Origin: Turritopsis dohrnii
Taxonomy: Eukaryota > Cnidaria > Hydrozoa > Anthoathecata > Oceaniidae
Assembly: GCA_027922465.2 (NCBI GenBank)
Contig: BQMF02000812.1
Span: 31,303 to 95,302 of the forward strand
Length of the DNA stretch: 64,000 nucleotides
Direction: 5' to 3'
Shown piece by piece: positions 1 to 64,000 of this stretch; within the stretch, counting starts at the first letter, position 1, and the number at the start of each line of letters is the position of its first letter. The notes under the pieces were generated by a model. It ran no database searches. It was given only the letters and a program-made list of their open reading frames with translations, and was not told where the DNA came from. Made by a program: the position numbers and the translations under genes.

Positions 1-315
1 CATCAGCTCAACTAATGTGTATATCGACATCTAATGGGGTGCTTCAATTATTGGTGAATCATAGTATTGAATTCAAACTGAAAGGTGTATTTTTATACAT
101 GTGCTGTCGAAAGTTTAAAATTATTGATGAATGTTTGTCGGTAAGACTATATTTTCGATCAGATACTACTGTAAGTTGTATTTTTCAGTTCCATATCTAT
201 TGCTACTAAGGTCTCGATGTGATCTCATGTCGATCGAGAGGTATAAAATTTTAAAGTTTTCTCATTATTAATATTATTAACATTACTACGAAATATAATA
301 AAAAACATGACTCAC

Positions 316-527
316 GTAACATTGATAAGTTGTCAGTATTGCTAAATTATTGACTGTTCCTGTATTGGTAGTAGCAGGTACGTTTGAAAACAATATTTCC
401 TTGCCAGACTTCCGAGAACATTCGATGGTGTAATTTAAGACTTTAATCTTTAAATCTGAATTCCATGAAAACGTCAGGCTTGTTGGATTTCTTGCAGTTA
501 ACTTCAAGTTAAATGCGGATGTAGAAT
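316..527 (-). CDS. Fibronectin type III domain exon (partial gene)
   Basis: This minus-strand exon encodes about 70 residues that read as a fibronectin type III fold: the A/B-strand motif NPTSLTFSW, then VLNYTIEC, and the late-strand motif TTYQCYV. The domain is typical of cell-surface and extracellular proteins. A pyrimidine-rich acceptor ends at 528 and a GTGAGT donor occupies 315-310. The upstream intron is phase 1, usual at FN3 domain borders, and the downstream intron is phase 0 and falls inside the domain near the end of its fold. No start or stop codon belongs to it, so it is one internal exon of a larger gene that must extend beyond the window or across repeat-filled introns. I see no other exon of that gene. 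Positions 1-315 otherwise look like intron. It may be the only host coding sequence here; the identity of the protein is unknown. Confidence 0.5.
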
Positions 528-663
528 CTGAAAATGGACTTAATTAAATTAATCAAATTAATCTGACTTCATTGAATTTTTCATTTCAAAAATTCTTTTT
601 TGATGAAACTCGTCATTACACAATCAGTTACACACGAGGCAAGTAATTTAAAAAAATGAATCA

Positions 664-2790
664 TCCCTTATCAAAATATAGTATACATCATGTATACTTT
701 TTCTGTACTTTAAGTATACTACAAAGTATAATAGGAGTATGGAAGAAAGTATACACGATGTATACTTTCAATGTACTTCAAATACTTTAGGAGCATACTT
801 GAAGTAGCATGTATTTTGGACATTTTCATGTATACATAAAGCATACTTCATTGAGAATACATACTTCATGTATACTTCTTTACTTGAAAACTCAGATTGA
901 AAACTCAGATGTAGAAAATAAGTATACTTTTGCTGAAGTATATACTTTGGGTGAAGTATGTAAGAAGTTTAGTGACAGGGTGCACATGAAAGTAACTCAG
1001 AAGCATCAAAATCAATGCTGTGAATGATAACAATTGTTAATTTCAAAAATATTTAAATATATATTTTGACCTTCTTTTCGAATATTTTGTAAATGCAATT
1101 TTTAAACAAATTTTAACATTTTTTTAAGATTTTTGAAAATTTTCGTTTTACTGGGGAATCCCCTACTCCATAACATGGTCAAACCCTGGTTGAAATCCTG
1201 GCTAGGATCCTGACAGGATCTTACAGGATTCCTAACAGGATCCTATGTGGGATCTTATGTAAGATCTCGAGTTATCATCATCACTTTCACTACATTCAAT
1301 CACTGTATTAAACTCCATTTTATTGCCTCTACTGAATGGACACAATTTCATAGCACAACTGTAAAACCTTTAGCACATTATAAACTTAACCACACTGATG
1401 GTAACTTCTGGAAGACTACTAAATTACAGTTATAATTCTTATAGAAAATTCACTTCCAAGATCTTCTATGTAAAAACTATTTCTCCTTGTCTTTGTCAAC
1501 AAGTGACTAGGACTATCATTAGCAATTCCAACTGTGCATGAAGATGTCATCATATAATCAGAGCAAATTAATCTAATAGTTTACTTTACACAAACTTTTT
1601 CATAAAACACTTATATTATAAACTCTACTAAATCTATATAAAATTCTATACTATTCTTTTTAATTAACTAGGGAATTAATTCCTGGGAGTATTCTAATTT
1701 TAGAATTCTTATTCATGTGAAATTGATACACATGGGATTTGAAGTTCCAATATAAAAAAACACTATAATAAAGACAGTCATAAAATTATTAATAAAATCA
1801 GATAGTTTTTCAATTAAGTCACTTTCATCAACTATAAATAGAATTGTCTTTTTAAAGATTTCTCCTTACTTTTTTCTTAAAGCCTGCACAGTATATTCCT
1901 AAGCATTCATTTGTAGCATTTCATAATTAATAAGACATACTTCTAATGTACTTCAAACTTGAATTTTATTTTAGCGTGATTTTCTGTTTTTTAAAAGAAC
2001 AAAATGTACTTCCAATGTACTTCAATATGCTTTTTTAATGTTCTGCTTTTCTGAAGTATAAAATCAGTATACTTCATTTGTTCCTGATGTAACTTTATTT
2101 TGTTTTGATTGGTAGCTACCATTTTTGTTTATATTTTTCTATAAATAGCTTTTGTCAAGTTTGCTTTAACATTCAGTTGCATATAGACTTTAAGCAGAGC
2201 AGTTGTGCTCTAGCACTTAGTAAAGTCTTTAGTCTCTTAGTATCATATTGGATTGATTTTTACATCTACTTGCTTGTGGCTGCTTAATATTATTGGACCT
2301 TATATTTCAGTAAGTTTTTGTTCTTATTTTATTTATATTTTGTTTATTTACAGTTTTGCTTGTGTTACTTTTGCCTTGCCCCACCCCTTTCAGCCATTTT
2401 GTTTCCATTTGCCTACCATTTTGTACTTCTGCATTAGTTATTCATTCAGTTCTTTGGCTAGTCTTCTCTCATACTTTTAGTCTTTTTATCTATTTTTGTT
2501 ATGTTCTATGTTTACTTTATGTACATATTATTTAGACATAGTTTATTTTCTTTGTAGCCTTAATTTCAAGTGTTGAAATATATATCAAAACAAAAGGCAG
2601 TCACATCATTTATACTTCAAAACAAAAGTATAAATGGAGTATGAATTTCAAGTTATACTTCTTCTGTACTTCCATCTCAGAAGTATAGAATAAGTATATT
2701 TCAAACCTACTTCTTCAGTTAAAAGTAGAAATGAAGTATGCTTTATGTGTACATAAAGTATACTTATGGTACTTTAATTTTGATAAGGGA
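664..2790. mobile_element. Non-autonomous TIR element, about 2.1 kb
   Basis: The ends are inverted copies of TCCCTTATCAAAAT (664-677) and its complement (2777-2790). Inside both ends lie dense copies of a GTATACTT / AAGTATAC motif in both orientations (about 680-960, 1930-2070 and 2630-2770). A separate cluster of GGATCCTNACAGGATC-like repeats lies at 1195-1265. No transposase is encoded; the short open frames are chance. I could not find a clear target-site duplication, so the superfamily is unassigned. Confidence 0.5.
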
Positions 2791-2821
2791 TACTACCAGT
2801 AGATACCAGTAGATACCTTAC

Positions 2822-3247
2822 CGGCCCTTATTATTTTTTGGCTTCAGAGTAATAAACGCCAGCGTAAAAAGGGTCGGTGTTAAAATTTTGAATTTTCGAC
2901 TAAATAGCGGCGTTAAATTTTGTTTCCATTTTTTAGAAAATTTACGGCAGAAATTGAAGAATTCAACAAGCCTAGGAATGAAGAGGGGGATATAGCATTG
3001 AATTGACGACATGGTGTATAGCTTCAACTGTTTCACTTGCGTAGAATATAAACAAAAACTTTTAAAAACAAAGGAAATGAGAAAACTAAACAAATGCAGT
3101 CACTTTTAGTTACAAACGTTTTCATCCTTTCACCTTGGCGTTATACTTAGCCTTTCTCGGCATAAGGCCAAAAAATGGCCTCTGGCATAAATAGGGCCGT
3201 CGTAAAAAGTGCCAGTGCTACATAATGGGCTTGCGTAATAAGGGCCG
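2822..3247. mobile_element. MITE-like element, about 0.43 kb
   Basis: The termini CGGCCCTTATTA (2822-2833) and TAATAAGGGCCG (3236-3247) are exact inverted repeats. Subterminal variants (GTAAAAAGGG, GGCATAA, GGGCC) recur inside both ends. It encodes no protein and is probably mobilised in trans by an unknown transposase. No clear target duplication is visible. Confidence 0.45.
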
Positions 3248-5063
3248 AAAGCATCAAGATTACTCATGCAATGTGATCATTACACGGATTGACTATCCAG
3301 TTTCAACTGTAAGTGTGTAGAATGCGAGGTATTATGTTGAAATCCTTATAACAAAAGTCACAAAATCAAAAAGTTTTTGGTTGTTGTATATACTATTTGA
3401 AACATTTTTAAAATTTAAAAATCCGTTTTTGAATTTACAAACTATCATTTTACAAAATATTCCTGAGTTTTGGTTACCTTAGATATTTGTTTGCAATTAC
3501 AAGAAATTGCTATAGTGATTTACTTCACAGAAATAAGTGAAGCAGTAATTCTGCATCACACTTTATGATATACAACAGTGAATATAACATTGTGGACATT
3601 CTTCCTACCCAGAGTTTATTATGTTTATTTAATAAATAAGTGATAATAGAGCTTAAATCAAACAAACAAAATAAACATAAACTTTCATAATAAAAACATG
3701 AAAACCACGTTTGCATGGTAACGTTTGTATTGGTTTTTGTCTCTCAGTGCTCGAAATTCAGAACAAAATTTATAGGACAGTATGTCTGCGACCAGCTGTT
3801 TTGGAGATATTGTCGATCAAAAGTTTAAATGACGTTTTAGAACCCCCGTCTTGAAACATTTTTCCCAAGGTTTTACGACCCATGGCCAATACTGAAGACC
3901 CCGTGAAACGTCAGCTATCAGTAATGGATACCAAAATAGTTTTCCCTAAATGTCGCGTTCGACTTGAGTCTCATTGGCTTCGCACTGACGTTACGCTCAA
4001 GAAAGGAAATTCTCTCTACAGTTCACATCTATCATTTTGCGTGAAAGACAAACAAACGAACAAACTGACAAAAAGGACAGAGAATCGGCTCTTAATATAT
4101 AGAGAGTTGCACAATTGCGGCTTAGAATTCGCAATGCATGTAGTTCTATGAACAACAATTTCAAATTCTGATATAAAAACTTCTATTCGATGTAACCTTT
4201 TTACTATAGTCCCTTATTTGAACACCATATTATTTTGATTGTAATTCCCCGTATAGTTCTCTCAGCATTTGGTTAATTTATTAATTTTTAACACCATGCT
4301 GAGGAAATTATAGTAAGAATACTTAAATGGTAAACGGTATTATAATGGTTCTTACCTAAAATAACTTCATGCAGCGGTAAAAGCATTATCAATGCACAAC
4401 ACCAATGCATGTTTTGATGAGATAAAAATTTTTCAACTCAAGTTTTCTAGTTTGACAAGACAAGAATGAACCAATTATTATGACAAAGTATTTGCTAGTA
4501 ATTACAATCTAAACAAACCAAGGTGTTATGTGAGAATTCAAATTCAGCATCGTTACATTTTAATGATTCACTTCAAAATGTATGATTTTTTTACCTCTCG
4601 CTTAAAGCATTCTGTTCAGTTTCGCTTTTGCTGAAAGATCATCATATAACTTTATTTGCAAAGAAAACAACTTTCATTGTTTGGATAAAACAAATACCAA
4701 ATTACTTTACTATGCGCTGAGGTCAGAGTAAAGACTGTTTAAACTCGTCACCAGGATGAATAAAACCTTAGCATCGGCTGGTTGAATGCTGAGAAGATCT
4801 TTGGGTTTAAATTTATGTGAATTAAGCTCGATTTCCCAAGCTCTTGCAAACAATCTTTATACTGTCCCAGAGGCAAAAGTACAGTCACAAAGTTTTCACA
4901 ATTGTTAGAAAACATTTTTCGTTGGCAAAAACTCCTATTTTATTAGAATTTTTTGCCAGAAAAGTTCTTTTGTTTCCTTAATTTCAAGAACGTTCATACT
5001 TAATGATTGCTGTTGGTTTAATTTCCAAATAGTCGACAATCTGATTTCGATACGAAATCTTCC
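3248..5063. other. No recognisable gene
   Basis: This stretch is AT-rich. The longest frame, 3882-4151 plus, is 89 codons with no recognisable domain, and its end is a simple ACAAACAAACGAAC tract, so I do not treat it as a gene. Confidence 0.5.
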
Positions 5064-5190
5064 CCCAGTAAGCATCGGGCGTTTAAATGAGGGTCAGGAT
5101 TTGGTCACATTAACGTCGCGACCAAAACTGACCAAAGCTAATGTTTATTCGACGTCGTGTTATGGTCATAGTTAGTCGTGACCATATCTG
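5064..5190. repeat. CACTA-like element terminus
   Basis: CCCAGTAAGCA at 5064 matches the terminal repeat of the element at 8665-12750. It is followed by the same type of GACGTC/GACCA-rich subterminal sequence. I find no matching right end, so it is either a solo end or the left end of a broken element that contained the minus-strand gene at 6591-8009. Confidence 0.45.
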
Positions 5191-5980
5191 ACTGTCATAT
5201 GACAAAGATGAAACAAGATTCGCAAAAATTTGACTTTATATTTCCCCAAAGTTGCAAAATTTTTGCCAGTTATTGCGTGTACATTGAAAACAATGAGTAA
5301 AAACAGTTACAGTATAACTACCATCCACCTGATGCACAGACAAAAATGTTGTCCTTACTAATCAGGGTGGAATTGAATTTAATACCGCAAAAAAACTTAT
5401 TTTGGACTTATAATGAAATGAAGATGTTCATGGTCAAATGATAAGGTTTGGTATATAATTTTTACCGAGGAGTTAAAAAGTGAGAGGTTATTACATGGGC
5501 ACTTAGCTAAAAGTTATCTGACCTAACTGCGACTAATATTTCCCCTTAAACAACTGAATATATATATCATCAATGTGTAAAAGAATTTCATCATAACAAA
5601 TGTATAATCTTTATTGTTGCAGAACCTTGACATCCTTTATACCGTAAACAATGTAAAACAGAACACTTGTTTTTTGTAACTCAGATAAAACTATCTTACA
5701 ACATTATATTACCAAATTTGTATACAGGTGGTTTTACTGTACAAACGAAAAGAAAATTGTTAAACCTAGTTTTAATAGACGAGTTTCCAATGTTAATTAC
5801 ACTTTTATACCTTGTACATACTAAAAATCAAATACAATATAAGAAAATAGATAGGAAGTGCTAATGTGTATTGAAGCTTTCTAATGTCGATTGTCTTTAA
5901 GGGGACTCCAGAGAACCAAATAAAGTGACAACATTTTGAAGTGTATAAAGAGCACTGCGCCGACATTACCAGTATCCAGT
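5191..5980. other. No recognisable gene
   Basis: AT-rich sequence with only short chance open frames. Confidence 0.5.
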
Positions 5981-6252
5981 GTTATACGGTTCCGCATATC
6001 TTTGCATACGGACATGTATGCGCTACTATGCGGAGTGTATGCGGAGTTGGTATGCGGAGATATTCATCTTGCATACGGACACTTTTGTATCCGGATGTAT
6101 GCGGACTTTGCATATACTCCGCATATACTTGTTATATCTCCGCATATTCTTTGGATACCTCTCGCATAACTCCGCATGTCGATTTGAAAATATCCGCATA
6201 TCAACTTCGCATATCAATTCGAGAATTCCGCATACCAACTCCGCATATCAGA
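5981..6252. repeat. Inverted cluster of TATGCGGA boxes
   Basis: More than ten copies of an octamer, TATGCGGA on the left and its complement TCCGCATA on the right, fill this 270-bp stretch with irregular 10-20 bp spacing. The left half is mostly in one orientation and the right half in the other, so the whole could fold into a long imperfect hairpin. A further isolated copy lies near 6463-6490. Overlapping open frames here are artefacts of the repeat. The function is unknown; it resembles a subterminal transposase-binding array or an iteron cluster. Confidence 0.6.
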
Positions 6253-6590
6253 TATTTTCCGTTTTTTCCGTTTATTTATGATGTAAGTCATTTACAGTAC
6301 TTCATTTTTTCCAATATGAAAAATGATGACATTAAATTAGTTTAACGTGTATCTATTCTTAACCAAATATCAAAACAGGTACAAGTTGTACAATCGAACC
6401 CGTGTAAATCAAGTTGCTTAATAAGACGGATTAAACAATAATCATAAAACGACTATCGTATGATGCGGACTTTGCATATACTCCGAATAATTCGAAAAAT
6501 TTATGGCAAAATAACTCGAGATACTTCAAAAACTTCATATCGAGGTATAGAGAGGATTATATAATAGGGTCACAAACATAACCTCATGAT

Positions 6591-8009
6591 TCACAAAAGT
6601 TCTCCTGCTAAAAGATATTTTTCCGAAACTTTCGCAGACGGTTTGCGATCTGACGGATGACCATATGTAATATATCCTCCTCTCTGTTTGTCTGACTTTT
6701 TTATGAGGTCATTCAGATCTTGCGTCCTCCACGGAATCGTTCGATGACATTTGTTACCATCGTCGTCACTCTCTACATCGCTCATCAGCTCTGCAGTGAT
6801 ATCCTCCCATTCTTCTCCTTGCCCGTTCTTTTTTCGTACTTTTAAAAGCTAGAAAAATGCCAAGAAAAATTACTTGCTTGCTCAAGAATTTACTGTTCAT
6901 AATGTAAGGTAACATTGAAAAAAATCACTTACTCGATGTCGACGTTGAACACCTCTTTTCTTCTTCTGAATAATTTCGAAGTTATCACTTCCCCTTTCCT
7001 TCTCTTGTCGCCGAAGCGATTCGTGATATCTTCTACAAGCTCCTAAATTTAAAAAAGGGTATAAATCAAATTTTATTCTATGAGAATTGACCGTAAAGTC
7101 AATTGTGAAAAGCAATACATACTTTTAACTAATCCATAAGGAAAGCTTTCCAGGATGTTTTCATTTTCATCTTTCATCATTTGCATAAGGTGATTTGTAA
7201 CACGGACATTACTCTGTGCATCAAATCTTTAAAGAAAAAATAAGATTTACGGATCAATAAAAAGTCCGTTAGGGTGTTCGTCTTTTCAAAATTGACGTGG
7301 TTACCTTACCTAGAGTTCAAGTCCCAATTATTTTCGGGATCAGTGGCCTTGTAATATGATCTAACCATTTGCTGTAAAAGTGAAATAATAAGATAGTTAT
7401 TATAACAAATAAATAAGATTATCGTCGGTTGAATAGTTGATTTAAAAAGTTTAAGCAACCAACCATGAAAACATCTAATTTACAGAAAGTTCAGTTGGTA
7501 TGACAGCCTTACAAGCGACTGCTTCATTTTTTTTCGATGCCTTCTTCATGGCCATTATTTCCATTTCCAAAGATGAAATGGTGTCTTTATACGACTCTAA
7601 CGTCGACTCCTTGGCGCGTACTTTTCGGCCATGTGATCTTGAAGATCATTAATTGCTCTAAATTGGGATAAGAAACATTGAATTTCATCATTTCAGTTAT
7701 TATAATAATTTTTCTCGAAATATGACTCAACAATAACCTGATAACATCATTGTTTTTTGGCGATTTTTTGACGACTTGTGGCGTCGATTGCCGTGACGAC
7801 AGGTAACATCTTGCTGCACTAAAATGTTGAAAAGCTAAGTTATTTCCTTCTTAAACGTTGTCTGAAACAAGCTTCTATTTACTGTTAAGAGAAAAAATTA
7901 CCCAGGTAGTGAGATTGACTCCATTGTTTGATTTGGTGAACTAAATTGTTCATCCAAAGCAAAATCTTCCTCCTCTTCAACTTCACATCTTCGAGTCAGC
8001 TGTTGTAGC
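6591..8009 (-). pseudogene. C14orf93-like transposon accessory gene, degenerate
   Basis: Seven or so short minus-strand exons with good GT-AG borders can be joined. In order they carry an acidic N-terminal part (exon 8009-7900, LQQLTRRCEVEEEEDF), a Lys-rich linker, a coiled-coil stretch (near 7650-7490, SSLEMEIMAMKKASKK), a segment with NNWDLNSRFDAQSNVRVTNH (about 7375-7190), a basic part (RACRRYHESLRRQ, near 7047-6932), and an acidic-to-basic end (ELMSDVESDDDG, WRTQDLNDLI) stopping at 6591. The order and motifs resemble C14orf93-like proteins, which in invertebrates often travel with DNA transposons; that family assignment is from memory. A one-base indel near 7615-7640 breaks the coiled-coil exon. 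No initiator exon was identified. It probably belonged to a CACTA-like element, judging from the terminus at 5064. Confidence 0.5.
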
Positions 8010-9694
8010 CTATAAGTGAAAATTTTGAAAATAAATGACATGATTTACTTTTACTTAAGCATATTTCTACGAATAGCTGAAACGGATAAGGTAGAACATT
8101 TCAAGGAACAGTTAAAGCGAGTAAACTCAAATAAATGAACTCGATTTTCATACCAACAATGCAATGCGACGACAAGCAAGTTGCAGTTGCACGTGAGCAG
8201 TGTTCTTTTCATTTATAGCAATGTGAGGGTCGGTTGTGTGCGCGTGTATGTGATTTGTAAACAGTATCAATAGTATTAATACGAGGCATTATTCAGGTAA
8301 GAAGAACTTGTAGTATTTCTTGGTTTTCAATGATAGTGAAAGTCATGAAAGTCATTTGGGCTTTTCATTTTTAGAAATTAACAACAACAAAGAACAACTA
8401 AGACATTGGAGTCTGTGTGATGCAATGAATGATCAGAGGAAATCAACATCTTTCTCAACTCGATTTTTACGTTGTTTTCAATGATGGTGGATGGTTCTCA
8501 AAACCTTCTAGAAAAATTAGACAAAATGAAAATTTGAAAGTTCGAAAGGAGATGACCGATCGTAAATTTTCAAGTTGTTCTTGGTGAACTGTCAATTCAT
8601 AGAAATACAGGTAAATAAGCTACCCGTAAGTTACTGGAAAAGGATCTTGAGTTTCAAGAATATTCCCAGTTAGCATCCGACGTCAACCTGACGTTGTATT
8701 GCAGTTGCATTTTAGTGGTTTCATTGTCGCAACCATTATACGACCAAAATGAACGTCGGAACGACGGTCACTTTTAGTTGCGACTGAAAATGACCATAAA
8801 TCAACCATATCAGAAACGATTGACTTCACGAATATTTTTTCAAGGCGCTTCATTATTATTAAGATTAAACATAACACAGTGAAGGAAATGCAATTACAAT
8901 GTCATTAGAACATCCAACGTTGTTTCAACGTCGAAACGACGTCGCAAAATTTTATTCATAATTTTCGCGCCAAGAACTTTATGCGCCTGCGTGATTCGAG
9001 TATTTTCGTGATAGGTGAACAGAGCGCGGGAACATTTGATTTATGTTTATGAGCGAAGGGAACGTATCAGTTTGCATGAATTTTCTTTGCTTTTGTTAAC
9101 TTAATATTTACAAACAGTTTCCAAGTCATCTGTTCGTTTATTGCTTGATGTAAGTAGAAATTTTTACCTATTATTTTATATGTTTGCGAGCTATCCCACT
9201 TTCTTCACACCAAGAACTAGAATTACAGTCATTGCCTGCTGGCTCTTTTTTATGTTTTATGATGATCATATGTAGGGCATTTAAATCTCTGTTGCTACAT
9301 ATTTTTTGGTATTTTTTTCACAATCTTTTCTTAGAATGTATATCAACAAAAAGAACCTTGAAGAAAATTTTCAGGGCCCTTTTTCCATTTCACTCCCCTG
9401 TATTTTTTCGCTGAAAACCATTCTGCACAGCACAAGAAACATATCTAGTGAAAAACATGATATTTCATTCCAATTCAGTTCATATTTTGATAACCATTGT
9501 GACAACTAAATTTATGTCTCAGAAAGGAACTTTATTATAAAAACATAAGCATCTTCGCTCTTTTGAATTTGAAGCACTCTCCTTCTTGGAGACTTAATGC
9601 TGTCTTTGTGAAAAGGAAATACTCCATTTTCAGGAAAGTTATATATAAGTCAGTTAATGTCAGTTTGTTTTTTTGATCTAGTCTCTGTGTTAAA

Positions 9695-10635
9695 ATGTCA
9701 TCGAGAACATCGAATTGGAGACAGACAAAATAAAGAATTGTTGCTTTACTTGGAGAAATCAAGCCATGAGGATGAGAACGAAAATGATGTTGTTATCGAA
9801 GGAGAAAGTGAAAATTCCTTGTCTTCTGAGGATGAGTTCACATCCATGGATTTGTCCTTTGAATCAAGTGAAGATGCTGACCTAGGCCAGTGTCATGGTG
9901 AAGATGATCAAACGTTTAGCAAAAAATTGGCACATTGGGCAATCCACGAGAATATCTCTCACTCAGCTATGAATGGGTTGCTATCAATTTTAAGGGAGCA
10001 TGGATGCAAAGAACTTCCTGTGGATGCCAGGACCCTGTTAAGAACCCCAAGTAAAGTTACAGTATCCAACAAATGTGGTGGGGATTACATATATCTTGGT
10101 ATCAGGCAAGGGATTTTAAGACAATCTCCAAATATCACTGGGACAAAAATTCTATTGACAGTGAATATAGATGGCTTGCCATTATTCAAGAGCTCTGGTA
10201 CCCAGGTATGGCCAATTCTAGGCAGGGTGAATGATGGAAAACCTTATGCCATTGCATTGTTTTGTGGCCAGCAAAAGCCAGATTCTGTGACGGATTTTTT
10301 GAAAGATTTTTTAGAGGAATACAGCCATTTGCTTATTAATGGAGTTGAGATAGATCATGACAAGAAAGAATTTCAACCCAAGTGTTTCACATGTGATGCA
10401 CCAGCACGCCAATTTTTAAAATGTATTAAGGGACATACTGGATATAATTCATGTGAGCGATGTATGGTCAAAGGCGAAATTGTGGAAAGAACTATGACAT
10501 TTAAAGATACAAGTTCTGAGCAGAGGAATGATTTGAACTTCAATTCCTTTAATTATACTTCACATCAACACTGTAGAAGTATTTTGTGTTCATATGACAT
10601 ACCATGTGTCACAGGCTTTGCTTTAATAATGAAAG
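9695..10635 (+). pseudogene. CACTA-like transposase, N-terminal half
   Basis: The frame encodes an acidic N-terminus (HEDENENDVV, LSSEDEFTSM), then a conserved block with SKKLAHWAIHENISHSAMNG, LLSILREHGCKELPVDAR, TKILLTVNIDGLPLFKSSG, VWPILGRVNDGKPYAIALF and a Cys-rich segment (CFTCDAPARQF, CIKGHTGYNSCERCMVKGE). This is the N-terminal and early catalytic region of the Tnp2-type transposases found in animal CACTA elements. The likely native start is ATG 9695 (MSSRTSNWRQTK), but a one-base deletion at about 9730 puts it out of frame with the rest. The exon ends at a donor at 10635/10636 (AAAG|GTGAAT); no downstream transposase exon follows, so the C-terminal half is deleted. It could not make a working transposase. 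Confidence 0.75.
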
Positions 10636-10731
10636 GTGAATGTTTTTCGTTAGTGTTGTTTTCTTTCCTATGTGTGATATGTTTTCAATTTATGTTTGTA
10701 AGCATCCAGTGTTTTGTATCTCTTACTACAG

Positions 10732-12390
10732 ATTGAAAAATGCTAGCAAGGCTGTAGCTCAAAAGAGAAAATCAACAGATGATCCGAGTGGTAGGGGACT
10801 AGTACTAGTGTATATAGTTACTTGGTTTTGAGTAGTTCATAAATAAAGTAGTTAAAAAAAGAAAGTTTAATAGTTTACAAACATGATCTTTAGATGTTTT
10901 TTGTAGTATTTTCTTATGGAGTTCTCAGTAAAATATGTGAATACATGTCAACTCAAGCATGTCAACTATTGTCAATATTATAGAAATTCCAACTACAGAA
11001 GAGTATTCACCAATGCCACCTAAAATAGACTCAGCAGCTGCTGTTAATAATCAATTTCCCATGTCAACAGCAAGTATGGTTCCTTATCAACCTTAGCCTC
11101 TGCATGAATTTCGAAATACTTCAATTTGACATATATTTTTATTTTTGACACCAATATACGGTTGACTGTTTTCAGGATTCCAAAAGACTGTAATGAAGTT
11201 CCTGGCAGATATTGCCCATAACCAAAAGATATTGATGCAAAAAATTACAAGTCAAGAAGCCCAAGAAACTGTAGTTGTTGGTGATAAGACAGAGAAAATT
11301 GTCAAGGAGCCTCTCCAGACAATGGCTGAATTTGATCAGCTTAATAACATCCTGGAAGATGATTTAAAATTCAAACAGATGGTATGTTTATGAGTTACAA
11401 GCAGTGCTAAATAAATTATAAGTTGCATGACTTAATAATTTCAACTTTTGTAGGTAAAGGAGATGAGTCGCCTCGGAGGAACGAATGAAAAGAACCATGT
11501 GAGGCAGATATTGAACAGGTGGGTTGACTTTTTTCACAGTTTATTCTATCAATCTTTTATAGCAACAGTTGTCATTTTTACCGAGCATAACTTTATAACA
11601 CAATAATGTGTTTTTTCTCACTAATCTCATAACTTTTAAGCGCAGATTTATCCGATTTACAATTTGATTGCATCCAGACATTTCTGCAGAAAACTCGTTT
11701 TAAAATTTATTTACAGAAAGACAGCAATCTTGAAATTTCACTAGAAAATAAACGAAAATTTCATACTTGAAAAATGTATTCTTTACTCGACTTCTTATTC
11801 TTTACTCTTCTTTTGAAGTAAACCAGACATTCCATTAAGTTGTATGAAAATATCGTTCGAATTCGAATTTAATTCGAGGAACCTGATTGAAAAAAAAGCG
11901 TTTGCGGAAACGAGAATTTACCGGGTAGTCATCGGTAAGGATTGAATATTCAATGGAAGGAAAGAGTGTTTTTAGGGGCCAGGGTGATTTTTTTTATTTT
12001 CCATATGATCAGAAAAGTAAATTTAGTGACAATTACATAAAAGCTAGGACCTCGTCATAATCGTCTCGTTTCGCTTTGCCGGGATAGAAAGTTCCGTATG
12101 ATTAGCCGGTATGATTCTGGAAAGGCTTTTGCTTAGATAAGAAACGTTTGAAATTCATAAATAAAGTTTCTTTCTTAGATGCTGTAATGAAAAAGCACGG
12201 CAATGCTACAGAGCTTATGGTGCGGAATATCATAGGCAACTGTTTGAAATACGTTCCTGACCGCGTCGGTGCTGGTGGAAGATGTCAAGTAACATCGCAT
12301 GCGCATGACGAAACGAATTTGGACGGATCTCCCCTACCTAAAAGGAGATTCGTCACACCAACCCTTTCAGACAGTGAAAGTGAACACTAA
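10732..12390 (+). pseudogene. DUF4806-domain accessory gene of the CACTA-like element
   Basis: Exons 10732-10790, 10984-11073, 11176-11381 and 11454-11518 join in phase through GT-AG introns. They give a Ser/Pro-rich linker and then the DUF4806 signature MAEFDQLNNILEDDLKFKQM followed by VKEMSRLGGTNEKNHVRQIL. A last exon, 12179-12390, has the domain's closing motif (AVMKKHGNATELMVRNII, LKYVPDR) and a basic tail to a stop at 12390. The phase between 11518 and 12179 does not match, and the usual middle piece (LFTNELA-type exon) is absent, so one exon is missing. The 5' start is also missing. DUF4806 proteins are common transposon-associated products in invertebrates, with no firm function; DNA binding is a guess. 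Confidence 0.6.
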
Positions 12391-12489
12391 ATTTGTATTA
12401 ACGAATATGATACATGTTTGAATAAATTATGTTTAACAAAAAACTGTTTTCATTTATGACCATAAAAGCTCACGTGGATTCATATTTGA

Positions 12490-12750
12490 CAAAATGACTC
12501 ATAGGTCGGTTTTGGTCGTTATATAGTTGTCATACCGACGTTGATTTTGGTTGTAACACGGTCATCTAACGTTGTTTCAACGTCATTTCGACGTCGGGAT
12601 TCGTCGTTTTATCGTCATTTTCCGACGTTGTTTCGACGTCGCAATCCGACGTTGTTTCGATGTTTCCATTTCAACTATTAAACGACCGTCATCCAACGTT
12701 GGAAAGCGACGTCAGACCGACGTTAATCCAACGTCATTTTGCTTACTGGG
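12490..12750. repeat. Right subterminal GACGT repeat block of the CACTA-like element
   Basis: At least ten copies of CGACGTTG / CAACGTC-type boxes spaced about 15-25 bp apart end in the terminal repeat. The left block (8665-8960) has the same boxes. Such blocks bind transposase in plant CACTA elements; that role here is inferred. Confidence 0.6.
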
Positions 12751-15700
12751 TTACATTCTGTCAAGTGCTTTTTCTCGTTACGCGTTTTCTTTTTATAAGA
12801 CTGCATTGTTATGAATATTAAGTAAGTAAGCAAGTTTTTCTTCCATACTTGACTTCTTATTTAAGGAAATTGTTTTGAAAGGAAAACTTTATTTAAATTT
12901 TGTGTTGTTACTAAGTTTCTTGTAAAAAAACGTTTACTCTTTTTCTGGCATGTTTCTCGTCATAATTTTCGAATGTTCAGTGTTCTTTTCTATGCGATCT
13001 GGGATTTCGAATTCTAAAAATAATTCTTCAAAGAGTCAACACTTTAATTTGTTAAAAGTTTTTGTTTACATCGAAAAAAAATTCCAGATCTTTAACAAAT
13101 TCTCTTATCCGAAAATTCAATTTACTTCAAAAATGCAATGTAGCTATCTGTAGCGAGACAAATCACTCAATGATTTAATAATTTCACATGCAGAACGTTA
13201 TTGGATTTCTGCGAAAGCAAGAAATACCTTAAAACCGGCTCTGTTCTTCTTCTTCTTACTGTCCAAACCTAGCGGTTTTTTGAAATCTCGTGCGAATGTT
13301 TACACGAAATCAAAGTCACGCATTTCAGTCGAAGAAATTCACAACAAAGAACCAACCAAAAGGATCCCAAAGGATCTTTAGTCAGTATAATTAAAGAAGA
13401 TGCACGTTTCCAAAACTGAAAATGAAGAATAAAATCTCGAGCAGTAATTTATTATTATCTTGTAATGATTCAATGGTGACTTTTCGTATCGTTTTGTAAA
13501 CAGAGAATGAAAAAGGTATATTATGCTTTTTTTGTTTTTGAAATGTCTGGGATTTTATCTGAAAAAAGTTCATTGTTTGTTTCATGTGTGGGCTGTAATG
13601 CTTTTTAAGCTCGGGATACGTACAGCTCAGCTTAAGTTCCACCTCCAAATGTCTGTCTAGTCAGCATCACTTTAGCTATTTTAAGGTTATTTGCTTTGTA
13701 TAATGCTTTGAAATGCAGTGTTGTTTTTTGTTGGTGATCAGTGTAGTTTTTAGGTTACCAATGTCTCTAAGTATGAACAGTCTTACTAATTTTAATAAAT
13801 ATATAATTCGAAACACTTCACATTCTGTATATAAAAAAAAATTTTAACTTTCAGTTATATAGATGAGTTTCTGATGTTAATTACCAGTTAAAGATCTGTT
13901 TAAACTAAAAATTTAATAAACTTCACAAAAATAGATTTCGAGTGCTAATGAGTATTATTTTTAATAATTTTTTTTGTCTTAAAAACGCCTCCTGAGAACC
14001 GGTTTAACCGACAGTGTGCAGAGAGCATCTAATTGCCAACCAAGATGCGTGCACATATTGGTAGGAAATTGACTCGATCTATTAAGCATTTATGTCGAAA
14101 CTCACAGCAATTATCGAGCAAAAATCACTAATGTTTATAAACGTCACGTCACTTAGAAACTTATCTATATATATGTATATAATATTTGGATCATGTATTT
14201 TTCATGATCAAAATTTTTGTTTACTTTTTTGTTTGTGATACACTTTACATTTTTCTGTGCCTCCAAAATAAAGTAAATATTTTCTTTCGGATGCAAATAA
14301 ATTTAATGGTGGAATATACAGTTTAAATTAAGTGTCAATTAAGCTTTCATGAAGCTCTGAGGAGTACGTACACTTATAATAATATAATAATTCTTCTGTA
14401 GTGTGATTGTTCTTTTCTAACTAAAAAGCTGTACAAAGTCAAAAAGCTATGTGTTTGTATTAGGGAAAAATGTCTCAATGTTTAAGCCTTTCTAGATACA
14501 AAAGATTTTTGTTTGTTTCCTGCTGTATACTTTTTAAGCTCTGTTTCTTCCTTAGCTCCAATGTTAAGTGGTTGTCTACTCTGCACCACTCTTGATTGAT
14601 GATTTTCTAGCTATATTATACTGCCAATGCCCCTAATTACGAATGATCTTCCTAATCACACAAATTGAAATGTTCTGTGTATAAATTCAAAATACTTTAT
14701 ACAATTAGTAACACTACAAAATTTTTGGTATAAATTTATAGAGCATATACTTTTAACGATCAAGATTTTTGATTACGTATTTGCAGCATTGGGAATTCTG
14801 TTTGTATGTATATAATTAAGAAGATTGGAAGTACATATCATATCAAGTTTTAACATGATGTTATGCTGTAAAGATCATTCAACCTTTTTTTCGAATTTCT
14901 TAAAGAATTTTTATAAACTTTCTTCTATTTTGTTAGATTAAATTAGGTCATGTTCGGTTGATCGTTATGTCACACTTTTCTTTTATATGTAATTTGTGTA
15001 TTGTTTATGTAATTATATATATATAAGAGTACTTTTTACATTTTTCACTCTCATTCAAACATTCAAAAGAGTCAACATATAATTTCAAATCATTTATTCA
15101 TGAAAATTTTCACTGGTAGCACATTTTTGGCCAGCTGTTTGAACACATTTAACTTTAAAATTTCAATAACAAAACTCATTTTACTTTGTGTGTTACAATT
15201 CCCACCTGCTGTATGCAGTCTACACTGAGCAGCAGTCAATGTTGTACTGTATTGTATTGTATTGTTCAATCATTCAAAATCATTCAAGTTTCAAGAATGT
15301 TATTGTTAGTCTTCCATCTTTCATACTTCAGCTGATTTTGCAGAAATCTTTCTGCCCGTAAGGGCATCTTGTTGTGAGTTACGTACACGATTAGAAGAGT
15401 TTCAAGAACCTCTGATTAGGAATAACTACTATACCTATATGCTCTTTGTTACTTATCTTTCTTTTTTAGGTTGGATTAGCGATAAGAAAGAATTTTAAAT
15501 GGACTCGAAATACTTGAAAAAACAATTTTACTCGAAATACTTGAAATGACTTTTTTCTTCATTAGTCCCTACGTCGTAATCATTTACCCTAGATCCTAAG
15601 AATAACATGTGGACCTATCACTCTTTAAGGTTAAGGATGTTTCAGTTTGCAGGTGTTTCACTATCGCTCGACTATATCGGCCAGTGTATATACTTACGTA

Positions 15701-16785
15701 TATCGTTGATCGGGTGTTAATTTTCTTTTCTCCCCAGTTTTCTCATTTGGAAAGAGCAGTTTTGGCCCAGTGGCTACTTTCGTGTAAAAACCTCGTGAGT
15801 TCATTAGATAGCGATTCCTTTCACTTTTCGCGATAAGTTCTTCCCTTGAATTACAAAGACTATTCAACAGAAAATAAAAGCTTCTGCTAAAAAACAATAC
15901 ATTTGCGCAAGTCAGAAAACAAAAAGCAATTGTGGACAGTTCATATCATTTGGGGTGTCGCTACGACAACTGAGCACATCTAATAATTGCAAATGTGATG
16001 AAATGATAATGAGATAGCCAAAAATTTTACGAATTGCAAATATGCAATGCCCTAATAATGAAAACGAATAAATTTTTGACATTGACACAAAGTATTTATT
16101 TGTGTATTCACTGTAATGTACCCCCGGTTTACATTCCACGGATAAGTCATGTGATTCCGCGTACGATTTACAAACATTTTAGGCGCGAATTTATAATTTT
16201 CTGCATTTTCGTTCAAGAAAATAAAAGGAAAAAATGTTTTAAGACTATGTTCCCGCCGATCTTGTACTAAAGGTAGAAAACCTGACTTCAAGTTGATAAA
16301 AACCAGGTACATATCACTTCATATCAATTCGAATGTCAACAGTTAAGTTATCAAAATATTTTATCACCCTCCATCCTACCACTTCTTGAAACCAACTTTA
16401 ATACACAAGAATACCCATGGCAGTGAAAACGAAACATTTAAAAACACTTGCTTTTGATTTTACGAAGGAGGCTGAAAATGAGATGGTTGATATCAACTTC
16501 ATAGGCACCTATTATGTTTTCACTGAAAATAGGAGCTTTATGCGTGTAAATATTCTATGACGGAGAGTTGTTAAATAAAAAAATATCTTCCAGTCACATA
16601 CAGTTCCCTGTCAATTATATAAAATGGGCAGGTTGAAAATTCAAAAATTAAAGAAATAATTACTCTCACTGTTGATCTAATCTGTTTTATCCAAATCCTG
16701 ACAAGATAATAGCAAAGTTACAGAAATATCCATCAAAATTTTCGTAAAATAAAATATATATACAACTATTTCCTCTTAACAGCTT
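12751..16785. other. Repeat-bearing spacer without genes
   Basis: Two stretches (13190-13660 and 14390-14660) belong to a dispersed family seen again at 33885-34360 and 61480-61640. They share phrases such as TTTCTGCGAAAGCAAGAAAT, CCAAACCTAGCGG and CAGCTCAGCT. A further shared segment lies at 15335-15390 (compare 35095-35150: CAGAAATC, then TAGGGCATC). The open frames in this stretch have no recognisable domains. Confidence 0.5.
13190..13660. repeat. Dispersed repeat copy (family shared with 33885-34360)
   Basis: The block begins with TTTCTGCGAAAGCAAGAAAT and CCAAACCTAGCGGTTTTTTG and continues through a CAGCTCAGCTTA segment. The same ordered phrases recur at 33885-34360, and part of them at 14390-14660 and 61480-61640. 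It encodes nothing and its element class is unknown. Confidence 0.55.
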
Positions 16786-18123
16786 ATGGATCATTCAGCA
16801 AAACAGAAACGAAAACGAAAGTATTGTCCACACTGTTCAGGATATGTCAGTTCATCTACCTTTTATGAGCACAAGGAAAAATATTTTTATGATGGCCATT
16901 ACAAGACAATTGATGAAGACACTGGTAAACGTTTGGATCCATATAACAATTTACAAGGTATAAGGAATCCAATAGTATTTAGTATTATAGTATTATTTGC
17001 AGGTCACATCTATGAATGTTATAAAAGAATGAAAGCTGATGAGTGGAAAAACTGGATATTGATCTATTCAATGTACAGTTTACATGACGTGTTACCAAGC
17101 AGACATTATAACATCTGGTCACTGTTTGTTTCAGCATGTAGTTTGTTGGTGAAGAAGACAATTTCAGTGCAGGAGGTGGAACAAGCCCATGTTTTGTTAA
17201 AGATGTTCTGCAACCTTTACCAAAATCAAATGGGAAAACGTTTTTGCACTCCAAACATGCATTTACACCTTCATTTGCGAGAGTGCTTGCTTGATTATGG
17301 CCCAGTCCATGCTTTTTGGTGCTTTAGCTGGGAACGTTTCAATGGTATCCTTGGTTCACACCATACTAACAACCATAATGTTGGATTCCAGTTCATGAGA
17401 AAAGTTGTCACAACGTTTCACGTGCAACAGTATTTAAAAAACAACAACCTGTTATCATTCATTAAAGTCAAAACACCACAGACACTTGATTTAACTGAAA
17501 CTTCATCAATTTCAAGATGGTTACGTTATCTGCCAGAGATAACAGGAGATGTTTTCAAAGTATCTGGATATGAGTCCAACACTACCGTAGTTGATGGTTT
17601 AGTAAACATTTCTGAATGTGATTATGAATATTTGTCCATTTTATTTCAAAAGCTTTTTGAAAACAGTAACTTCGTTCGTGTATCAAAGGTTGTACGAAAC
17701 ATCAAGAAAATGAATTTGGTTGGTCAATTGCTGTGTCCTCTGGAGATGAATAATGGTTATCAACGGAGGTGTTGTGTTATTGGTAGATGGCTTGGACCAA
17801 ATGTGGATCTCCATTCTCACGAGTATCGACCTGGAATAGTAAAAAATGTGTATGAACTGAAAATCATACTTCAGACAGAGATCATAACTATGTATGTGGC
17901 CAGAATGAATTGGTTGCAACGCCACGTCAAACAATTTTTTTTTGGACAAAGTAATGCTATACAAATCTGGAATACAGAATATGAAAATCATACAGCAGCA
18001 ACTTTCATTCCTGTCCAACTCACTGCCAATCATTTTACCTTTGTGCAGAAATTTATCAGATTCAACAAACTGGAAGCTGATAATGTGAATATTATCATAC
18101 CTATTCCTTCTAAATCGTTGTGA
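16786..18123 (+). pseudogene. CACTA-like transposase, N-terminal finger fused to C-terminal half
   Basis: This 445-codon frame starts at ATG 16786. Residues 13-30 form a zinc-binding motif (YCPHCSGYVSSSTFYEH). From residue 75 on it matches the C-terminal half of animal CACTA transposases: RMKADEWKNWILIYSMYSLH, a DUF4218-like block with MHLHLHLRECLLDYGPVHAF and CFSWERFNGILGSHH near residues 160-200, then a long variable tail. The catalytic middle, the part present in the 9695-10635 copy, is absent. The join is telling: after DPYNNLQ there is a donor-like AAG|GTATAAG, and 45 bases later an acceptor TTTGCAG|G. The open frame therefore runs through a 15-codon intron remnant formed by an internal deletion, so as an intact protein it would be inactive. 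No terminal repeats were found around it. Confidence 0.65.
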
Positions 18124-21100
18124 ATTAACTTCAACCATTGACAGAAATGTTGTTAGATGCTCAACCACAACTTTCTGTATATTCTTTAGTAAACAGTGTC
18201 TCAAAAATGTTTTCTAGGAAACTTTCCATTTGGCAATTTTTCAGTCTTTCTTATGTGAAGTAGTATATAGATTAATGGCATGTCTATCGTGAAAGTCTAC
18301 AAAATCTATTGCCGGTAAATTAGGTATTTTAAAACATTTGTAAACTGTCTATCTAAGAAAATTATATGGGAAACATGATCATTTTCTGTTTTTCCTGACA
18401 GTATGCAAAAAAGCAGTCTAGCGTTTTTATCAGTCAAGGTTGTTTTTTACATAGACGGGCGGGTAGTGACATTGACAAAATTGAGAAAAACGGAAGTGCA
18501 TTCTTAACACATAACATTGGTTCAAAATGGACGAAACAGAAGCACACTTGATTTGCTAGTTTTAACACCTGAAATTCATTGCTTTGAAAGTTTGTTCTGT
18601 CTAATACCTTTTTTATATACAGGCAGAATGAATGTCCAAAGAATCAAGAATGCAAACGACAGTCATAATGGCTGATTCAGACCGTTATTCTAACAACTGA
18701 AAACTCTTTAAATGCAACTTTATTAGCCTTTATAGAATGATGAAGTTTTTTGAGACCTCATTGTGCATATTTAGAATAAACATAAGCCACATAATTGTGG
18801 CTGAGCAGAACTTATTTGACGTTTATAAAAAAGGTATCAATAAGGAAAAGATCAATTTTTGCAAACTTTGCACTTTTTGTAATTTTTCAGTGTCATCAGC
18901 TGTCTATCTAATATAACGTTATTTATATTTGTTATAATGTTATTATATCATATATATATATATTATATAAATGTAGTAAGAAAGAGTTTAGGCGCCAAAA
19001 CTCTAGACAATATAAATTAAAGAGGTGGATGAATAAGACACAAACAAGGCAACCTCTGCCGGAAATTTTAAATGAATATACCGAATATACCGAATTTCAA
19101 AACAATTTTTACATCGATGGAAAGCCATTTTCAAGTTCTTTTGATTGGGTAGTATATTTTTGTGAAAAATGAAAAAGTGGTTTTTGAAAAAATAAGGAAA
19201 ATGTCTGATGTGTGATGTGTTTGGATTATTTGATAAAGATATGTAATATATTGAAAATTTGTTCAATAAAAAAGAGACAGTAAATAGCACAAAATTTTCT
19301 TAAATCAAAATTTGATTGAATCTCATTGAAATAATAGTGGCAGTAATAGAGAGCATGGCAAACTCTCCCTTGCGGTAGTGATGTTGAGTTTTGATTAATT
19401 ACGTTATTGGACAGTGATTACCACATATTTATATGCTCTGTCAAGAGACAGTGAATACCACGAAATTCTATTAAGTAACGATCAGCTGGGAATTAAGGCA
19501 CAGATTTTCTGGATTGTTTTAGTTTTTCATTTCTAGTAATTTCTCTATTATAAGATTTACTTTTCTTGTAAATTTTCACACTATTGAAAAAGACACCTAA
19601 GTGCCGAAAAATCTAGTTATATATAATGTTGTATTTCTAAGTTTTATATATATGTTATTCATACACCAACTTTTAAGGCTTTCAAGTTTTAATAAAGTTC
19701 CTCAATTCATTCTGAGTGTTATTGCACCATATTTAAAATTAATTGTTTTCCTTAGGTGGGCAAACTTTTGTCATTTCACTGAATTTTGCCCTATAACTTG
19801 CCATTTGTGAGAGCTTTGCCTTTTTGTATGACTTTGTTTTGCATTTTTATTCAGTACAGAGTAAAGAAACTGTTATGCGTATAAAAGCAGTTTCTAACCA
19901 AAATAGAAGAACTTTGCCAATAAAAAAATATTTTTTTCTCACCTAATGCGAAACAAAATGTAAACATCAAATTAAATAAAAGAACTAAACATGACACAAT
20001 AACTCCTAAATGATCTATGTAGGTTGAGCACTTCAATTTAAGTTGACTATCTTTATTTACTTTATGCAGAAATAGGCAGAAAAGTTCCTGTGCATCTCTT
20101 ATATAATTTCCCGTTGACAACTAAAACTTCCCTGACAGATTCTTCATGTCCTCTTCATGTCCTCTTAGTACTTGTCGATTCATATCAAAACAGTATTTAT
20201 CAAAGCAAATTCATTTGCATATACATAAAATTCAAACATTGTGTGTGTGTCTTGTATGATAAAAGTAGCTGAATCCAAAATAAAAAAAATATTATATTTA
20301 TGCTATTATTTGAATGAAGAACTTTTCTTTCTTATCTGAACAAGCAAATACAATTTAACAGACATTATTTACACAGATAAGTATGAATTAAACTAAGGAA
20401 CAAGGTTCGCTTCTCATTTCCCCCAAATAACTAATAATCATAAGAAATCAAAATTTTTACTAATACAAATAGTACATAGCATTTCAAATTATGGCCGAAG
20501 AGTTTTTTTCAAGAAATACAAAAAAATGCGTTCACACTCATTGTTTATTATGTGATAAAAATGACTTTCGTAAATCCAAAATGGAAAAGAACAACAGATT
20601 TTCGTAGTGAAAATACACATCCATAACCAAACCACTACATAGCTGAAAATACGTTTGTGTTCTGACTTGATTTAATTTACCGACTGTCTGTCATGTTGGA
20701 TTGTGTTTTGATTTAACGTTCGTTGTTCGTAAGAAAAAAAATTGTCAGTATTGTATATATATTACATATTGAAAAATAAAATATGATATGCAGCATCAAA
20801 ACAGTATACATGACCATAGACTTCATTCATAGTAAACTATTTTTCTGTTGTTGGATTAAACAATTATCCAAGTACACTCGACCAGATTCTTTCAAGTTAT
20901 TATTGTGTCTCCAATCATCTCTGTGTATTAAAATATTATACGTAAATGGTTTTCTGAACTTTAAATTGCATATACAACATCACATATTTATATACTTGCT
21001 GTTTTTGAATTAACATAACTGGTTGAACTGGTGGTTGTTCTCCACGCGAAAAGGGTTTCCTTTATATATGCTATACATCATCATCGTGCTTGCTTTCTCA

Positions 21101-21680
21101 GTTCAGTTGGGCTACATTACATCACGATCATACTAAATAAATCTTCAGCCTGGTTATTCAGAATGAATTTTCACCTTTGCACTGGAATCACAGCTTCAAC
21201 GGTTTGTTGTTCCAAGCATTTAATTTACCAATATCATCATCATAACACATATATACACAAAACAAACACATAATACCAATGTGTTTTTTTGTTTTGTTTT
21301 TTACACGTACATTCAAAAGTCTTTACAACTTTCTAAGAAATAAAACGATTTATTTCCATCATTTATTTTCATCTACTGAATCATGTAAGCTAGCAAAAAA
21401 CATCTTCAAAATCTCATCTGCACTGACACTGACTGAACTGAAAAGATGGCATACTACTTTACTGAAGACTAGCCTCTAATCTTATCTACCTTGGCTAGGC
21501 CAGAGTTCAATACTGAACTGCGGCTATAAAAGTGAACGAAAAGAAGGAGAAGGAGAAGGAAATGCCGGTTTTAACATATATTTCGCCCTACGGGGAAATA
21601 TATAAAAATCATAATAATGAACGAAAAGCAACTTTTGTTGCTATATCTACATTTCGTTGTCTTATAATTACACAAAAATA
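18124..21680. other. No recognisable gene
   Basis: AT-rich sequence with short TA tracts (for example 18945-18970) and many short chance frames; nothing with a recognisable domain on either strand. Confidence 0.5.
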
Positions 21681-21689
21681 TGTTTTCTA

Positions 21690-22225
21690 CTTCAATAACG
21701 GTAAATGAATCGATGACGTCATGTTCACGTTCAAACAACGGTCATTAAAACGCCGATATGACGTCGCTCTTTTCTTAGGAGTTTGATCACAAAAAAAACA
21801 TAAAATGCGTGAAAAGCCAAAGAAGCGATAATGGAATAAAAGCGCTGCCCCAGGCACAGTAGAATTTAATTCCTTAAACCTAAACCCAAACTAAATAAGT
21901 CATTTTTAAAAACGTTGGGGAGACGTCGTAACAACCGTTTCTTCGACGTCCATACAACGTTATTTGCATTCATTATAATCAAAAAAACAATACTCAAAGC
22001 TGCGAAGGAAATTAACAATTCAATTTCAGCTAATTTCCCGCTGTTCTTTTTTTATTTCTTTGTTAGCCCTGTAAGCACAAAGACTCTGTTTCAACGTTGT
22101 TTCGACGCCGTATTTCATCGTCGCATGACGGTTGTTTAATGGTTGAAATGGAAACAATAAAACCACGGACGTTGTGCAACGGTCAAAAGACCGAAAACAA
22201 CGTTGCATTGACGGTTGTAGTTGAT
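21690..22225. repeat. GACGT-rich CACTA-like subterminal fragments
   Basis: Clusters of GACGTC, CAACGTT and CGACGT boxes lie at 21710-21765, 21910-21965 and 22085-22220. They resemble the ends of the 8665-12750 element, but no terminal CCCAGT and no transposase are present. They are likely remnants of related elements. Confidence 0.45.
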
Positions 22226-22599
22226 AATTATTTTATAATTTGTTTTTCACGTATGAATTGCCCTGCTTTTCTTTTCTTTTGTTTCTTTCGTCTTTTGTTC
22301 TGTCCCTCGGTACTCGCAGGGCTTGTCTTTTGATTCGCATCTTTTCAGTGTATTCGTGTCTTAGCATTCACGTATGAGAACAGTCTGAAGAGACATAGTG
22401 ATATTTTTGTCTAAAAAGATATGTTTATATCTGAAGAGATACTTTGAATGATACAAATGATACTTTGACAATTTAATACATTTGTTACAAAGTTAACACT
22501 ACTGCCACTATAGACTTTTGGTTATAAGTATTTAGCTAATACAAAAATATATACATTAAAACCAATGCATTATTTCTATCCGAACAAGAAATTATATTA

Positions 22600-22979
22600 C
22601 ATCATGGTCCTTTTACGTTATAAAAACGTCGAAACAACGTCTCATCGACCGCCGAAAATGACCGTCAGATGATGGTCATAATTCTCGACGTCACAATTTT
22701 GCTGCATTTCTGACCACCAGACGACTGACAAAAGAGGGTCAGAATTGACTCTAATATGACGTTAAATTGACGTCATAATGTTTACTGATATCATGATCTT
22801 TTTACGTCACATAAACGTCGAAGCAACGTCTCATCGACCGTCGAAAATGACCGTCAGATGACGGTCACTTTTTGACGTCACTATTATGTTGCATTTCTGA
22901 CCACCTGACGACCGTCAAACAACGGTCTGAGGTGACCGTCATATGACGTTATCCTGACGTCATAATGTTTATTGGGGCC
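22600..22979. repeat. Two tandem 190-bp GACGT-rich units
   Basis: Positions 22600-22788 and 22789-22979 are direct repeats, roughly 85 percent identical by eye. Each contains ACGTCGAA, CAACGTCTCATCGACCG, GACCGTCAGATGA and a closing TTGACGTCATAATGTTTA or CTGACGTCATAATGTTTA. The last unit ends in TTTATTGGGG, a diverged form of the CACTA-like terminus, so this is a right-end block that has been duplicated. Confidence 0.55.
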
Positions 22980-23439
22980 TGTTGTTAACAAATTTATGTG
23001 TTAAGTGAGCCATACACTTAACACATAAAAATATTTAACACACATGCAATATTGGGATCACATATTCAGAAGAACACTTAAATACAGAGAAATACTTACA
23101 TTAACTAAGCACCTTCAGATTGTTTTTCCATGATTCACTATTACTTTGTCGTAAAAACCTGCCGCATAATTTGCTGATCCGACAAGTGAATAGCCGATCA
23201 TGTTGCGTCTTCGATCAGCTGATGCCATAGCTTTCTTCACCATCGTCCATATATCAAAAAGGCAAAAAGTCCTGAGAACAAAGGTGTTTTTCATTTCAAA
23301 TAATCAAAAAGATGATTGCTTTTCAACTTGACTTTTAAAGCTCTTGTGATGAAATTACCGGCTTTGCAGCAGGATTCTTTGTTTCATTTTTCTTTATTGT
23401 TCAACGCCAGAAGGTAACTGATATTTTTCATTTACTCTT

Positions 23440-26100
23440 CTCTGTCAGTTCTTCAGTTCGTCAGTGTGTAAAGTTGCAGTTCTGCACGCCCTTCTTTAAT
23501 GCCCTCACTCAATGTTTCAGTTGCAAGCTTCACAGTGACTTTTGGAACTGGCCTGAAATAGTTCTTGAAATGTTCGCAAACGTCTTGATTTAAACACTTC
23601 TTAACATATATACATGTCTTCACGTGTTTTCGAGCGATGTAAGCTGTCTTTTCTGGGTCTCTATCAATACGAGGTGAAGGCTGCCACAATATGTTATAAT
23701 TGGAACAATCATCATTTTGAAGACCTTTTCAGTTGCTTTCGTAGTAAGTAGGTGTCTCATCTTACTTAGCAAATTGATTCGAGTGGCTGCTCGTTTAAAT
23801 TTTGACGCGAATTCTTCTTTTAAATTCAGAGTACTGTTCTAAACATTACACAGGTAGACATATCTTTCTGTTACGTTTACTTTGTTTCCGTCGATTGTTA
23901 ATGTTAGATTCTTACTACCAATTCTTTTGGCAGTTCCGAACAGCAAAGCTTCTCTTTTCCCTTTCTTCATATTAATTACTAGCTCATTTTCTCTGTAGAA
24001 GCTTGATAGTGCTTCAAGATCTTGATTTAGACAGGCATTAATGGTATTGAAGTCCTTGTTTGGGTAATAGAGGACAGTATCATCTGCATACTTCAGCAAC
24101 GATGAGAAGGTTATCGAGTCTCTTAGGTCGTTGAAGAATATCAGAAACAACAATGGGCCCAATATGGATCCCTGAGGGACACCACAAGTTACTGGTTTCT
24201 CTTCAGATAGTTTTGAACCAATACATATTTTTTGCCGTCGGTTGAAAAAGTACGATGTGAACCATTTAAGTTTTGTTGACCGTACTCCATATGACTGTAT
24301 TTTTTGTATTAGATTGCTATGGCTTAAAGTATCAAATGATTTACTTAGATCCACAAAGACAGCTCCAACCAGACACCCATTACTTGCTTGAGTTCTAATA
24401 TCGTCACATAATTTTGTAACTGCTTCCTCGTTTGAGTGTTTTTTACGGTATCCATATTGTCCAGAGTCAATGAGGTTGTTTGTCTCCAGAAATTTTATCA
24501 ACTGTGTTTGTACCACTCTTTTGATGACTTTTGAAAGTACGGGCAGTACTGATATTGGCCTATAGTTTTCAGGAGCATTTACAGGACCTGATTTATAAAT
24601 TGGTGTAACTTTTGCGATTTTCCATGAGTTTGGGAAAGTTCCTGTTTTGAGCGATAGATTTACAACATTAAAAAGAATTGGCGCAATAGATTTAGCTCCG
24701 TCTTTAATCATTGAGGTGGTAAGTTCATCAACTCTTGTTGCCTTTTTACGTTTCAGTCTTGGTTTCGCACAGATACTGTTGACACGTATGAAAAGTTAAA
24801 TGTTTTTAAAGTTTTGGGAAGAATGTTTGTTGGTTTCCTCGATGTGAAATCCATTAATTTTATTGAAGCTGATTTGATTTTTCCAACGGCACTGTATAAT
24901 AGTAATAAATGTTTTATCTGCATTTCCAGAATTTACTTCAACTGGTGTGATTTTAGATACAGGGAAAATCTTTTTGATGATGCTACAGAAGTTATTAGAG
25001 TCGTATTGATGTTCTGTCAGCAGGTTTTCGTAGTACATTGATCTTGATTTACGTAACATATTATTGTAGCTGTATCTTTTCCAGTCTTCGTCGTCTCTGT
25101 TCATTCGCTTTGCTTTCCGAAGACATTGATCACGTTCTTTCATTTTTACTTTTGTATCGTTGTCAATCCAAGGACAAGGTTTACTTTTGATCTTTTTCTC
25201 CATTAATGGGGCATTACGATTAAAAATGGTAAGTAGAATGTCATTAAAACGTTCGACAGCACGATGGGCATTTGTTGCGTTGAGCACCGACGTCCAGTCA
25301 GCATTTTTCACATCGCTGTTAAGTTTAACTGGATCATAATTTCGGAAGTCTCTTGTTTTGATGTATTTCTCAGGGTACTTCACGATGATTGTTGTGTTGT
25401 TCTGGTCTTTTCTTTAATTAACTGTTTGGAACCATTTGTCGTAAGGATGCTTTTGAAATCGCACGGGTCTTTTTTAGCGTAATTTACATTGCAGTCTCCA
25501 AGGAGAATCACTTCATTATGGGTCGATAAAGCAGAGGTAATTATATCATTCAAATCATTATTGAAACTTTTTAATAGACATTGTGAATCTTTAGGCAGTC
25601 TGTAAACCGTAATTATAAGAAAAGATTTGCACTCTTGAGGAGAAATTTCGATCGTGATGTTTTCGATATTTGCCTTTTCCAAATCAGGTCTCCTTTTCCA
25701 AGTATCCTTCAGATCCTTCAGACACTGCTACTCCTCCATCGATACCATTCTCACGAGGTCTGTTTATGAATGTATATCCTTCAACATTAAATAACTGATC
25801 GTTTAGGTTTTTTGAGAGATGTGTCTCCGATAACGTAAACATATCAATCCTTCGATTAGAAACTAGCAACTCGTAGATCTCTTCATAACTTGAACCAAGC
25901 CCACGTGCGGTGAAAAATCTTAGACCACTTTGTTTGCAAATATCTATCACCGTAGGACCTTTTTTAACATCCTCACTGAAAAAAATGACAACAACAACAA
26001 GAACAGCTCTTTCCTTGATACTGGTATATAAATTCTGTACTTCGTGTAGTTTCTCCTCAGCTTGTCTTGAAGTAGTACGGTACACTAATCACGTTTTGTA
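23440..26100 (-). mobile_element. Non-LTR retrotransposon (CR1/jockey-like), degenerate
   Basis: Read on the minus strand, the pieces run in order: an endonuclease fragment (26085-25684, with FTARGLGSSYEEIYELLVSN, FTLSETHLSKN and NRPRENGIDGGVA), the rest of the endonuclease (25682-25380, with VILLGDCNVNY), a linker (25383-24796), the reverse transcriptase (24711-23839), and a C-terminal remnant (23689-23453). The pieces lie in different frames, so the single ORF2 is broken by several indels. No ORF1 and no clear poly-A tail are visible. It is an old, inactive insertion. Confidence 0.8.
23839..24711 (-). pseudogene. Reverse transcriptase domain of the LINE at 23.4-26.1 kb
   Basis: The 290-codon open part carries the ordered RT motifs: WKIAKVTPIYKSG, NYRPISVLPVLSKV, the A motif FVDLSKSFDT, the B motif CGVPQGSILGPLLF, and the catalytic YADDT. 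This is a normal LINE-type polymerase core that copies element RNA at the target site. The endonuclease needed for target nicking is in other frames upstream, so this copy is not functional even though the polymerase core is open. Confidence 0.85.
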
Positions 26101-26280
26101 GTTCTTGTTAATTCAGTTTTGGATTCATTTTTATAAAGCAAAAGAAGTAATGCAAAAGCCAGTACAAAGATCTTGATGTCCGAACCGCTTCCTGATATTG
26201 TGAATTCAAAAAACAGGTTTTTATTTTATTATTTTAGTCCCAATTTCTATTGTGGGTTTATGGCTGCAAAGATTTACAAT

Positions 26281-26604
26281 AAGGGACTGTTCACAAATGA
26301 CGTCAACTGTTAGGGGGGGAGGGGGGGTTATGCTAAAGTTGACGCTGGTTGACGGGGGAGGGGGGGGGGGGGATGTGACACTAGTTGACGTCAACCCACA
26401 CAATTTTGCAGAACCTTGATTTTTCTAATTAAGTAAAAGTTTCTTATGAAAATGTTAACACTGAATGTGATCTTGATGTGGTCCGTGATAAGCACAGATG
26501 GAGTTTGATCAGAGAAAAATTACACGAAGATCATTGCAAATATTTTCACGTCTTATTAAAAATGCGTAAGAAACTCACATACAAAAGAACAAGTGGGGTG
26601 GAGG

Positions 26605-26644
<40 letters not shown>

Positions 26645-26770
26645 CTTCTCAAACGATGACGTCAACTGAGGGGGAGGGGGCAACGCAAAGTTGACGGAGG
26701 TTGACAGAGGGGGGAGGGGGGGGTCAAAAATCTTGGAAAAATGGTTGACGTCATTTGTGAACAATCCCTA
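26281..26770. mobile_element. MITE with G-rich core
   Basis: The terminal inverted repeats are 27 bp long, the left copy at 26281-26307 and the right at 26744-26770, sharing TGTTCACAAATGACGTCAAC. Inside are further TTGACG boxes and several long G runs, one of 37 consecutive G (26607-26643). It codes for nothing; the proline- or glycine-rich frames across it are artefacts of the G/C runs. Confidence 0.65.
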
Positions 26771-27871
26771 AACTTCCTATGTATTTCAGAAATGAAAAGT
26801 CATTTTTTACATTTTCAATGTTATTAAAAGAGCACCTCATATAACTAATATTTTTGTAATTTTTGTATTATATGTCTGATGTTTAATATTTACGTTCGAG
26901 TTTTTTATTGTTTTTGATCATTTTTTACCATTTTAACTGCACATATTTCCGACACATTTCTGTATGATGTAAGGAGACTACTAATTTCCAATGTTTTGGT
27001 CTCTTTTTACATTATACATTAATTATAGTATATAAGATCTTGCTTTTTTCTCTGTGACGTCTTCTTTTTTCTGTGCGTCGTAATCAACGATATACTTCGT
27101 GAGTTTCCTATTTCAATGCTTGCTGCTTTTAGCGTTTTGTCAGTTTTTTGATTTCACTCCTTTGTTTTCACAGTTTTTTTGCCTTCTTCATTTCTCACAT
27201 TTTATATTTTCTTTTGTTTTTATATTACAGGACACATATGGAAACAGCATATTTGTTGATATGTAAATTTCCTGTATGAAATAAATAAATACATCGTAAT
27301 GTTTTTTGAAGCCAATTGTTACAAACACAACTGTAGTTTCTCAAAATTTCATTTACAGTGAATCATTTTGTGTCATTAAACATGTAACTGTGGACAAGTA
27401 TTCGGCGGGACTCTGTTTCTGATTCATGAACAAAGCACTTTGAAAGTACAAAATAGCTTTTACTTAGTTGAAATTAACGGTAGCGCATTCGTTAATTTTT
27501 AGAATGTCTGGATTTTCAGGACCAAACAAGTTTGATAACTTTTTGTAAATATACGGAGAATGTATTCGTGTGTGGTATTGGTAATCTTGTCTTTCATTGA
27601 AATCCCGGAGAGTGACTTCCTGATTTCTGGTGCTATTGATGATCACGTGACAGATGAAATCTATGAATGCTTTACAGATTTGGAATTGATGTACGTCATA
27701 GCAATAGAATATTGAAAATTGGAAGATGTTGCATCAAACACGGAAAAATGTTACAAACATTTTTATGGAAGGGTCATGAATTCACCTATTACAAATCAGG
27801 GTGCGTAGAAAATTGTTTGATGTGAATGTGTTATTTAAAAATAAATACCTCATTTGAAAATAAATATTTGT
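26771..27871. other. No recognisable gene
   Basis: AT-rich spacer without recognisable features on either strand. Confidence 0.5.
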
Positions 27872-28564
27872 CAGTCTTGGAAATCTGTATAGTTGGACGC
27901 TTAACTTCCGCGAAATAGCAGTGCAATTACACTCCTACGCTAAAACGCCAACTTTTTAAGAGTGCTATTACACGGCTATGAAATCGTCGAGATGCAGGCG
28001 GTAAACGTGCAATTACAGGCTTAAAAAGCTACGATTTTGAAAACGCGTTATTACGCGGTTATCCCACGTTTTAACTGACAGCTGCACGCTTAAAAAAATT
28101 CTTTTTGACTCAAACTTTCCTTTCATATTTGTTTTTGCTATCAAGAATTGTGTTTTAAATCCATTCATATCTCCTACAAAACTTCAAAATATCACTGTAT
28201 AAATTTTATATCAAAGTTTCCTGAAAGAACTTCCTCGTGTATATTCATCTGCAACTATCTTTAAGATTTTTTAGCTTTTTGTTATTTTGTTTATCTTCAT
28301 TTGGCTTTTTTCTCTTTCTCGGCATTTCCTACCCGATATTCCCGGAAACGAATCTGAAATAAGACTGTTTTACGTAAAATTTATCGTAGAATAAGATTCA
28401 AAAATCAGTTTTTCCCCGTTTGACTGCGTGTTTTCCCGATTAAAGAAAAACTGAACCCACCTATTTCACTTAAGATTCTCCAGGCAGGGCGGAAAATTAA
28501 GCGTGCAATTGCAATGTTACGCCCGTAGAAGTTAAGCGTGCAATTATAAGGATTTCCCAGACTG
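27872..28564. mobile_element. MITE of 693 bp with 5-bp target duplication
   Basis: Imperfect 37-bp inverted termini begin CAGTCTTGGAAATC (27872) and, on the complement, CAGTCTGGGAAATC (28564). The pentamer TTTGT directly flanks both ends (27867-27871 and 28565-28569). GTGCAATTA boxes recur inside the ends. No protein is encoded. Confidence 0.7.
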
Positions 28565-29932
28565 TTTGTGACTATTTTCCAATTATAATTTGATGTTTAA
28601 TTGGTTAATAAAGTCTAATTTCCATGTATGAGAACGAAGAGAACGATAACAACAGAAGAGAAACATCCAGTAACATGGAAATTTAGAACAAACACGTCAG
28701 GCAACAAAGGTTGGCGATTCTTTTATGCAAAAAGTTGCTATGGCACATTGACAGTGCATACAATACAACTGAAAAAGCAAAATATAGCTATTCAGAAAGT
28801 TAGCAATTTTGAATCGAACAATAACACTGAGAAAAGCACTGTTTCAATAAAACTTGCTACACCTGCAGATAAACCGTTACTATTGAATTTGTATCCCTTT
28901 ATAATATTTGATAAAGCAACAAAATTGTTTTAAGATAAAAATAGATAAAATCAATTCTATAGACCATCCTTCTTTAAAAGTATCTTCGCAACATCTATCA
29001 GTTGTCCTTTGTGTTTTAACCAAGATATGAACACCTTTTATAGGCATATTAGCTGCAACTTTTACTTACTCACAATAACAAAATATCTTTCAAATAAACC
29101 GTGATTAAATTAAGGAAGATGCTTTTTGGCTTTAAGATTTCAAGACGTAGCACAATGATATATATCTAGTCTCAAAATACAACATTGAATTGCAAATTTT
29201 TGGTCAAATTTGACAAATTGCGATTTGTGAATTCGACAATTCGGATGTTACGTAAACATTGTACGAAAACCTTCATAACTTTGAAAAGTAAAACACGAAA
29301 AACTATGAAAACACGCTATCTTCATGTAAGTTGGCAAAAGTGAAAAGCGTTAGAGTTCATATTGAAAAATCCTTGCCAAGGTAATCTTCACAAGTCTCTC
29401 TACAAACACATCTTAATACCTCATCTCAGATATTTTGGTTTTGTAGTATGCTGACGAAAACATTTTTACACTGCTATTTATTTTCAGATAGCTCTGTGCC
29501 TGTCTGAAAGTGTAAGATTTTATAATCATATATTTAATAGTGTTTCTTTTTTCTTCATTTGTCAGTGAGTCAAGCTATCAAGCACCATAACATATTCCTA
29601 ACACGAATCTTGCTCTACTCCAAGGGTCAATACTCAGACCAATCAATTTCGAACTTGACGTAAGAAAACATACCTCGCTACCGTCAATACACCTTTCCTG
29701 AATTTCTTTTTAAACACCGTGTTATAGCCTAGCAAGTTTTGCCTCTTTTTCAAAAACTCTTAATTACTTTTAATTATTCCACTGGGGAACGGAAAGAACA
29801 AGTAACTATTACTTACTGAAAATATATGCAATTAGAAAAACAATTAAAAACATAGAAACGAGGCGAAACTTGATAACTAAGCATTAACTCGGCATTTAAA
29901 CAGAAATTCGGGAAAGGTGTATTCTTCCGAAA
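28565..29932. other. Spacer with one unassigned short frame
   Basis: A 101-codon plus-strand frame (28628-28933) starts with a basic segment and has no domain I recognise; I have no support for it beyond length. The rest is AT-rich with no recognisable feature. Confidence 0.3.
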
Positions 29933-30092
29933 TACAGGGTGTCTCGCAAGACCTGGGTTCCAAAATAAAGTTCAATATAATTGACAAAAATGGTTTTTTA
30001 AAAAAAATGAATTTTAGTAGAAACTTTAACTTAATACCTTTCAACTCCAACTTGTATTTTGCAAAAAGCTTCACTAATTATTGAGTAAATAC
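29933..30092 (-). repeat. Mariner-like element terminus, split by the DDE element
   Basis: The segment starts with ACAGGGTGTCTCGCAAGACC, a terminus typical of IS630/Tc1/mariner elements. It continues on the other side of the 7.4 kb insertion at 37534, where the matching transposase remnant lies. Confidence 0.45.
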
Positions 30093-30099
30093 TACGGAA

Positions 30100-30330
30100 G
30101 CGTATTTGTGCCATTTTCTAGTTTCTCCACATAAAAATTCCTATGTGAAATTTTTTGATTCATATTTTTTAAAAAAATTCCACATAGGAATTTCTATGTG
30201 AAGTTTTTTGTTGCTTTTTTGAATTTCTCCACATAGAAATTTCTACGTGAAATTATTTTCATTTTTTTCTAAGTTTCTTCACATAGAAGTTTCTATGTGA
30301 AATAGTTTTTAAACTTTCTAGTTTCTCCAC
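30100..30330. repeat. Left hairpin-array inverted repeat of the DDE element
   Basis: Four successive small palindromes of the form CCACATAGAAATTTCTATGTG are separated by T-rich spacers of about 30 bp. The right end (37370-37505) has three comparable hairpins in inverse orientation. They are probably the transposase-binding sites. Confidence 0.65.
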
Positions 30331-30527
30331 ATAGATTGAAGAGGCATTAAGTGAAGTGTATAGGCACCAAGTAAAGTGTATACCAAGTGTTTACAGCAAG
30401 ATGGCGACTACGAGAGATATACACGAGAAAAGTGAGGGAAATTTTCCTGCATTGTTGATATTGTTTAAGTACAATGCTGCTAGTTATTTACTAAATCTGT
30501 ATGTGATTATGATTAATACGCTTAGAA

Positions 30528-33332
30528 ATGGAAAGAATCACGGAATATTTTGAGGTTACAAGTATAAAGAAATAACTGCATTGATGAATGGTAAAGATAG
30601 AATGAAGATAAGGTTAGTTAATTAACTAGTCACAGTGTGATTTCATGTTTTCTGAATATAATCTTTATAAATATCTCAATTCATTCATTACATTGTTATG
30701 ACAAATGGATGTTAAAACCCCTTTAATTTTAGTTTGCGACAACTGAAGAGACATTTGAAAACTTGGGACTGTCCAGAAGAAAAACAAACTGCCCATTTAA
30801 AGATATATGTGATATTGTCCAGGTTAATATCAGATTAGTTTTCCTTACCCTTCAATTGTTTATGGTATATTAACTTATATTTCAAAGGATTTGTATATAA
30901 TTTACAAGAAAAATACTTTCTCTTTAATGTACAACACCTAGCTTCAATGAAAAAATAGGTGAATAGGAAATAGTTATAGTTATAGTATATTATTTATTTA
31001 ACAATTACACAAAAATGCTCATGCAGTTGTTAAAAGAAACCCCCTAGATTAAATTTATGTTTATTCACTTGCTATTGCATGGTATTCTTTAGGAAGAAAT
31101 AAATACCAGCGGAAATTTGTTAGGATATAGACGGATGCATCACAAACTAAGAGTTGTGCACAAAGTTCAAACTAGCCAGTAAGTTATAACGCTCAACAAT
31201 TGTTGCATGCGCACGTAAATTTGTAGGAGTTTAAAAGGCTTTTCTTCACATATTCAGCTTCACTTTCCGATTTTCTTCATATTCAATGTTTCTTCATCTA
31301 AATGTGCAACAGCTAAATGCCCTTCGAAATTTCATTTAGTAAATTTTAATTTCATTACTAGGAATATCGTCAGAGAAATCCAAAATATTCTCGATCCAGA
31401 AGGTGTAAAACAAAGAAAGGCAAAACGATTGACCAAAAGAAAGTATATAGCAAAAGTGAGCGACATGTCAATGATATTGAAATAATTAAGCAATTTTTGT
31501 TTTTTGTCTTCAGTGTGGGTTTTATAACCTTGATATTTTTTGTAATGTTAGGGATCAAATTACATATGGCACATAGATGGCTATGACAAGCTTAAACCAT
31601 ATGGTTTTTGCATACATGGATTTATAGATGGGTGAGAAATCATTTTAAAGCTTTTTTGTTTATTTTTGAATGTATAAAGGTTATTATAGGGCGTAAAAAT
31701 GAAAACAGATACAGTTTTCACCTCATTTTTTTAAAAATGGCCATCATTTGCCCTGAAATCTTAACCAGCGCTAAGGAGATATTAAAGAAATTGAATGATG
31801 TTAGCTCATTTAAAAGGAAATAAATTTGTGATGTATAATATACTCCATATGTTTTATATATAGATACTCCAGTAAAATGCTATGGCTTGAAACTGCATCA
31901 TCAAACAATGACCCAAAGATAATTGCAAATTACTATCTTGAATGCGTTAGGAAACTGAATGGTTTTTTGCATTATTTTTCATTTTCTTTCAATTTCATAT
32001 TTTCATTGGATTAGTTTCTATCCATAGAGTTTTATTTATCAAAATCTCGTACTTCTTGTGACATATTAAATGTTATGCCTTTTAATGTTTAGGTACAGCT
32101 AGAGTCATACCGGGTGATGCTGGTAATGAAAATGTCAGAGTCGCTGCAATTCAACGATTTTTTAGATGCTACCACAATGACAGTATGGCAGGAGAGAAAA
32201 GATTTCTTTTTGGAAAATCTACATCCAATCAGGTGCATATTTTTAGCAAGTAATTTGTTGGAAATCGAAACTTTCATCCTTTGAAAAATGATTTAATTTT
32301 TCCGTATTTCCCTGATTCATTTTATTTTGTTCTTTTTCTATTAATGTTAAGTGAATTTACTTATAACTGCAAGTTTTAGAATAGTTCCAGAATTATGAAC
32401 AATTAGCAGTTGAAGTAAACTCCTACAATGGGGCCTAGGAATGTTAATACAGTATAGTATTAAATTTAAATTACGGTATTATTACTTCTATATTTCAGCG
32501 CATCGAAGCATTTTGGTCACAATTATGGCGGTGCTTTGGACAGTGGTGGATGAACTATTTCAAGGTATACACTTTTGTATGTATTATTACCCCAAAATAA
32601 GATAACTATTGCCCTATTTGAGTTCTAGTCGCTTGAATTTTAAAGGGTTAGCAAACATCACAATTTCTTAGTCTTAGTCATTATTTTTAGGATATGAAAG
32701 ATGAAGGAAGTTTGAATGATACAGATCCTGTTCAAAGGTGATGTATTGCTGTACTTTTCTTGCTTTATTCTCTTTATTGGTTTTATTTGTCTATTTATCA
32801 ATCATGTGATAATGCAGTGTTCAGTAGACTGGAAGAAATGTAATCTATCTAATGCTTTTCGACTTTCAGAGAGTGCTTGAAATTCTGTTATACATTTGTC
32901 ATTAAAAAAGAACTTCGAGAAGTTATGCTGTTGCATAATTCACACCGTATAAGACCGTATCCTAACCAAGAATGTCCAAGTGGAATTCCTGACATACTAT
33001 TTAATTTGCCTGGGTACAATGGTGAGCAACAAAAAAGCATTTAAAATGTCTCTGGCCTATCTCCTTCACCCTCATTGTTAATTGAGAAATGGTCTGAATT
33101 TTATTTCATTCAATTTCATCTAGGCAATTTAAACTACAAGAGGCAGGTTGCATGCAGTGACATCAAATTAGCAGAACAATACTGTGTTGCCGCATCTCCG
33201 TTTGGATGTAATGAGGACTTTGAAAAAGTGGCCCTTCATTATATGCTTCAATATAATGTAACTTTCCCAAACACTGCGGATGAAGCCAGGAATTTGTATG
33301 ACAGACTTCTTGCCTTTATTGACAATATATAG
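30528..33332 (+). pseudogene. DDE transposase with integrase core (rve_3-like), 11 exons
   Basis: GT-AG exons join as follows: up to 30612, 30733-30822, 31093-31178, 31362-31455, 31552-31631, 31864-31961, 32093-32232, 32499-32564, 32691-32737, 32870-33021 and 33124-33332. They encode a helix-turn-helix region (YKEITALMNG, LRQLKRHL, LGLSRRK), LLGYRRMHHKLRVVHKV, LDPEGVKQRKAKRL, then the catalytic core: first Asp in WHIDGYDKLKPYGF, second in IPGDAGNENV, Glu in TSNQRIEAFW. All three catalytic residues are present. From exon 3 on all phases agree. Two single-base losses disrupt the N-terminal part, near 30553 and near 30768, so the copy is only just broken, or the frameshifts are sequence errors. 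The start is uncertain: ATG 30528 is in frame with the first break; ATG 30401 followed by a GTGAGG donor is another possible first exon. Confidence 0.75.
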
Positions 33333-33884
33333 TAATAACCTTATCTAGTCTCCTTTATCTTTCCATCAAAAGCTAAACCTTAAGTAACAGTGATTTCACC
33401 CAGGAATGTGTTCACCTAAAAATTTGAAAGCATCAAACTTCTCGGTTGAAGCTTCTTAAAATAACTTCTACTATTCCAATGATGATAGTTAGAAGCAATT
33501 TAAATATTCAAACAGAGTTTAGACACGACAACAACTCCGCGGCCACAATGCAGTAGGGAGCTTTAGCAATCGCAACGGCAACGAAGTCGGCGACGTGTTT
33601 AAAACAAAAGCTTTGTATTCTATTTGGAATTTGTTTAGAAAGAGTGTCTATCGCTTATGACACCATTGGGTAGATAATTACATCATTAACACGTTTGCAC
33701 GTTCTATGTACAACTTGAAAAATCATGTTTCGGAGTCGTGTTGACAACGGAAACGCGATTATCGAGATAAGTCGTTTTTTCTTATGTAGATTTTATAGCA
33801 ACTTGATAACTTTCCAGTCGATATAAGTTTATCAATTGAATTGTTTCTCTAACGAAAGTAAGTTCTTCAAACTTTTATTTGGTA

Positions 33885-34360
33885 GCAATTATTGAATTTC
33901 TGCGAAAGCAAGAAATACATTAAAACCGGCTTTGTTTTTGTTTTTCTTCTTTTTCTTACTGTCCAAACCTAGCGGTTTTTTGAAAATTCATGCGTGCAGT
34001 TACATGAAACCAAAGCACCGTGGAAAGTGTCAGTGGAAAGAAACCCTTTTAGATTGTACAGAAGTGGATTTTTAAGTTGAAAAACGAAAGTATATAGAAG
34101 AAACTTATAAATATCTTGAACTGTGATCGTTCTTTTCTAACTAAAAAGAAATTCTCAAGGTTTTGTAAACAGAAGAGTCAAAAAGGTATATATTTGTTTA
34201 TTTTTAGTGGAAACATGTCTTGAGATTCTTTAAGCATAAAAACAAAACAACCTTATTTGTTTCGTATATTGGCTGTTATGCTTCTTAAGATCTGGATACT
34301 TAAGCTCAGCTCAGTTTCCTCTTCAGCTCCAACATCAAATATGTCTACTATGCACCACTT
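33885..34360. repeat. Dispersed repeat copy inside the DDE element
   Basis: This block repeats TTTCTGCGAAAGCAAGAAAT, CCAAACCTAGCGG and GCTCAGCTCAG seen at 13190-13660 and partly at 61480-61640. The linked segment at 35095-35150 (CAGCAGATTTTGCAGAAATC, TAGGGCATC) also occurs at 15335-15390. It is a medium-copy family, probably inserted into the DDE element. Confidence 0.5.
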
Positions 34361-35837
34361 GGCCTTCCTAATCACATTAAATTAAAACATCTTCCAGCTG
34401 TCCGTAAATTCAAAACACAATACAAAACTGTCCTTTCAGTTATATAATAATTATGTGTGTGCTTTTACATATAAGTATATATGCTTTTAATGATCAAAAA
34501 CTTCGTAACTTTTTGACGGTACACATCAAATGATTAAAGAATATGATTTACATACGTACACTGTGATATCTGAAAAAGATCAATATAAGCTTTATATTTC
34601 GTACCCGCAAAATAAAGGATGTTTTATGTCCTATAATAAAGTTTCACGTAGTGTCGATTACACTTTCACAATGCATATAAAATCAGAAATGCAATGTTAT
34701 GTTGTAAAAATCGTTCAACCTTTTTTCGAATTTTCACAAACAGGTCATGAATGTCAACTTAGATCAAGAATGTTTGTGAGTGCATGTCACATCGTTAATC
34801 AAACTAAAACAGAAATTCATAACTTTTAAAGTTTATGAGTCACGTGCATATTCATTGTGATATCTGAAAGGATCAATGTATCCTTGATATTGTTTCGTAA
34901 CAACAAAATAAGGAATATTTAATGTCATTCAGATGTATTCCAGTTTATTGGCAGCTATATGCATTATAAATCTCACGTAGTGTTAATTATCCTTCTTGAC
35001 AATGTCCTGGGAAATACATGATTAGAAATGTGATGTTTCATTTTGCAAATCATGTAATCTTTTTTCACATTTCAAGTATGTCATATGTGATCTTTTATTT
35101 TTCAAGCTTCAGCAGATTTTGCAGAAATCCTTTTGCCTGGTAGGGCATCATGTTATTTTGTGTGAGTGTGTGTTTGCTCACGTCGTCGTCTCCGTTGCCG
35201 TCGCAGTTGCTAAACGTCTCTAGTGTTTTAACGGAAGTTCTGAATGGGTCTATTATATATTTGCTGGTCAAGTTAATATGCAAGCTTCTCTTTAAACGTC
35301 GATATTTCGCCAAGCTCCACCTCCTAGGGAAATGTGTAACGCGATCGTGTGTGCAGGATCAACTTATCAAATAATGAACAAACAGATTCTGAGTTATAAC
35401 GCAAAAGTAATCGTTTGTATTTCACCTATATATGTTACAAGTTCAAAACATCAATTTCAACACAAATGTTTTAAAAACAATATATATATACTAAAATATA
35501 TATATAAGATAAATGATTTATAAAAACACCTGCAACATTCACTGCAACCCTGTTTGAATTCTTCCTTCGAAATAGAGAGGTTTACAAACGTGTGCCTTTT
35601 AACAAAAAAAAGGTTAGACACTTTTACTTGAAGAAAAGGAAATTATCATATCGAAAATGACACAAATTCGTCAGCGAAAACTGCTAAACAATCTTCTCGC
35701 GAAAGTGCCTAGCCTTGAAGCAGCTGAGATGAGATCCAAACGAAAGAATACGCTTTGTTTCCTTTTTTTTTAAAAAAAAAGAAAAACTAAGAAATATAGC
35801 TTTTGTAAAAAAGTTAAAGCAATTGACACCAAGTAAA

Positions 35838-37244
35838 TCATATCTCGTCAAAACCAAAACTTAAAGCAATTGCATCCTCGAATGCACATTTGATTTTTTC
35901 CACGGTATCATAATGCACTGCTATCTTTAATGTGAGATCACACGTGGAAACACATGGTTTGCATTGGCAACATGAAAGACAATCGTGCAAGAAATCAATT
36001 TTGACCAAACTTGGCAATCCAAGCACCGGAACCGACGGTGAACCAATCATAAACTTCATGACTTTTCCCATATCTTTATCACCTAAATAAAAATCAATTT
36101 TTCAAATGTCCAACATAATTCAGTGTTGGGGCAAAATACATATTTAAAAACTTCCTCATTTTCTTGCATCAGTTTCATAAGTCCATACATCTACAAACCT
36201 TCAACCAACTGCTGTAAACAAGGGAGGACATTGTTCCATGGAGGTATAAAACAGAAGGAGAACGAACTCTTATTTTTCTATTATTCAGATAATGACTATT
36301 CTATTCATTGCGGTATCACTTTGATGTCATCCGTGATGCGCTTTCGGCTGGTTGTCGGTGAAACGAATACTTTTTTAAAAATTAACGACAATTTAAAAAC
36401 CAAATATCATCCATTATAACAACGGATCAACTTGCTGCATAGTGACAAGCAGATTATTAAACCTAAAGCTTCCTTGAGAAACAAATGAAAATCTATGTTT
36501 TTATACAGAGTTGAAGATATCGCGTAATTCATGTATAAGTTCCAATCTACATATCTTCTGACTTAAATGCGCCTCGATAGTGCCGCGGTACGTGCAAAAA
36601 CTTAGGATTATTCTCTCTTCAAAAACTGAAGCTCGGCGAAACTGTTTGAGGGGATCACGAGATATATAGACCTAAAGTTGCAATGTTTTCGTTGTATATT
36701 TGTGACGTTTTTGCATAATTCTCCCAATTTCTACAGATTATGCATGCTAAGAACTTTACCCTAACGATCTTTAATCACATTGGAGAATTGATATGAACGA
36801 AATTTTCACGCAAGAACACCAAAATTATAAAAATTATGCAAGATGATAGCAATTATGTGTTATTACACACTGAGGACTTAAACAATGCAGCGCATCACGG
36901 ATAGTACAATAGCAGATTTTGAGTTCGTTCTCCTTCTGTTTTATACCTCCATGATTGTTCAGAACAGCCTTCATGAAAATAAATCTAAGAAATCAAGAAA
37001 CGTAGCAATTCAAACTCATTAAACAAATTAGTTATCATTTTCAAGTAGTTCAAATGAATTAACTTCAATTAGAGATTGTCATAACCTCGAAACTTGAGGA
37101 ATTCTAAAATCTAATAAAAGAAGTACTGAGCATATCTAGTTGATACTTTAGCGATTTTCACAAAAAGTTCAAGCGGCTTACAATCGAAATTTTATGGGAA
37201 AAGTGACTTACCTCTTCGTTGCTTCCAAGATTCACATCCGCCAT
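35838..37244 (-). pseudogene. HECT-type E3 ubiquitin ligase gene (partial) carried by the DDE element
   Basis: The last exon (about 36083-35838) encodes the C-terminal lobe of a HECT domain: GKVMKFMIGSPSVPVLGLPS, then the active-site region KPCVSTCDLTLKIAVHY, whose cysteine in STCDL matches the HECT catalytic Cys, and the terminal DAIALSFGF. HECT ligases pass ubiquitin from an E2 through that cysteine to a substrate. A likely first exon lies at 37244-37212 (MADVNLGSNEE, followed by GTAAGT), inside the right inverted repeat end. Between them most of a HECT domain is missing or unresolved, and a MITE (36237-36953) sits in the interval. The gene is within the transposon boundaries and reads opposite to the transposase, so it is a passenger. 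Similar G2E3-like proteins are expanded in cnidarians and fish; that parallel is from memory. Confidence 0.6.
36237..36953. mobile_element. MITE of 717 bp nested in the HECT gene, 7-bp target duplication
   Basis: The ends are 33-bp inverted repeats that begin CATGGAGGTATAAAACAG. The heptamer ATTGTTC flanks both sides (36230-36236 and 36954-36960). ATCCGTGATGCGC is a further inverted segment inside. No protein is encoded. Confidence 0.75.
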
Positions 37245-37649
37245 TTTATTGTGCACGTGCAAATGATAAATAATAATCGCATCCAGTGTATGTAAAATTT
37301 TCAAAACGCAAATATTTTTGCATCCAGTGTATGTAGAGAATTTTTTTAGCCACTTTAAAAAAAAATAATTTCACTTAGAAATTTCTATCTGGAGAAATTC
37401 GAAAAAGCAACAAAAAAACTTCACTTAGAAATTCCTATGTGGAGGAATTTAAATAAAAAATTAAATTTATTTCACATAGGAATTTTTATGTGGAGAAACT
37501 AGAAAATGGCACCAATACGCTTCCGTAAAATACATTTCAAGAAAAGACCACATTTTTTACAAGATTATGTAGCACAACCCTACTTTTAACACAACTTAAA
37601 ACATATTTGCAAAATAAAAACGAATAATTATTTAACATTTCTAACATTT

Positions 37650-37885
37650 AGACATTTCCTTCAACACGATATCACCACCATTTTGAACACAAAGCTGCGT
37701 ACGCCTCCTCATATGAAGAACAGAATTTCTGGTAAGTTGTGTCGATCTTGCTGCAGCAAATTGGACTTGGCAAAAAATCTTTGTTGTAATAATTGGAGGC
37801 AATTTGGTGGTGTCAAGTAAACCTTATTCTTCAGAGAGGCCCACAAAAAAAGTCACAAGGCGTGAGGTGTGACGGTGGAGGCCAT
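37650..37885 (-). pseudogene. Mariner-like transposase, C-terminal remnant
   Basis: Translation on the minus strand gives WPPPSHLTPCDFF and, one frame over, LKNKVYLTPPNCLQLLQQRF, the C-terminal motif region of IS630/mariner transposases around the third catalytic residue (SPDLTPCDFF in active relatives; here the PD pair is degraded). Frameshifts and the lack of an N-terminus show it is dead. The 7.4 kb DDE element has inserted between this remnant and its 3' terminus at 29933. Confidence 0.55.
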
Positions 37886-37905
37886 TCATGATTATTGAAG
37901 AGACT

Positions 37906-40318
37906 TATTATTAAACTCACACAAACTTTTATTTTTCAATGTTTTAGCAAAACTTTGCATTTCACCTTTTTAAAAAGTGGATCCTTGAGAATATAAAGAT
38001 AAATTAAAACTTAATTAAGAAACTAAGAAAAACTTAAGAAAATAAAATTAAGAAAAGTGGAAACTAAGTGTACCCGCGAATCCCAATTAATGATTTTGTT
38101 CTGGATAAAAAAAATTTTTTTTTTCCATAACTCTGCGCTATTGGATAGTTATCGGATTTTGAGCCAATCAGGAATTTTCTCCTAAATTGTGGGCACATTT
38201 TCAACAGGCTTTCATCTGCTGCTGTGCAAGTGTTCACAGAAACGAGGTACTTGCTGGAAAGTTGGAGCTCAAAGAAGGTAGAACGTTAATTACTTATCAT
38301 CACATATACGACAATATGACAGCCTTTAATAAATTCAGAAAGTGAGCTGCCAATTTATTTCAACCCTTTTTGAGTATATAACGAATTATATTAAAGGTTA
38401 TCATAACTTAGAAATTTTGAATTACGAAAAATGCCCATAGCTTTCTCAAAAAGCAATATTCTTCCCCATAAATTTAAATTTTGTGTAATAATAACTCAAT
38501 GAATCATCTGTGTTGTGTTGAAACGTACGCTGAGCCCTTCAACTATAAGTCCCCTTTTTTACCAAAGAAACAGCTAGCGAACTCGTACGATCTCATCAGG
38601 AACACGGATGTGCTAACAACACCGCAACATTTGACAAAACAAAACATCAGTCCAATCAATATATCTTGCTGAGTCAACTAAAAGCATGTGTGAATGTATG
38701 CAAGTTGTTTGTTAATTGAGGGAAATCCTTGTTTTTGCTCCAAAAATACTTAATCCCTATTTATAGCCCTATTTTGTTTGAAGACAGTCTAGTCTAAACG
38801 CCGCAAGGAAACCACTTTTGTGTAAGGATTAAGTTTAAATTCTGTTTTTGGCTGTTCAATTAAAAAGAGACTTAAATTTAAGTTGCATTGATGAAATCAA
38901 CAAGTGAATGTTCTGTTTGAGCATTGAAAACGCACTGCCGACTGGGTTTCTTCAGATCATCAATCACTTTCAAGTACTGCATTCAAGATTTTTGGGTGGT
39001 CTCTAGAATTTCATATGTCTATAAGCTACTGATGTTACAGATACGTTTGATATTCACCTTAAGTCATGAAGAACCTCTAATTTATCTGCTTCGTCCATCC
39101 GTAGTGCGCGTTTTGGCAGTTTTCATATTACCAAAGCTTTTTTTCGCATGTTTTTCGTTTGATTTTAGTTATGATAAATTGACATCAGACTTGCCTTACT
39201 ACAATGAAATACATTTGGTGACGCATTGCTCAATGAAGCAAATCATGAAGACATGTGACATTCTTAGTTCGTGTAACAGAGAACCATGTTTAATATACCA
39301 ACACATGCAAAACGATGGAGCATTTTCATCATTCTCGAAGCGATCGGTGCAAGAAAACAAAGTGATGAACGTACAAAAGTGCTCAATGATTAATATTTCA
39401 TTACTGGGTGTACAATTGTTGAAAATATCTAATTTACTTTTGAGAGCTATTCTCTTCGTCTTCGCTTTTAACTATCGACCAACGCGTAGTTAGCCCAAGG
39501 AAAATCAGAAGGTTTATAATAACGTTCCAAATCTGAGATTAACGATAAATGGATAAGATGGATAAATAATTGAATTATCTTATGATTTCAACATATAAGT
39601 GGCAGCATAATGTTAAGTTGTAGAAATTGTTTAATTCATGTTCGTATGAAAAGATGAAGTCTCACAATTAATTTATCAATCATTCCATTTCTTTTATGCC
39701 AGCATTTCGCTGATATATTTCTCGCTTCGCATTTCGTTGGATTGTGTCTTACATGGCTTTATGCAACTCGTTAGCCTTCTCATGCGATGGAAAAGCACAT
39801 AAATTTGAGGAAATGTGAAGCATCTAAAATGTTCAATGGTAGTTTGATGAATTTTAACGATTTATGCAATGTTTGGCGTATATTTGCTTTTGAAAAACTT
39901 GAAACTTTGGTAGAGAACTAGCTAAGCACTGAAAATTCGCAAAATGAAGTTTATTCAATTCTGAAAGTTTCATGTTTGAGACTATAAGAAAATATTAGGA
40001 AGCAGAGTATAAAAATTGGCTACGCCATTAATGTATCAACTGTAAATTAATTTCTAGTTGTTTGTTTTTGGTCATGGAAGCTAACGGGAGCATGCTTTTT
40101 TAACTGTCGTTGAGGTAGTTTAATAATTGATTTGGTGAAAATGTCAATAAAGCGAGACGAGGTTTGTTTTAATAGCCTTTTAAAAGCTGAAAGTTCTTCT
40201 CTTTTAATACGTTCATGATTTAAAATAGTGAGGAAGTATTGTGTACACCATTAATTGCAAAACAAGGTTTTTAAAAAAAGGGTTGCTGTTAAATTGCTTT
40301 GAAATTCCATTCAACATA
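37906..40318. other. Spacer with one long unassigned frame
   Basis: The 189-codon plus-strand frame at 38924-39493 has a hydrophobic stretch near residues 57-80 but no domain I recognise and no splice or homology support. It may be chance. Nothing else recognisable is present. Confidence 0.35.
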
Positions 40319-40348
40319 ATTATATAGCGTATAAACTTATTTTGTTCC
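40319..40348. other. Left attachment site of unit 1 (putative)
   Basis: The octamer ATTATATA (40319-40326) is followed after 17 bp by GTTCC (40344-40348). The left half lacks the GGAAC box present at the internal junction, as expected for a junction of host and element. Confidence 0.55.
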
Positions 40349-40420
40349 TTTGTATAAGTAAATTTGCAAAGCAATGGAGCATAAACATTTTTATCATTTG
40401 CACGTGTTCCTATTTCGTTA

Positions 40421-40443
40421 GTTCCTTTTGTTATAAAAGGAAC
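40421..40443. promoter_or_regulatory. Perfect dyad near the left end of unit 1
   Basis: GTTCCTTTT-N5-AAAAGGAAC forms a perfect 9-bp-arm palindrome. Unit 2 has the identical site at 44979-45001. Its arms begin with the same GTTCC box that lies beside the attachment octamer, so a recombinase accessory site or operator is plausible. Confidence 0.45.
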
Positions 40444-40850
40444 AATTTCTGAGGCACTCTTGGGACCTTTAAAGTTTTTTTCAGATGCACGATGTTTTAT
40501 AGAATAGAAAAGTCTTTGCAAGACCGATGTTTAATATCCTAAACGGTCTATGTTGTTCTGTATTCTGCTAACTTGCAATGTATTTGTACGGAAGGCTTTG
40601 TTCCGTTATATATGAGACAGAATGTTCCTATTGGTGTAATCATTATAAAAATCATGCAGTCGTGTATAATACAGAACACAAGTGGAAAACCCTAAAAACT
40701 TTCTGCTGACCACTTTAATTCGGTCTGTCAGTTTCCGCAAGTTTGCAATAAAAGAACAGCTTTTTGATTGGTCGAAATTCACACGTTTCCTAATTAAAAC
40801 ATTTGCATAAAAGGGATCGTCTTGATCTTCTGATTCACTACGTGACAAAG

Positions 40851-42553
40851 ATGTTGAAAAGACGCATTTTATCAAAGAAGATGTGGCAAAAAGCTGTTGG
40901 AAATAAAAGGAAACCGAAAAGGTTGTCCTTAAAAACTAATAGCAATGGAGTGTACATATGCCCTGTGAAGTCATGTGAAAGCGAAGGCTTTAAAACGCAA
41001 AGAGGTTGTAGAAAACACGTTTATACAAAGCATGGTTGGTTTTACTTTTTTGACGAGAAACCTGACGTTACCACTATATTTCCTGAATTTGCAACACGAG
41101 TATCCACTCAAAGTAAACAAAAACGAGGCTGCACTTCTTCAATGCCGATGTTTGTTAAAACATGTACTGTTGGAAAACTGTTTTCAAAATGGCTACAAAG
41201 TCCAGGTGGAGGAGGTAAAAGTTTGTGTCAAGCGGAACAAATAACAGCCAAACTATTAAAGTATGCGAAATTCTGTTGCGATGACGTATCTATTCTCTGG
41301 GACGTACCAGGATGTGTTATAGACTATTGCGTTGGATCGATTACAATGCTTTCTGACTTTGTGGATTACTTGAAGGACACTTGGAAACTTGGTCATTCTG
41401 GAATTATTGGCTACATGAACGCCATTTCTCACACGCTTGACTTCAGAAGGAGTAATGCAATTAAAAGCGAGAATATACCTGTATTCATTGCAGCTGAAAT
41501 TTACTTAGACAGGGTAAAAAAGTGCTTAGCAAAGCAAATGAGGATTGAATGGAGTACAGTACTGAGCAAGGAATACCTTGAAACTATCAATTGTTGGGCT
41601 AGTCTGGAAGATTTACAAAATGTTCACAGATATTGATTAACGCTAGTGATTCGAATGCCATCATTCCAGCACACGATTTATCTTTCAGCACTTCGTTTGT
41701 TGTAGCTGTACTGTTTCTAATGGTGAAAGCAAGTCGACCAATGACATATCAGTATTTGACTGTTGCAATGGTACGTGGCGTTGGAAGTGAAGGCGGTGTT
41801 ATCGATCAAACAAGATTCAAAACAAATTATAAATATGGATTTGATACTCTCATTATTTCGAAAAGAGTTGTTGATATTTTGAATGGGTATATAGCTTGTA
41901 TTCGGACTAGACTAAATCCTATCTGTGAGTACGTTTTGGTAACAAAGAATGGAACCCAGCTAAAACAGTTAAGTGATATTTTCGGAAGAATTGTATACCA
42001 GGCTATTGGAAAGTATATAAACCCGACAAGATACAGGCAGATTATCGAAACGGAAAGCATGGGTAAACTGAACGAACGTGAGCAAGCGGCTTTAACACGT
42101 GATCAAAAGCATACATCACACGTAGCTAGAATACATTATCAAAAACTTCAATCAACCGAAGTAGCTCGTCAGGGTCAACAGTGTATGGAAAAGCTGGTAA
42201 CCATGGACAAAGAATGTACGAATAACCATCGTTTGGACGATCATTTTACGATATCAACTTCTAACGAACTCGACAGTAATGGAGTGGACCGAAGAAATGA
42301 ACGAGCGAAATCCTGTCTTAACATTGCTTTAAACGAGAACTTATCCGCTGCAGCAGAACCGCAGAATAAAGGCATCAAACGACAAAGCAAGGCTGCATTT
42401 TCGGCTACTGAAGACTCGTTTCTTTCTTATGGCATCAAAAGATATGGTCAGGGAAAATGGACAGCGATTTTACGAGATCCGGAATATAGCTTTCATCCTT
42501 CACGAAAACCGAGTACTCTAATGATCAGAGCAAAGAAGTTAAACTTAATTTAA
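40851..42553 (+). pseudogene. Tyrosine recombinase with C2H2 finger and Myb domain, frameshifted copy
   Basis: This is the unit 1 copy of the gene at 45410-47137, more than 95 percent identical through most of its length. Relative to the intact copy it lacks 25 bp at about 41624, just after DLQNV, where the intact protein continues IPFHANKFSQ. The loss shifts the frame and brings a stop at 41636; the downstream frame (41633-42553) still encodes the catalytic domain (KASRPMTYQYL, PTRYRQI, KHTSHVARIHY) and the Myb domain. The deletion ends share TT tracts, suggesting slippage. Most differences from unit 2 fall in the linker between catalytic and Myb domains. A TATA-like GCATAAAAGG lies at 40805-40814. 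Confidence 0.85.
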
Positions 42554-42675
42554 CATACGAGATTTATCTACTATGTCTGTGTTAAATTTGTAAACAGTTC
42601 GTTACTTTGTATGACTACATAAGCACTAACTAAAGGGGAACAGCTTTCTTTACGAGTAACAGTTGGTAGATCAGG

Positions 42676-42960
42676 ATGTTCTTCCGTAAATGTCTGTTTA
42701 CCAATAATGGGGAGATCCACACAAAGTTTGAACTAAGTGAAGAAGATCGACGATGCTTGAAAGGTTTGTTAGATGCAAGCCAAATAATAGGACCAAGACC
42801 ATTTTATTTCGCAAATATAACCGACTCCACAGGACTGATGGCTAAGCTGATCTTCTTAAAGAGGAAGGAAAAACATAACCTGTTGCTGAAAGACTTAAAA
42901 CATATAGTACTTTTGAAGAAATGTAAAGAAAATTTAAGAGTGAAGAAAAACTTAAAATGA
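42676..42960 (+). CDS. Small basic protein downstream of recombinase, unit 1
   Basis: The 94-residue frame starts MFFRKC and includes KFELSEEDRRCLKGLLDA, ADITDS-like ANITDSTGLMAKLIFLKRK and a Lys-rich end. The unit 2 homologue (47251-47544) lies at the same place, 110-120 bp after the recombinase stop, and aligns throughout with about half the residues identical. Conservation of the frame and length despite that divergence argues for a real protein. The family is not one I recognise. Its position beside an iteron array, its charge and its small size would suit a DNA-binding or replication accessory protein, which is inference. Confidence 0.55.
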   Translation: MFFRKCLFTNNGEIHTKFELSEEDRRCLKGLLDASQIIGPRPFYFANITDSTGLMAKLIFLKRKEKHNLLLKDLKHIVLLKKCKENLRVKKNLK

Positions 42961-42989
42961 ATATCTGCCTCTTCAATCTGCAGTCCCCT

Positions 42990-44166
42990 ACGGCATTTTA
43001 ATCACCTTATCACGCCTAATTCTACCTTTTGACCCTTCGATAAGCAAATGGCCTTTACAGCACCTTGTAATATCTGGTTACAATTTGTTACCTACTACCA
43101 GGCAATTTGATAGGAGTAATAAGTCATCTAACTACTTAGTTTCCAGACTCTCCGATAAGCAAGTTGTCTTGCAGCAACTTATCACCCCTTGTCCCTTCTT
43201 GTTCCTCCTAGTTTCCCCTTATTCCCCGTTATTTCCCATGCCAAGAAGATAAATTATGGACTTGCTCTACCAGACGGGGTACCTAGAGGGCGAGGGGAGG
43301 TGGGAGCAGGAGGTTAGTTATGGCGTTGCCTGTTTGTTGCCCATTATTTCCCCTTATTTGCCCTTATTCCTCCTTATTCCCCGTTATTCCCCATGTCAAG
43401 AAGATAAGTTATGGACTTAATTCAAACTTAAGTCAAGTACGCTATGACGTAACACTTTGCTCCGTTAAGTCTATAATCTTTTCTCTGTGACAAGGGGAAT
43501 AACGGGGAACAAGGGGGAATAAGGAGGAAGAAGGGGGAATAAGGAGGAACAAGGGGCGGTAAGGGGGTAGAAGCGGTGGCAAGATAGCGCTGCTGCTCCT
43601 CTGCGGATGGGGTGGGCGTTGCCTACTACCGATAAGAGGAAGGTCATCTTACTACTTAGTTTCCAGACCCTCTGATTAGCGAGTTGCCTTGCAGCACAGT
43701 TATGGACTTTGTCCTCTAGAGGGTGTTGCCTGTTTGTTACCCGTTGTTTCCCCTTATTTCCCCTTATTCCTCCTTATTCCCCGTTATTCCTCATGTCAAG
43801 AAGATAAGTTATGGACTTAATTCAGACTTAAGTCAAGTCCGTTATGACGTCACTCTTTGCTCGGAACAGGTGCCTTCGAGCCTCTTTTAAGTTCATAAAC
43901 TTTTCTCTTTCATAAGGGGAATAACGGGGAACAAGGGGAATAAGCAGGAACAATAAGGAAGAAGGGAAAATCAGGTTAACGCCTATAACTACCACCCATA
44001 GGTAACGCCCTCTAGAGGAACAAGTCCATAACTTATCTTATTGACATAGGGAATAACGGGAAATAAGGGGAAAGAAGGAGAAACAAGAAGGAACAAGGGG
44101 TGATACGGTGCCGCAAGGCAACTTGCTTATTGGACAGTCTGGAAACTAAGTAGTTAGATGACCTTA
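42990..44166. repeat. Iteron array of unit 1 (10-bp TTATTCCCC repeats in large palindrome)
   Basis: Runs of a 10-bp phrase (TTATTCCCCG, TTATTTCCCC, TTATTCCTCC) lie in both orientations. The outer arms 43121-43240 and 44044-44163 are inverted copies of about 120 bp. An inner block of about 200 bp is repeated directly (43320-43520 and 43720-43930), each copy with TTATGGACTTAATTCA and a TATGACGTCAC or TATGACGTAAC box. The strands have a strong purine/pyrimidine bias. The arrangement looks like a replication origin or a recombinase/Rep-binding array rather than a gene. Confidence 0.7.
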
Positions 44167-44840
44167 AAGTATTTATTGCTTTGTTTATTTATTTTTGTGT
44201 GGCTTAGATATGAAATACTCAATGTAAGTGCTACATTATTTATTCGTCTTATAACTACCACTTCTTTTGATACATGTGTGGCTACGAATGGTTTTCGGTC
44301 TTCATCTTCGTCGCTGCTGATTTCTATGGCGTACGTTGGAATTACTCTTGTGGCAAAAGGTTTTCGTTCAAGCACGAAATCGTCAGGATTGTCAATAGGT
44401 GCAAACAAATCAACATCGTTATCGGAACGAAAAATCTTCCCACTCAGTTCGCAATTCAGCTTGCACACTATTCATTGCTTGTATTTTCGTTCTCCAATTT
44501 TGGAAGCGATACTTAAAAATGCTCCACTTCGATATTACAAGCACTGTCGTCGTTGTCATCATCAATGTTATCGTTTTGTGTGAATCCAGCCAACGACTCG
44601 TCATTGTTACTTTTCATAGCATCTTCCGATAAGGTGCTTCCTAGTTGTGGATTTTCGATGAATAGCCGGATATAAAGTCGACCACATTCTTCTCTTGATT
44701 GTTTTTCAAGTTACAAAAGCCGAACAACGTACACATGATACTTTCCAACAATTGTTGACGTAATATAATCTCTTCAACATTTTTTGAATAGGTTATCTTT
44801 ATAAACTTCTCTTCGCAAAAAATTCTGTCTTTTAGCAGAT
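44154..44840 (-). pseudogene. Helicase-gene remnant of unit 1 (C-terminal end)
   Basis: Minus-strand fragments here occupy the place that the helicase gene has in unit 2. One fragment has RLFIENPQLGS, comparable to KSLFENPPNPTG in the last exon of the intact gene. Another has KPFATRVIPTYAIEISSDED, comparable to KPDIAKLVLFNVTHACN and the acidic VISTDEEN end. Frames are broken repeatedly and the helicase motifs are absent. The identity rests on position and these short matches, so it is tentative. Confidence 0.35.
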
Positions 44841-44855
44841 TCAATCAAGTAATAC

Positions 44856-44907
44856 GGAACACTTTTTCTCTTCTACGATTATATAGCGTATAAACTTATT
44901 TTGTTCC
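44856..44907. other. Internal attachment junction between units 1 and 2 (putative att site)
   Basis: The order is GGAAC (44856-44860), 17 bp, ATTATATA (44878-44885), 17 bp, GTTCC (44903-44907). A nearly concentric inner dyad TACG...CGTA lies at 44874-44890. This has the geometry of a tyrosine-recombinase core site: inverted binding boxes around a short spacer. The right half continues into unit 2 and the left half is the end of unit 1. Confidence 0.65.
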
Positions 44908-44978
44908 TTTGTGTAAGTAAATTTGCAAAGCAATGGAGCATAAACATTTTATCATTTGCACGTGTTCCTATTTCGTTA

Positions 44979-45001
44979 GTTCCTTTTGTTATAAAAGGAA
45001 C
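44979..45001. promoter_or_regulatory. Perfect dyad near the left end of unit 2
   Basis: GTTCCTTTT-N5-AAAAGGAAC, identical to 40421-40443 in unit 1 and at the same distance from the boundary. Confidence 0.45.
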
Positions 45002-45363
45002 AATTTCTGAGGCACTCTTGGGACCTTTAAAGTTTTTTTTCAGATGCACGATGTTTTATAAAATAGAAATGTCTTTGCAAGACCGATGTTTAATATCCTA
45101 AACGGTCTATGTTGTTCTGTATTCTGCTAACTTGCAATGTATTTGTAAGGAAGGCTTTGTTCCGTTATATGTGAGACAGAATGTTCCTATTGGTGTAATC
45201 ATTATAAAAATCATGCAGTCGTGTATAATACGGAACACAAGTGGAAAACCCTAAAGACTTTCTGCTGACCACTTTAATTCGGTCTGCCAGTTTCCGCAAG
45301 TTTTCAATAAAAAAACAGATTTTTGATTGGTCAAAAGTCACACGTTTCCTAATTAAAACATTT

Positions 45364-45373
45364 GCATAAAAGG
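45364..45373 (+). promoter_or_regulatory. TATA-like box before the recombinase gene
   Basis: GCATAAAAGG lies 37 bp ahead of the ATG at 45410. It is conserved in unit 1 (40805-40814). It supports choosing ATG 45410 over an earlier in-frame TTG at 45362. Confidence 0.4.
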
Positions 45374-45409
45374 GATCGTCATGATCTTCTGATTCACTAC
45401 GTGACAGAG

Positions 45410-47137
45410 ATGTTGAAAAGACGTATCTTATCAAAGAAGATGTGGCAAAAAGCTGTTGGAAATGAAAGGAAACCGAAAAGGTTGTCCTTAAAAATTACTA
45501 GCAATGGAGTATACATATGTCCTGTGAAGTCATGTGAAAGCGAAGGCTTTGCAACGCAAAGAGGTTGTAGAAAACACGTTTATACAAAGCATGGTTGGTT
45601 TTACTTTTTTGACGAGAAACCTGACGTTACCACTATATTTCCTGAATTTGCAACACGAGTATCCACCCAAAGTAAACAAAAACGAGGCTGCACTTCTTCA
45701 ATGCCGATGTTTGTTAAAACATGTACTGTCGGAAAACTGTTTTCAAAATGGCTACAAAGTCCAGGTGGAGGAGGTAAAAGTTTGTGTCAAGCGGAACAAA
45801 TAACAGCCAAACTATTAAAGTATGCGAAATTCTGTTGCGATGACGTATCTATTCTCTGGGACGTACCAGGATGTGTTATAGACTATTGCGTTGGATCGAT
45901 TACAATGCTTTCTGACTTTGTGGATTACTTGAAGGACACTTGGAAACTTGGTCATTCTGGAATTATTGGCTACATGAACGCCTTTTCTCACACGCTTGAC
46001 TTCAGAAGGAGTAATGCAATTAAAAGCGAGAATATACCTGTATTTATTGCAGCTGAAATTTACTTAGACAGGGTAAAAAAGTGCTTAGCAAAGCAAATGA
46101 GGATTGAATGGAGTACAGTACTGAGCAAGGAATACCTTGAAACTATCAATTGTTGGGCTAGTCTGGAAGATTTACAAAATGTTATTCCTTTTCATGCCAA
46201 CAAATTTTCACAGATATTGATTAACGCTAGTGATTCGACTGCCATCATTCCAGCACACGATTTGTCTTTCAGCACTTCGTTTGTTGTAGTTGTACTGTTT
46301 CTTATGGTGAAAGCAAGTCGACCAATGACATATCAGTATTTGACTGTTGCAATGGTACGTGGCGTTGGAAGTGAAGGCGGTGTTATCGATCAAACAAGAT
46401 TCAAAACAAATTATAAATATGGATTTGATACTCTCATTATTTCGAAAAGAGTTGTTGATATTTTGAATGGTTACATAGCTTGTATTCGGACTAGACTAAA
46501 TCCTATTTGCGAGTACGTTTTGGTAACAAAGAATAGAACTCAGTTGAAACAGTTAAGTGATATTTTCGGAAGAATTGTTTACCAGGCTATTGGAAAGTAT
46601 ATAAATCCGACACGATACAGACAGATTATCGAAACGGAAAGCATGGGCAAACTGAACGAACGTGAGCAAGCGGCTTTATCACGTGATCAAAAGCATACAT
46701 CACACGTAGCTAGAATACATTATCAAAAACTTCAATCAGCCGAGGTAGCCCGTCAGGGTCAACAGTGTATGGAAAAGCTCGTAGCCGTGGTTAAAGAATA
46801 TACGACTAGCCATCACTTTAACGACCATTCTAAAGTATCAACTTCTAACGATCTCGACAATAATGGAGTGGACCGAAGAAATGAGCGAGCGAACTCCTGT
46901 TTTAGCATTGCTTTAAACGAGAACGTATCCGCTGCAGCAGAACTAAAAGACAAAGTTATCAAACGACAGAGCAAGGTTGCATTTTCGGCTACGGAAGATT
47001 CGTTTTTGTCGTATGGTATAAAGAGATACGGTCATGGTAAATGGACATCGATTTTACGAGATCCGGAATATAGCTTTCATCCTTCAAGAAAACCGAGCAC
47101 ATTGATGATCAGAGCAAAGAAGTTAAACTTAATTTAA
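45410..47137 (+). CDS. Tyrosine recombinase with N-terminal C2H2 finger and C-terminal Myb domain
   Basis: The intronless 575-residue protein probably cuts and rejoins DNA to integrate and excise the element. Residues 34-61 form a C2H2 finger (YICPVKSCES ... RKHVYTKH; C37, C42, H56, H61). About 105-260 is a helical core-binding domain with SDFVDYLKDTWKLGHSGIIG. The catalytic domain has R304 in KASRPMTYQYL, K332 in RFKTNYKYG, R402 in NPTRYRQI, H429 in DQKHTSHVAR and the candidate nucleophile Y438 in RIHYQK, nine residues after the His as in GHSSxxTTxxY motifs. The first His of the usual HxxR box is Asn here. A variable linker leads to a telobox-like Myb domain (about 525-575: FSATEDSFLSYGIKRYGHGK, STLMIRAKKLNLI), resembling TRF1/2. 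I recall related hypothetical proteins in coral and anemone genomes. The frame is intact. Confidence 0.85.
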   Translation: MLKRRILSKKMWQKAVGNERKPKRLSLKITSNGVYICPVKSCESEGFATQRGCRKHVYTKHGWFYFFDEKPDVTTIFPEFATRVSTQSKQKRGCTSSMPMFVKTCTVGKLFSKWLQSPGGGGKSLCQAEQITAKLLKYAKFCCDDVSILWDVPGCVIDYCVGSITMLSDFVDYLKDTWKLGHSGIIGYMNAFSHTLDFRRSNAIKSENIPVFIAAEIYLDRVKKCLAKQMRIEWSTVLSKEYLETINCWASLEDLQNVIPFHANKFSQILINASDSTAIIPAHDLSFSTSFVVVVLFLMVKASRPMTYQYLTVAMVRGVGSEGGVIDQTRFKTNYKYGFDTLIISKRVVDILNGYIACIRTRLNPICEYVLVTKNRTQLKQLSDIFGRIVYQAIGKYINPTRYRQIIETESMGKLNEREQAALSRDQKHTSHVARIHYQKLQSAEVARQGQQCMEKLVAVVKEYTTSHHFNDHSKVSTSNDLDNNGVDRRNERANSCFSIALNENVSAAAELKDKVIKRQSKVAFSATEDSFLSYGIKRYGHGKWTSILRDPEYSFHPSRKPSTLMIRAKKLNLI

Positions 47138-47250
47138 TATATGTACTATGTCTGTAATTTATTTGAAAGTAATGCTTTGCGAAGGGAAGAATATAAAAGG
47201 GTTATGTTAGCAAATAGACCTTTCTTTTGAGTAACAAATCTTGCACAAAG

Positions 47251-47544
47251 ATGTTCTTCAAGTTTTTCAAAGGCGTTTTAACGAACACTGGTGATATCGT
47301 CACAAAATATAAACTGAGTGAAGAAGATGAAAGTTGGTTGAAGAGCACACTTTCAGCACGTCAGGTCACAAGACCATTAAAATTTCGAATTGCCGACATT
47401 AGAGATAGTAAAGGTCTAATGGCAAAGCTGACTTTTATAAGAAGAAAACAGAACAACGAGCTACTGCTGCACAAAAACTTGAAATATGTAGTATTAATAA
47501 AAATATGTAAAATGCATGTAAAAGAGAAAAAACGCAAAGTGTAA
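47251..47544 (+). CDS. Small basic protein downstream of recombinase, unit 2
   Basis: The 97-residue product starts MFFKFFKGV, continues through TKYKLSEEDESWLKSTLSAR and RIADIRDSKGLMAKLTFIRR and ends in a Lys-rich tail (VKEKKRKV-like). An in-frame TTG further upstream is not needed, because the unit 1 homologue also begins at MFF. The two share LSEED, GLMAKL and the spacing of basic clusters. It lies 113 bp after the recombinase stop, transcribed toward the iteron array. The family is not recognised; a DNA-binding accessory role is inferred from charge and context only. Confidence 0.6.
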   Translation: MFFKFFKGVLTNTGDIVTKYKLSEEDESWLKSTLSARQVTRPLKFRIADIRDSKGLMAKLTFIRRKQNNELLLHKNLKYVVLIKICKMHVKEKKRKV

Positions 47545-47599
47545 AAAAACTGCCTCCTCCTTTCCAGCCCCTGAAGATAAATTATACCAGAGAGAAAAG

Positions 47600-49450
47600 A
47601 TATCAAATACGTCACTCAATGACTTCATTTGCTATAAATAACACAAAGGGACATCTTCCACGTCATGTCTTGGTACATGTACCTTGTGAATTTGAATGGG
47701 CTTGTTACCCGTTGTTACATCTTCTTACACCTTGTTACACCTTGTTACAACTTTACCAAGGAGAAAAAGATTCATTTACGTTACTTAATGACGTCATTTG
47801 TTATAAATAACACACGTGCAAATCCACTACGTCATGTCTTGTTACATGGACCTTGCGAAATTGAATGGGCTTGTTACACGTTGTTACATCTTGTTACACC
47901 TTGTTACACCTTGTTACAACTTTGCCAAGGAAAAAAGATTTCAAACGCGTCACTTAATGACGTCATTGGCTATAAATAACACACGTGCGAATCCACTACG
48001 TCAATTTTTGTTACATGGACCTTGCGAAATTGAATGGGCTTGTTACACGTTGTTACATCTTGTTACATCTTGTTACACGTTGTTACAACTTTACCAAGGA
48101 GAAAAGCTTTCAAACACGTCACTCAATGACGTCGTTTGCTATAAATAACACATGGGGAAATCTTCTACGTCATGGTGTTGTTACATGGACTTTGTGAATT
48201 TGAATGGGCTTGTTACACGTTGTTACATCTTGTTACATCTTGTTACACGTTGTTACAACTTTACCAAAGGGAAAAGGTATCAAATACGTCACTCAATGAC
48301 GCCGTTTCCTATAAATAACACATAGCGGCATCTACTACGTCATGTGCTGTTACAATTAATGCAACGTCATCACTAATTGACGTATTCAATATCTTTTCTC
48401 CTTGGTAAAGTTGTAGCAAGGTGTAACAAGATGTAACAACGTGTAACAACGTGTAACAAGCCCTTTGTTACATGTACCTTATGAATTTGAATGAGCTTGT
48501 TACACCTTGTTACATCTTGTTACATCTTGTTACACCTTGTTACAACTTTACCAAGGTGAAAAGACTTCAGACACGTCACTCAATGACGTCGTTTGCTATA
48601 AATAACACATAGGGAAATCTTCTACGTCATGTGCTGTTACCTTTAATGCAACGTCATCACTAAGTGACGTATTTAATATCTTTTCTTCTTGGTAAAGTTG
48701 TAACAAGGTGTAACAAGATGTAACAACGTGTAACAACGTGTAACAAGCCCATTCAAATTCGCAAGGTACATGTAACAACACATGACGTGGTGGATTCGCA
48801 CGTGTGTTATTTATAGCCAGTGACGTCATTAAGTGACGCGTTTGAAATCTTTTTTCCTTGGTAAAGTTGTAACAAGGTGTAACAAGATGTAACAACGTGT
48901 AACAACGTGTAACAAGCCTATACAAATACACAAGGTACGTGTAACAAGACATGACGTAGAGGATTTCCCTATGAGTTATTTATAGCACACGCCGTCATTG
49001 GGTGATGTGTTTGAAATCTTTTCTCCTTGGTAAAGTTGTAACAACGTGTAACAAGATGTAGCAAGATGTAACAACGTGTAACAAGCCCATTCAAATTCAC
49101 AAGGTCCATGTAACAACACATGTCGTAGTGGTTTTGCTTGTTAGTTATTTATAGCAAATGACGTCATTGAGTGACGTGTCTGAAATATTTTCTCCTTGGT
49201 AAAGTTGTAACAACGTGTAACTACATGTAACAAGATGTAACAACGTGTAACAAGCCTATACAAATACGCAACGTACATGTACCAACACTTGACGTAGAAG
49301 ATTTTCTTATGTGTTATTTATAGCAAACGACGTCATTGAGTGACGTGTCTGAAATATTTTCTCCTTGGTAAAGTTGTAACAAGGTGTAACTACATGTAAC
49401 AAGATGTAGCAACGTGTAACAAGCCCATTCAAATTTACTACATACATGTA
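47600..49450. repeat. Iteron array of unit 2 (10-bp TTGTTACAYS repeats in large palindrome)
   Basis: About eleven units of roughly 170 bp are arranged first in plus orientation (47614-48340), then mixed (48360-48670), then in minus orientation (48680-49450). Each unit has five or so consecutive 10-bp iterons (TTGTTACACG, TTGTTACATC, TTGTTACACC), then CTTTACCAAGG, then a box TGACGTCA followed about 10 bp later by CTATAAATAACACA. The whole is a 1.85 kb imperfect palindrome between the convergent recombinase and helicase gene ends. Open frames in both strands of the array are produced by the repeats and are not genes. Confidence 0.8.
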
Positions 49451-49634
49451 ACAAGACATGAGGCGTATGTGTTATTTGTACCAAGTGAGTTGCAATGCAG
49501 CTCTTAATGATTATTTGTTATTCATGTTTAAATCGAACAAGTTGGGAATTTTTAGTTGGTCACTGAAAGGTTACCTTTTTTTGTATGTTGGCTTGGGGAA
49601 AGAATTGCAATATTAATGCACGTTAGGAAGAATT

Positions 49635-52560
49635 TTAATTTTCCTCATCGGTTGAAATTACAATAACGTCGTTGCAAGCATGTGTGACATTAAAAAGAAC
49701 CAGCTTTGCAATGTCCGGTTTTGCTTCCACAACTGTCTTTGGTTTTTTGTTTGAGATTTCTTCTGCGCCTTCCTCTTCCCCTAAAAATCGCTTTTCTCCT
49801 GTGGAATCGTCGGAATGATCTTCATTTTGTTCTGTCTCTATGAATTCTTGGAATCTGGTCATTGGAAACCATTCCCTTTCCCTGTCATTGATATACAGCC
49901 AAGCATCATAAACTGTGTCTGCGCCTTTCCAACCACTACGGAATCTCATCTCAAATGCTTTCTTCGTGCCGTCTGTAATCTCTATACCTTCCAGATTCGA
50001 CTTTATCAGTGTGAACACCTTCTTTATGTATTCTTTATCTGCGTGTTGAGCAGTACAATCAAACTCTGGTGTCTCAAACGCAAGGTCATTGTAAAGTATC
50101 CCCTCGTGTCTGTCTGCTTGTAGGACTGCGTAATCAACGGCCGATTGTGGAGCTTCTTCAACGGTTTCTTCATCGTCGTCCGAAATGGTGACTTGCGAAA
50201 AACTTATTTCGTCGTGACTAGCGAATAACAAATTGCGAGGATTGTAATCAAAGTCGTTATACACAGCGCCCTCGCCATTACCAGTCGGATTGGGAGGATT
50301 TTCAAACAAAGACTTGCGTCTTATTTGGTTTGCAACGTAGTGGAATACGTCCATACAGTTGGTTCTTAACCATGCTAAAAAATAAAGTAAATGTTCTGTT
50401 GACGCGGACAGAGATCTAAATCTTTAGCCTCAGTAACAGCTAACTTCTTGTTTCACCTAATGCAATGAAAGACTAGTCACCAGCTTTTGTATAAAAAAAA
50501 TCGTATTTAAACTGACCGCTCACTGTAGCATTCTTTTTTGGCAACGCTTTTGTGCTGAACACACACAATCTATTTCTGATTGCATCTCCGTCTGTACCGT
50601 CACCAAAATCAGGATATTCGTTGGTGGTGATAAAAAATCCGCTGTTGTACTTAAATTGAAACGAATCTTTGTGCTTTCTTGAGACCGCCATTAATCCACC
50701 TAATAGAAAATGTATTCAAGTTACTGTTGGATGGAGATCAATGATTGATCCCTTAACAGATGAAGAAGTCTAACCTTGAAGAACTCTTTTAGCATCTTCA
50801 CAACTCAAAGAGTCACTCGTCCATTCATCCATTAAAACTATCTGTGTGTATTCATTGATGTTTGCTGCTGAAAAGCGTCCGTCAGCCACCACTGTGGAGA
50901 TGTATTTTGAAGGAATTATGCCTTAAATATAACGGAAACAAAGGAGACCTTAGTTAATTGCAACATCAAATTTGGTAATTTAGTGTTTTGTAATTGCTTT
51001 TACCTTGAAAAGGCGAAAACCAACTTGTCTTTCCACTGTCTGATGGTCCAACTAGCATCAATTTTGATTCTTTGGCAGGAAATCTCTGGTGGCACAACAG
51101 CCGGTAATATTTCTTAAAGAATAACTTTCGCTGTTTCTCATCTGGAAAACTGTTTTCGATTCCTAAAAGACACAAAATATAATATGGAAAAAGTAATATA
51201 ACTCTTAAAATGATATGGTTTAATAAGTAAATGCTTAATCACCTTCGACAAATGGCTTTGGATATGGTACTTCTCCAGTAAAATTGTACCGAACAAAAGC
51301 TCTTGGTGAGCCAATTATCCGGTTGGTGGTTTTCTGGAACCCTTTTCTTTGAATATTAAAATAATACCCGTCATTAACTTCGATGAAATTGTAGTCAATG
51401 CGCAACGGTTGAATGGCTCTACATGACGGCTCCGATAACAGAGCAACAATTGGTGTTATGTAAGGTGCAATGACGTCAGCTATCCGTACTTCGCCTAACA
51501 AACTTAGAACGAAGTCTTTTACCAATGTGCAATATACAAACGTTCTGTGAGACTCTGGTGGCTTCCTGTATATTCCTCCATCACTTATTGCATATCCCTT
51601 CTCCTGCATTACCCTTCTGATCATATCAATGGCTTTACACAATTTTGATTGTGGCCGATCAGGTACTGCTGGTGCCCAACCATCTAGCAACAATAGTGTT
51701 AAGTGAAGAAACGTAGAAAAAGAAAAATACATAACTTAAGCTGTAAATGATATATTCACCTGCATTTTCTTCATTGAGTACTTGTAGTGACAAATCTGTA
51801 AATTTGATTTTTTCAATAGCAGAAATAACACTTTCGCGAACGCGACCATCCAGTTTCGAAAGTAAATGTAATTGCACTGGTTTTACTGTTTCCTCCTCGA
51901 CTGCAACGTGATCCATTTCGTACCCGTCCTTCCTCGCTGTTTCCCGGACCAGTCGCGTTTTACTTAACACTAGCATTTGAAGGGCTTTCTGACTTTTGTG
52001 GTCTTTCAACGCAATATACAATGAGCTAGCGTATGCATCCTCAGCATTTTTGTCACCTACAAACAAAGTGAATTACGAGAGGATAAAACCAATTACAAAA
52101 AGAAGAAATAATAACTAAATTCAATAAAATGCATCTCACCTCTTCCTTTTATCACTTTGCATGAATCGATGTCCAACCCAGCACACAAAAGTTTCTGCAC
52201 AACTTTATTTTCAAAATCGACGGCACACGAATCTGGCCAATCAAACACTATCCAGAAGGCAAAGCCAGGTTCGTCTTTCTGTTTCCTTTTGTCCAAACTA
52301 CGACTTTCTAGGATTGTGGCACAACTAAAAAATGCCACAACCTGATTCAGGGACTTTATTGTAGATTCCAATAGTTCCCTTTTGCCCCACATGCGTTCAT
52401 AAGGATTTTCATCTTTCCAAAGAGCTCTAACAGCCACAACATTATACTTTGCTGAGAAAGCCGGCACAATAAAACTTCGCAAAGCCCGTTTTAATGGCTT
52501 TTCACGGAGACAATGTGAAGCCTTCACATTTGATTCCATTTCCATCGATTCCATTTCCAT
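49635..52560 (-). CDS. Superfamily 3 helicase (Rep/NS1-like), seven exons, 795 residues
   Basis: Exons 52560-52140, 52056-51760, 51683-51243, 51162-51004, 50921-50775, 50699-50517 and 50374-49635 join through GT-AG introns in consistent phase (all phase 1) to one 795-codon reading frame. The N-terminal 390 residues have no domain I can name. The AAA+ SF3 core follows: Walker A LVGPSDSGKTS (K431), Walker B QIVLMDEW (D471, E472), motif C GFFITTNE (N515), and arginine-finger-like AIRNRLCVF (R530/R532). The last 240 residues are acidic and Ser-rich, ending in VISTDEEN. SF3 helicases unwind replication origins of small DNA viruses and plasmids. No HUH nickase motif is visible. The start ATG 52560 is followed by a short MEMES repeat. 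The gene converges on the iteron array; as origin helicase it would act there (inference). Confidence 0.85.
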
Positions 52561-52596
52561 CGTTCTATCAAATACCAACCAACAATCTTGACAAAC

Positions 52597-52626
52597 GGAA
52601 CAATTTTTTTCTTAAACGATTATATA
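52597..52626. other. Right attachment site of unit 2 (putative)
   Basis: GGAAC (52597-52601), 17 bp, then ATTATATA (52619-52626). The 31 bp from 52596 match the end of unit 1 from 44855 at 27 positions. Beyond the octamer the sequence becomes a TTA microsatellite, the tail of the adjoining LINE. Confidence 0.55.
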
Positions 52627-52650
52627 TTATTATTATTATTATTATTATTA
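52627..52650. repeat. TTA microsatellite (LINE tail)
   Basis: About eight TTA units. On the minus strand this reads TAA repeats, a common 3' tail of CR1/L2/jockey-like LINEs, so it is likely the 3' end of the retrotransposon at 52627-55140. Confidence 0.6.
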
Positions 52651-53532
52651 AATGATATTTATACAGGTTGGCTACGTCAGAAATATATACATATCTGTTA
52701 TCAATGTAGGACCTGTGAGAATAAAAATAAAAATGAAACTAAAAAAAAAAAACTAGACTCGTGTCTGTGAAAAACTTGAGTGGCTTTGAGAGAACTCGAG
52801 AACTCAAGAAGACATTTGGCTGTAGAAGTGTAAAAGTGGTATATTTATATAATCAAACATAAAACATAAAATCTATATATATTAAAATATTATTTATAAG
52901 TTAAAAGCAAGAGGGACATAGCACACTAGAAGGTAAGTATAGAAGGAGCTCTCAAAATGCATACAAAACCAAGATCGAATTTTAGAAGTGAGTCAAAAAT
53001 GCAAAATGATAGGAACAAACTGGACGAATAGTGGGTAATCATTAAAAAGTGTATGAAAACAATTTCCGTTTGAAATTCACTAAATAACTTTCATTTCTGA
53101 GTTCCACAGGCAAACGGTTGAACAATTGGGCACCATAGTACGAGGGAGGCACCTTACCAGCCTCTGTGCGAACTCTCGGCATTCTGATGAGTGATTTATT
53201 TCCACGTGTGTTAATTCGATGACTAGTTTCCTTGTATTCGACGTTGCTGACTTTGTCGATTTTATGAATGATCTTGAAGACGTCTAGCACAATTTTTCTT
53301 TTCCGTTCCGTTTCGATAGGAATCCATTTCGTTCCAGACTTCCCAACGATTGAGCAGGCATGGTTATGGAGATTTTCGAATTTCATTTTCCATGTCATGT
53401 TTTGACCGCTGTATATATGATTGCAGTAGAAGTAAATTGGCTTTATCATTGCTGTGTAAATAGATTCAGCAGCCATCGGAGGAATCTGGTGTCGCAACTT
53501 CCACAATAAAAAGATTCTGAAGCAGATTTTTT

Positions 53533-54546
53533 TTATATACTTTCTAGGTTGAGATGTGTATCCAATGTAACACCAAGGTATTCATATGAAGATGACTGAT
53601 TAATATTTTGGGATTGAATCGTGATGTTATCATCTGAGTGATTAGTTGTTCTGTTGCCATACATCAGAAATTCAGTTTTGCCTTTTTTAGTGTTGAGTAT
53701 TAAACAGTTGTCTGTTATCCATTTATGCACTATTTCTGCTTCCTTGTTAATTATTGCGATGATGTTTCGTTCGTTCTTGTGTGAATAATAGAGAATAGTG
53801 TCATCTGCATATTTGAGAATTGAACATTTGTTAAGGCAAAAATGGAGGTCATTCAATAGAATAATAAATAGCAATGGGCCGAGAATGGAGCCTTGTGGGA
53901 CACCATGTGTGACGTGTTCAATGCACGACGTTTTTCCTTCATAAATTACAATTTGAGTTCGATTGAATAAATAATCAGCAATCCATGAAAGCTCAGGTCC
54001 AGCGATACCGTAATATGGTAGTTTTTGTAAAAGAACCGAATGGTTGACTGTATCGAAGGCCCTGGTTAAGTCCATATAAAGAAGACCAGTTTTGTTTCCA
54101 TTGTCCATGCTACAGCGAATATGGTTCAACAAGTGTGTCACAGCATGCTGAGTTGATCTGCTTTTTCGAAAGCCATACTGATGTGAACTGAACAGATTGT
54201 TTGACTCCATGTATTGCGATATTTGTTGAAAAGCAAATCTTTCGAGGACTTTAGAAATCACGTTGAGTACGGATATTGGACGGTAGTTTGAAAGAAGATG
54301 TTTTTCTTCGGACTTGTAGATCAGTGTGATTTTTGTAGTTTTTTCGATAGTCGGAAATATACCAGATTTAAAGCTTCTGTCAGCGAGGAACGATAACGGT
54401 GCTGCAATTTCCTCAGCTGCATCTTTGATGAGAGATGCGGGCAGGTTATCGATACCGGAGGATTTCGATGAATTAAGCGATTTCAAAATTTTTACCGTCT
54501 CCGATATCTCTACAGCCTGTGTCTGTGTCTGTGGTGGTTTCATCAC
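53533..54546 (-). pseudogene. Reverse transcriptase domain of the 52.6-55.1 kb LINE
   Basis: The 337-codon frame holds SSKSSGIDNLPASLIKDAAE, NYRPISVLNVISKVLERF, the A motif YMDLTRAFDTVNH, the B motif HGVPQGSILGPLLF, the catalytic KYADDTILYY, KKGKTEFLMYG and YEYLGVTLD: a complete LINE polymerase core. A frameshift near 53510-53535 separates it from the C-terminal domain, and the endonuclease is truncated. It is distinct from the LINE at 23.4-26.1 kb, which shares only the general motifs. Confidence 0.85.
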
Positions 54547-55145
54547 CCAGTTTGAAAGATCGGGATGGAACTTCTTTGTTTTTAACGGGGTACGATCTTT
54601 TTATCCGTTTCCAAAAGTCTTTCGGGTTGGTACAATTGTCTCGGAAAATGGAGCGTACATGATTTGCTTTTGCTTGTCGAATAAGATATGATACTCTATT
54701 TCTCATTCTTTTGTACGTAGACCAATCTAGTTCACTATTTGTTCTTTTAGAACAGCGGAGGTAATAATCGCGGGTGTTTATTTTATTTTTGATATCCCTT
54801 GTGACCCATGGGTTCTGAAGTCCACGGACTTTTTTCTCTGTATGAGGTGCATGTTTATTTATAATTGTTGTTAAGTAATGCTGAAATAGATTCTAGGAGA
54901 CATTTAGATCGTTTTCTGAAAGACAGTTTTCCCATGGTATATTTCGCATTTCGTCTTTAAAGCAATTTTTGTCATACTTTGAGTAATCGCGAGTGAATAT
55001 TTTTCGGGAAGCTGGTTTCCTAACATGTAGTTTGCGAACAATACCCACAAGGTCATGGTCACTGAGAGAATTTGCATCGACAAGGTGCACTTCTTCTCTA
55101 CTTTTATTTTTTGGAGAAATCGCAAATACAGTATTTGAATATCAG

Positions 55146-55207
55146 TTAGTTTACTTCGTCTTCTTCCCGATCCGAGTCAATCAGAAGATTGGGATGATCT
55201 TCGACAT
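55146..55207 (-). other. Possible last exon with acidic end
   Basis: After a good acceptor (TTTGTAAATTCAG, ending 55208) a 20-residue frame reads DVEDHPNLLIDSDREEDEVN and stops. The acidic end is reminiscent of the helicase C-terminus (VISTDEEN), so it might be the end of a further element copy interrupted by the LINE. Evidence is thin. Confidence 0.25.
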
Positions 55208-55479
55208 CTGAATTTACAAATAAAAAAGGAAAGCTCAAAAACAGTTGTTTTTCTTTCAAAAAGAATGTCGGATCTTCTTTCTGTTTTGAGTACTCTAAAG
55301 ACCATTGAGATTTGTTGTAAAATAATTCAGAGAAACGCAAGATTGCTTCCAATAACAAGAACACACTTTATAGTGCGTAAGTGTTACCTAGGAAATACCA
55401 CTCTCATAAAAAAAGCCGCTTATTCTTTGTGGCATTGTTACTCTGCTGTAGCACTCCCATCGTTGATTTCCTTTTAATA

Positions 55480-56690
55480 TTAAAATAACTGCTACCGAGA
55501 TTGAAAGGATGGGGTGCAAGTAGTAACAAAATCATAATTCAGTCGTCATATGTCCCACTAAGAAATCTTCTGCCAATCAAAATAAACATTTATATAAACA
55601 AGATCTATTTCCAAGGCAATCAAATAATTACTTGTAATTACCATATTCAAATTTCAAATTAACCACAAAGATATTTCAACTAGCAATTCATGAACTCTGG
55701 CAGATTATGACGTAAATAAACTCTATACCTGATTCGGGCAAATCTAGTCAGGAAGCATTCAACTTCCGGGTAAAAATTGATGAGATTCTGAAAAAGACCT
55801 CAGGGAGCTGATTGGAGTTATCAAGTAAGGTCATTTTTTTTCAATGGTTTAATGACACTCAAATCCAAGTCCGCGGATATTAAAGAAGAAATGTAACCTA
55901 TTAGCATCATTTGTCGGAATGCCTCTATGGTCGTTTTCGACTTTCCTTGGCATTTTGCCAGATTCCTTGTTGACTTCATAGTTTATTACAGTACTTTTTT
56001 TATAAATGTGTCAACTTACGAGCATGCAGTAAATCTTCTTTGAGCGAGTCGTGTTAACGTTATAGATATAGTTTCCATTGTCATGATTCTGATTGCACCA
56101 TAACACTTCTGAACGAAGTTGCTTTTTACTTGAACTTTGGACACACATTTTTTTTGGATTTCAAGTTAACGGTATACACCTGTTTTAAGCTGTCCTGAAT
56201 TTTACTACTTAACCAAATTTTGGCACATTGCTTTTTATTATATTTAATGAACATAAGAAGTTTGCGAAATAAGCAAGATTCTCCTTAACAATTTGCGTTT
56301 TTCACAACATTTCACACTCAGTAAAATTGAAATTTCTAGTGAGAATTATTTCCCCAGTATCGATTTAGAGGCCATTCTAGACCTTTTTAAGCAAACTATT
56401 ATTTTGTTAGCCCCCAATTCCCCCACCCCCACTTTGAAATCCATGGCGGGGGAACTGCTTTTAAAATCAGATTAAATTTGAGTGGAAATTAATAACTATC
56501 ATCAAATCATACGAAGATAGTATAAATAAAATAGCCGTACCGGTATTCGGCATCCTTTTTAGACGGTATGCCGGTATTATTCCTCTTTAGGAAGAAGTCG
56601 TTGCATTGTAAGAAAACATTACATTGTAAAAAAATATTTTAATTCAAGTTCTAACGATTCCCAGTTCGGTGCTTGAAAACTACAGAAAGA
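55480..56690. other. No recognisable gene
   Basis: AT-rich spacer; the 60-codon frame at 56293-56475 has no recognisable domain. Confidence 0.5.
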
Positions 56691-56691
56691 G

Positions 56692-57411
56692 ATGGTCCTG
56701 TCCAATAATCAAAGAGCTGTCATTGAAAATGACTTTTTAGAGAAAGGCTGGAATGCAAACAGGATATGGAAGGAGCATCCAACGTTTAAATGTTCACGTA
56801 TGGCTGTACAAAATTTGATTGAAAAAATAAAGGACACTGGATGTACAGCGCGCAGAAAAGGGAGTGGACGACCCGTAACTGCTACGACTGAAGAAAATGG
56901 CACAGTGTTTGAGGAACTTGTTTGCTCCCAAGAAGAAGATCCTGGGACACACAACTCAATAAGAAAAATTGCTTCAGAGCTCTCAATAACGAAGTCTTCA
57001 GTGCACCGTCTTGTTAAGAAAAGAAAACTTCACTGTTACAAACGTTTGAAAACACCACATTTTACATTCGTACAAGATAGTGCACCTTCGCATCGCGCAA
57101 ACAAAGTCCAGAACCTTCTGAAGGAGAAATTGAAATCCACATTTGTTAAAAGCACTGATTGGCCTCCAAAATCGCCTGATTGTAATCCTTTGGGTTATTA
57201 CTTTTGGGACCGTGTCCAAGAAAAGGTTTACCAAAGTCGTCACTGTTACCCTTTCGAAACAACAGAAGAGTTAGAAGCAAGGATTTTGGAAGTCTGGGAT
57301 GAATGCGCAACTGATTTGAAGGAAATCCGCAAGGCAATGAAACAGTTTCTTCCATGTCTGAAGGCTGCTCTAACAAAAGAAGGTGGATCAATCAAAACTT
57401 TTTTTGGATAA
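56692..57411 (+). pseudogene. Mariner-like transposase with internal deletion
   Basis: The 239-codon frame starts at ATG 56692. Residues 1-115 hold the paired helix-turn-helix DNA-binding region of mariner/IS630 transposases (NRIWKEHPTFKCSRMAVQNL, GSGRPVTATTEEN, IRKIASELSITKSSVHRLVK). After CYKRLKTPHF the protein jumps to FVQDSAPSHRANKVQ, so about 100 residues with the first catalytic Asp are missing. The second Asp (QDSAPSH) and the third (KSPDCNPLGYYFW) remain, about 33 residues apart, which fits a mariner-type DDD triad. The deletion is in frame, so the frame stays open but the enzyme cannot be active. A short product retaining the DNA-binding domain could in principle act as a repressor; that is speculation. 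A terminus-like GGGACACCCGG lies at 57714-57724. Confidence 0.8.
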
Positions 57412-59149
57412 TGAAGAACCTAAACTGTTACTTTTAATTAACTTTGTACCAACTTTATTGTGAAATTAACTAAAGATTCAGTTGATGAAAAAATCAAAAT
57501 CACAAATGACGTCAATTATTCTTTATTTGCGGGACTTCATTTATACCTAACGATGCACTATTCACAATAAATTTTGAGATATTTATCATATACACCCCAA
57601 ATTTGGTATGTCTGTGTTTTAATAATGAAAAAAATAACATGTGAAAAACTCAAAAGATTTAGAACAATCCTTACTGCGAAATCAAGTTCTAAATTCATGT
57701 AAAGTTTTGTTTGGGACACCCGGTAATAATCGGTGTCTGACACAAAGACTTACAAATGGTTAATCCTTGTGCAAATCCGCCAAACTCAAATAAAAGTTTA
57801 CAATTCAGTTACACGGCATAATTATTGTACAATAATTATAAAAAATTGTTTTATATACGTCGATTTAAAACATAGCACTTTGATGTTTCTACATTATATT
57901 GGATTACTCTGAAAAACAATTACATCAACTCTTGGTTGTTCTAGAACAATAAACTGCGTTTCACATAAATCACATGAGAACTACAACACATTCAAACCTG
58001 TGACGGCTGAAATTTGCATTAAACGTTAATAATGAAAGAAATTAAAAAGAATTTCAAAACTTATTTGGAAATAAATTTTCATAATTTAGAGAATTAAATG
58101 AAACTGCAATTAAAAACGTCAAGGGAATTGATACAATATTTAAGATTTACAAAATTGATAGACGTTTTCATTAATTACATCATTACATCCATGGTTTCGT
58201 TAGAAAGATTAACTAGATCCTCATAAGAGGTCATGTATCACTTCTTCTTGTTAAAGCCAAAAACATCATTCATATTCTACTTGAAAACAAGGCATTGGAT
58301 GTTGTCAGATGACTAATGAAAAGGAGCATTGCATATTGGACCATGGTTAAATATTATGACCACTTTTAGTTAGTACTGTTTTCTTGGCGACACTTACAAC
58401 AAGTAAACATTATAAGATGTGGAAAATAACTTCAAATTTAGCCTACTACTGTCTGCAATCGAGGAATTACGGACGGACGAACGTACGGACAAACTCTAAG
58501 GGACGATCCCGCAATCGTGCAGGCGAATCATAAATCTCGGTTGGAATATACATACTAAAATATCAGACGGTGTTTAAAAGCTGCGTTCGGGAAAGAAGTA
58601 CTAAAATCTTTCAATCTGTTCGGCTTTTGGCCCTACCTTGGCATCTGTTAAAGCTTCTTCATTAGAGGTACAACCCAAGGTTAGCAACTGAAAATTACCT
58701 ATTATTCCTCATTTTATGGCTTTTCTTTAAATTGGGATTGCGATTGCAATAATTTTTAAAAACTCATTGATATCGTCCCTTACTTGTATTTGTAATAGTA
58801 CCTATCAAATTTATTATTTTTTCTCACAAAGGAAAGTCGCCTTGTTGTGATATTCTTCCTGCATTCAGTTAGGTAGGTAATATGAGAAACTCTTGGTGAT
58901 TTATCTGCACCACTATCCGATGCCAGATTGAGCAGGCACAATTAGTTCACAAGTTGTCCCTACTTTTCAGTGTGCACCTATCATTGTTTTCAAAGTTAAA
59001 GAAGTTCTAGTAGTTCATGGTTGCATTTCAGATTTCTCCAAATACAAATGTTACTTGCAGTTAGTTTTGTGCTTTCTATGATTATAATTCCATTTTGATA
59101 TCGAAAGAAATGCTACCACGACTGGCAGCATGAAGTGGAAGGAAGAACA
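57412..59149. other. No recognisable gene
   Basis: AT-rich spacer. A short tract at 58470-58500 has GGACGGACGAACGTACGGAC, a simple repeat. Nothing coding is recognisable. Confidence 0.5.
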
Positions 59150-59560
59150 AACAAGTTGCCCTACCGGTCAGAAGTATTCCTGCGGATGACTGTAAGACTT
59201 TCTGGAGCCTTTTCAGAAAGAAATGAGTGTTAGTTCACGTTTTGAAACCATATGCATAATGCGGAATGATGTTTGCAGTATTTTACATTTTACCTTTTAG
59301 CTACCATAACTATTAAACTTTGTTGTTTCATATAAAACTTCAGTCTTGCATCAATTTAGAGATTTTTTTAAAAAGATTTCCATTCGAAGTTGCACTCCCT
59401 AAAGCATCTTCAAGAAGCAATTAACTAATTAAAAGATTATCGCGTTAAGAATAATCTGTGCTTTAAAAGGTGAATGTTTGTTCACGGTTTAAAACAATAT
59501 GCATAATGTGGTATGATGTTCTTTGTGTTACAGTTTATCTTGTACCTGTGAAAGAAGTAA
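59150..59560. repeat. Direct repeat, copy 1 (0.4 kb)
   Basis: This block matches 60730-61140 closely, beginning at CAGAAGTATTCCTGCGGATG and ending at GTGAAAGAAGTAATATTT, with only scattered substitutions and small indels. Inside, a diverged unit of about 240 bp is itself repeated (TATGCATAATG, TTTAGAGATTTTTT, CCCTAAAGCATCTTCAA), extending to about 59700. It is noncoding. Confidence 0.7.
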
Positions 59561-59699
59561 TATTTGTTATTTCATATAAACTGCACTGTTTTGCATCATT
59601 TAGAGATTTTTTCAAACAGTTTTTTATTCATAGTTATATTCCCTAAAGCATCTTCAAAAAGTAATTAAGTAATGAAAACTTTGTCATATTAAGTTTTGA

Positions 59700-60729
59700 A
59701 GGGAAAATCTGTGGCGTAAATAGTAATAACTTCGAATTCATTTAATTACATTCCCGAGAGCATCATAAAAGTTAAGAGACTTTGAAAAATTTTGCCGGAG
59801 ATCAAGCTTAAAAAGGAACACTGTCAGTTTAAAAATCCACTAAAGAACACTCTTCCGTGGACGTTTCAAAATACTCCTTTTAAAACTATACAGTATGAAA
59901 ATCTTTATGTTGTTTGTACCTGAACTTCATAATAAAAACTTTTACTTGGCCATGCGAAATAATAAAAATATCTGTGTTTCCTTTTTATCGTCAGCTTGAT
60001 AGTATACAAATTTTAGAATCATACAATATTTTAAATTCGACTAGTCAATTAAAAAAGTGGTCATCAAATGATAAATGAAATAGGTAGAAGTTGATGAGGA
60101 AGATGAGCTGTGCTTCATGATTCCAGAGCTTTATAAAAACAGGGTAGCTTATCTAGGAACATGAATTAAAAAATTGTATTATATTTAGAAAGACTAATAG
60201 AAACCTTACGCATTAAATCGATATAAACATACCCTATTGGTAGTCGTTCATATCTGTTTTGAAGCATCAAGAACTGCTTATTTATCAAGAATGACTACTA
60301 AGAATATTAGTTTCACGTAGATTATCAGTTTGGATCATAAATGTTCTTGATTCTTTTAAGTTTTACAGCCATACTACAACCTCTTCTATATCCATATATT
60401 CAACAAAGAAACTTTCACAGATCTACGCATGCTTCTTCGCTTCCATTTTTAAAACAACTACGGAAAACGTAAGAACGTTGCATAAGACTCACGTGAAACA
60501 ACATTTCTACCTGGCATCTGCGATTTAGCCATATGTCAACTATTCCTTTCAGTAGAGCTTATATTATACACCTTTAGAGTCTTTTCAAGCAAAGTACTTG
60601 CACACAATGAATGTAGTGTGAGTTAAGATATTTAAAGCATAAAAAAAATGTAAGTTTGGAACTTAGAGGATTTGACTGACTATTTCCCATCGACAAAAAT
60701 TGGTCTAGGTTTGGACAGTGAAAAAACAA
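59700..60729. other. No recognisable gene
   Basis: AT-rich spacer between the two direct repeats; no features recognised. Confidence 0.5.
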
Positions 60730-61140
60730 ACAAGATGCCCTACCAGGCAGAAGTATTCCTGCGGATGACTGTAAGACTTTCTGGAGCCTTTTCAGAAAGA
60801 AATGAGTGTTAGTTCACGCTTTAAAACCATATGCATAATGCGAAATGATGTTTGCAGTATTTTACATTTTACCTTTTAGCTATATTAAACTTTTTTGTTT
60901 CATATAAAACTTCAGTCTTGCATCAATTTAGAGATTTTTTTAAAAAGATTTCCATTTGAAGTTGCACTCCCTAAAGCATCTTCAAGAAGCAATTAACTTC
61001 TAAAAAGATTATCGCGTTAAGAATAATCTGTGCTTTAAAAGGTGAATGTTTGTTCACGGTTTAAAACAATATGCATAATTTGGTATGATGTTCTTTGTGT
61101 TTTACAGTTTATCTTGTAGCTGTGAAAGAAGTAATATTTC
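60730..61140. repeat. Direct repeat, copy 2 (0.4 kb)
   Basis: Second copy of the block at 59150-59560, 1.58 kb downstream and in the same orientation. The GATGCCCTACCAGGCAG at its start is the complement of the segment at 35130-35150 and 15360 of the dispersed family, so it probably contains part of that repeat in inverse orientation. Confidence 0.7.
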
Positions 61141-61479
61141 AAATCGCGGATACGCGAGGTGTTTGGAATGCAAACCGATCGTCGTCGTCGTGAAGCCAAA
61201 AAATAGCCTTTATGCCATTGCACTTGCAAATCACAGTCTAAGATATTCATGGTACGCACGCATGCGATACCTTCAGCAATCAACTGTTTGAAAATAAACT
61301 GCAGAAAAAGTGCTTTTGAAAAATAGTAAGTTTCTATAATCGATTTGGTCTGTTACCATAATTTATTTCATTTGATTTTAAAAAAATGCAGATGAAAAAA
61401 ATAATTCTTTTCTAAATTGAATTTCTCAATGTTTTGTAAGCAGAGTGAAAAGGACACGTTTCATTTTTTTTGGAAAAAA

Positions 61480-61640
61480 TATCTGAGATTTTCTAAGGCT
61501 CACAAAAGGTCTTTGGACTTTGCTTAAACAAGTTGTGTGTGTGGGTTGTAAAAAAGCCTTTTAAGCTTTGGACAGGTACAGCTCAGCTCAATTTCCTCCT
61601 CAGCTCGAACATCAAGAATGCTTGTATGCTGCCATTTAGC
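61480..61640. repeat. Dispersed repeat copy
   Basis: GCTCAGCTCAATTTCCTCCT and the preceding ATATCTGAGATTTTCTAAG match the family at 13190-13660, 14390-14660 and 33885-34360. Confidence 0.45.
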
Positions 61641-62263
61641 TGCCCCCAACCCCAATATATATATAATATATATATCATATACTTTTTAACTTTTACTGTC
61701 AATGATCCTTATTACTGGAATCACCATAATAAAGAGAAATTCAAAACACTGACTGCATATCCCCTACAAGGATATCTTGTACCATGTGTAATTAGATTCA
61801 TTGATGGTATAAAAAGTAAACAAAGATTCCATGTATAACTGAATAAAATGTTTTGTGAGACAGAGCAATTATTAGCAGCAACACGTGAAGAATTGACCAT
61901 GTAGAATCATAATGGCCTTTCATTATGATATCTAATTTTAATATATACTCTACAAATGTCCTCCTCCTCTGATTGACGTACAAAACTTTTTTATATATAT
62001 ATATATTTGATTTATTTTATGATGAAATTAACTTTCTAGAATCATACCTCAGCTAATTTACAACCAGTCAAAACCCTCTGTTTCATGTGATGGTATTACC
62101 AATATTACATGTGGCCATTTTTTTCTGTTAATATGGTTATCACTGTACACAGAGCTCACAAAAACAGTGTGTGGGTCCCAAGAGAACAGGCAATTTTAGA
62201 AGAAACTGTTGTAAAAGAAATCTTTGAAATTAAGAAAAATAAATTCTAACTGTAATAGACATT
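61641..62263. other. No recognisable gene
   Basis: AT-rich spacer with TA tracts at 61655-61680 and 61990-62010. Confidence 0.5.
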
Positions 62264-62461
62264 TCCCGAGTTTATTTTTTATCAAGCTCCGCCTCGTTTT
62301 CGCAATGGTTAATATGGTAACGAAATGTCACGGGACTCATTTCAGTAATGTGCAATAAGTGTAATGATTGTGATAGTGTTAATGATTGAGCACAAGAGAT
62401 TCGGTTGTCATAGTAACGCAATTGAAAACGAGGCGGAGTGTGATAAAAAATAAACTCGGGA
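62264..62461. mobile_element. Short palindromic MITE, 198 bp
   Basis: Inverted termini of about 37 bp (TCCCGAGTTTATTTTTTATC, then the box CTCCGCCTCGTTTTC, and its complement at the other end) enclose a short core. The sequence could fold almost completely into one hairpin. No clear target duplication was found. Confidence 0.65.
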
Positions 62462-64000
62462 AAGGTGTATTTTATTGCATTGAAATAAATATGCTTATCT
62501 CTGATTTAGAGGTTTATTTTATTATAGTTTGGTTGACAGTACGAGATGCGCCAGGGTCTAATCTAGGCCGAAAGAGAGTCTGTTGATCGGACGCTGCCCT
62601 CTACGTTCTTTTGTTTTAAAATTTATTTCACTTTAGAAACTTCAAAAATCACTCTTAGTATTGGGGGGTCACAGGTTTAACCCGCCGAAATAAAGCGCAA
62701 GTTGACCTTTTTCTAATAAAAAGTGCCCCTTGGATGTTCATAATGTTCCCTTTTTTCCTTCTGCCGGTCACTGCCCTTCCATTCTAGATTAGATCCTGTG
62801 TGCCGTGTTTTTAATTTAAAGAATATGTTTTGTTTTGTGTCCGTAATTAGGAAGGTTGTCTGTAATTAGGAACATTGACAGTACATGACTAAAAATGTAT
62901 GTCATACTGTCATCAGATATCCTTAATATTACATATTTCATACCAAAAAAACAGAATTTTGCCATTCAGAGGTATATACATTATATAAAGTTATTTTTGA
63001 ATGCATGTAATAATGTAGACTTATATCTTGGAAGTCCTTGGTTATGAAAATCCACTTGTTCTTAAATTTGTAATTCTTAGATCTTCTTTTATCATCTCTG
63101 GAGGGGAACACAAAGTTTTTTCACATTGTACAATAAATTCTTCACCGTCGTATAAGACACTTTATATTTGAACTAGTCTTCAGTTGTATTAACTTTAGGT
63201 GACTTCATAATTTCGGAGGTATGATAAATCATTGAGGTTGTTTTTACATTATGCTTTATTTTTGCAATATCTATCTCAATATTTGCAGATTAACTTGTGG
63301 TTTGAAGAACAAAGTTTTCAATTTGCACTGACTTTTTGATCTGTGATATACACTTTTTTTTTAATTTTGTTTTTGTCTGTAGGAGTTCCTAACATGATGT
63401 CGTCATTCCAAATTGATCAAGATTTTTTTATTTGTCTGTGGGTTAATAAAGGAAATTTGACATCTTATTCTTCCAAACAAAATTAACTTAATTTCGATCA
63501 AAAGCATTCTTTTGGCTGCTTTTCTTCTTGCACATGTGCAGAAGGGATTGAATGGTTTTTAAATATTACACGCTTTTTTTTTTATAAGAACCAGTAAAAT
63601 CTGACCTGAGGCTGGCTGTTCTTATTTTTTGAGCCTTTTTCAGCCTGAATTGTTCTTATTTTGTTCTTTGCTTTAAGAACACAGTTTCAAATTTCAGCCT
63701 CATTTTGTTCTTCTTATATATAATATTTATATATATATTTACTTCCAGTAAAATAGAAATATTTTTTAAAAACAACTGACAAAAAGTATGGTTGCTGTTC
63801 GGTAATAACCCATTCGCACATTTATTGGAGGTGAAAAAAAAACCAATAACCTTCTAAACCATTTACCAATGAGAGAATTCACATCATGAACTGTTCTTAT
63901 TTTCCAAGAAAATTCAAGTGTAATTATTCAAGTGTAATTATTTCTCTCAAAAAGAGAGACTAAGATGTTCCACAAAAAGATAAATTTGCAAAAGTAAAGC
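62462..64000. other. No recognisable gene
   Basis: AT-rich spacer with homopolymer runs; no coding or repeat structure that I can support. Confidence 0.5.

What the first reader, a model, noticed from the sequence alone, without database searches (positions are those of the whole stretch)
40319..52626. Tandem copies of an apparently undescribed mobile replicon pairing a tyrosine recombinase with an SF3 helicase
Two head-to-tail units share one gene order: recombinase, small basic protein, inverted iteron array, convergent SF3 helicase. Seen directly: catalytic motifs of both enzymes, the array structure, and repeated boundaries. I know of Cryptons and DIRS elements (tyrosine recombinase), and of SF3 helicases in parvoviruses, Mavericks-related and plasmid-like elements, but not of a named animal element with this set. 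It would be a self-circularising, origin-bearing eukaryotic element, plasmid-like in design.
Basis: partly seen in the sequence, partly recalled or inferred. Interest (0 to 1): 0.95.

Follow-up and report, generated by a model that had tools for sequence, protein, structure and literature searches.

The report
Recombinase-helicase mobile element family
An animal genome, probably that of a jellyfish relative, carries many copies of a mobile DNA element that encodes both an enzyme for cutting and rejoining DNA and a virus-type replication helicase, with repeat arrays resembling plasmid replication origins, so it may move as a circle that starts its own copying.

Summary
The element is real and is not confined to this window. 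Unit 2 (44878-52618) is complete: an intact tyrosine recombinase (YR), a small basic protein, an inverted array of 10-bp iterons, and a convergent seven-exon SF3 helicase, bounded by ATTATATA. Unit 1 (40319-44877) does not share the whole gene order: its YR is frameshifted and no helicase can be shown in it. The window's own 436-Mb genome supports the pairing. Of 20 other YR regions read, 8 hold a convergent helicase (exons about 34-98% identical), 8 only a helicase N-terminal remnant, 4 none that a profile finds. Of 38 listed helicase loci, 13 have a listed YR in the same convergent arrangement 2-6 kb away (chance about 0.001 each); 25 do not, but the YR list is partial. All 28 left ends read have TTATATA|GCGTAT. 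Iteron sequence changes with the helicase, not with the YR or small protein, which suggests that the helicase reads the iterons. Best reading: an integrative, iteron-bearing animal replicon that moves as a circle through the YR and uses the helicase as replication initiator. Circles and replication are inferred, not shown. It is not a Crypton, DIRS element or polinton-like virus by features tested. No description was found in the open literature searched; Repbase could not be checked.

The parts
40319..44877 (+). Unit 1: 4559-bp element copy, YR frameshifted, no demonstrable helicase (subfamily with CCCCTTATTC iterons)
44878..52618 (+). Unit 2: complete 7741-bp element
40319..40326 (+). ATTATATA core at the outer left end; the part shared by all left ends read is TTATATA (40320-40326)
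   Evidence: 28 of 28 left ends read
44878..44885 (+). ATTATATA core at the unit 1/unit 2 junction
52619..52626 (+). ATTATATA core at the outer right end, followed by an ATT microsatellite
44886..44917 (+). Left arm of the recombination site; TTGTTCC begins 16 nt from the core
   Evidence: inverted match to the unit-2 right arm 19 of 40 (114 of 20,000 random pairs as good)
52587..52618 (-). Right arm of the recombination site; TTGTTCC at the same offset, inverted
44903..45236 (.). Cluster of 7 GTTCC motifs (both strands), possible recombinase arm-type sites
   Evidence: null maximum 4 in 5000 stretches
45410..47137 (+). Unit 2 tyrosine recombinase: C2H2-like region, YR catalytic domain, TRF1-like Myb C-terminus (frame open from 45353)
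40851..42553 (+). Unit 1 tyrosine recombinase, broken (two frames, gap of about 25 nt near 41.5-41.6 kb)
47251..47544 (+). Unit 2 small basic protein (97 aa)
   Evidence: one relative found; dN/dS 0.15 against unit 1
42676..42960 (+). Unit 1 small basic protein, 51% identical
47580..49461 (.). Unit 2 iteron array: mostly 169-bp units each with about five 10-bp iterons (CTTGTTACAC), block orientation ++++-+-----
43123..44162 (.). Unit 1 iteron array: 10-bp iterons (CCCCTTATTC), block orientation ++-+--
49635..52560 (-). Unit 2 SF3 helicase: exons 52560-52140, 52056-51760, 51683-51243, 51162-51004, 50921-50775, 50699-50517, 50374-49635
44640..44877 (-). Unit 1 right end; possible helicase first-exon relic (weak, not significant); conserved terminal bases

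Best explanation
A eukaryotic (animal) integrative replicon. Shown by sequence: YR, small protein, iteron array and SF3 helicase form one mobile unit with defined ends, repeated across the genome with the same order and convergent orientation. Inferred: the YR recombines the TTATATA cores, held between inverted arms, and releases a circle; the helicase binds its cognate 10-bp iterons, melts the origin and loads host polymerases, so the circle multiplies; the YR then integrates circles at TTATATA-like AT-rich sites (often TTA repeats) or into the end of a resident copy, which makes head-to-tail tandems. Also inferred: the helicase start codon lies only some 40-60 bp from the right end, so its promoter would be assembled from the left end when a circle or tandem forms. 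Short copies that lost the helicase but kept both ends and the array would be non-autonomous derivatives served in trans.
Confidence: 0.72

Rival explanations
1. A Crypton-like YR transposon that merely carries a captured helicase as a passenger; the helicase plays no part in its spread and the array is a regulatory or structural repeat.
For: Many copies lack the helicase (12 of 20 regions without a full one) and still share ends; YR relatives far outnumber helicase relatives. Extra genes in Cryptons are known (a C48 peptidase in some CryptonS, passage read in PMC3212892).
Against: The helicase keeps its place and orientation over divergence down to about 34% identity, keeps motifs A and B, and has a matching iteron type in each subfamily; a passenger should be replaced or lost at random.
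Confidence: 0.14
2. A capsid-less relic or descendant of a polinton-like virus or virophage, groups in which YR and SF3 helicases occur together.
For: Cryptophyte PLVs with YR integrases and TVpol-SF3 helicases are described (passages of PMC12220804); the helicase fold resembles viral D5, Rep and E1.
Against: No capsid or packaging protein was recognised among the ten ORF pieces scanned; unit length about 4.4-7.7 kb against 14-40 kb stated for PLVs (abstract of PMC12220804); pattern scans of viral contigs found no relative of either protein; the helicase gene has spliceosome-type introns.
Confidence: 0.1
3. Not exclusive of the best explanation: the array is chiefly a bidirectional promoter/enhancer (or a recombination or partition site), and the helicase acts in something other than replication initiation.
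For: TGACGTCA and TATAAATA recur in the 169-bp units; TGACGTCA occurs also once in the unit-1 array. TATAAATA points inwards in both halves.
Against: SF3 helicases of known function are replication proteins (established knowledge, recalled); two iteron sets flanking an AT-rich region, with a dedicated initiator, are the layout of PICI origins (figure legend in PMC6092414), though no distinct AT-rich centre was seen here; viral origins also contain host transcription-factor sites (recalled).
Confidence: 0.22
4. Not exclusive of the best explanation: tandems arose by unequal crossing-over or segmental duplication, not by repeated integration.
For: The left part of units 1 and 2 is about 95-100% alike per 150 bp while the rest is near saturation (dS 0.04, 0.24, 2.4), so homologous exchange very probably happened.
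Against: Neighbouring units can belong to different subfamilies (unit 1 with unit 2; L021 units a and b), and junctions fall exactly at TTATATA.
Confidence: 0.2

Closest known systems
Crypton DNA transposons (CryptonA in animals, cnidarians included)
   Same: YR-encoding DNA element without reverse transcriptase; circular intermediate proposed; short terminal direct repeats in fungal, oomycete and diatom groups (passages of PMC3212892)
   Different: Adds small protein, iteron array and SF3 helicase; YR has a TRF1-like Myb C-terminus whereas animal Cryptons are reported there to have no C-terminal domain and no terminal repeats; the paper's main text holds no occurrence of 'helicase'
Phage-inducible chromosomal islands (SaPI family) of bacteria
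   Same: Integrase, excision factor, replication initiator, two iteron sets flanking the putative melting region, no phage structural genes required (passages of PMC6092414); the helicase model fits SaPI5 primase-helicase best
   Different: Bacterial, helper-phage packaged, primase present; similarity to the helicase only at fold level, so an analogy
YR-bearing polinton-like viruses and virophages
   Same: YR integrase plus SF3 helicase (passages of PMC12220804)
   Different: Capsid genes (recalled), larger, protist hosts in that paper; no capsid gene recognised here
Endogenous nimavirus YRs of crustaceans
   Same: YR with C2H2 zinc-binding domain in an animal, said to be not closely related to Cryptons; one family inserts at telomere repeats (passages of PMC10871703); here the YR has a TRF1-like Myb domain
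   Different: Giant viral genomes; relation of the YRs not tested here
Papillomavirus E1 and parvovirus Rep/NS1 initiators
   Same: SF3 initiator helicase; Pfam PPV_E1_C matches 11 of 24 relatives and Parvo_NS1 2 of 24 at E 0.1
   Different: No nickase motif seen by eye and no viral structural genes recognised; a D5-like region precedes the helicase domain in the fold match

Membership tests
Crypton | Catalytically complete tyrosine recombinase | tested here: met
Crypton | Encodes no replication gene (animal members described as YR-only) | tested here: not met
   SF3 helicase and small protein inside the ends; description from PMC3212892 passages
Crypton | YR recognisable by the DUF3504 profile (Pfam PF12012, number recalled) | tested here: inconclusive
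   Not among the 25 of 33 listed Pfam families for 44 YRs at E 1; the list is ordered by members and ends with families matching one member, so an unlisted one matches at most one
Crypton | Animal members lack a C-terminal domain and terminal repeats (PMC3212892) | tested here: not met
   TRF1-like Myb domain; TTATATA at both ends
DIRS/Ngaro/VIPER | Reverse transcriptase in the element | tested here: not met
   No RVT domain among the ten ORF pieces of the units scanned
Polinton-like virus / virophage | Capsid and packaging genes | tested here: not met
   None recognised among the ten ORF pieces scanned
Polinton-like virus / virophage | YR plus SF3 helicase in one element (some members) | tested here: met
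PICI-like integrative replicon (works like) | Integrase, initiator and iteron array in one integrated unit with att-like ends | tested here: met
   anatomy only
PICI-like integrative replicon (works like) | Excision, circularisation and autonomous replication | not testable with these tools
   needs reads or bench work
SF3 helicase | Walker A, Walker B, motif C and the SF3 fold | tested here: met
   (unit 2 and subfamilies A and B; motif C pattern not matched in subfamily C)

The most novel reading that the evidence does not exclude
A new superfamily of animal mobile elements: integrative plasmids of the animal nucleus that excise with a TRF1-Myb-tailed tyrosine recombinase, replicate as circles from helicase-specific 10-bp iteron origins, switch the helicase on only when circularisation joins its start to the left-end promoter, and evolve by swapping the recombinase half against the initiator-origin half.
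Probability: 0.45. Interest if true: 0.92.

Novelty: new variant of a known kind. Interest (0 to 1): 0.82.

Why it matters
Animal DNA transposons are thought (general knowledge) to spread by cut-and-paste, rolling-circle or self-synthesis with a polymerase. An element with its own initiator and cognate origin would be a natural, chromosome-integrating episome in an animal, a source of replication-competent circular DNA, and would make origin specificity in animal nuclei testable: several helicase-iteron pairs of different sequence coexist in one genome. It would also bear on where viral SF3 initiators and integrative elements come from.

Tried and rejected
Unit 1 as a second full copy: rejected; no helicase by profile and only a non-significant trace, which a second profile did not rank. 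My first eye-match of unit-1 peptides to the helicase was not borne out by tblastn.

Protein-database contig lengths as a fingerprint of linkage: by eye no shared contig length between the 120 listed YR rows (of 767) and the 25 helicase rows; uninformative.

Viral and prokaryotic contigs: no relative confirmed with the YR, the YR alignment (76, 78) or the helicase alignment (77).

Foldseek alone gave no match at E 0.001 for the YR model; the second look by VIA-align gave the YR folds. The viral fold library gave broad D5, primase and parvovirus matches. The N-terminal helicase domain looks ferredoxin-like in the predicted secondary structure, but no fold was assigned to it. A primase active site was considered by eye and not supported (the acidic residues vary between relatives).

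Small protein: one relative only, P0146; a weak PHROG excisionase-type match (E 0.0066) was not relied on.

Literature: ten full-text searches (of these 74 sought bacterial PICI origins and 29 Cryptons) listed no paper whose title or abstract start describes a YR + SF3 animal element; I read listings and, for PMC3212892, PMC12220804, PMC6092414, PMC10871703 and PMC6431247, passages only. No bioRxiv library or subscription papers, and no Repbase sequences, were searched. Rfam: no match in the window at the gathering threshold.
Full report
What is in the window. Two head-to-tail units meet at ATTATATA. The word stands at 40319, 44878 and 52619 (and at six other places in the 64 kb), and the two units' homology starts and stops at it. 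Unit 2 carries, left to right, a YR gene (frame 45353-47137, first Met 45410), a 97-aa basic protein (47251-47544), an inverted repeat array (47580-49461) and, convergent, an SF3 helicase gene (52560 down to 49635). The helicase has seven exons with six GT-AG introns and 795 aa without a stop. Unit 1 has the same left half, but its YR is frameshifted, its array has another iteron sequence, and a helicase cannot be shown.

The ends. The left and right arms of unit 2 match as inverted repeats at 19 of 40 positions (114 of 20,000 random pairs do as well), with TTGTTCC at the same offset on both sides of the core; the unit-1 right arm shares only TGTTCC with the left arm (13 of 40, not significant). 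Seven GTTCC motifs crowd the first 373 bp (null maximum 4 in 5000). A core between inverted arms is how YR sites are built (PMC3212892 passage); further arm-type sites are recalled from lambda.

The arrays. Both units have iterons at a 10-bp period: autocorrelation at 10 bp is 0.40 and 0.39, against maxima of 0.30 and 0.29 in 300 shuffles. Block orientation is ++++-+----- in unit 2 and ++-+-- in unit 1. The layout persists although the two arrays share little sequence.

The genome. The window is part of a 436-Mb assembly of 891 contigs. The YR query gave 75 matches, a lower bound; 34 of the 75 are full length without a stop. I fetched 20 regions of about 10 kb around the 20 best-scoring YR matches other than the window's own (not a random sample, and neighbouring fetches on C9, C94 and C95 overlap; L022 and L024 share the same outer flank). 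With the YR read forwards, a convergent helicase follows in 8 of 20 (L025, L027, L028, L029, L035, L038, L039, L040, on 7 contigs; in L038, L039 and L040 the gene runs off the fetched end). A helicase N-terminal remnant next to the right end follows in 8 of 20 (L026, L030, L031, L032, L033, L034, L036, L037). None was found by profile in 4 of 20 (L021-L024). In three of those four (L021, L022, L024) the last 150-160 bp of the unit are about 77-81% identical to the right end and first helicase exon of subfamily B, so they look like internal deletions; L023 was not resolved. Exon identity to the unit-2 helicase is 80-98% in L040, 43-73% in L027-L029 and about 34% in L025, L035, L038 and L039; the helicase of an upstream neighbour in L031 matches at 30-34%.

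Linkage. From the listed rows of the helicase search (177 matches, list cut short) I formed 38 loci by hand. Against 95 distinct YR loci from two searches, 13 of 38 have a YR in the same convergent arrangement 2.1-6.0 kb away. The chance per locus is about 0.0011 and the binomial tail 1.6e-29 if loci were independent (three of the 13 are tandem copies on C79, two on C9). Two of 38 have a YR near in another arrangement only, and 23 have none listed. The YR lists cover only a part of about 890 first-look places, so these 25 are open rather than negative. The four subfamily-C pairs seen in fetched regions (L025, L035, L038, L039) are not among the 38. Neighbouring YR pairs under 12 kb are all on the same strand (17 of 17).

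Ends in the genome. Left ends were found by likeness to the left arm (up to 5 substitutions), so the arm is given and the core is the observation: all 28 read in 20 regions plus the window (25 distinct places) have TTATATA directly before GCGTAT; 11 (9 distinct) are unit-unit junctions with ACG[AG] before the core. Of the other 17 (15 distinct flanks), 8 have a run of TTA/ATT units upstream, while 0 of 28 TTATATA sites in the window do (the runs in L032 and L036 include the spacer between two units). The conserved core is thus 7 bp, and AT-rich, often TTA-repeat, targets seem favoured.

Modules. Four array types were found: A, CTTGTTACAC (unit 2, L040, L026, L030); B, GTTACAGCTT (L027-L029 and the short L021a, L022, L024a); C, TATCCGTCCC and GAATCCGTGC (L025, L032-L035, L037-L039); D, CCCCTTATTC (unit 1, L021b). 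In the four C elements with a full helicase the array lies between two helicase exons, that is, in an intron. Helicase type and array type agree in the 9 loci that show both (types A, B and C), whereas A and B share a small protein at about 92% identity. The YR is 93-97% identical to the window's in these regions. Within the window the same mosaic shows: dS between units is 0.04 in the YR N-part, 0.24 in its C-part and 2.4 in the small protein, with dN/dS 0.29, 0.19 and 0.15. So a YR half and an initiator-origin half appear to have been exchanged, and iterons follow the helicase. This is the best sequence evidence that the helicase recognises the array. The deletion derivatives whose array I examined (unit 1, L021a, L022, L024a, L026, L030, L032-L034, L037) keep both ends and an array, as expected of cis-acting sites.

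Mechanism. Shown: one mobile unit, defined ends, tandem copies joined at the core, conserved enzymes. Inferred: excision as a circle, iteron-directed replication with host polymerases, reintegration. A further inference: the helicase start lies 58 bp from the core in unit 2 and, by hand, about 40-55 bp in L026, L027, L028, L030 and L031, too close for much of a promoter, so a promoter would be supplied by the left end of the next unit or of the same circle. TGACGTCA and TATAAATA motifs in the arrays leave open a promoter or enhancer role, and no AT-rich centre stands out in the unit-2 array.

Comparison. It is not a Crypton on the features tested (extra genes, Myb tail, terminal repeats), not a DIRS element (no reverse transcriptase recognised) and not a polinton-like virus (no capsid gene recognised, about 4.4-7.7 kb). 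It works like bacterial phage-inducible islands, where integrase, initiator and paired iteron sets form one unit (PMC6092414 passages); this is an analogy. Ten full-text searches of open-access papers listed no report of such an animal element; Repbase itself could not be searched, so an uncommented entry may exist. I rate it a new variant of a known kind (YR-mobilised integrative elements), with a real chance that it deserves a superfamily of its own.

Noticed in passing
window 23839-26088 (-) and 53042-55176 (-): Two broken copies of a retrotransposon-type reverse transcriptase (RVT_1 E 3.9e-32 and 4.4e-36), one beginning about 400 bp beyond the right end of unit 2.
   Followed up: partly
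window 56677-57411 (+): A Tc1/mariner-like transposase piece (DDE_3, E 8.8e-5, below Pfam's cut-off).
   Followed up: no
window 47580-49461 and 43123-44162: TGACGTCA (CRE-like palindrome) occurs 4 times in the unit-2 array (0.02 expected in shuffles) and once in the unit-1 array; TATAAATA points inwards in both halves of the unit-2 array. Role unexplained.
   Followed up: partly
window 49635-49700 (-) and C-termini of P0122, P0130, P0134: The helicase and some relatives end in a hydrophobic run followed by acidic residues (VIVISTDEEN and the like), which resembles a SUMO-interacting motif (motif recalled, not tested).
   Followed up: no
L025 6466-8212, L035 6474-8771, L038 6472-9083, L039 6465-9526 (oriented with the YR forward): In subfamily C the iteron array is inside an intron of the helicase gene, so the putative origin would be transcribed with its initiator.
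   Followed up: partly
L032 6704-6727 (oriented with the YR forward): Two units separated only by a run of TTA units, as if the core had expanded as a microsatellite or both had inserted into one repeat.
   Followed up: no
window 45353-47137: The YR carries a TRF1-like Myb domain; a family of crustacean nimavirus YRs with a zinc-binding domain is tied to telomere repeats (PMC10871703 passages). Whether this Myb domain aids targeting was not tested.
   Followed up: no
window 16780-18123 and 9612-10736 (+): Two long ORFs (447 and 374 aa) without a Pfam match at E 0.01.
   Followed up: no
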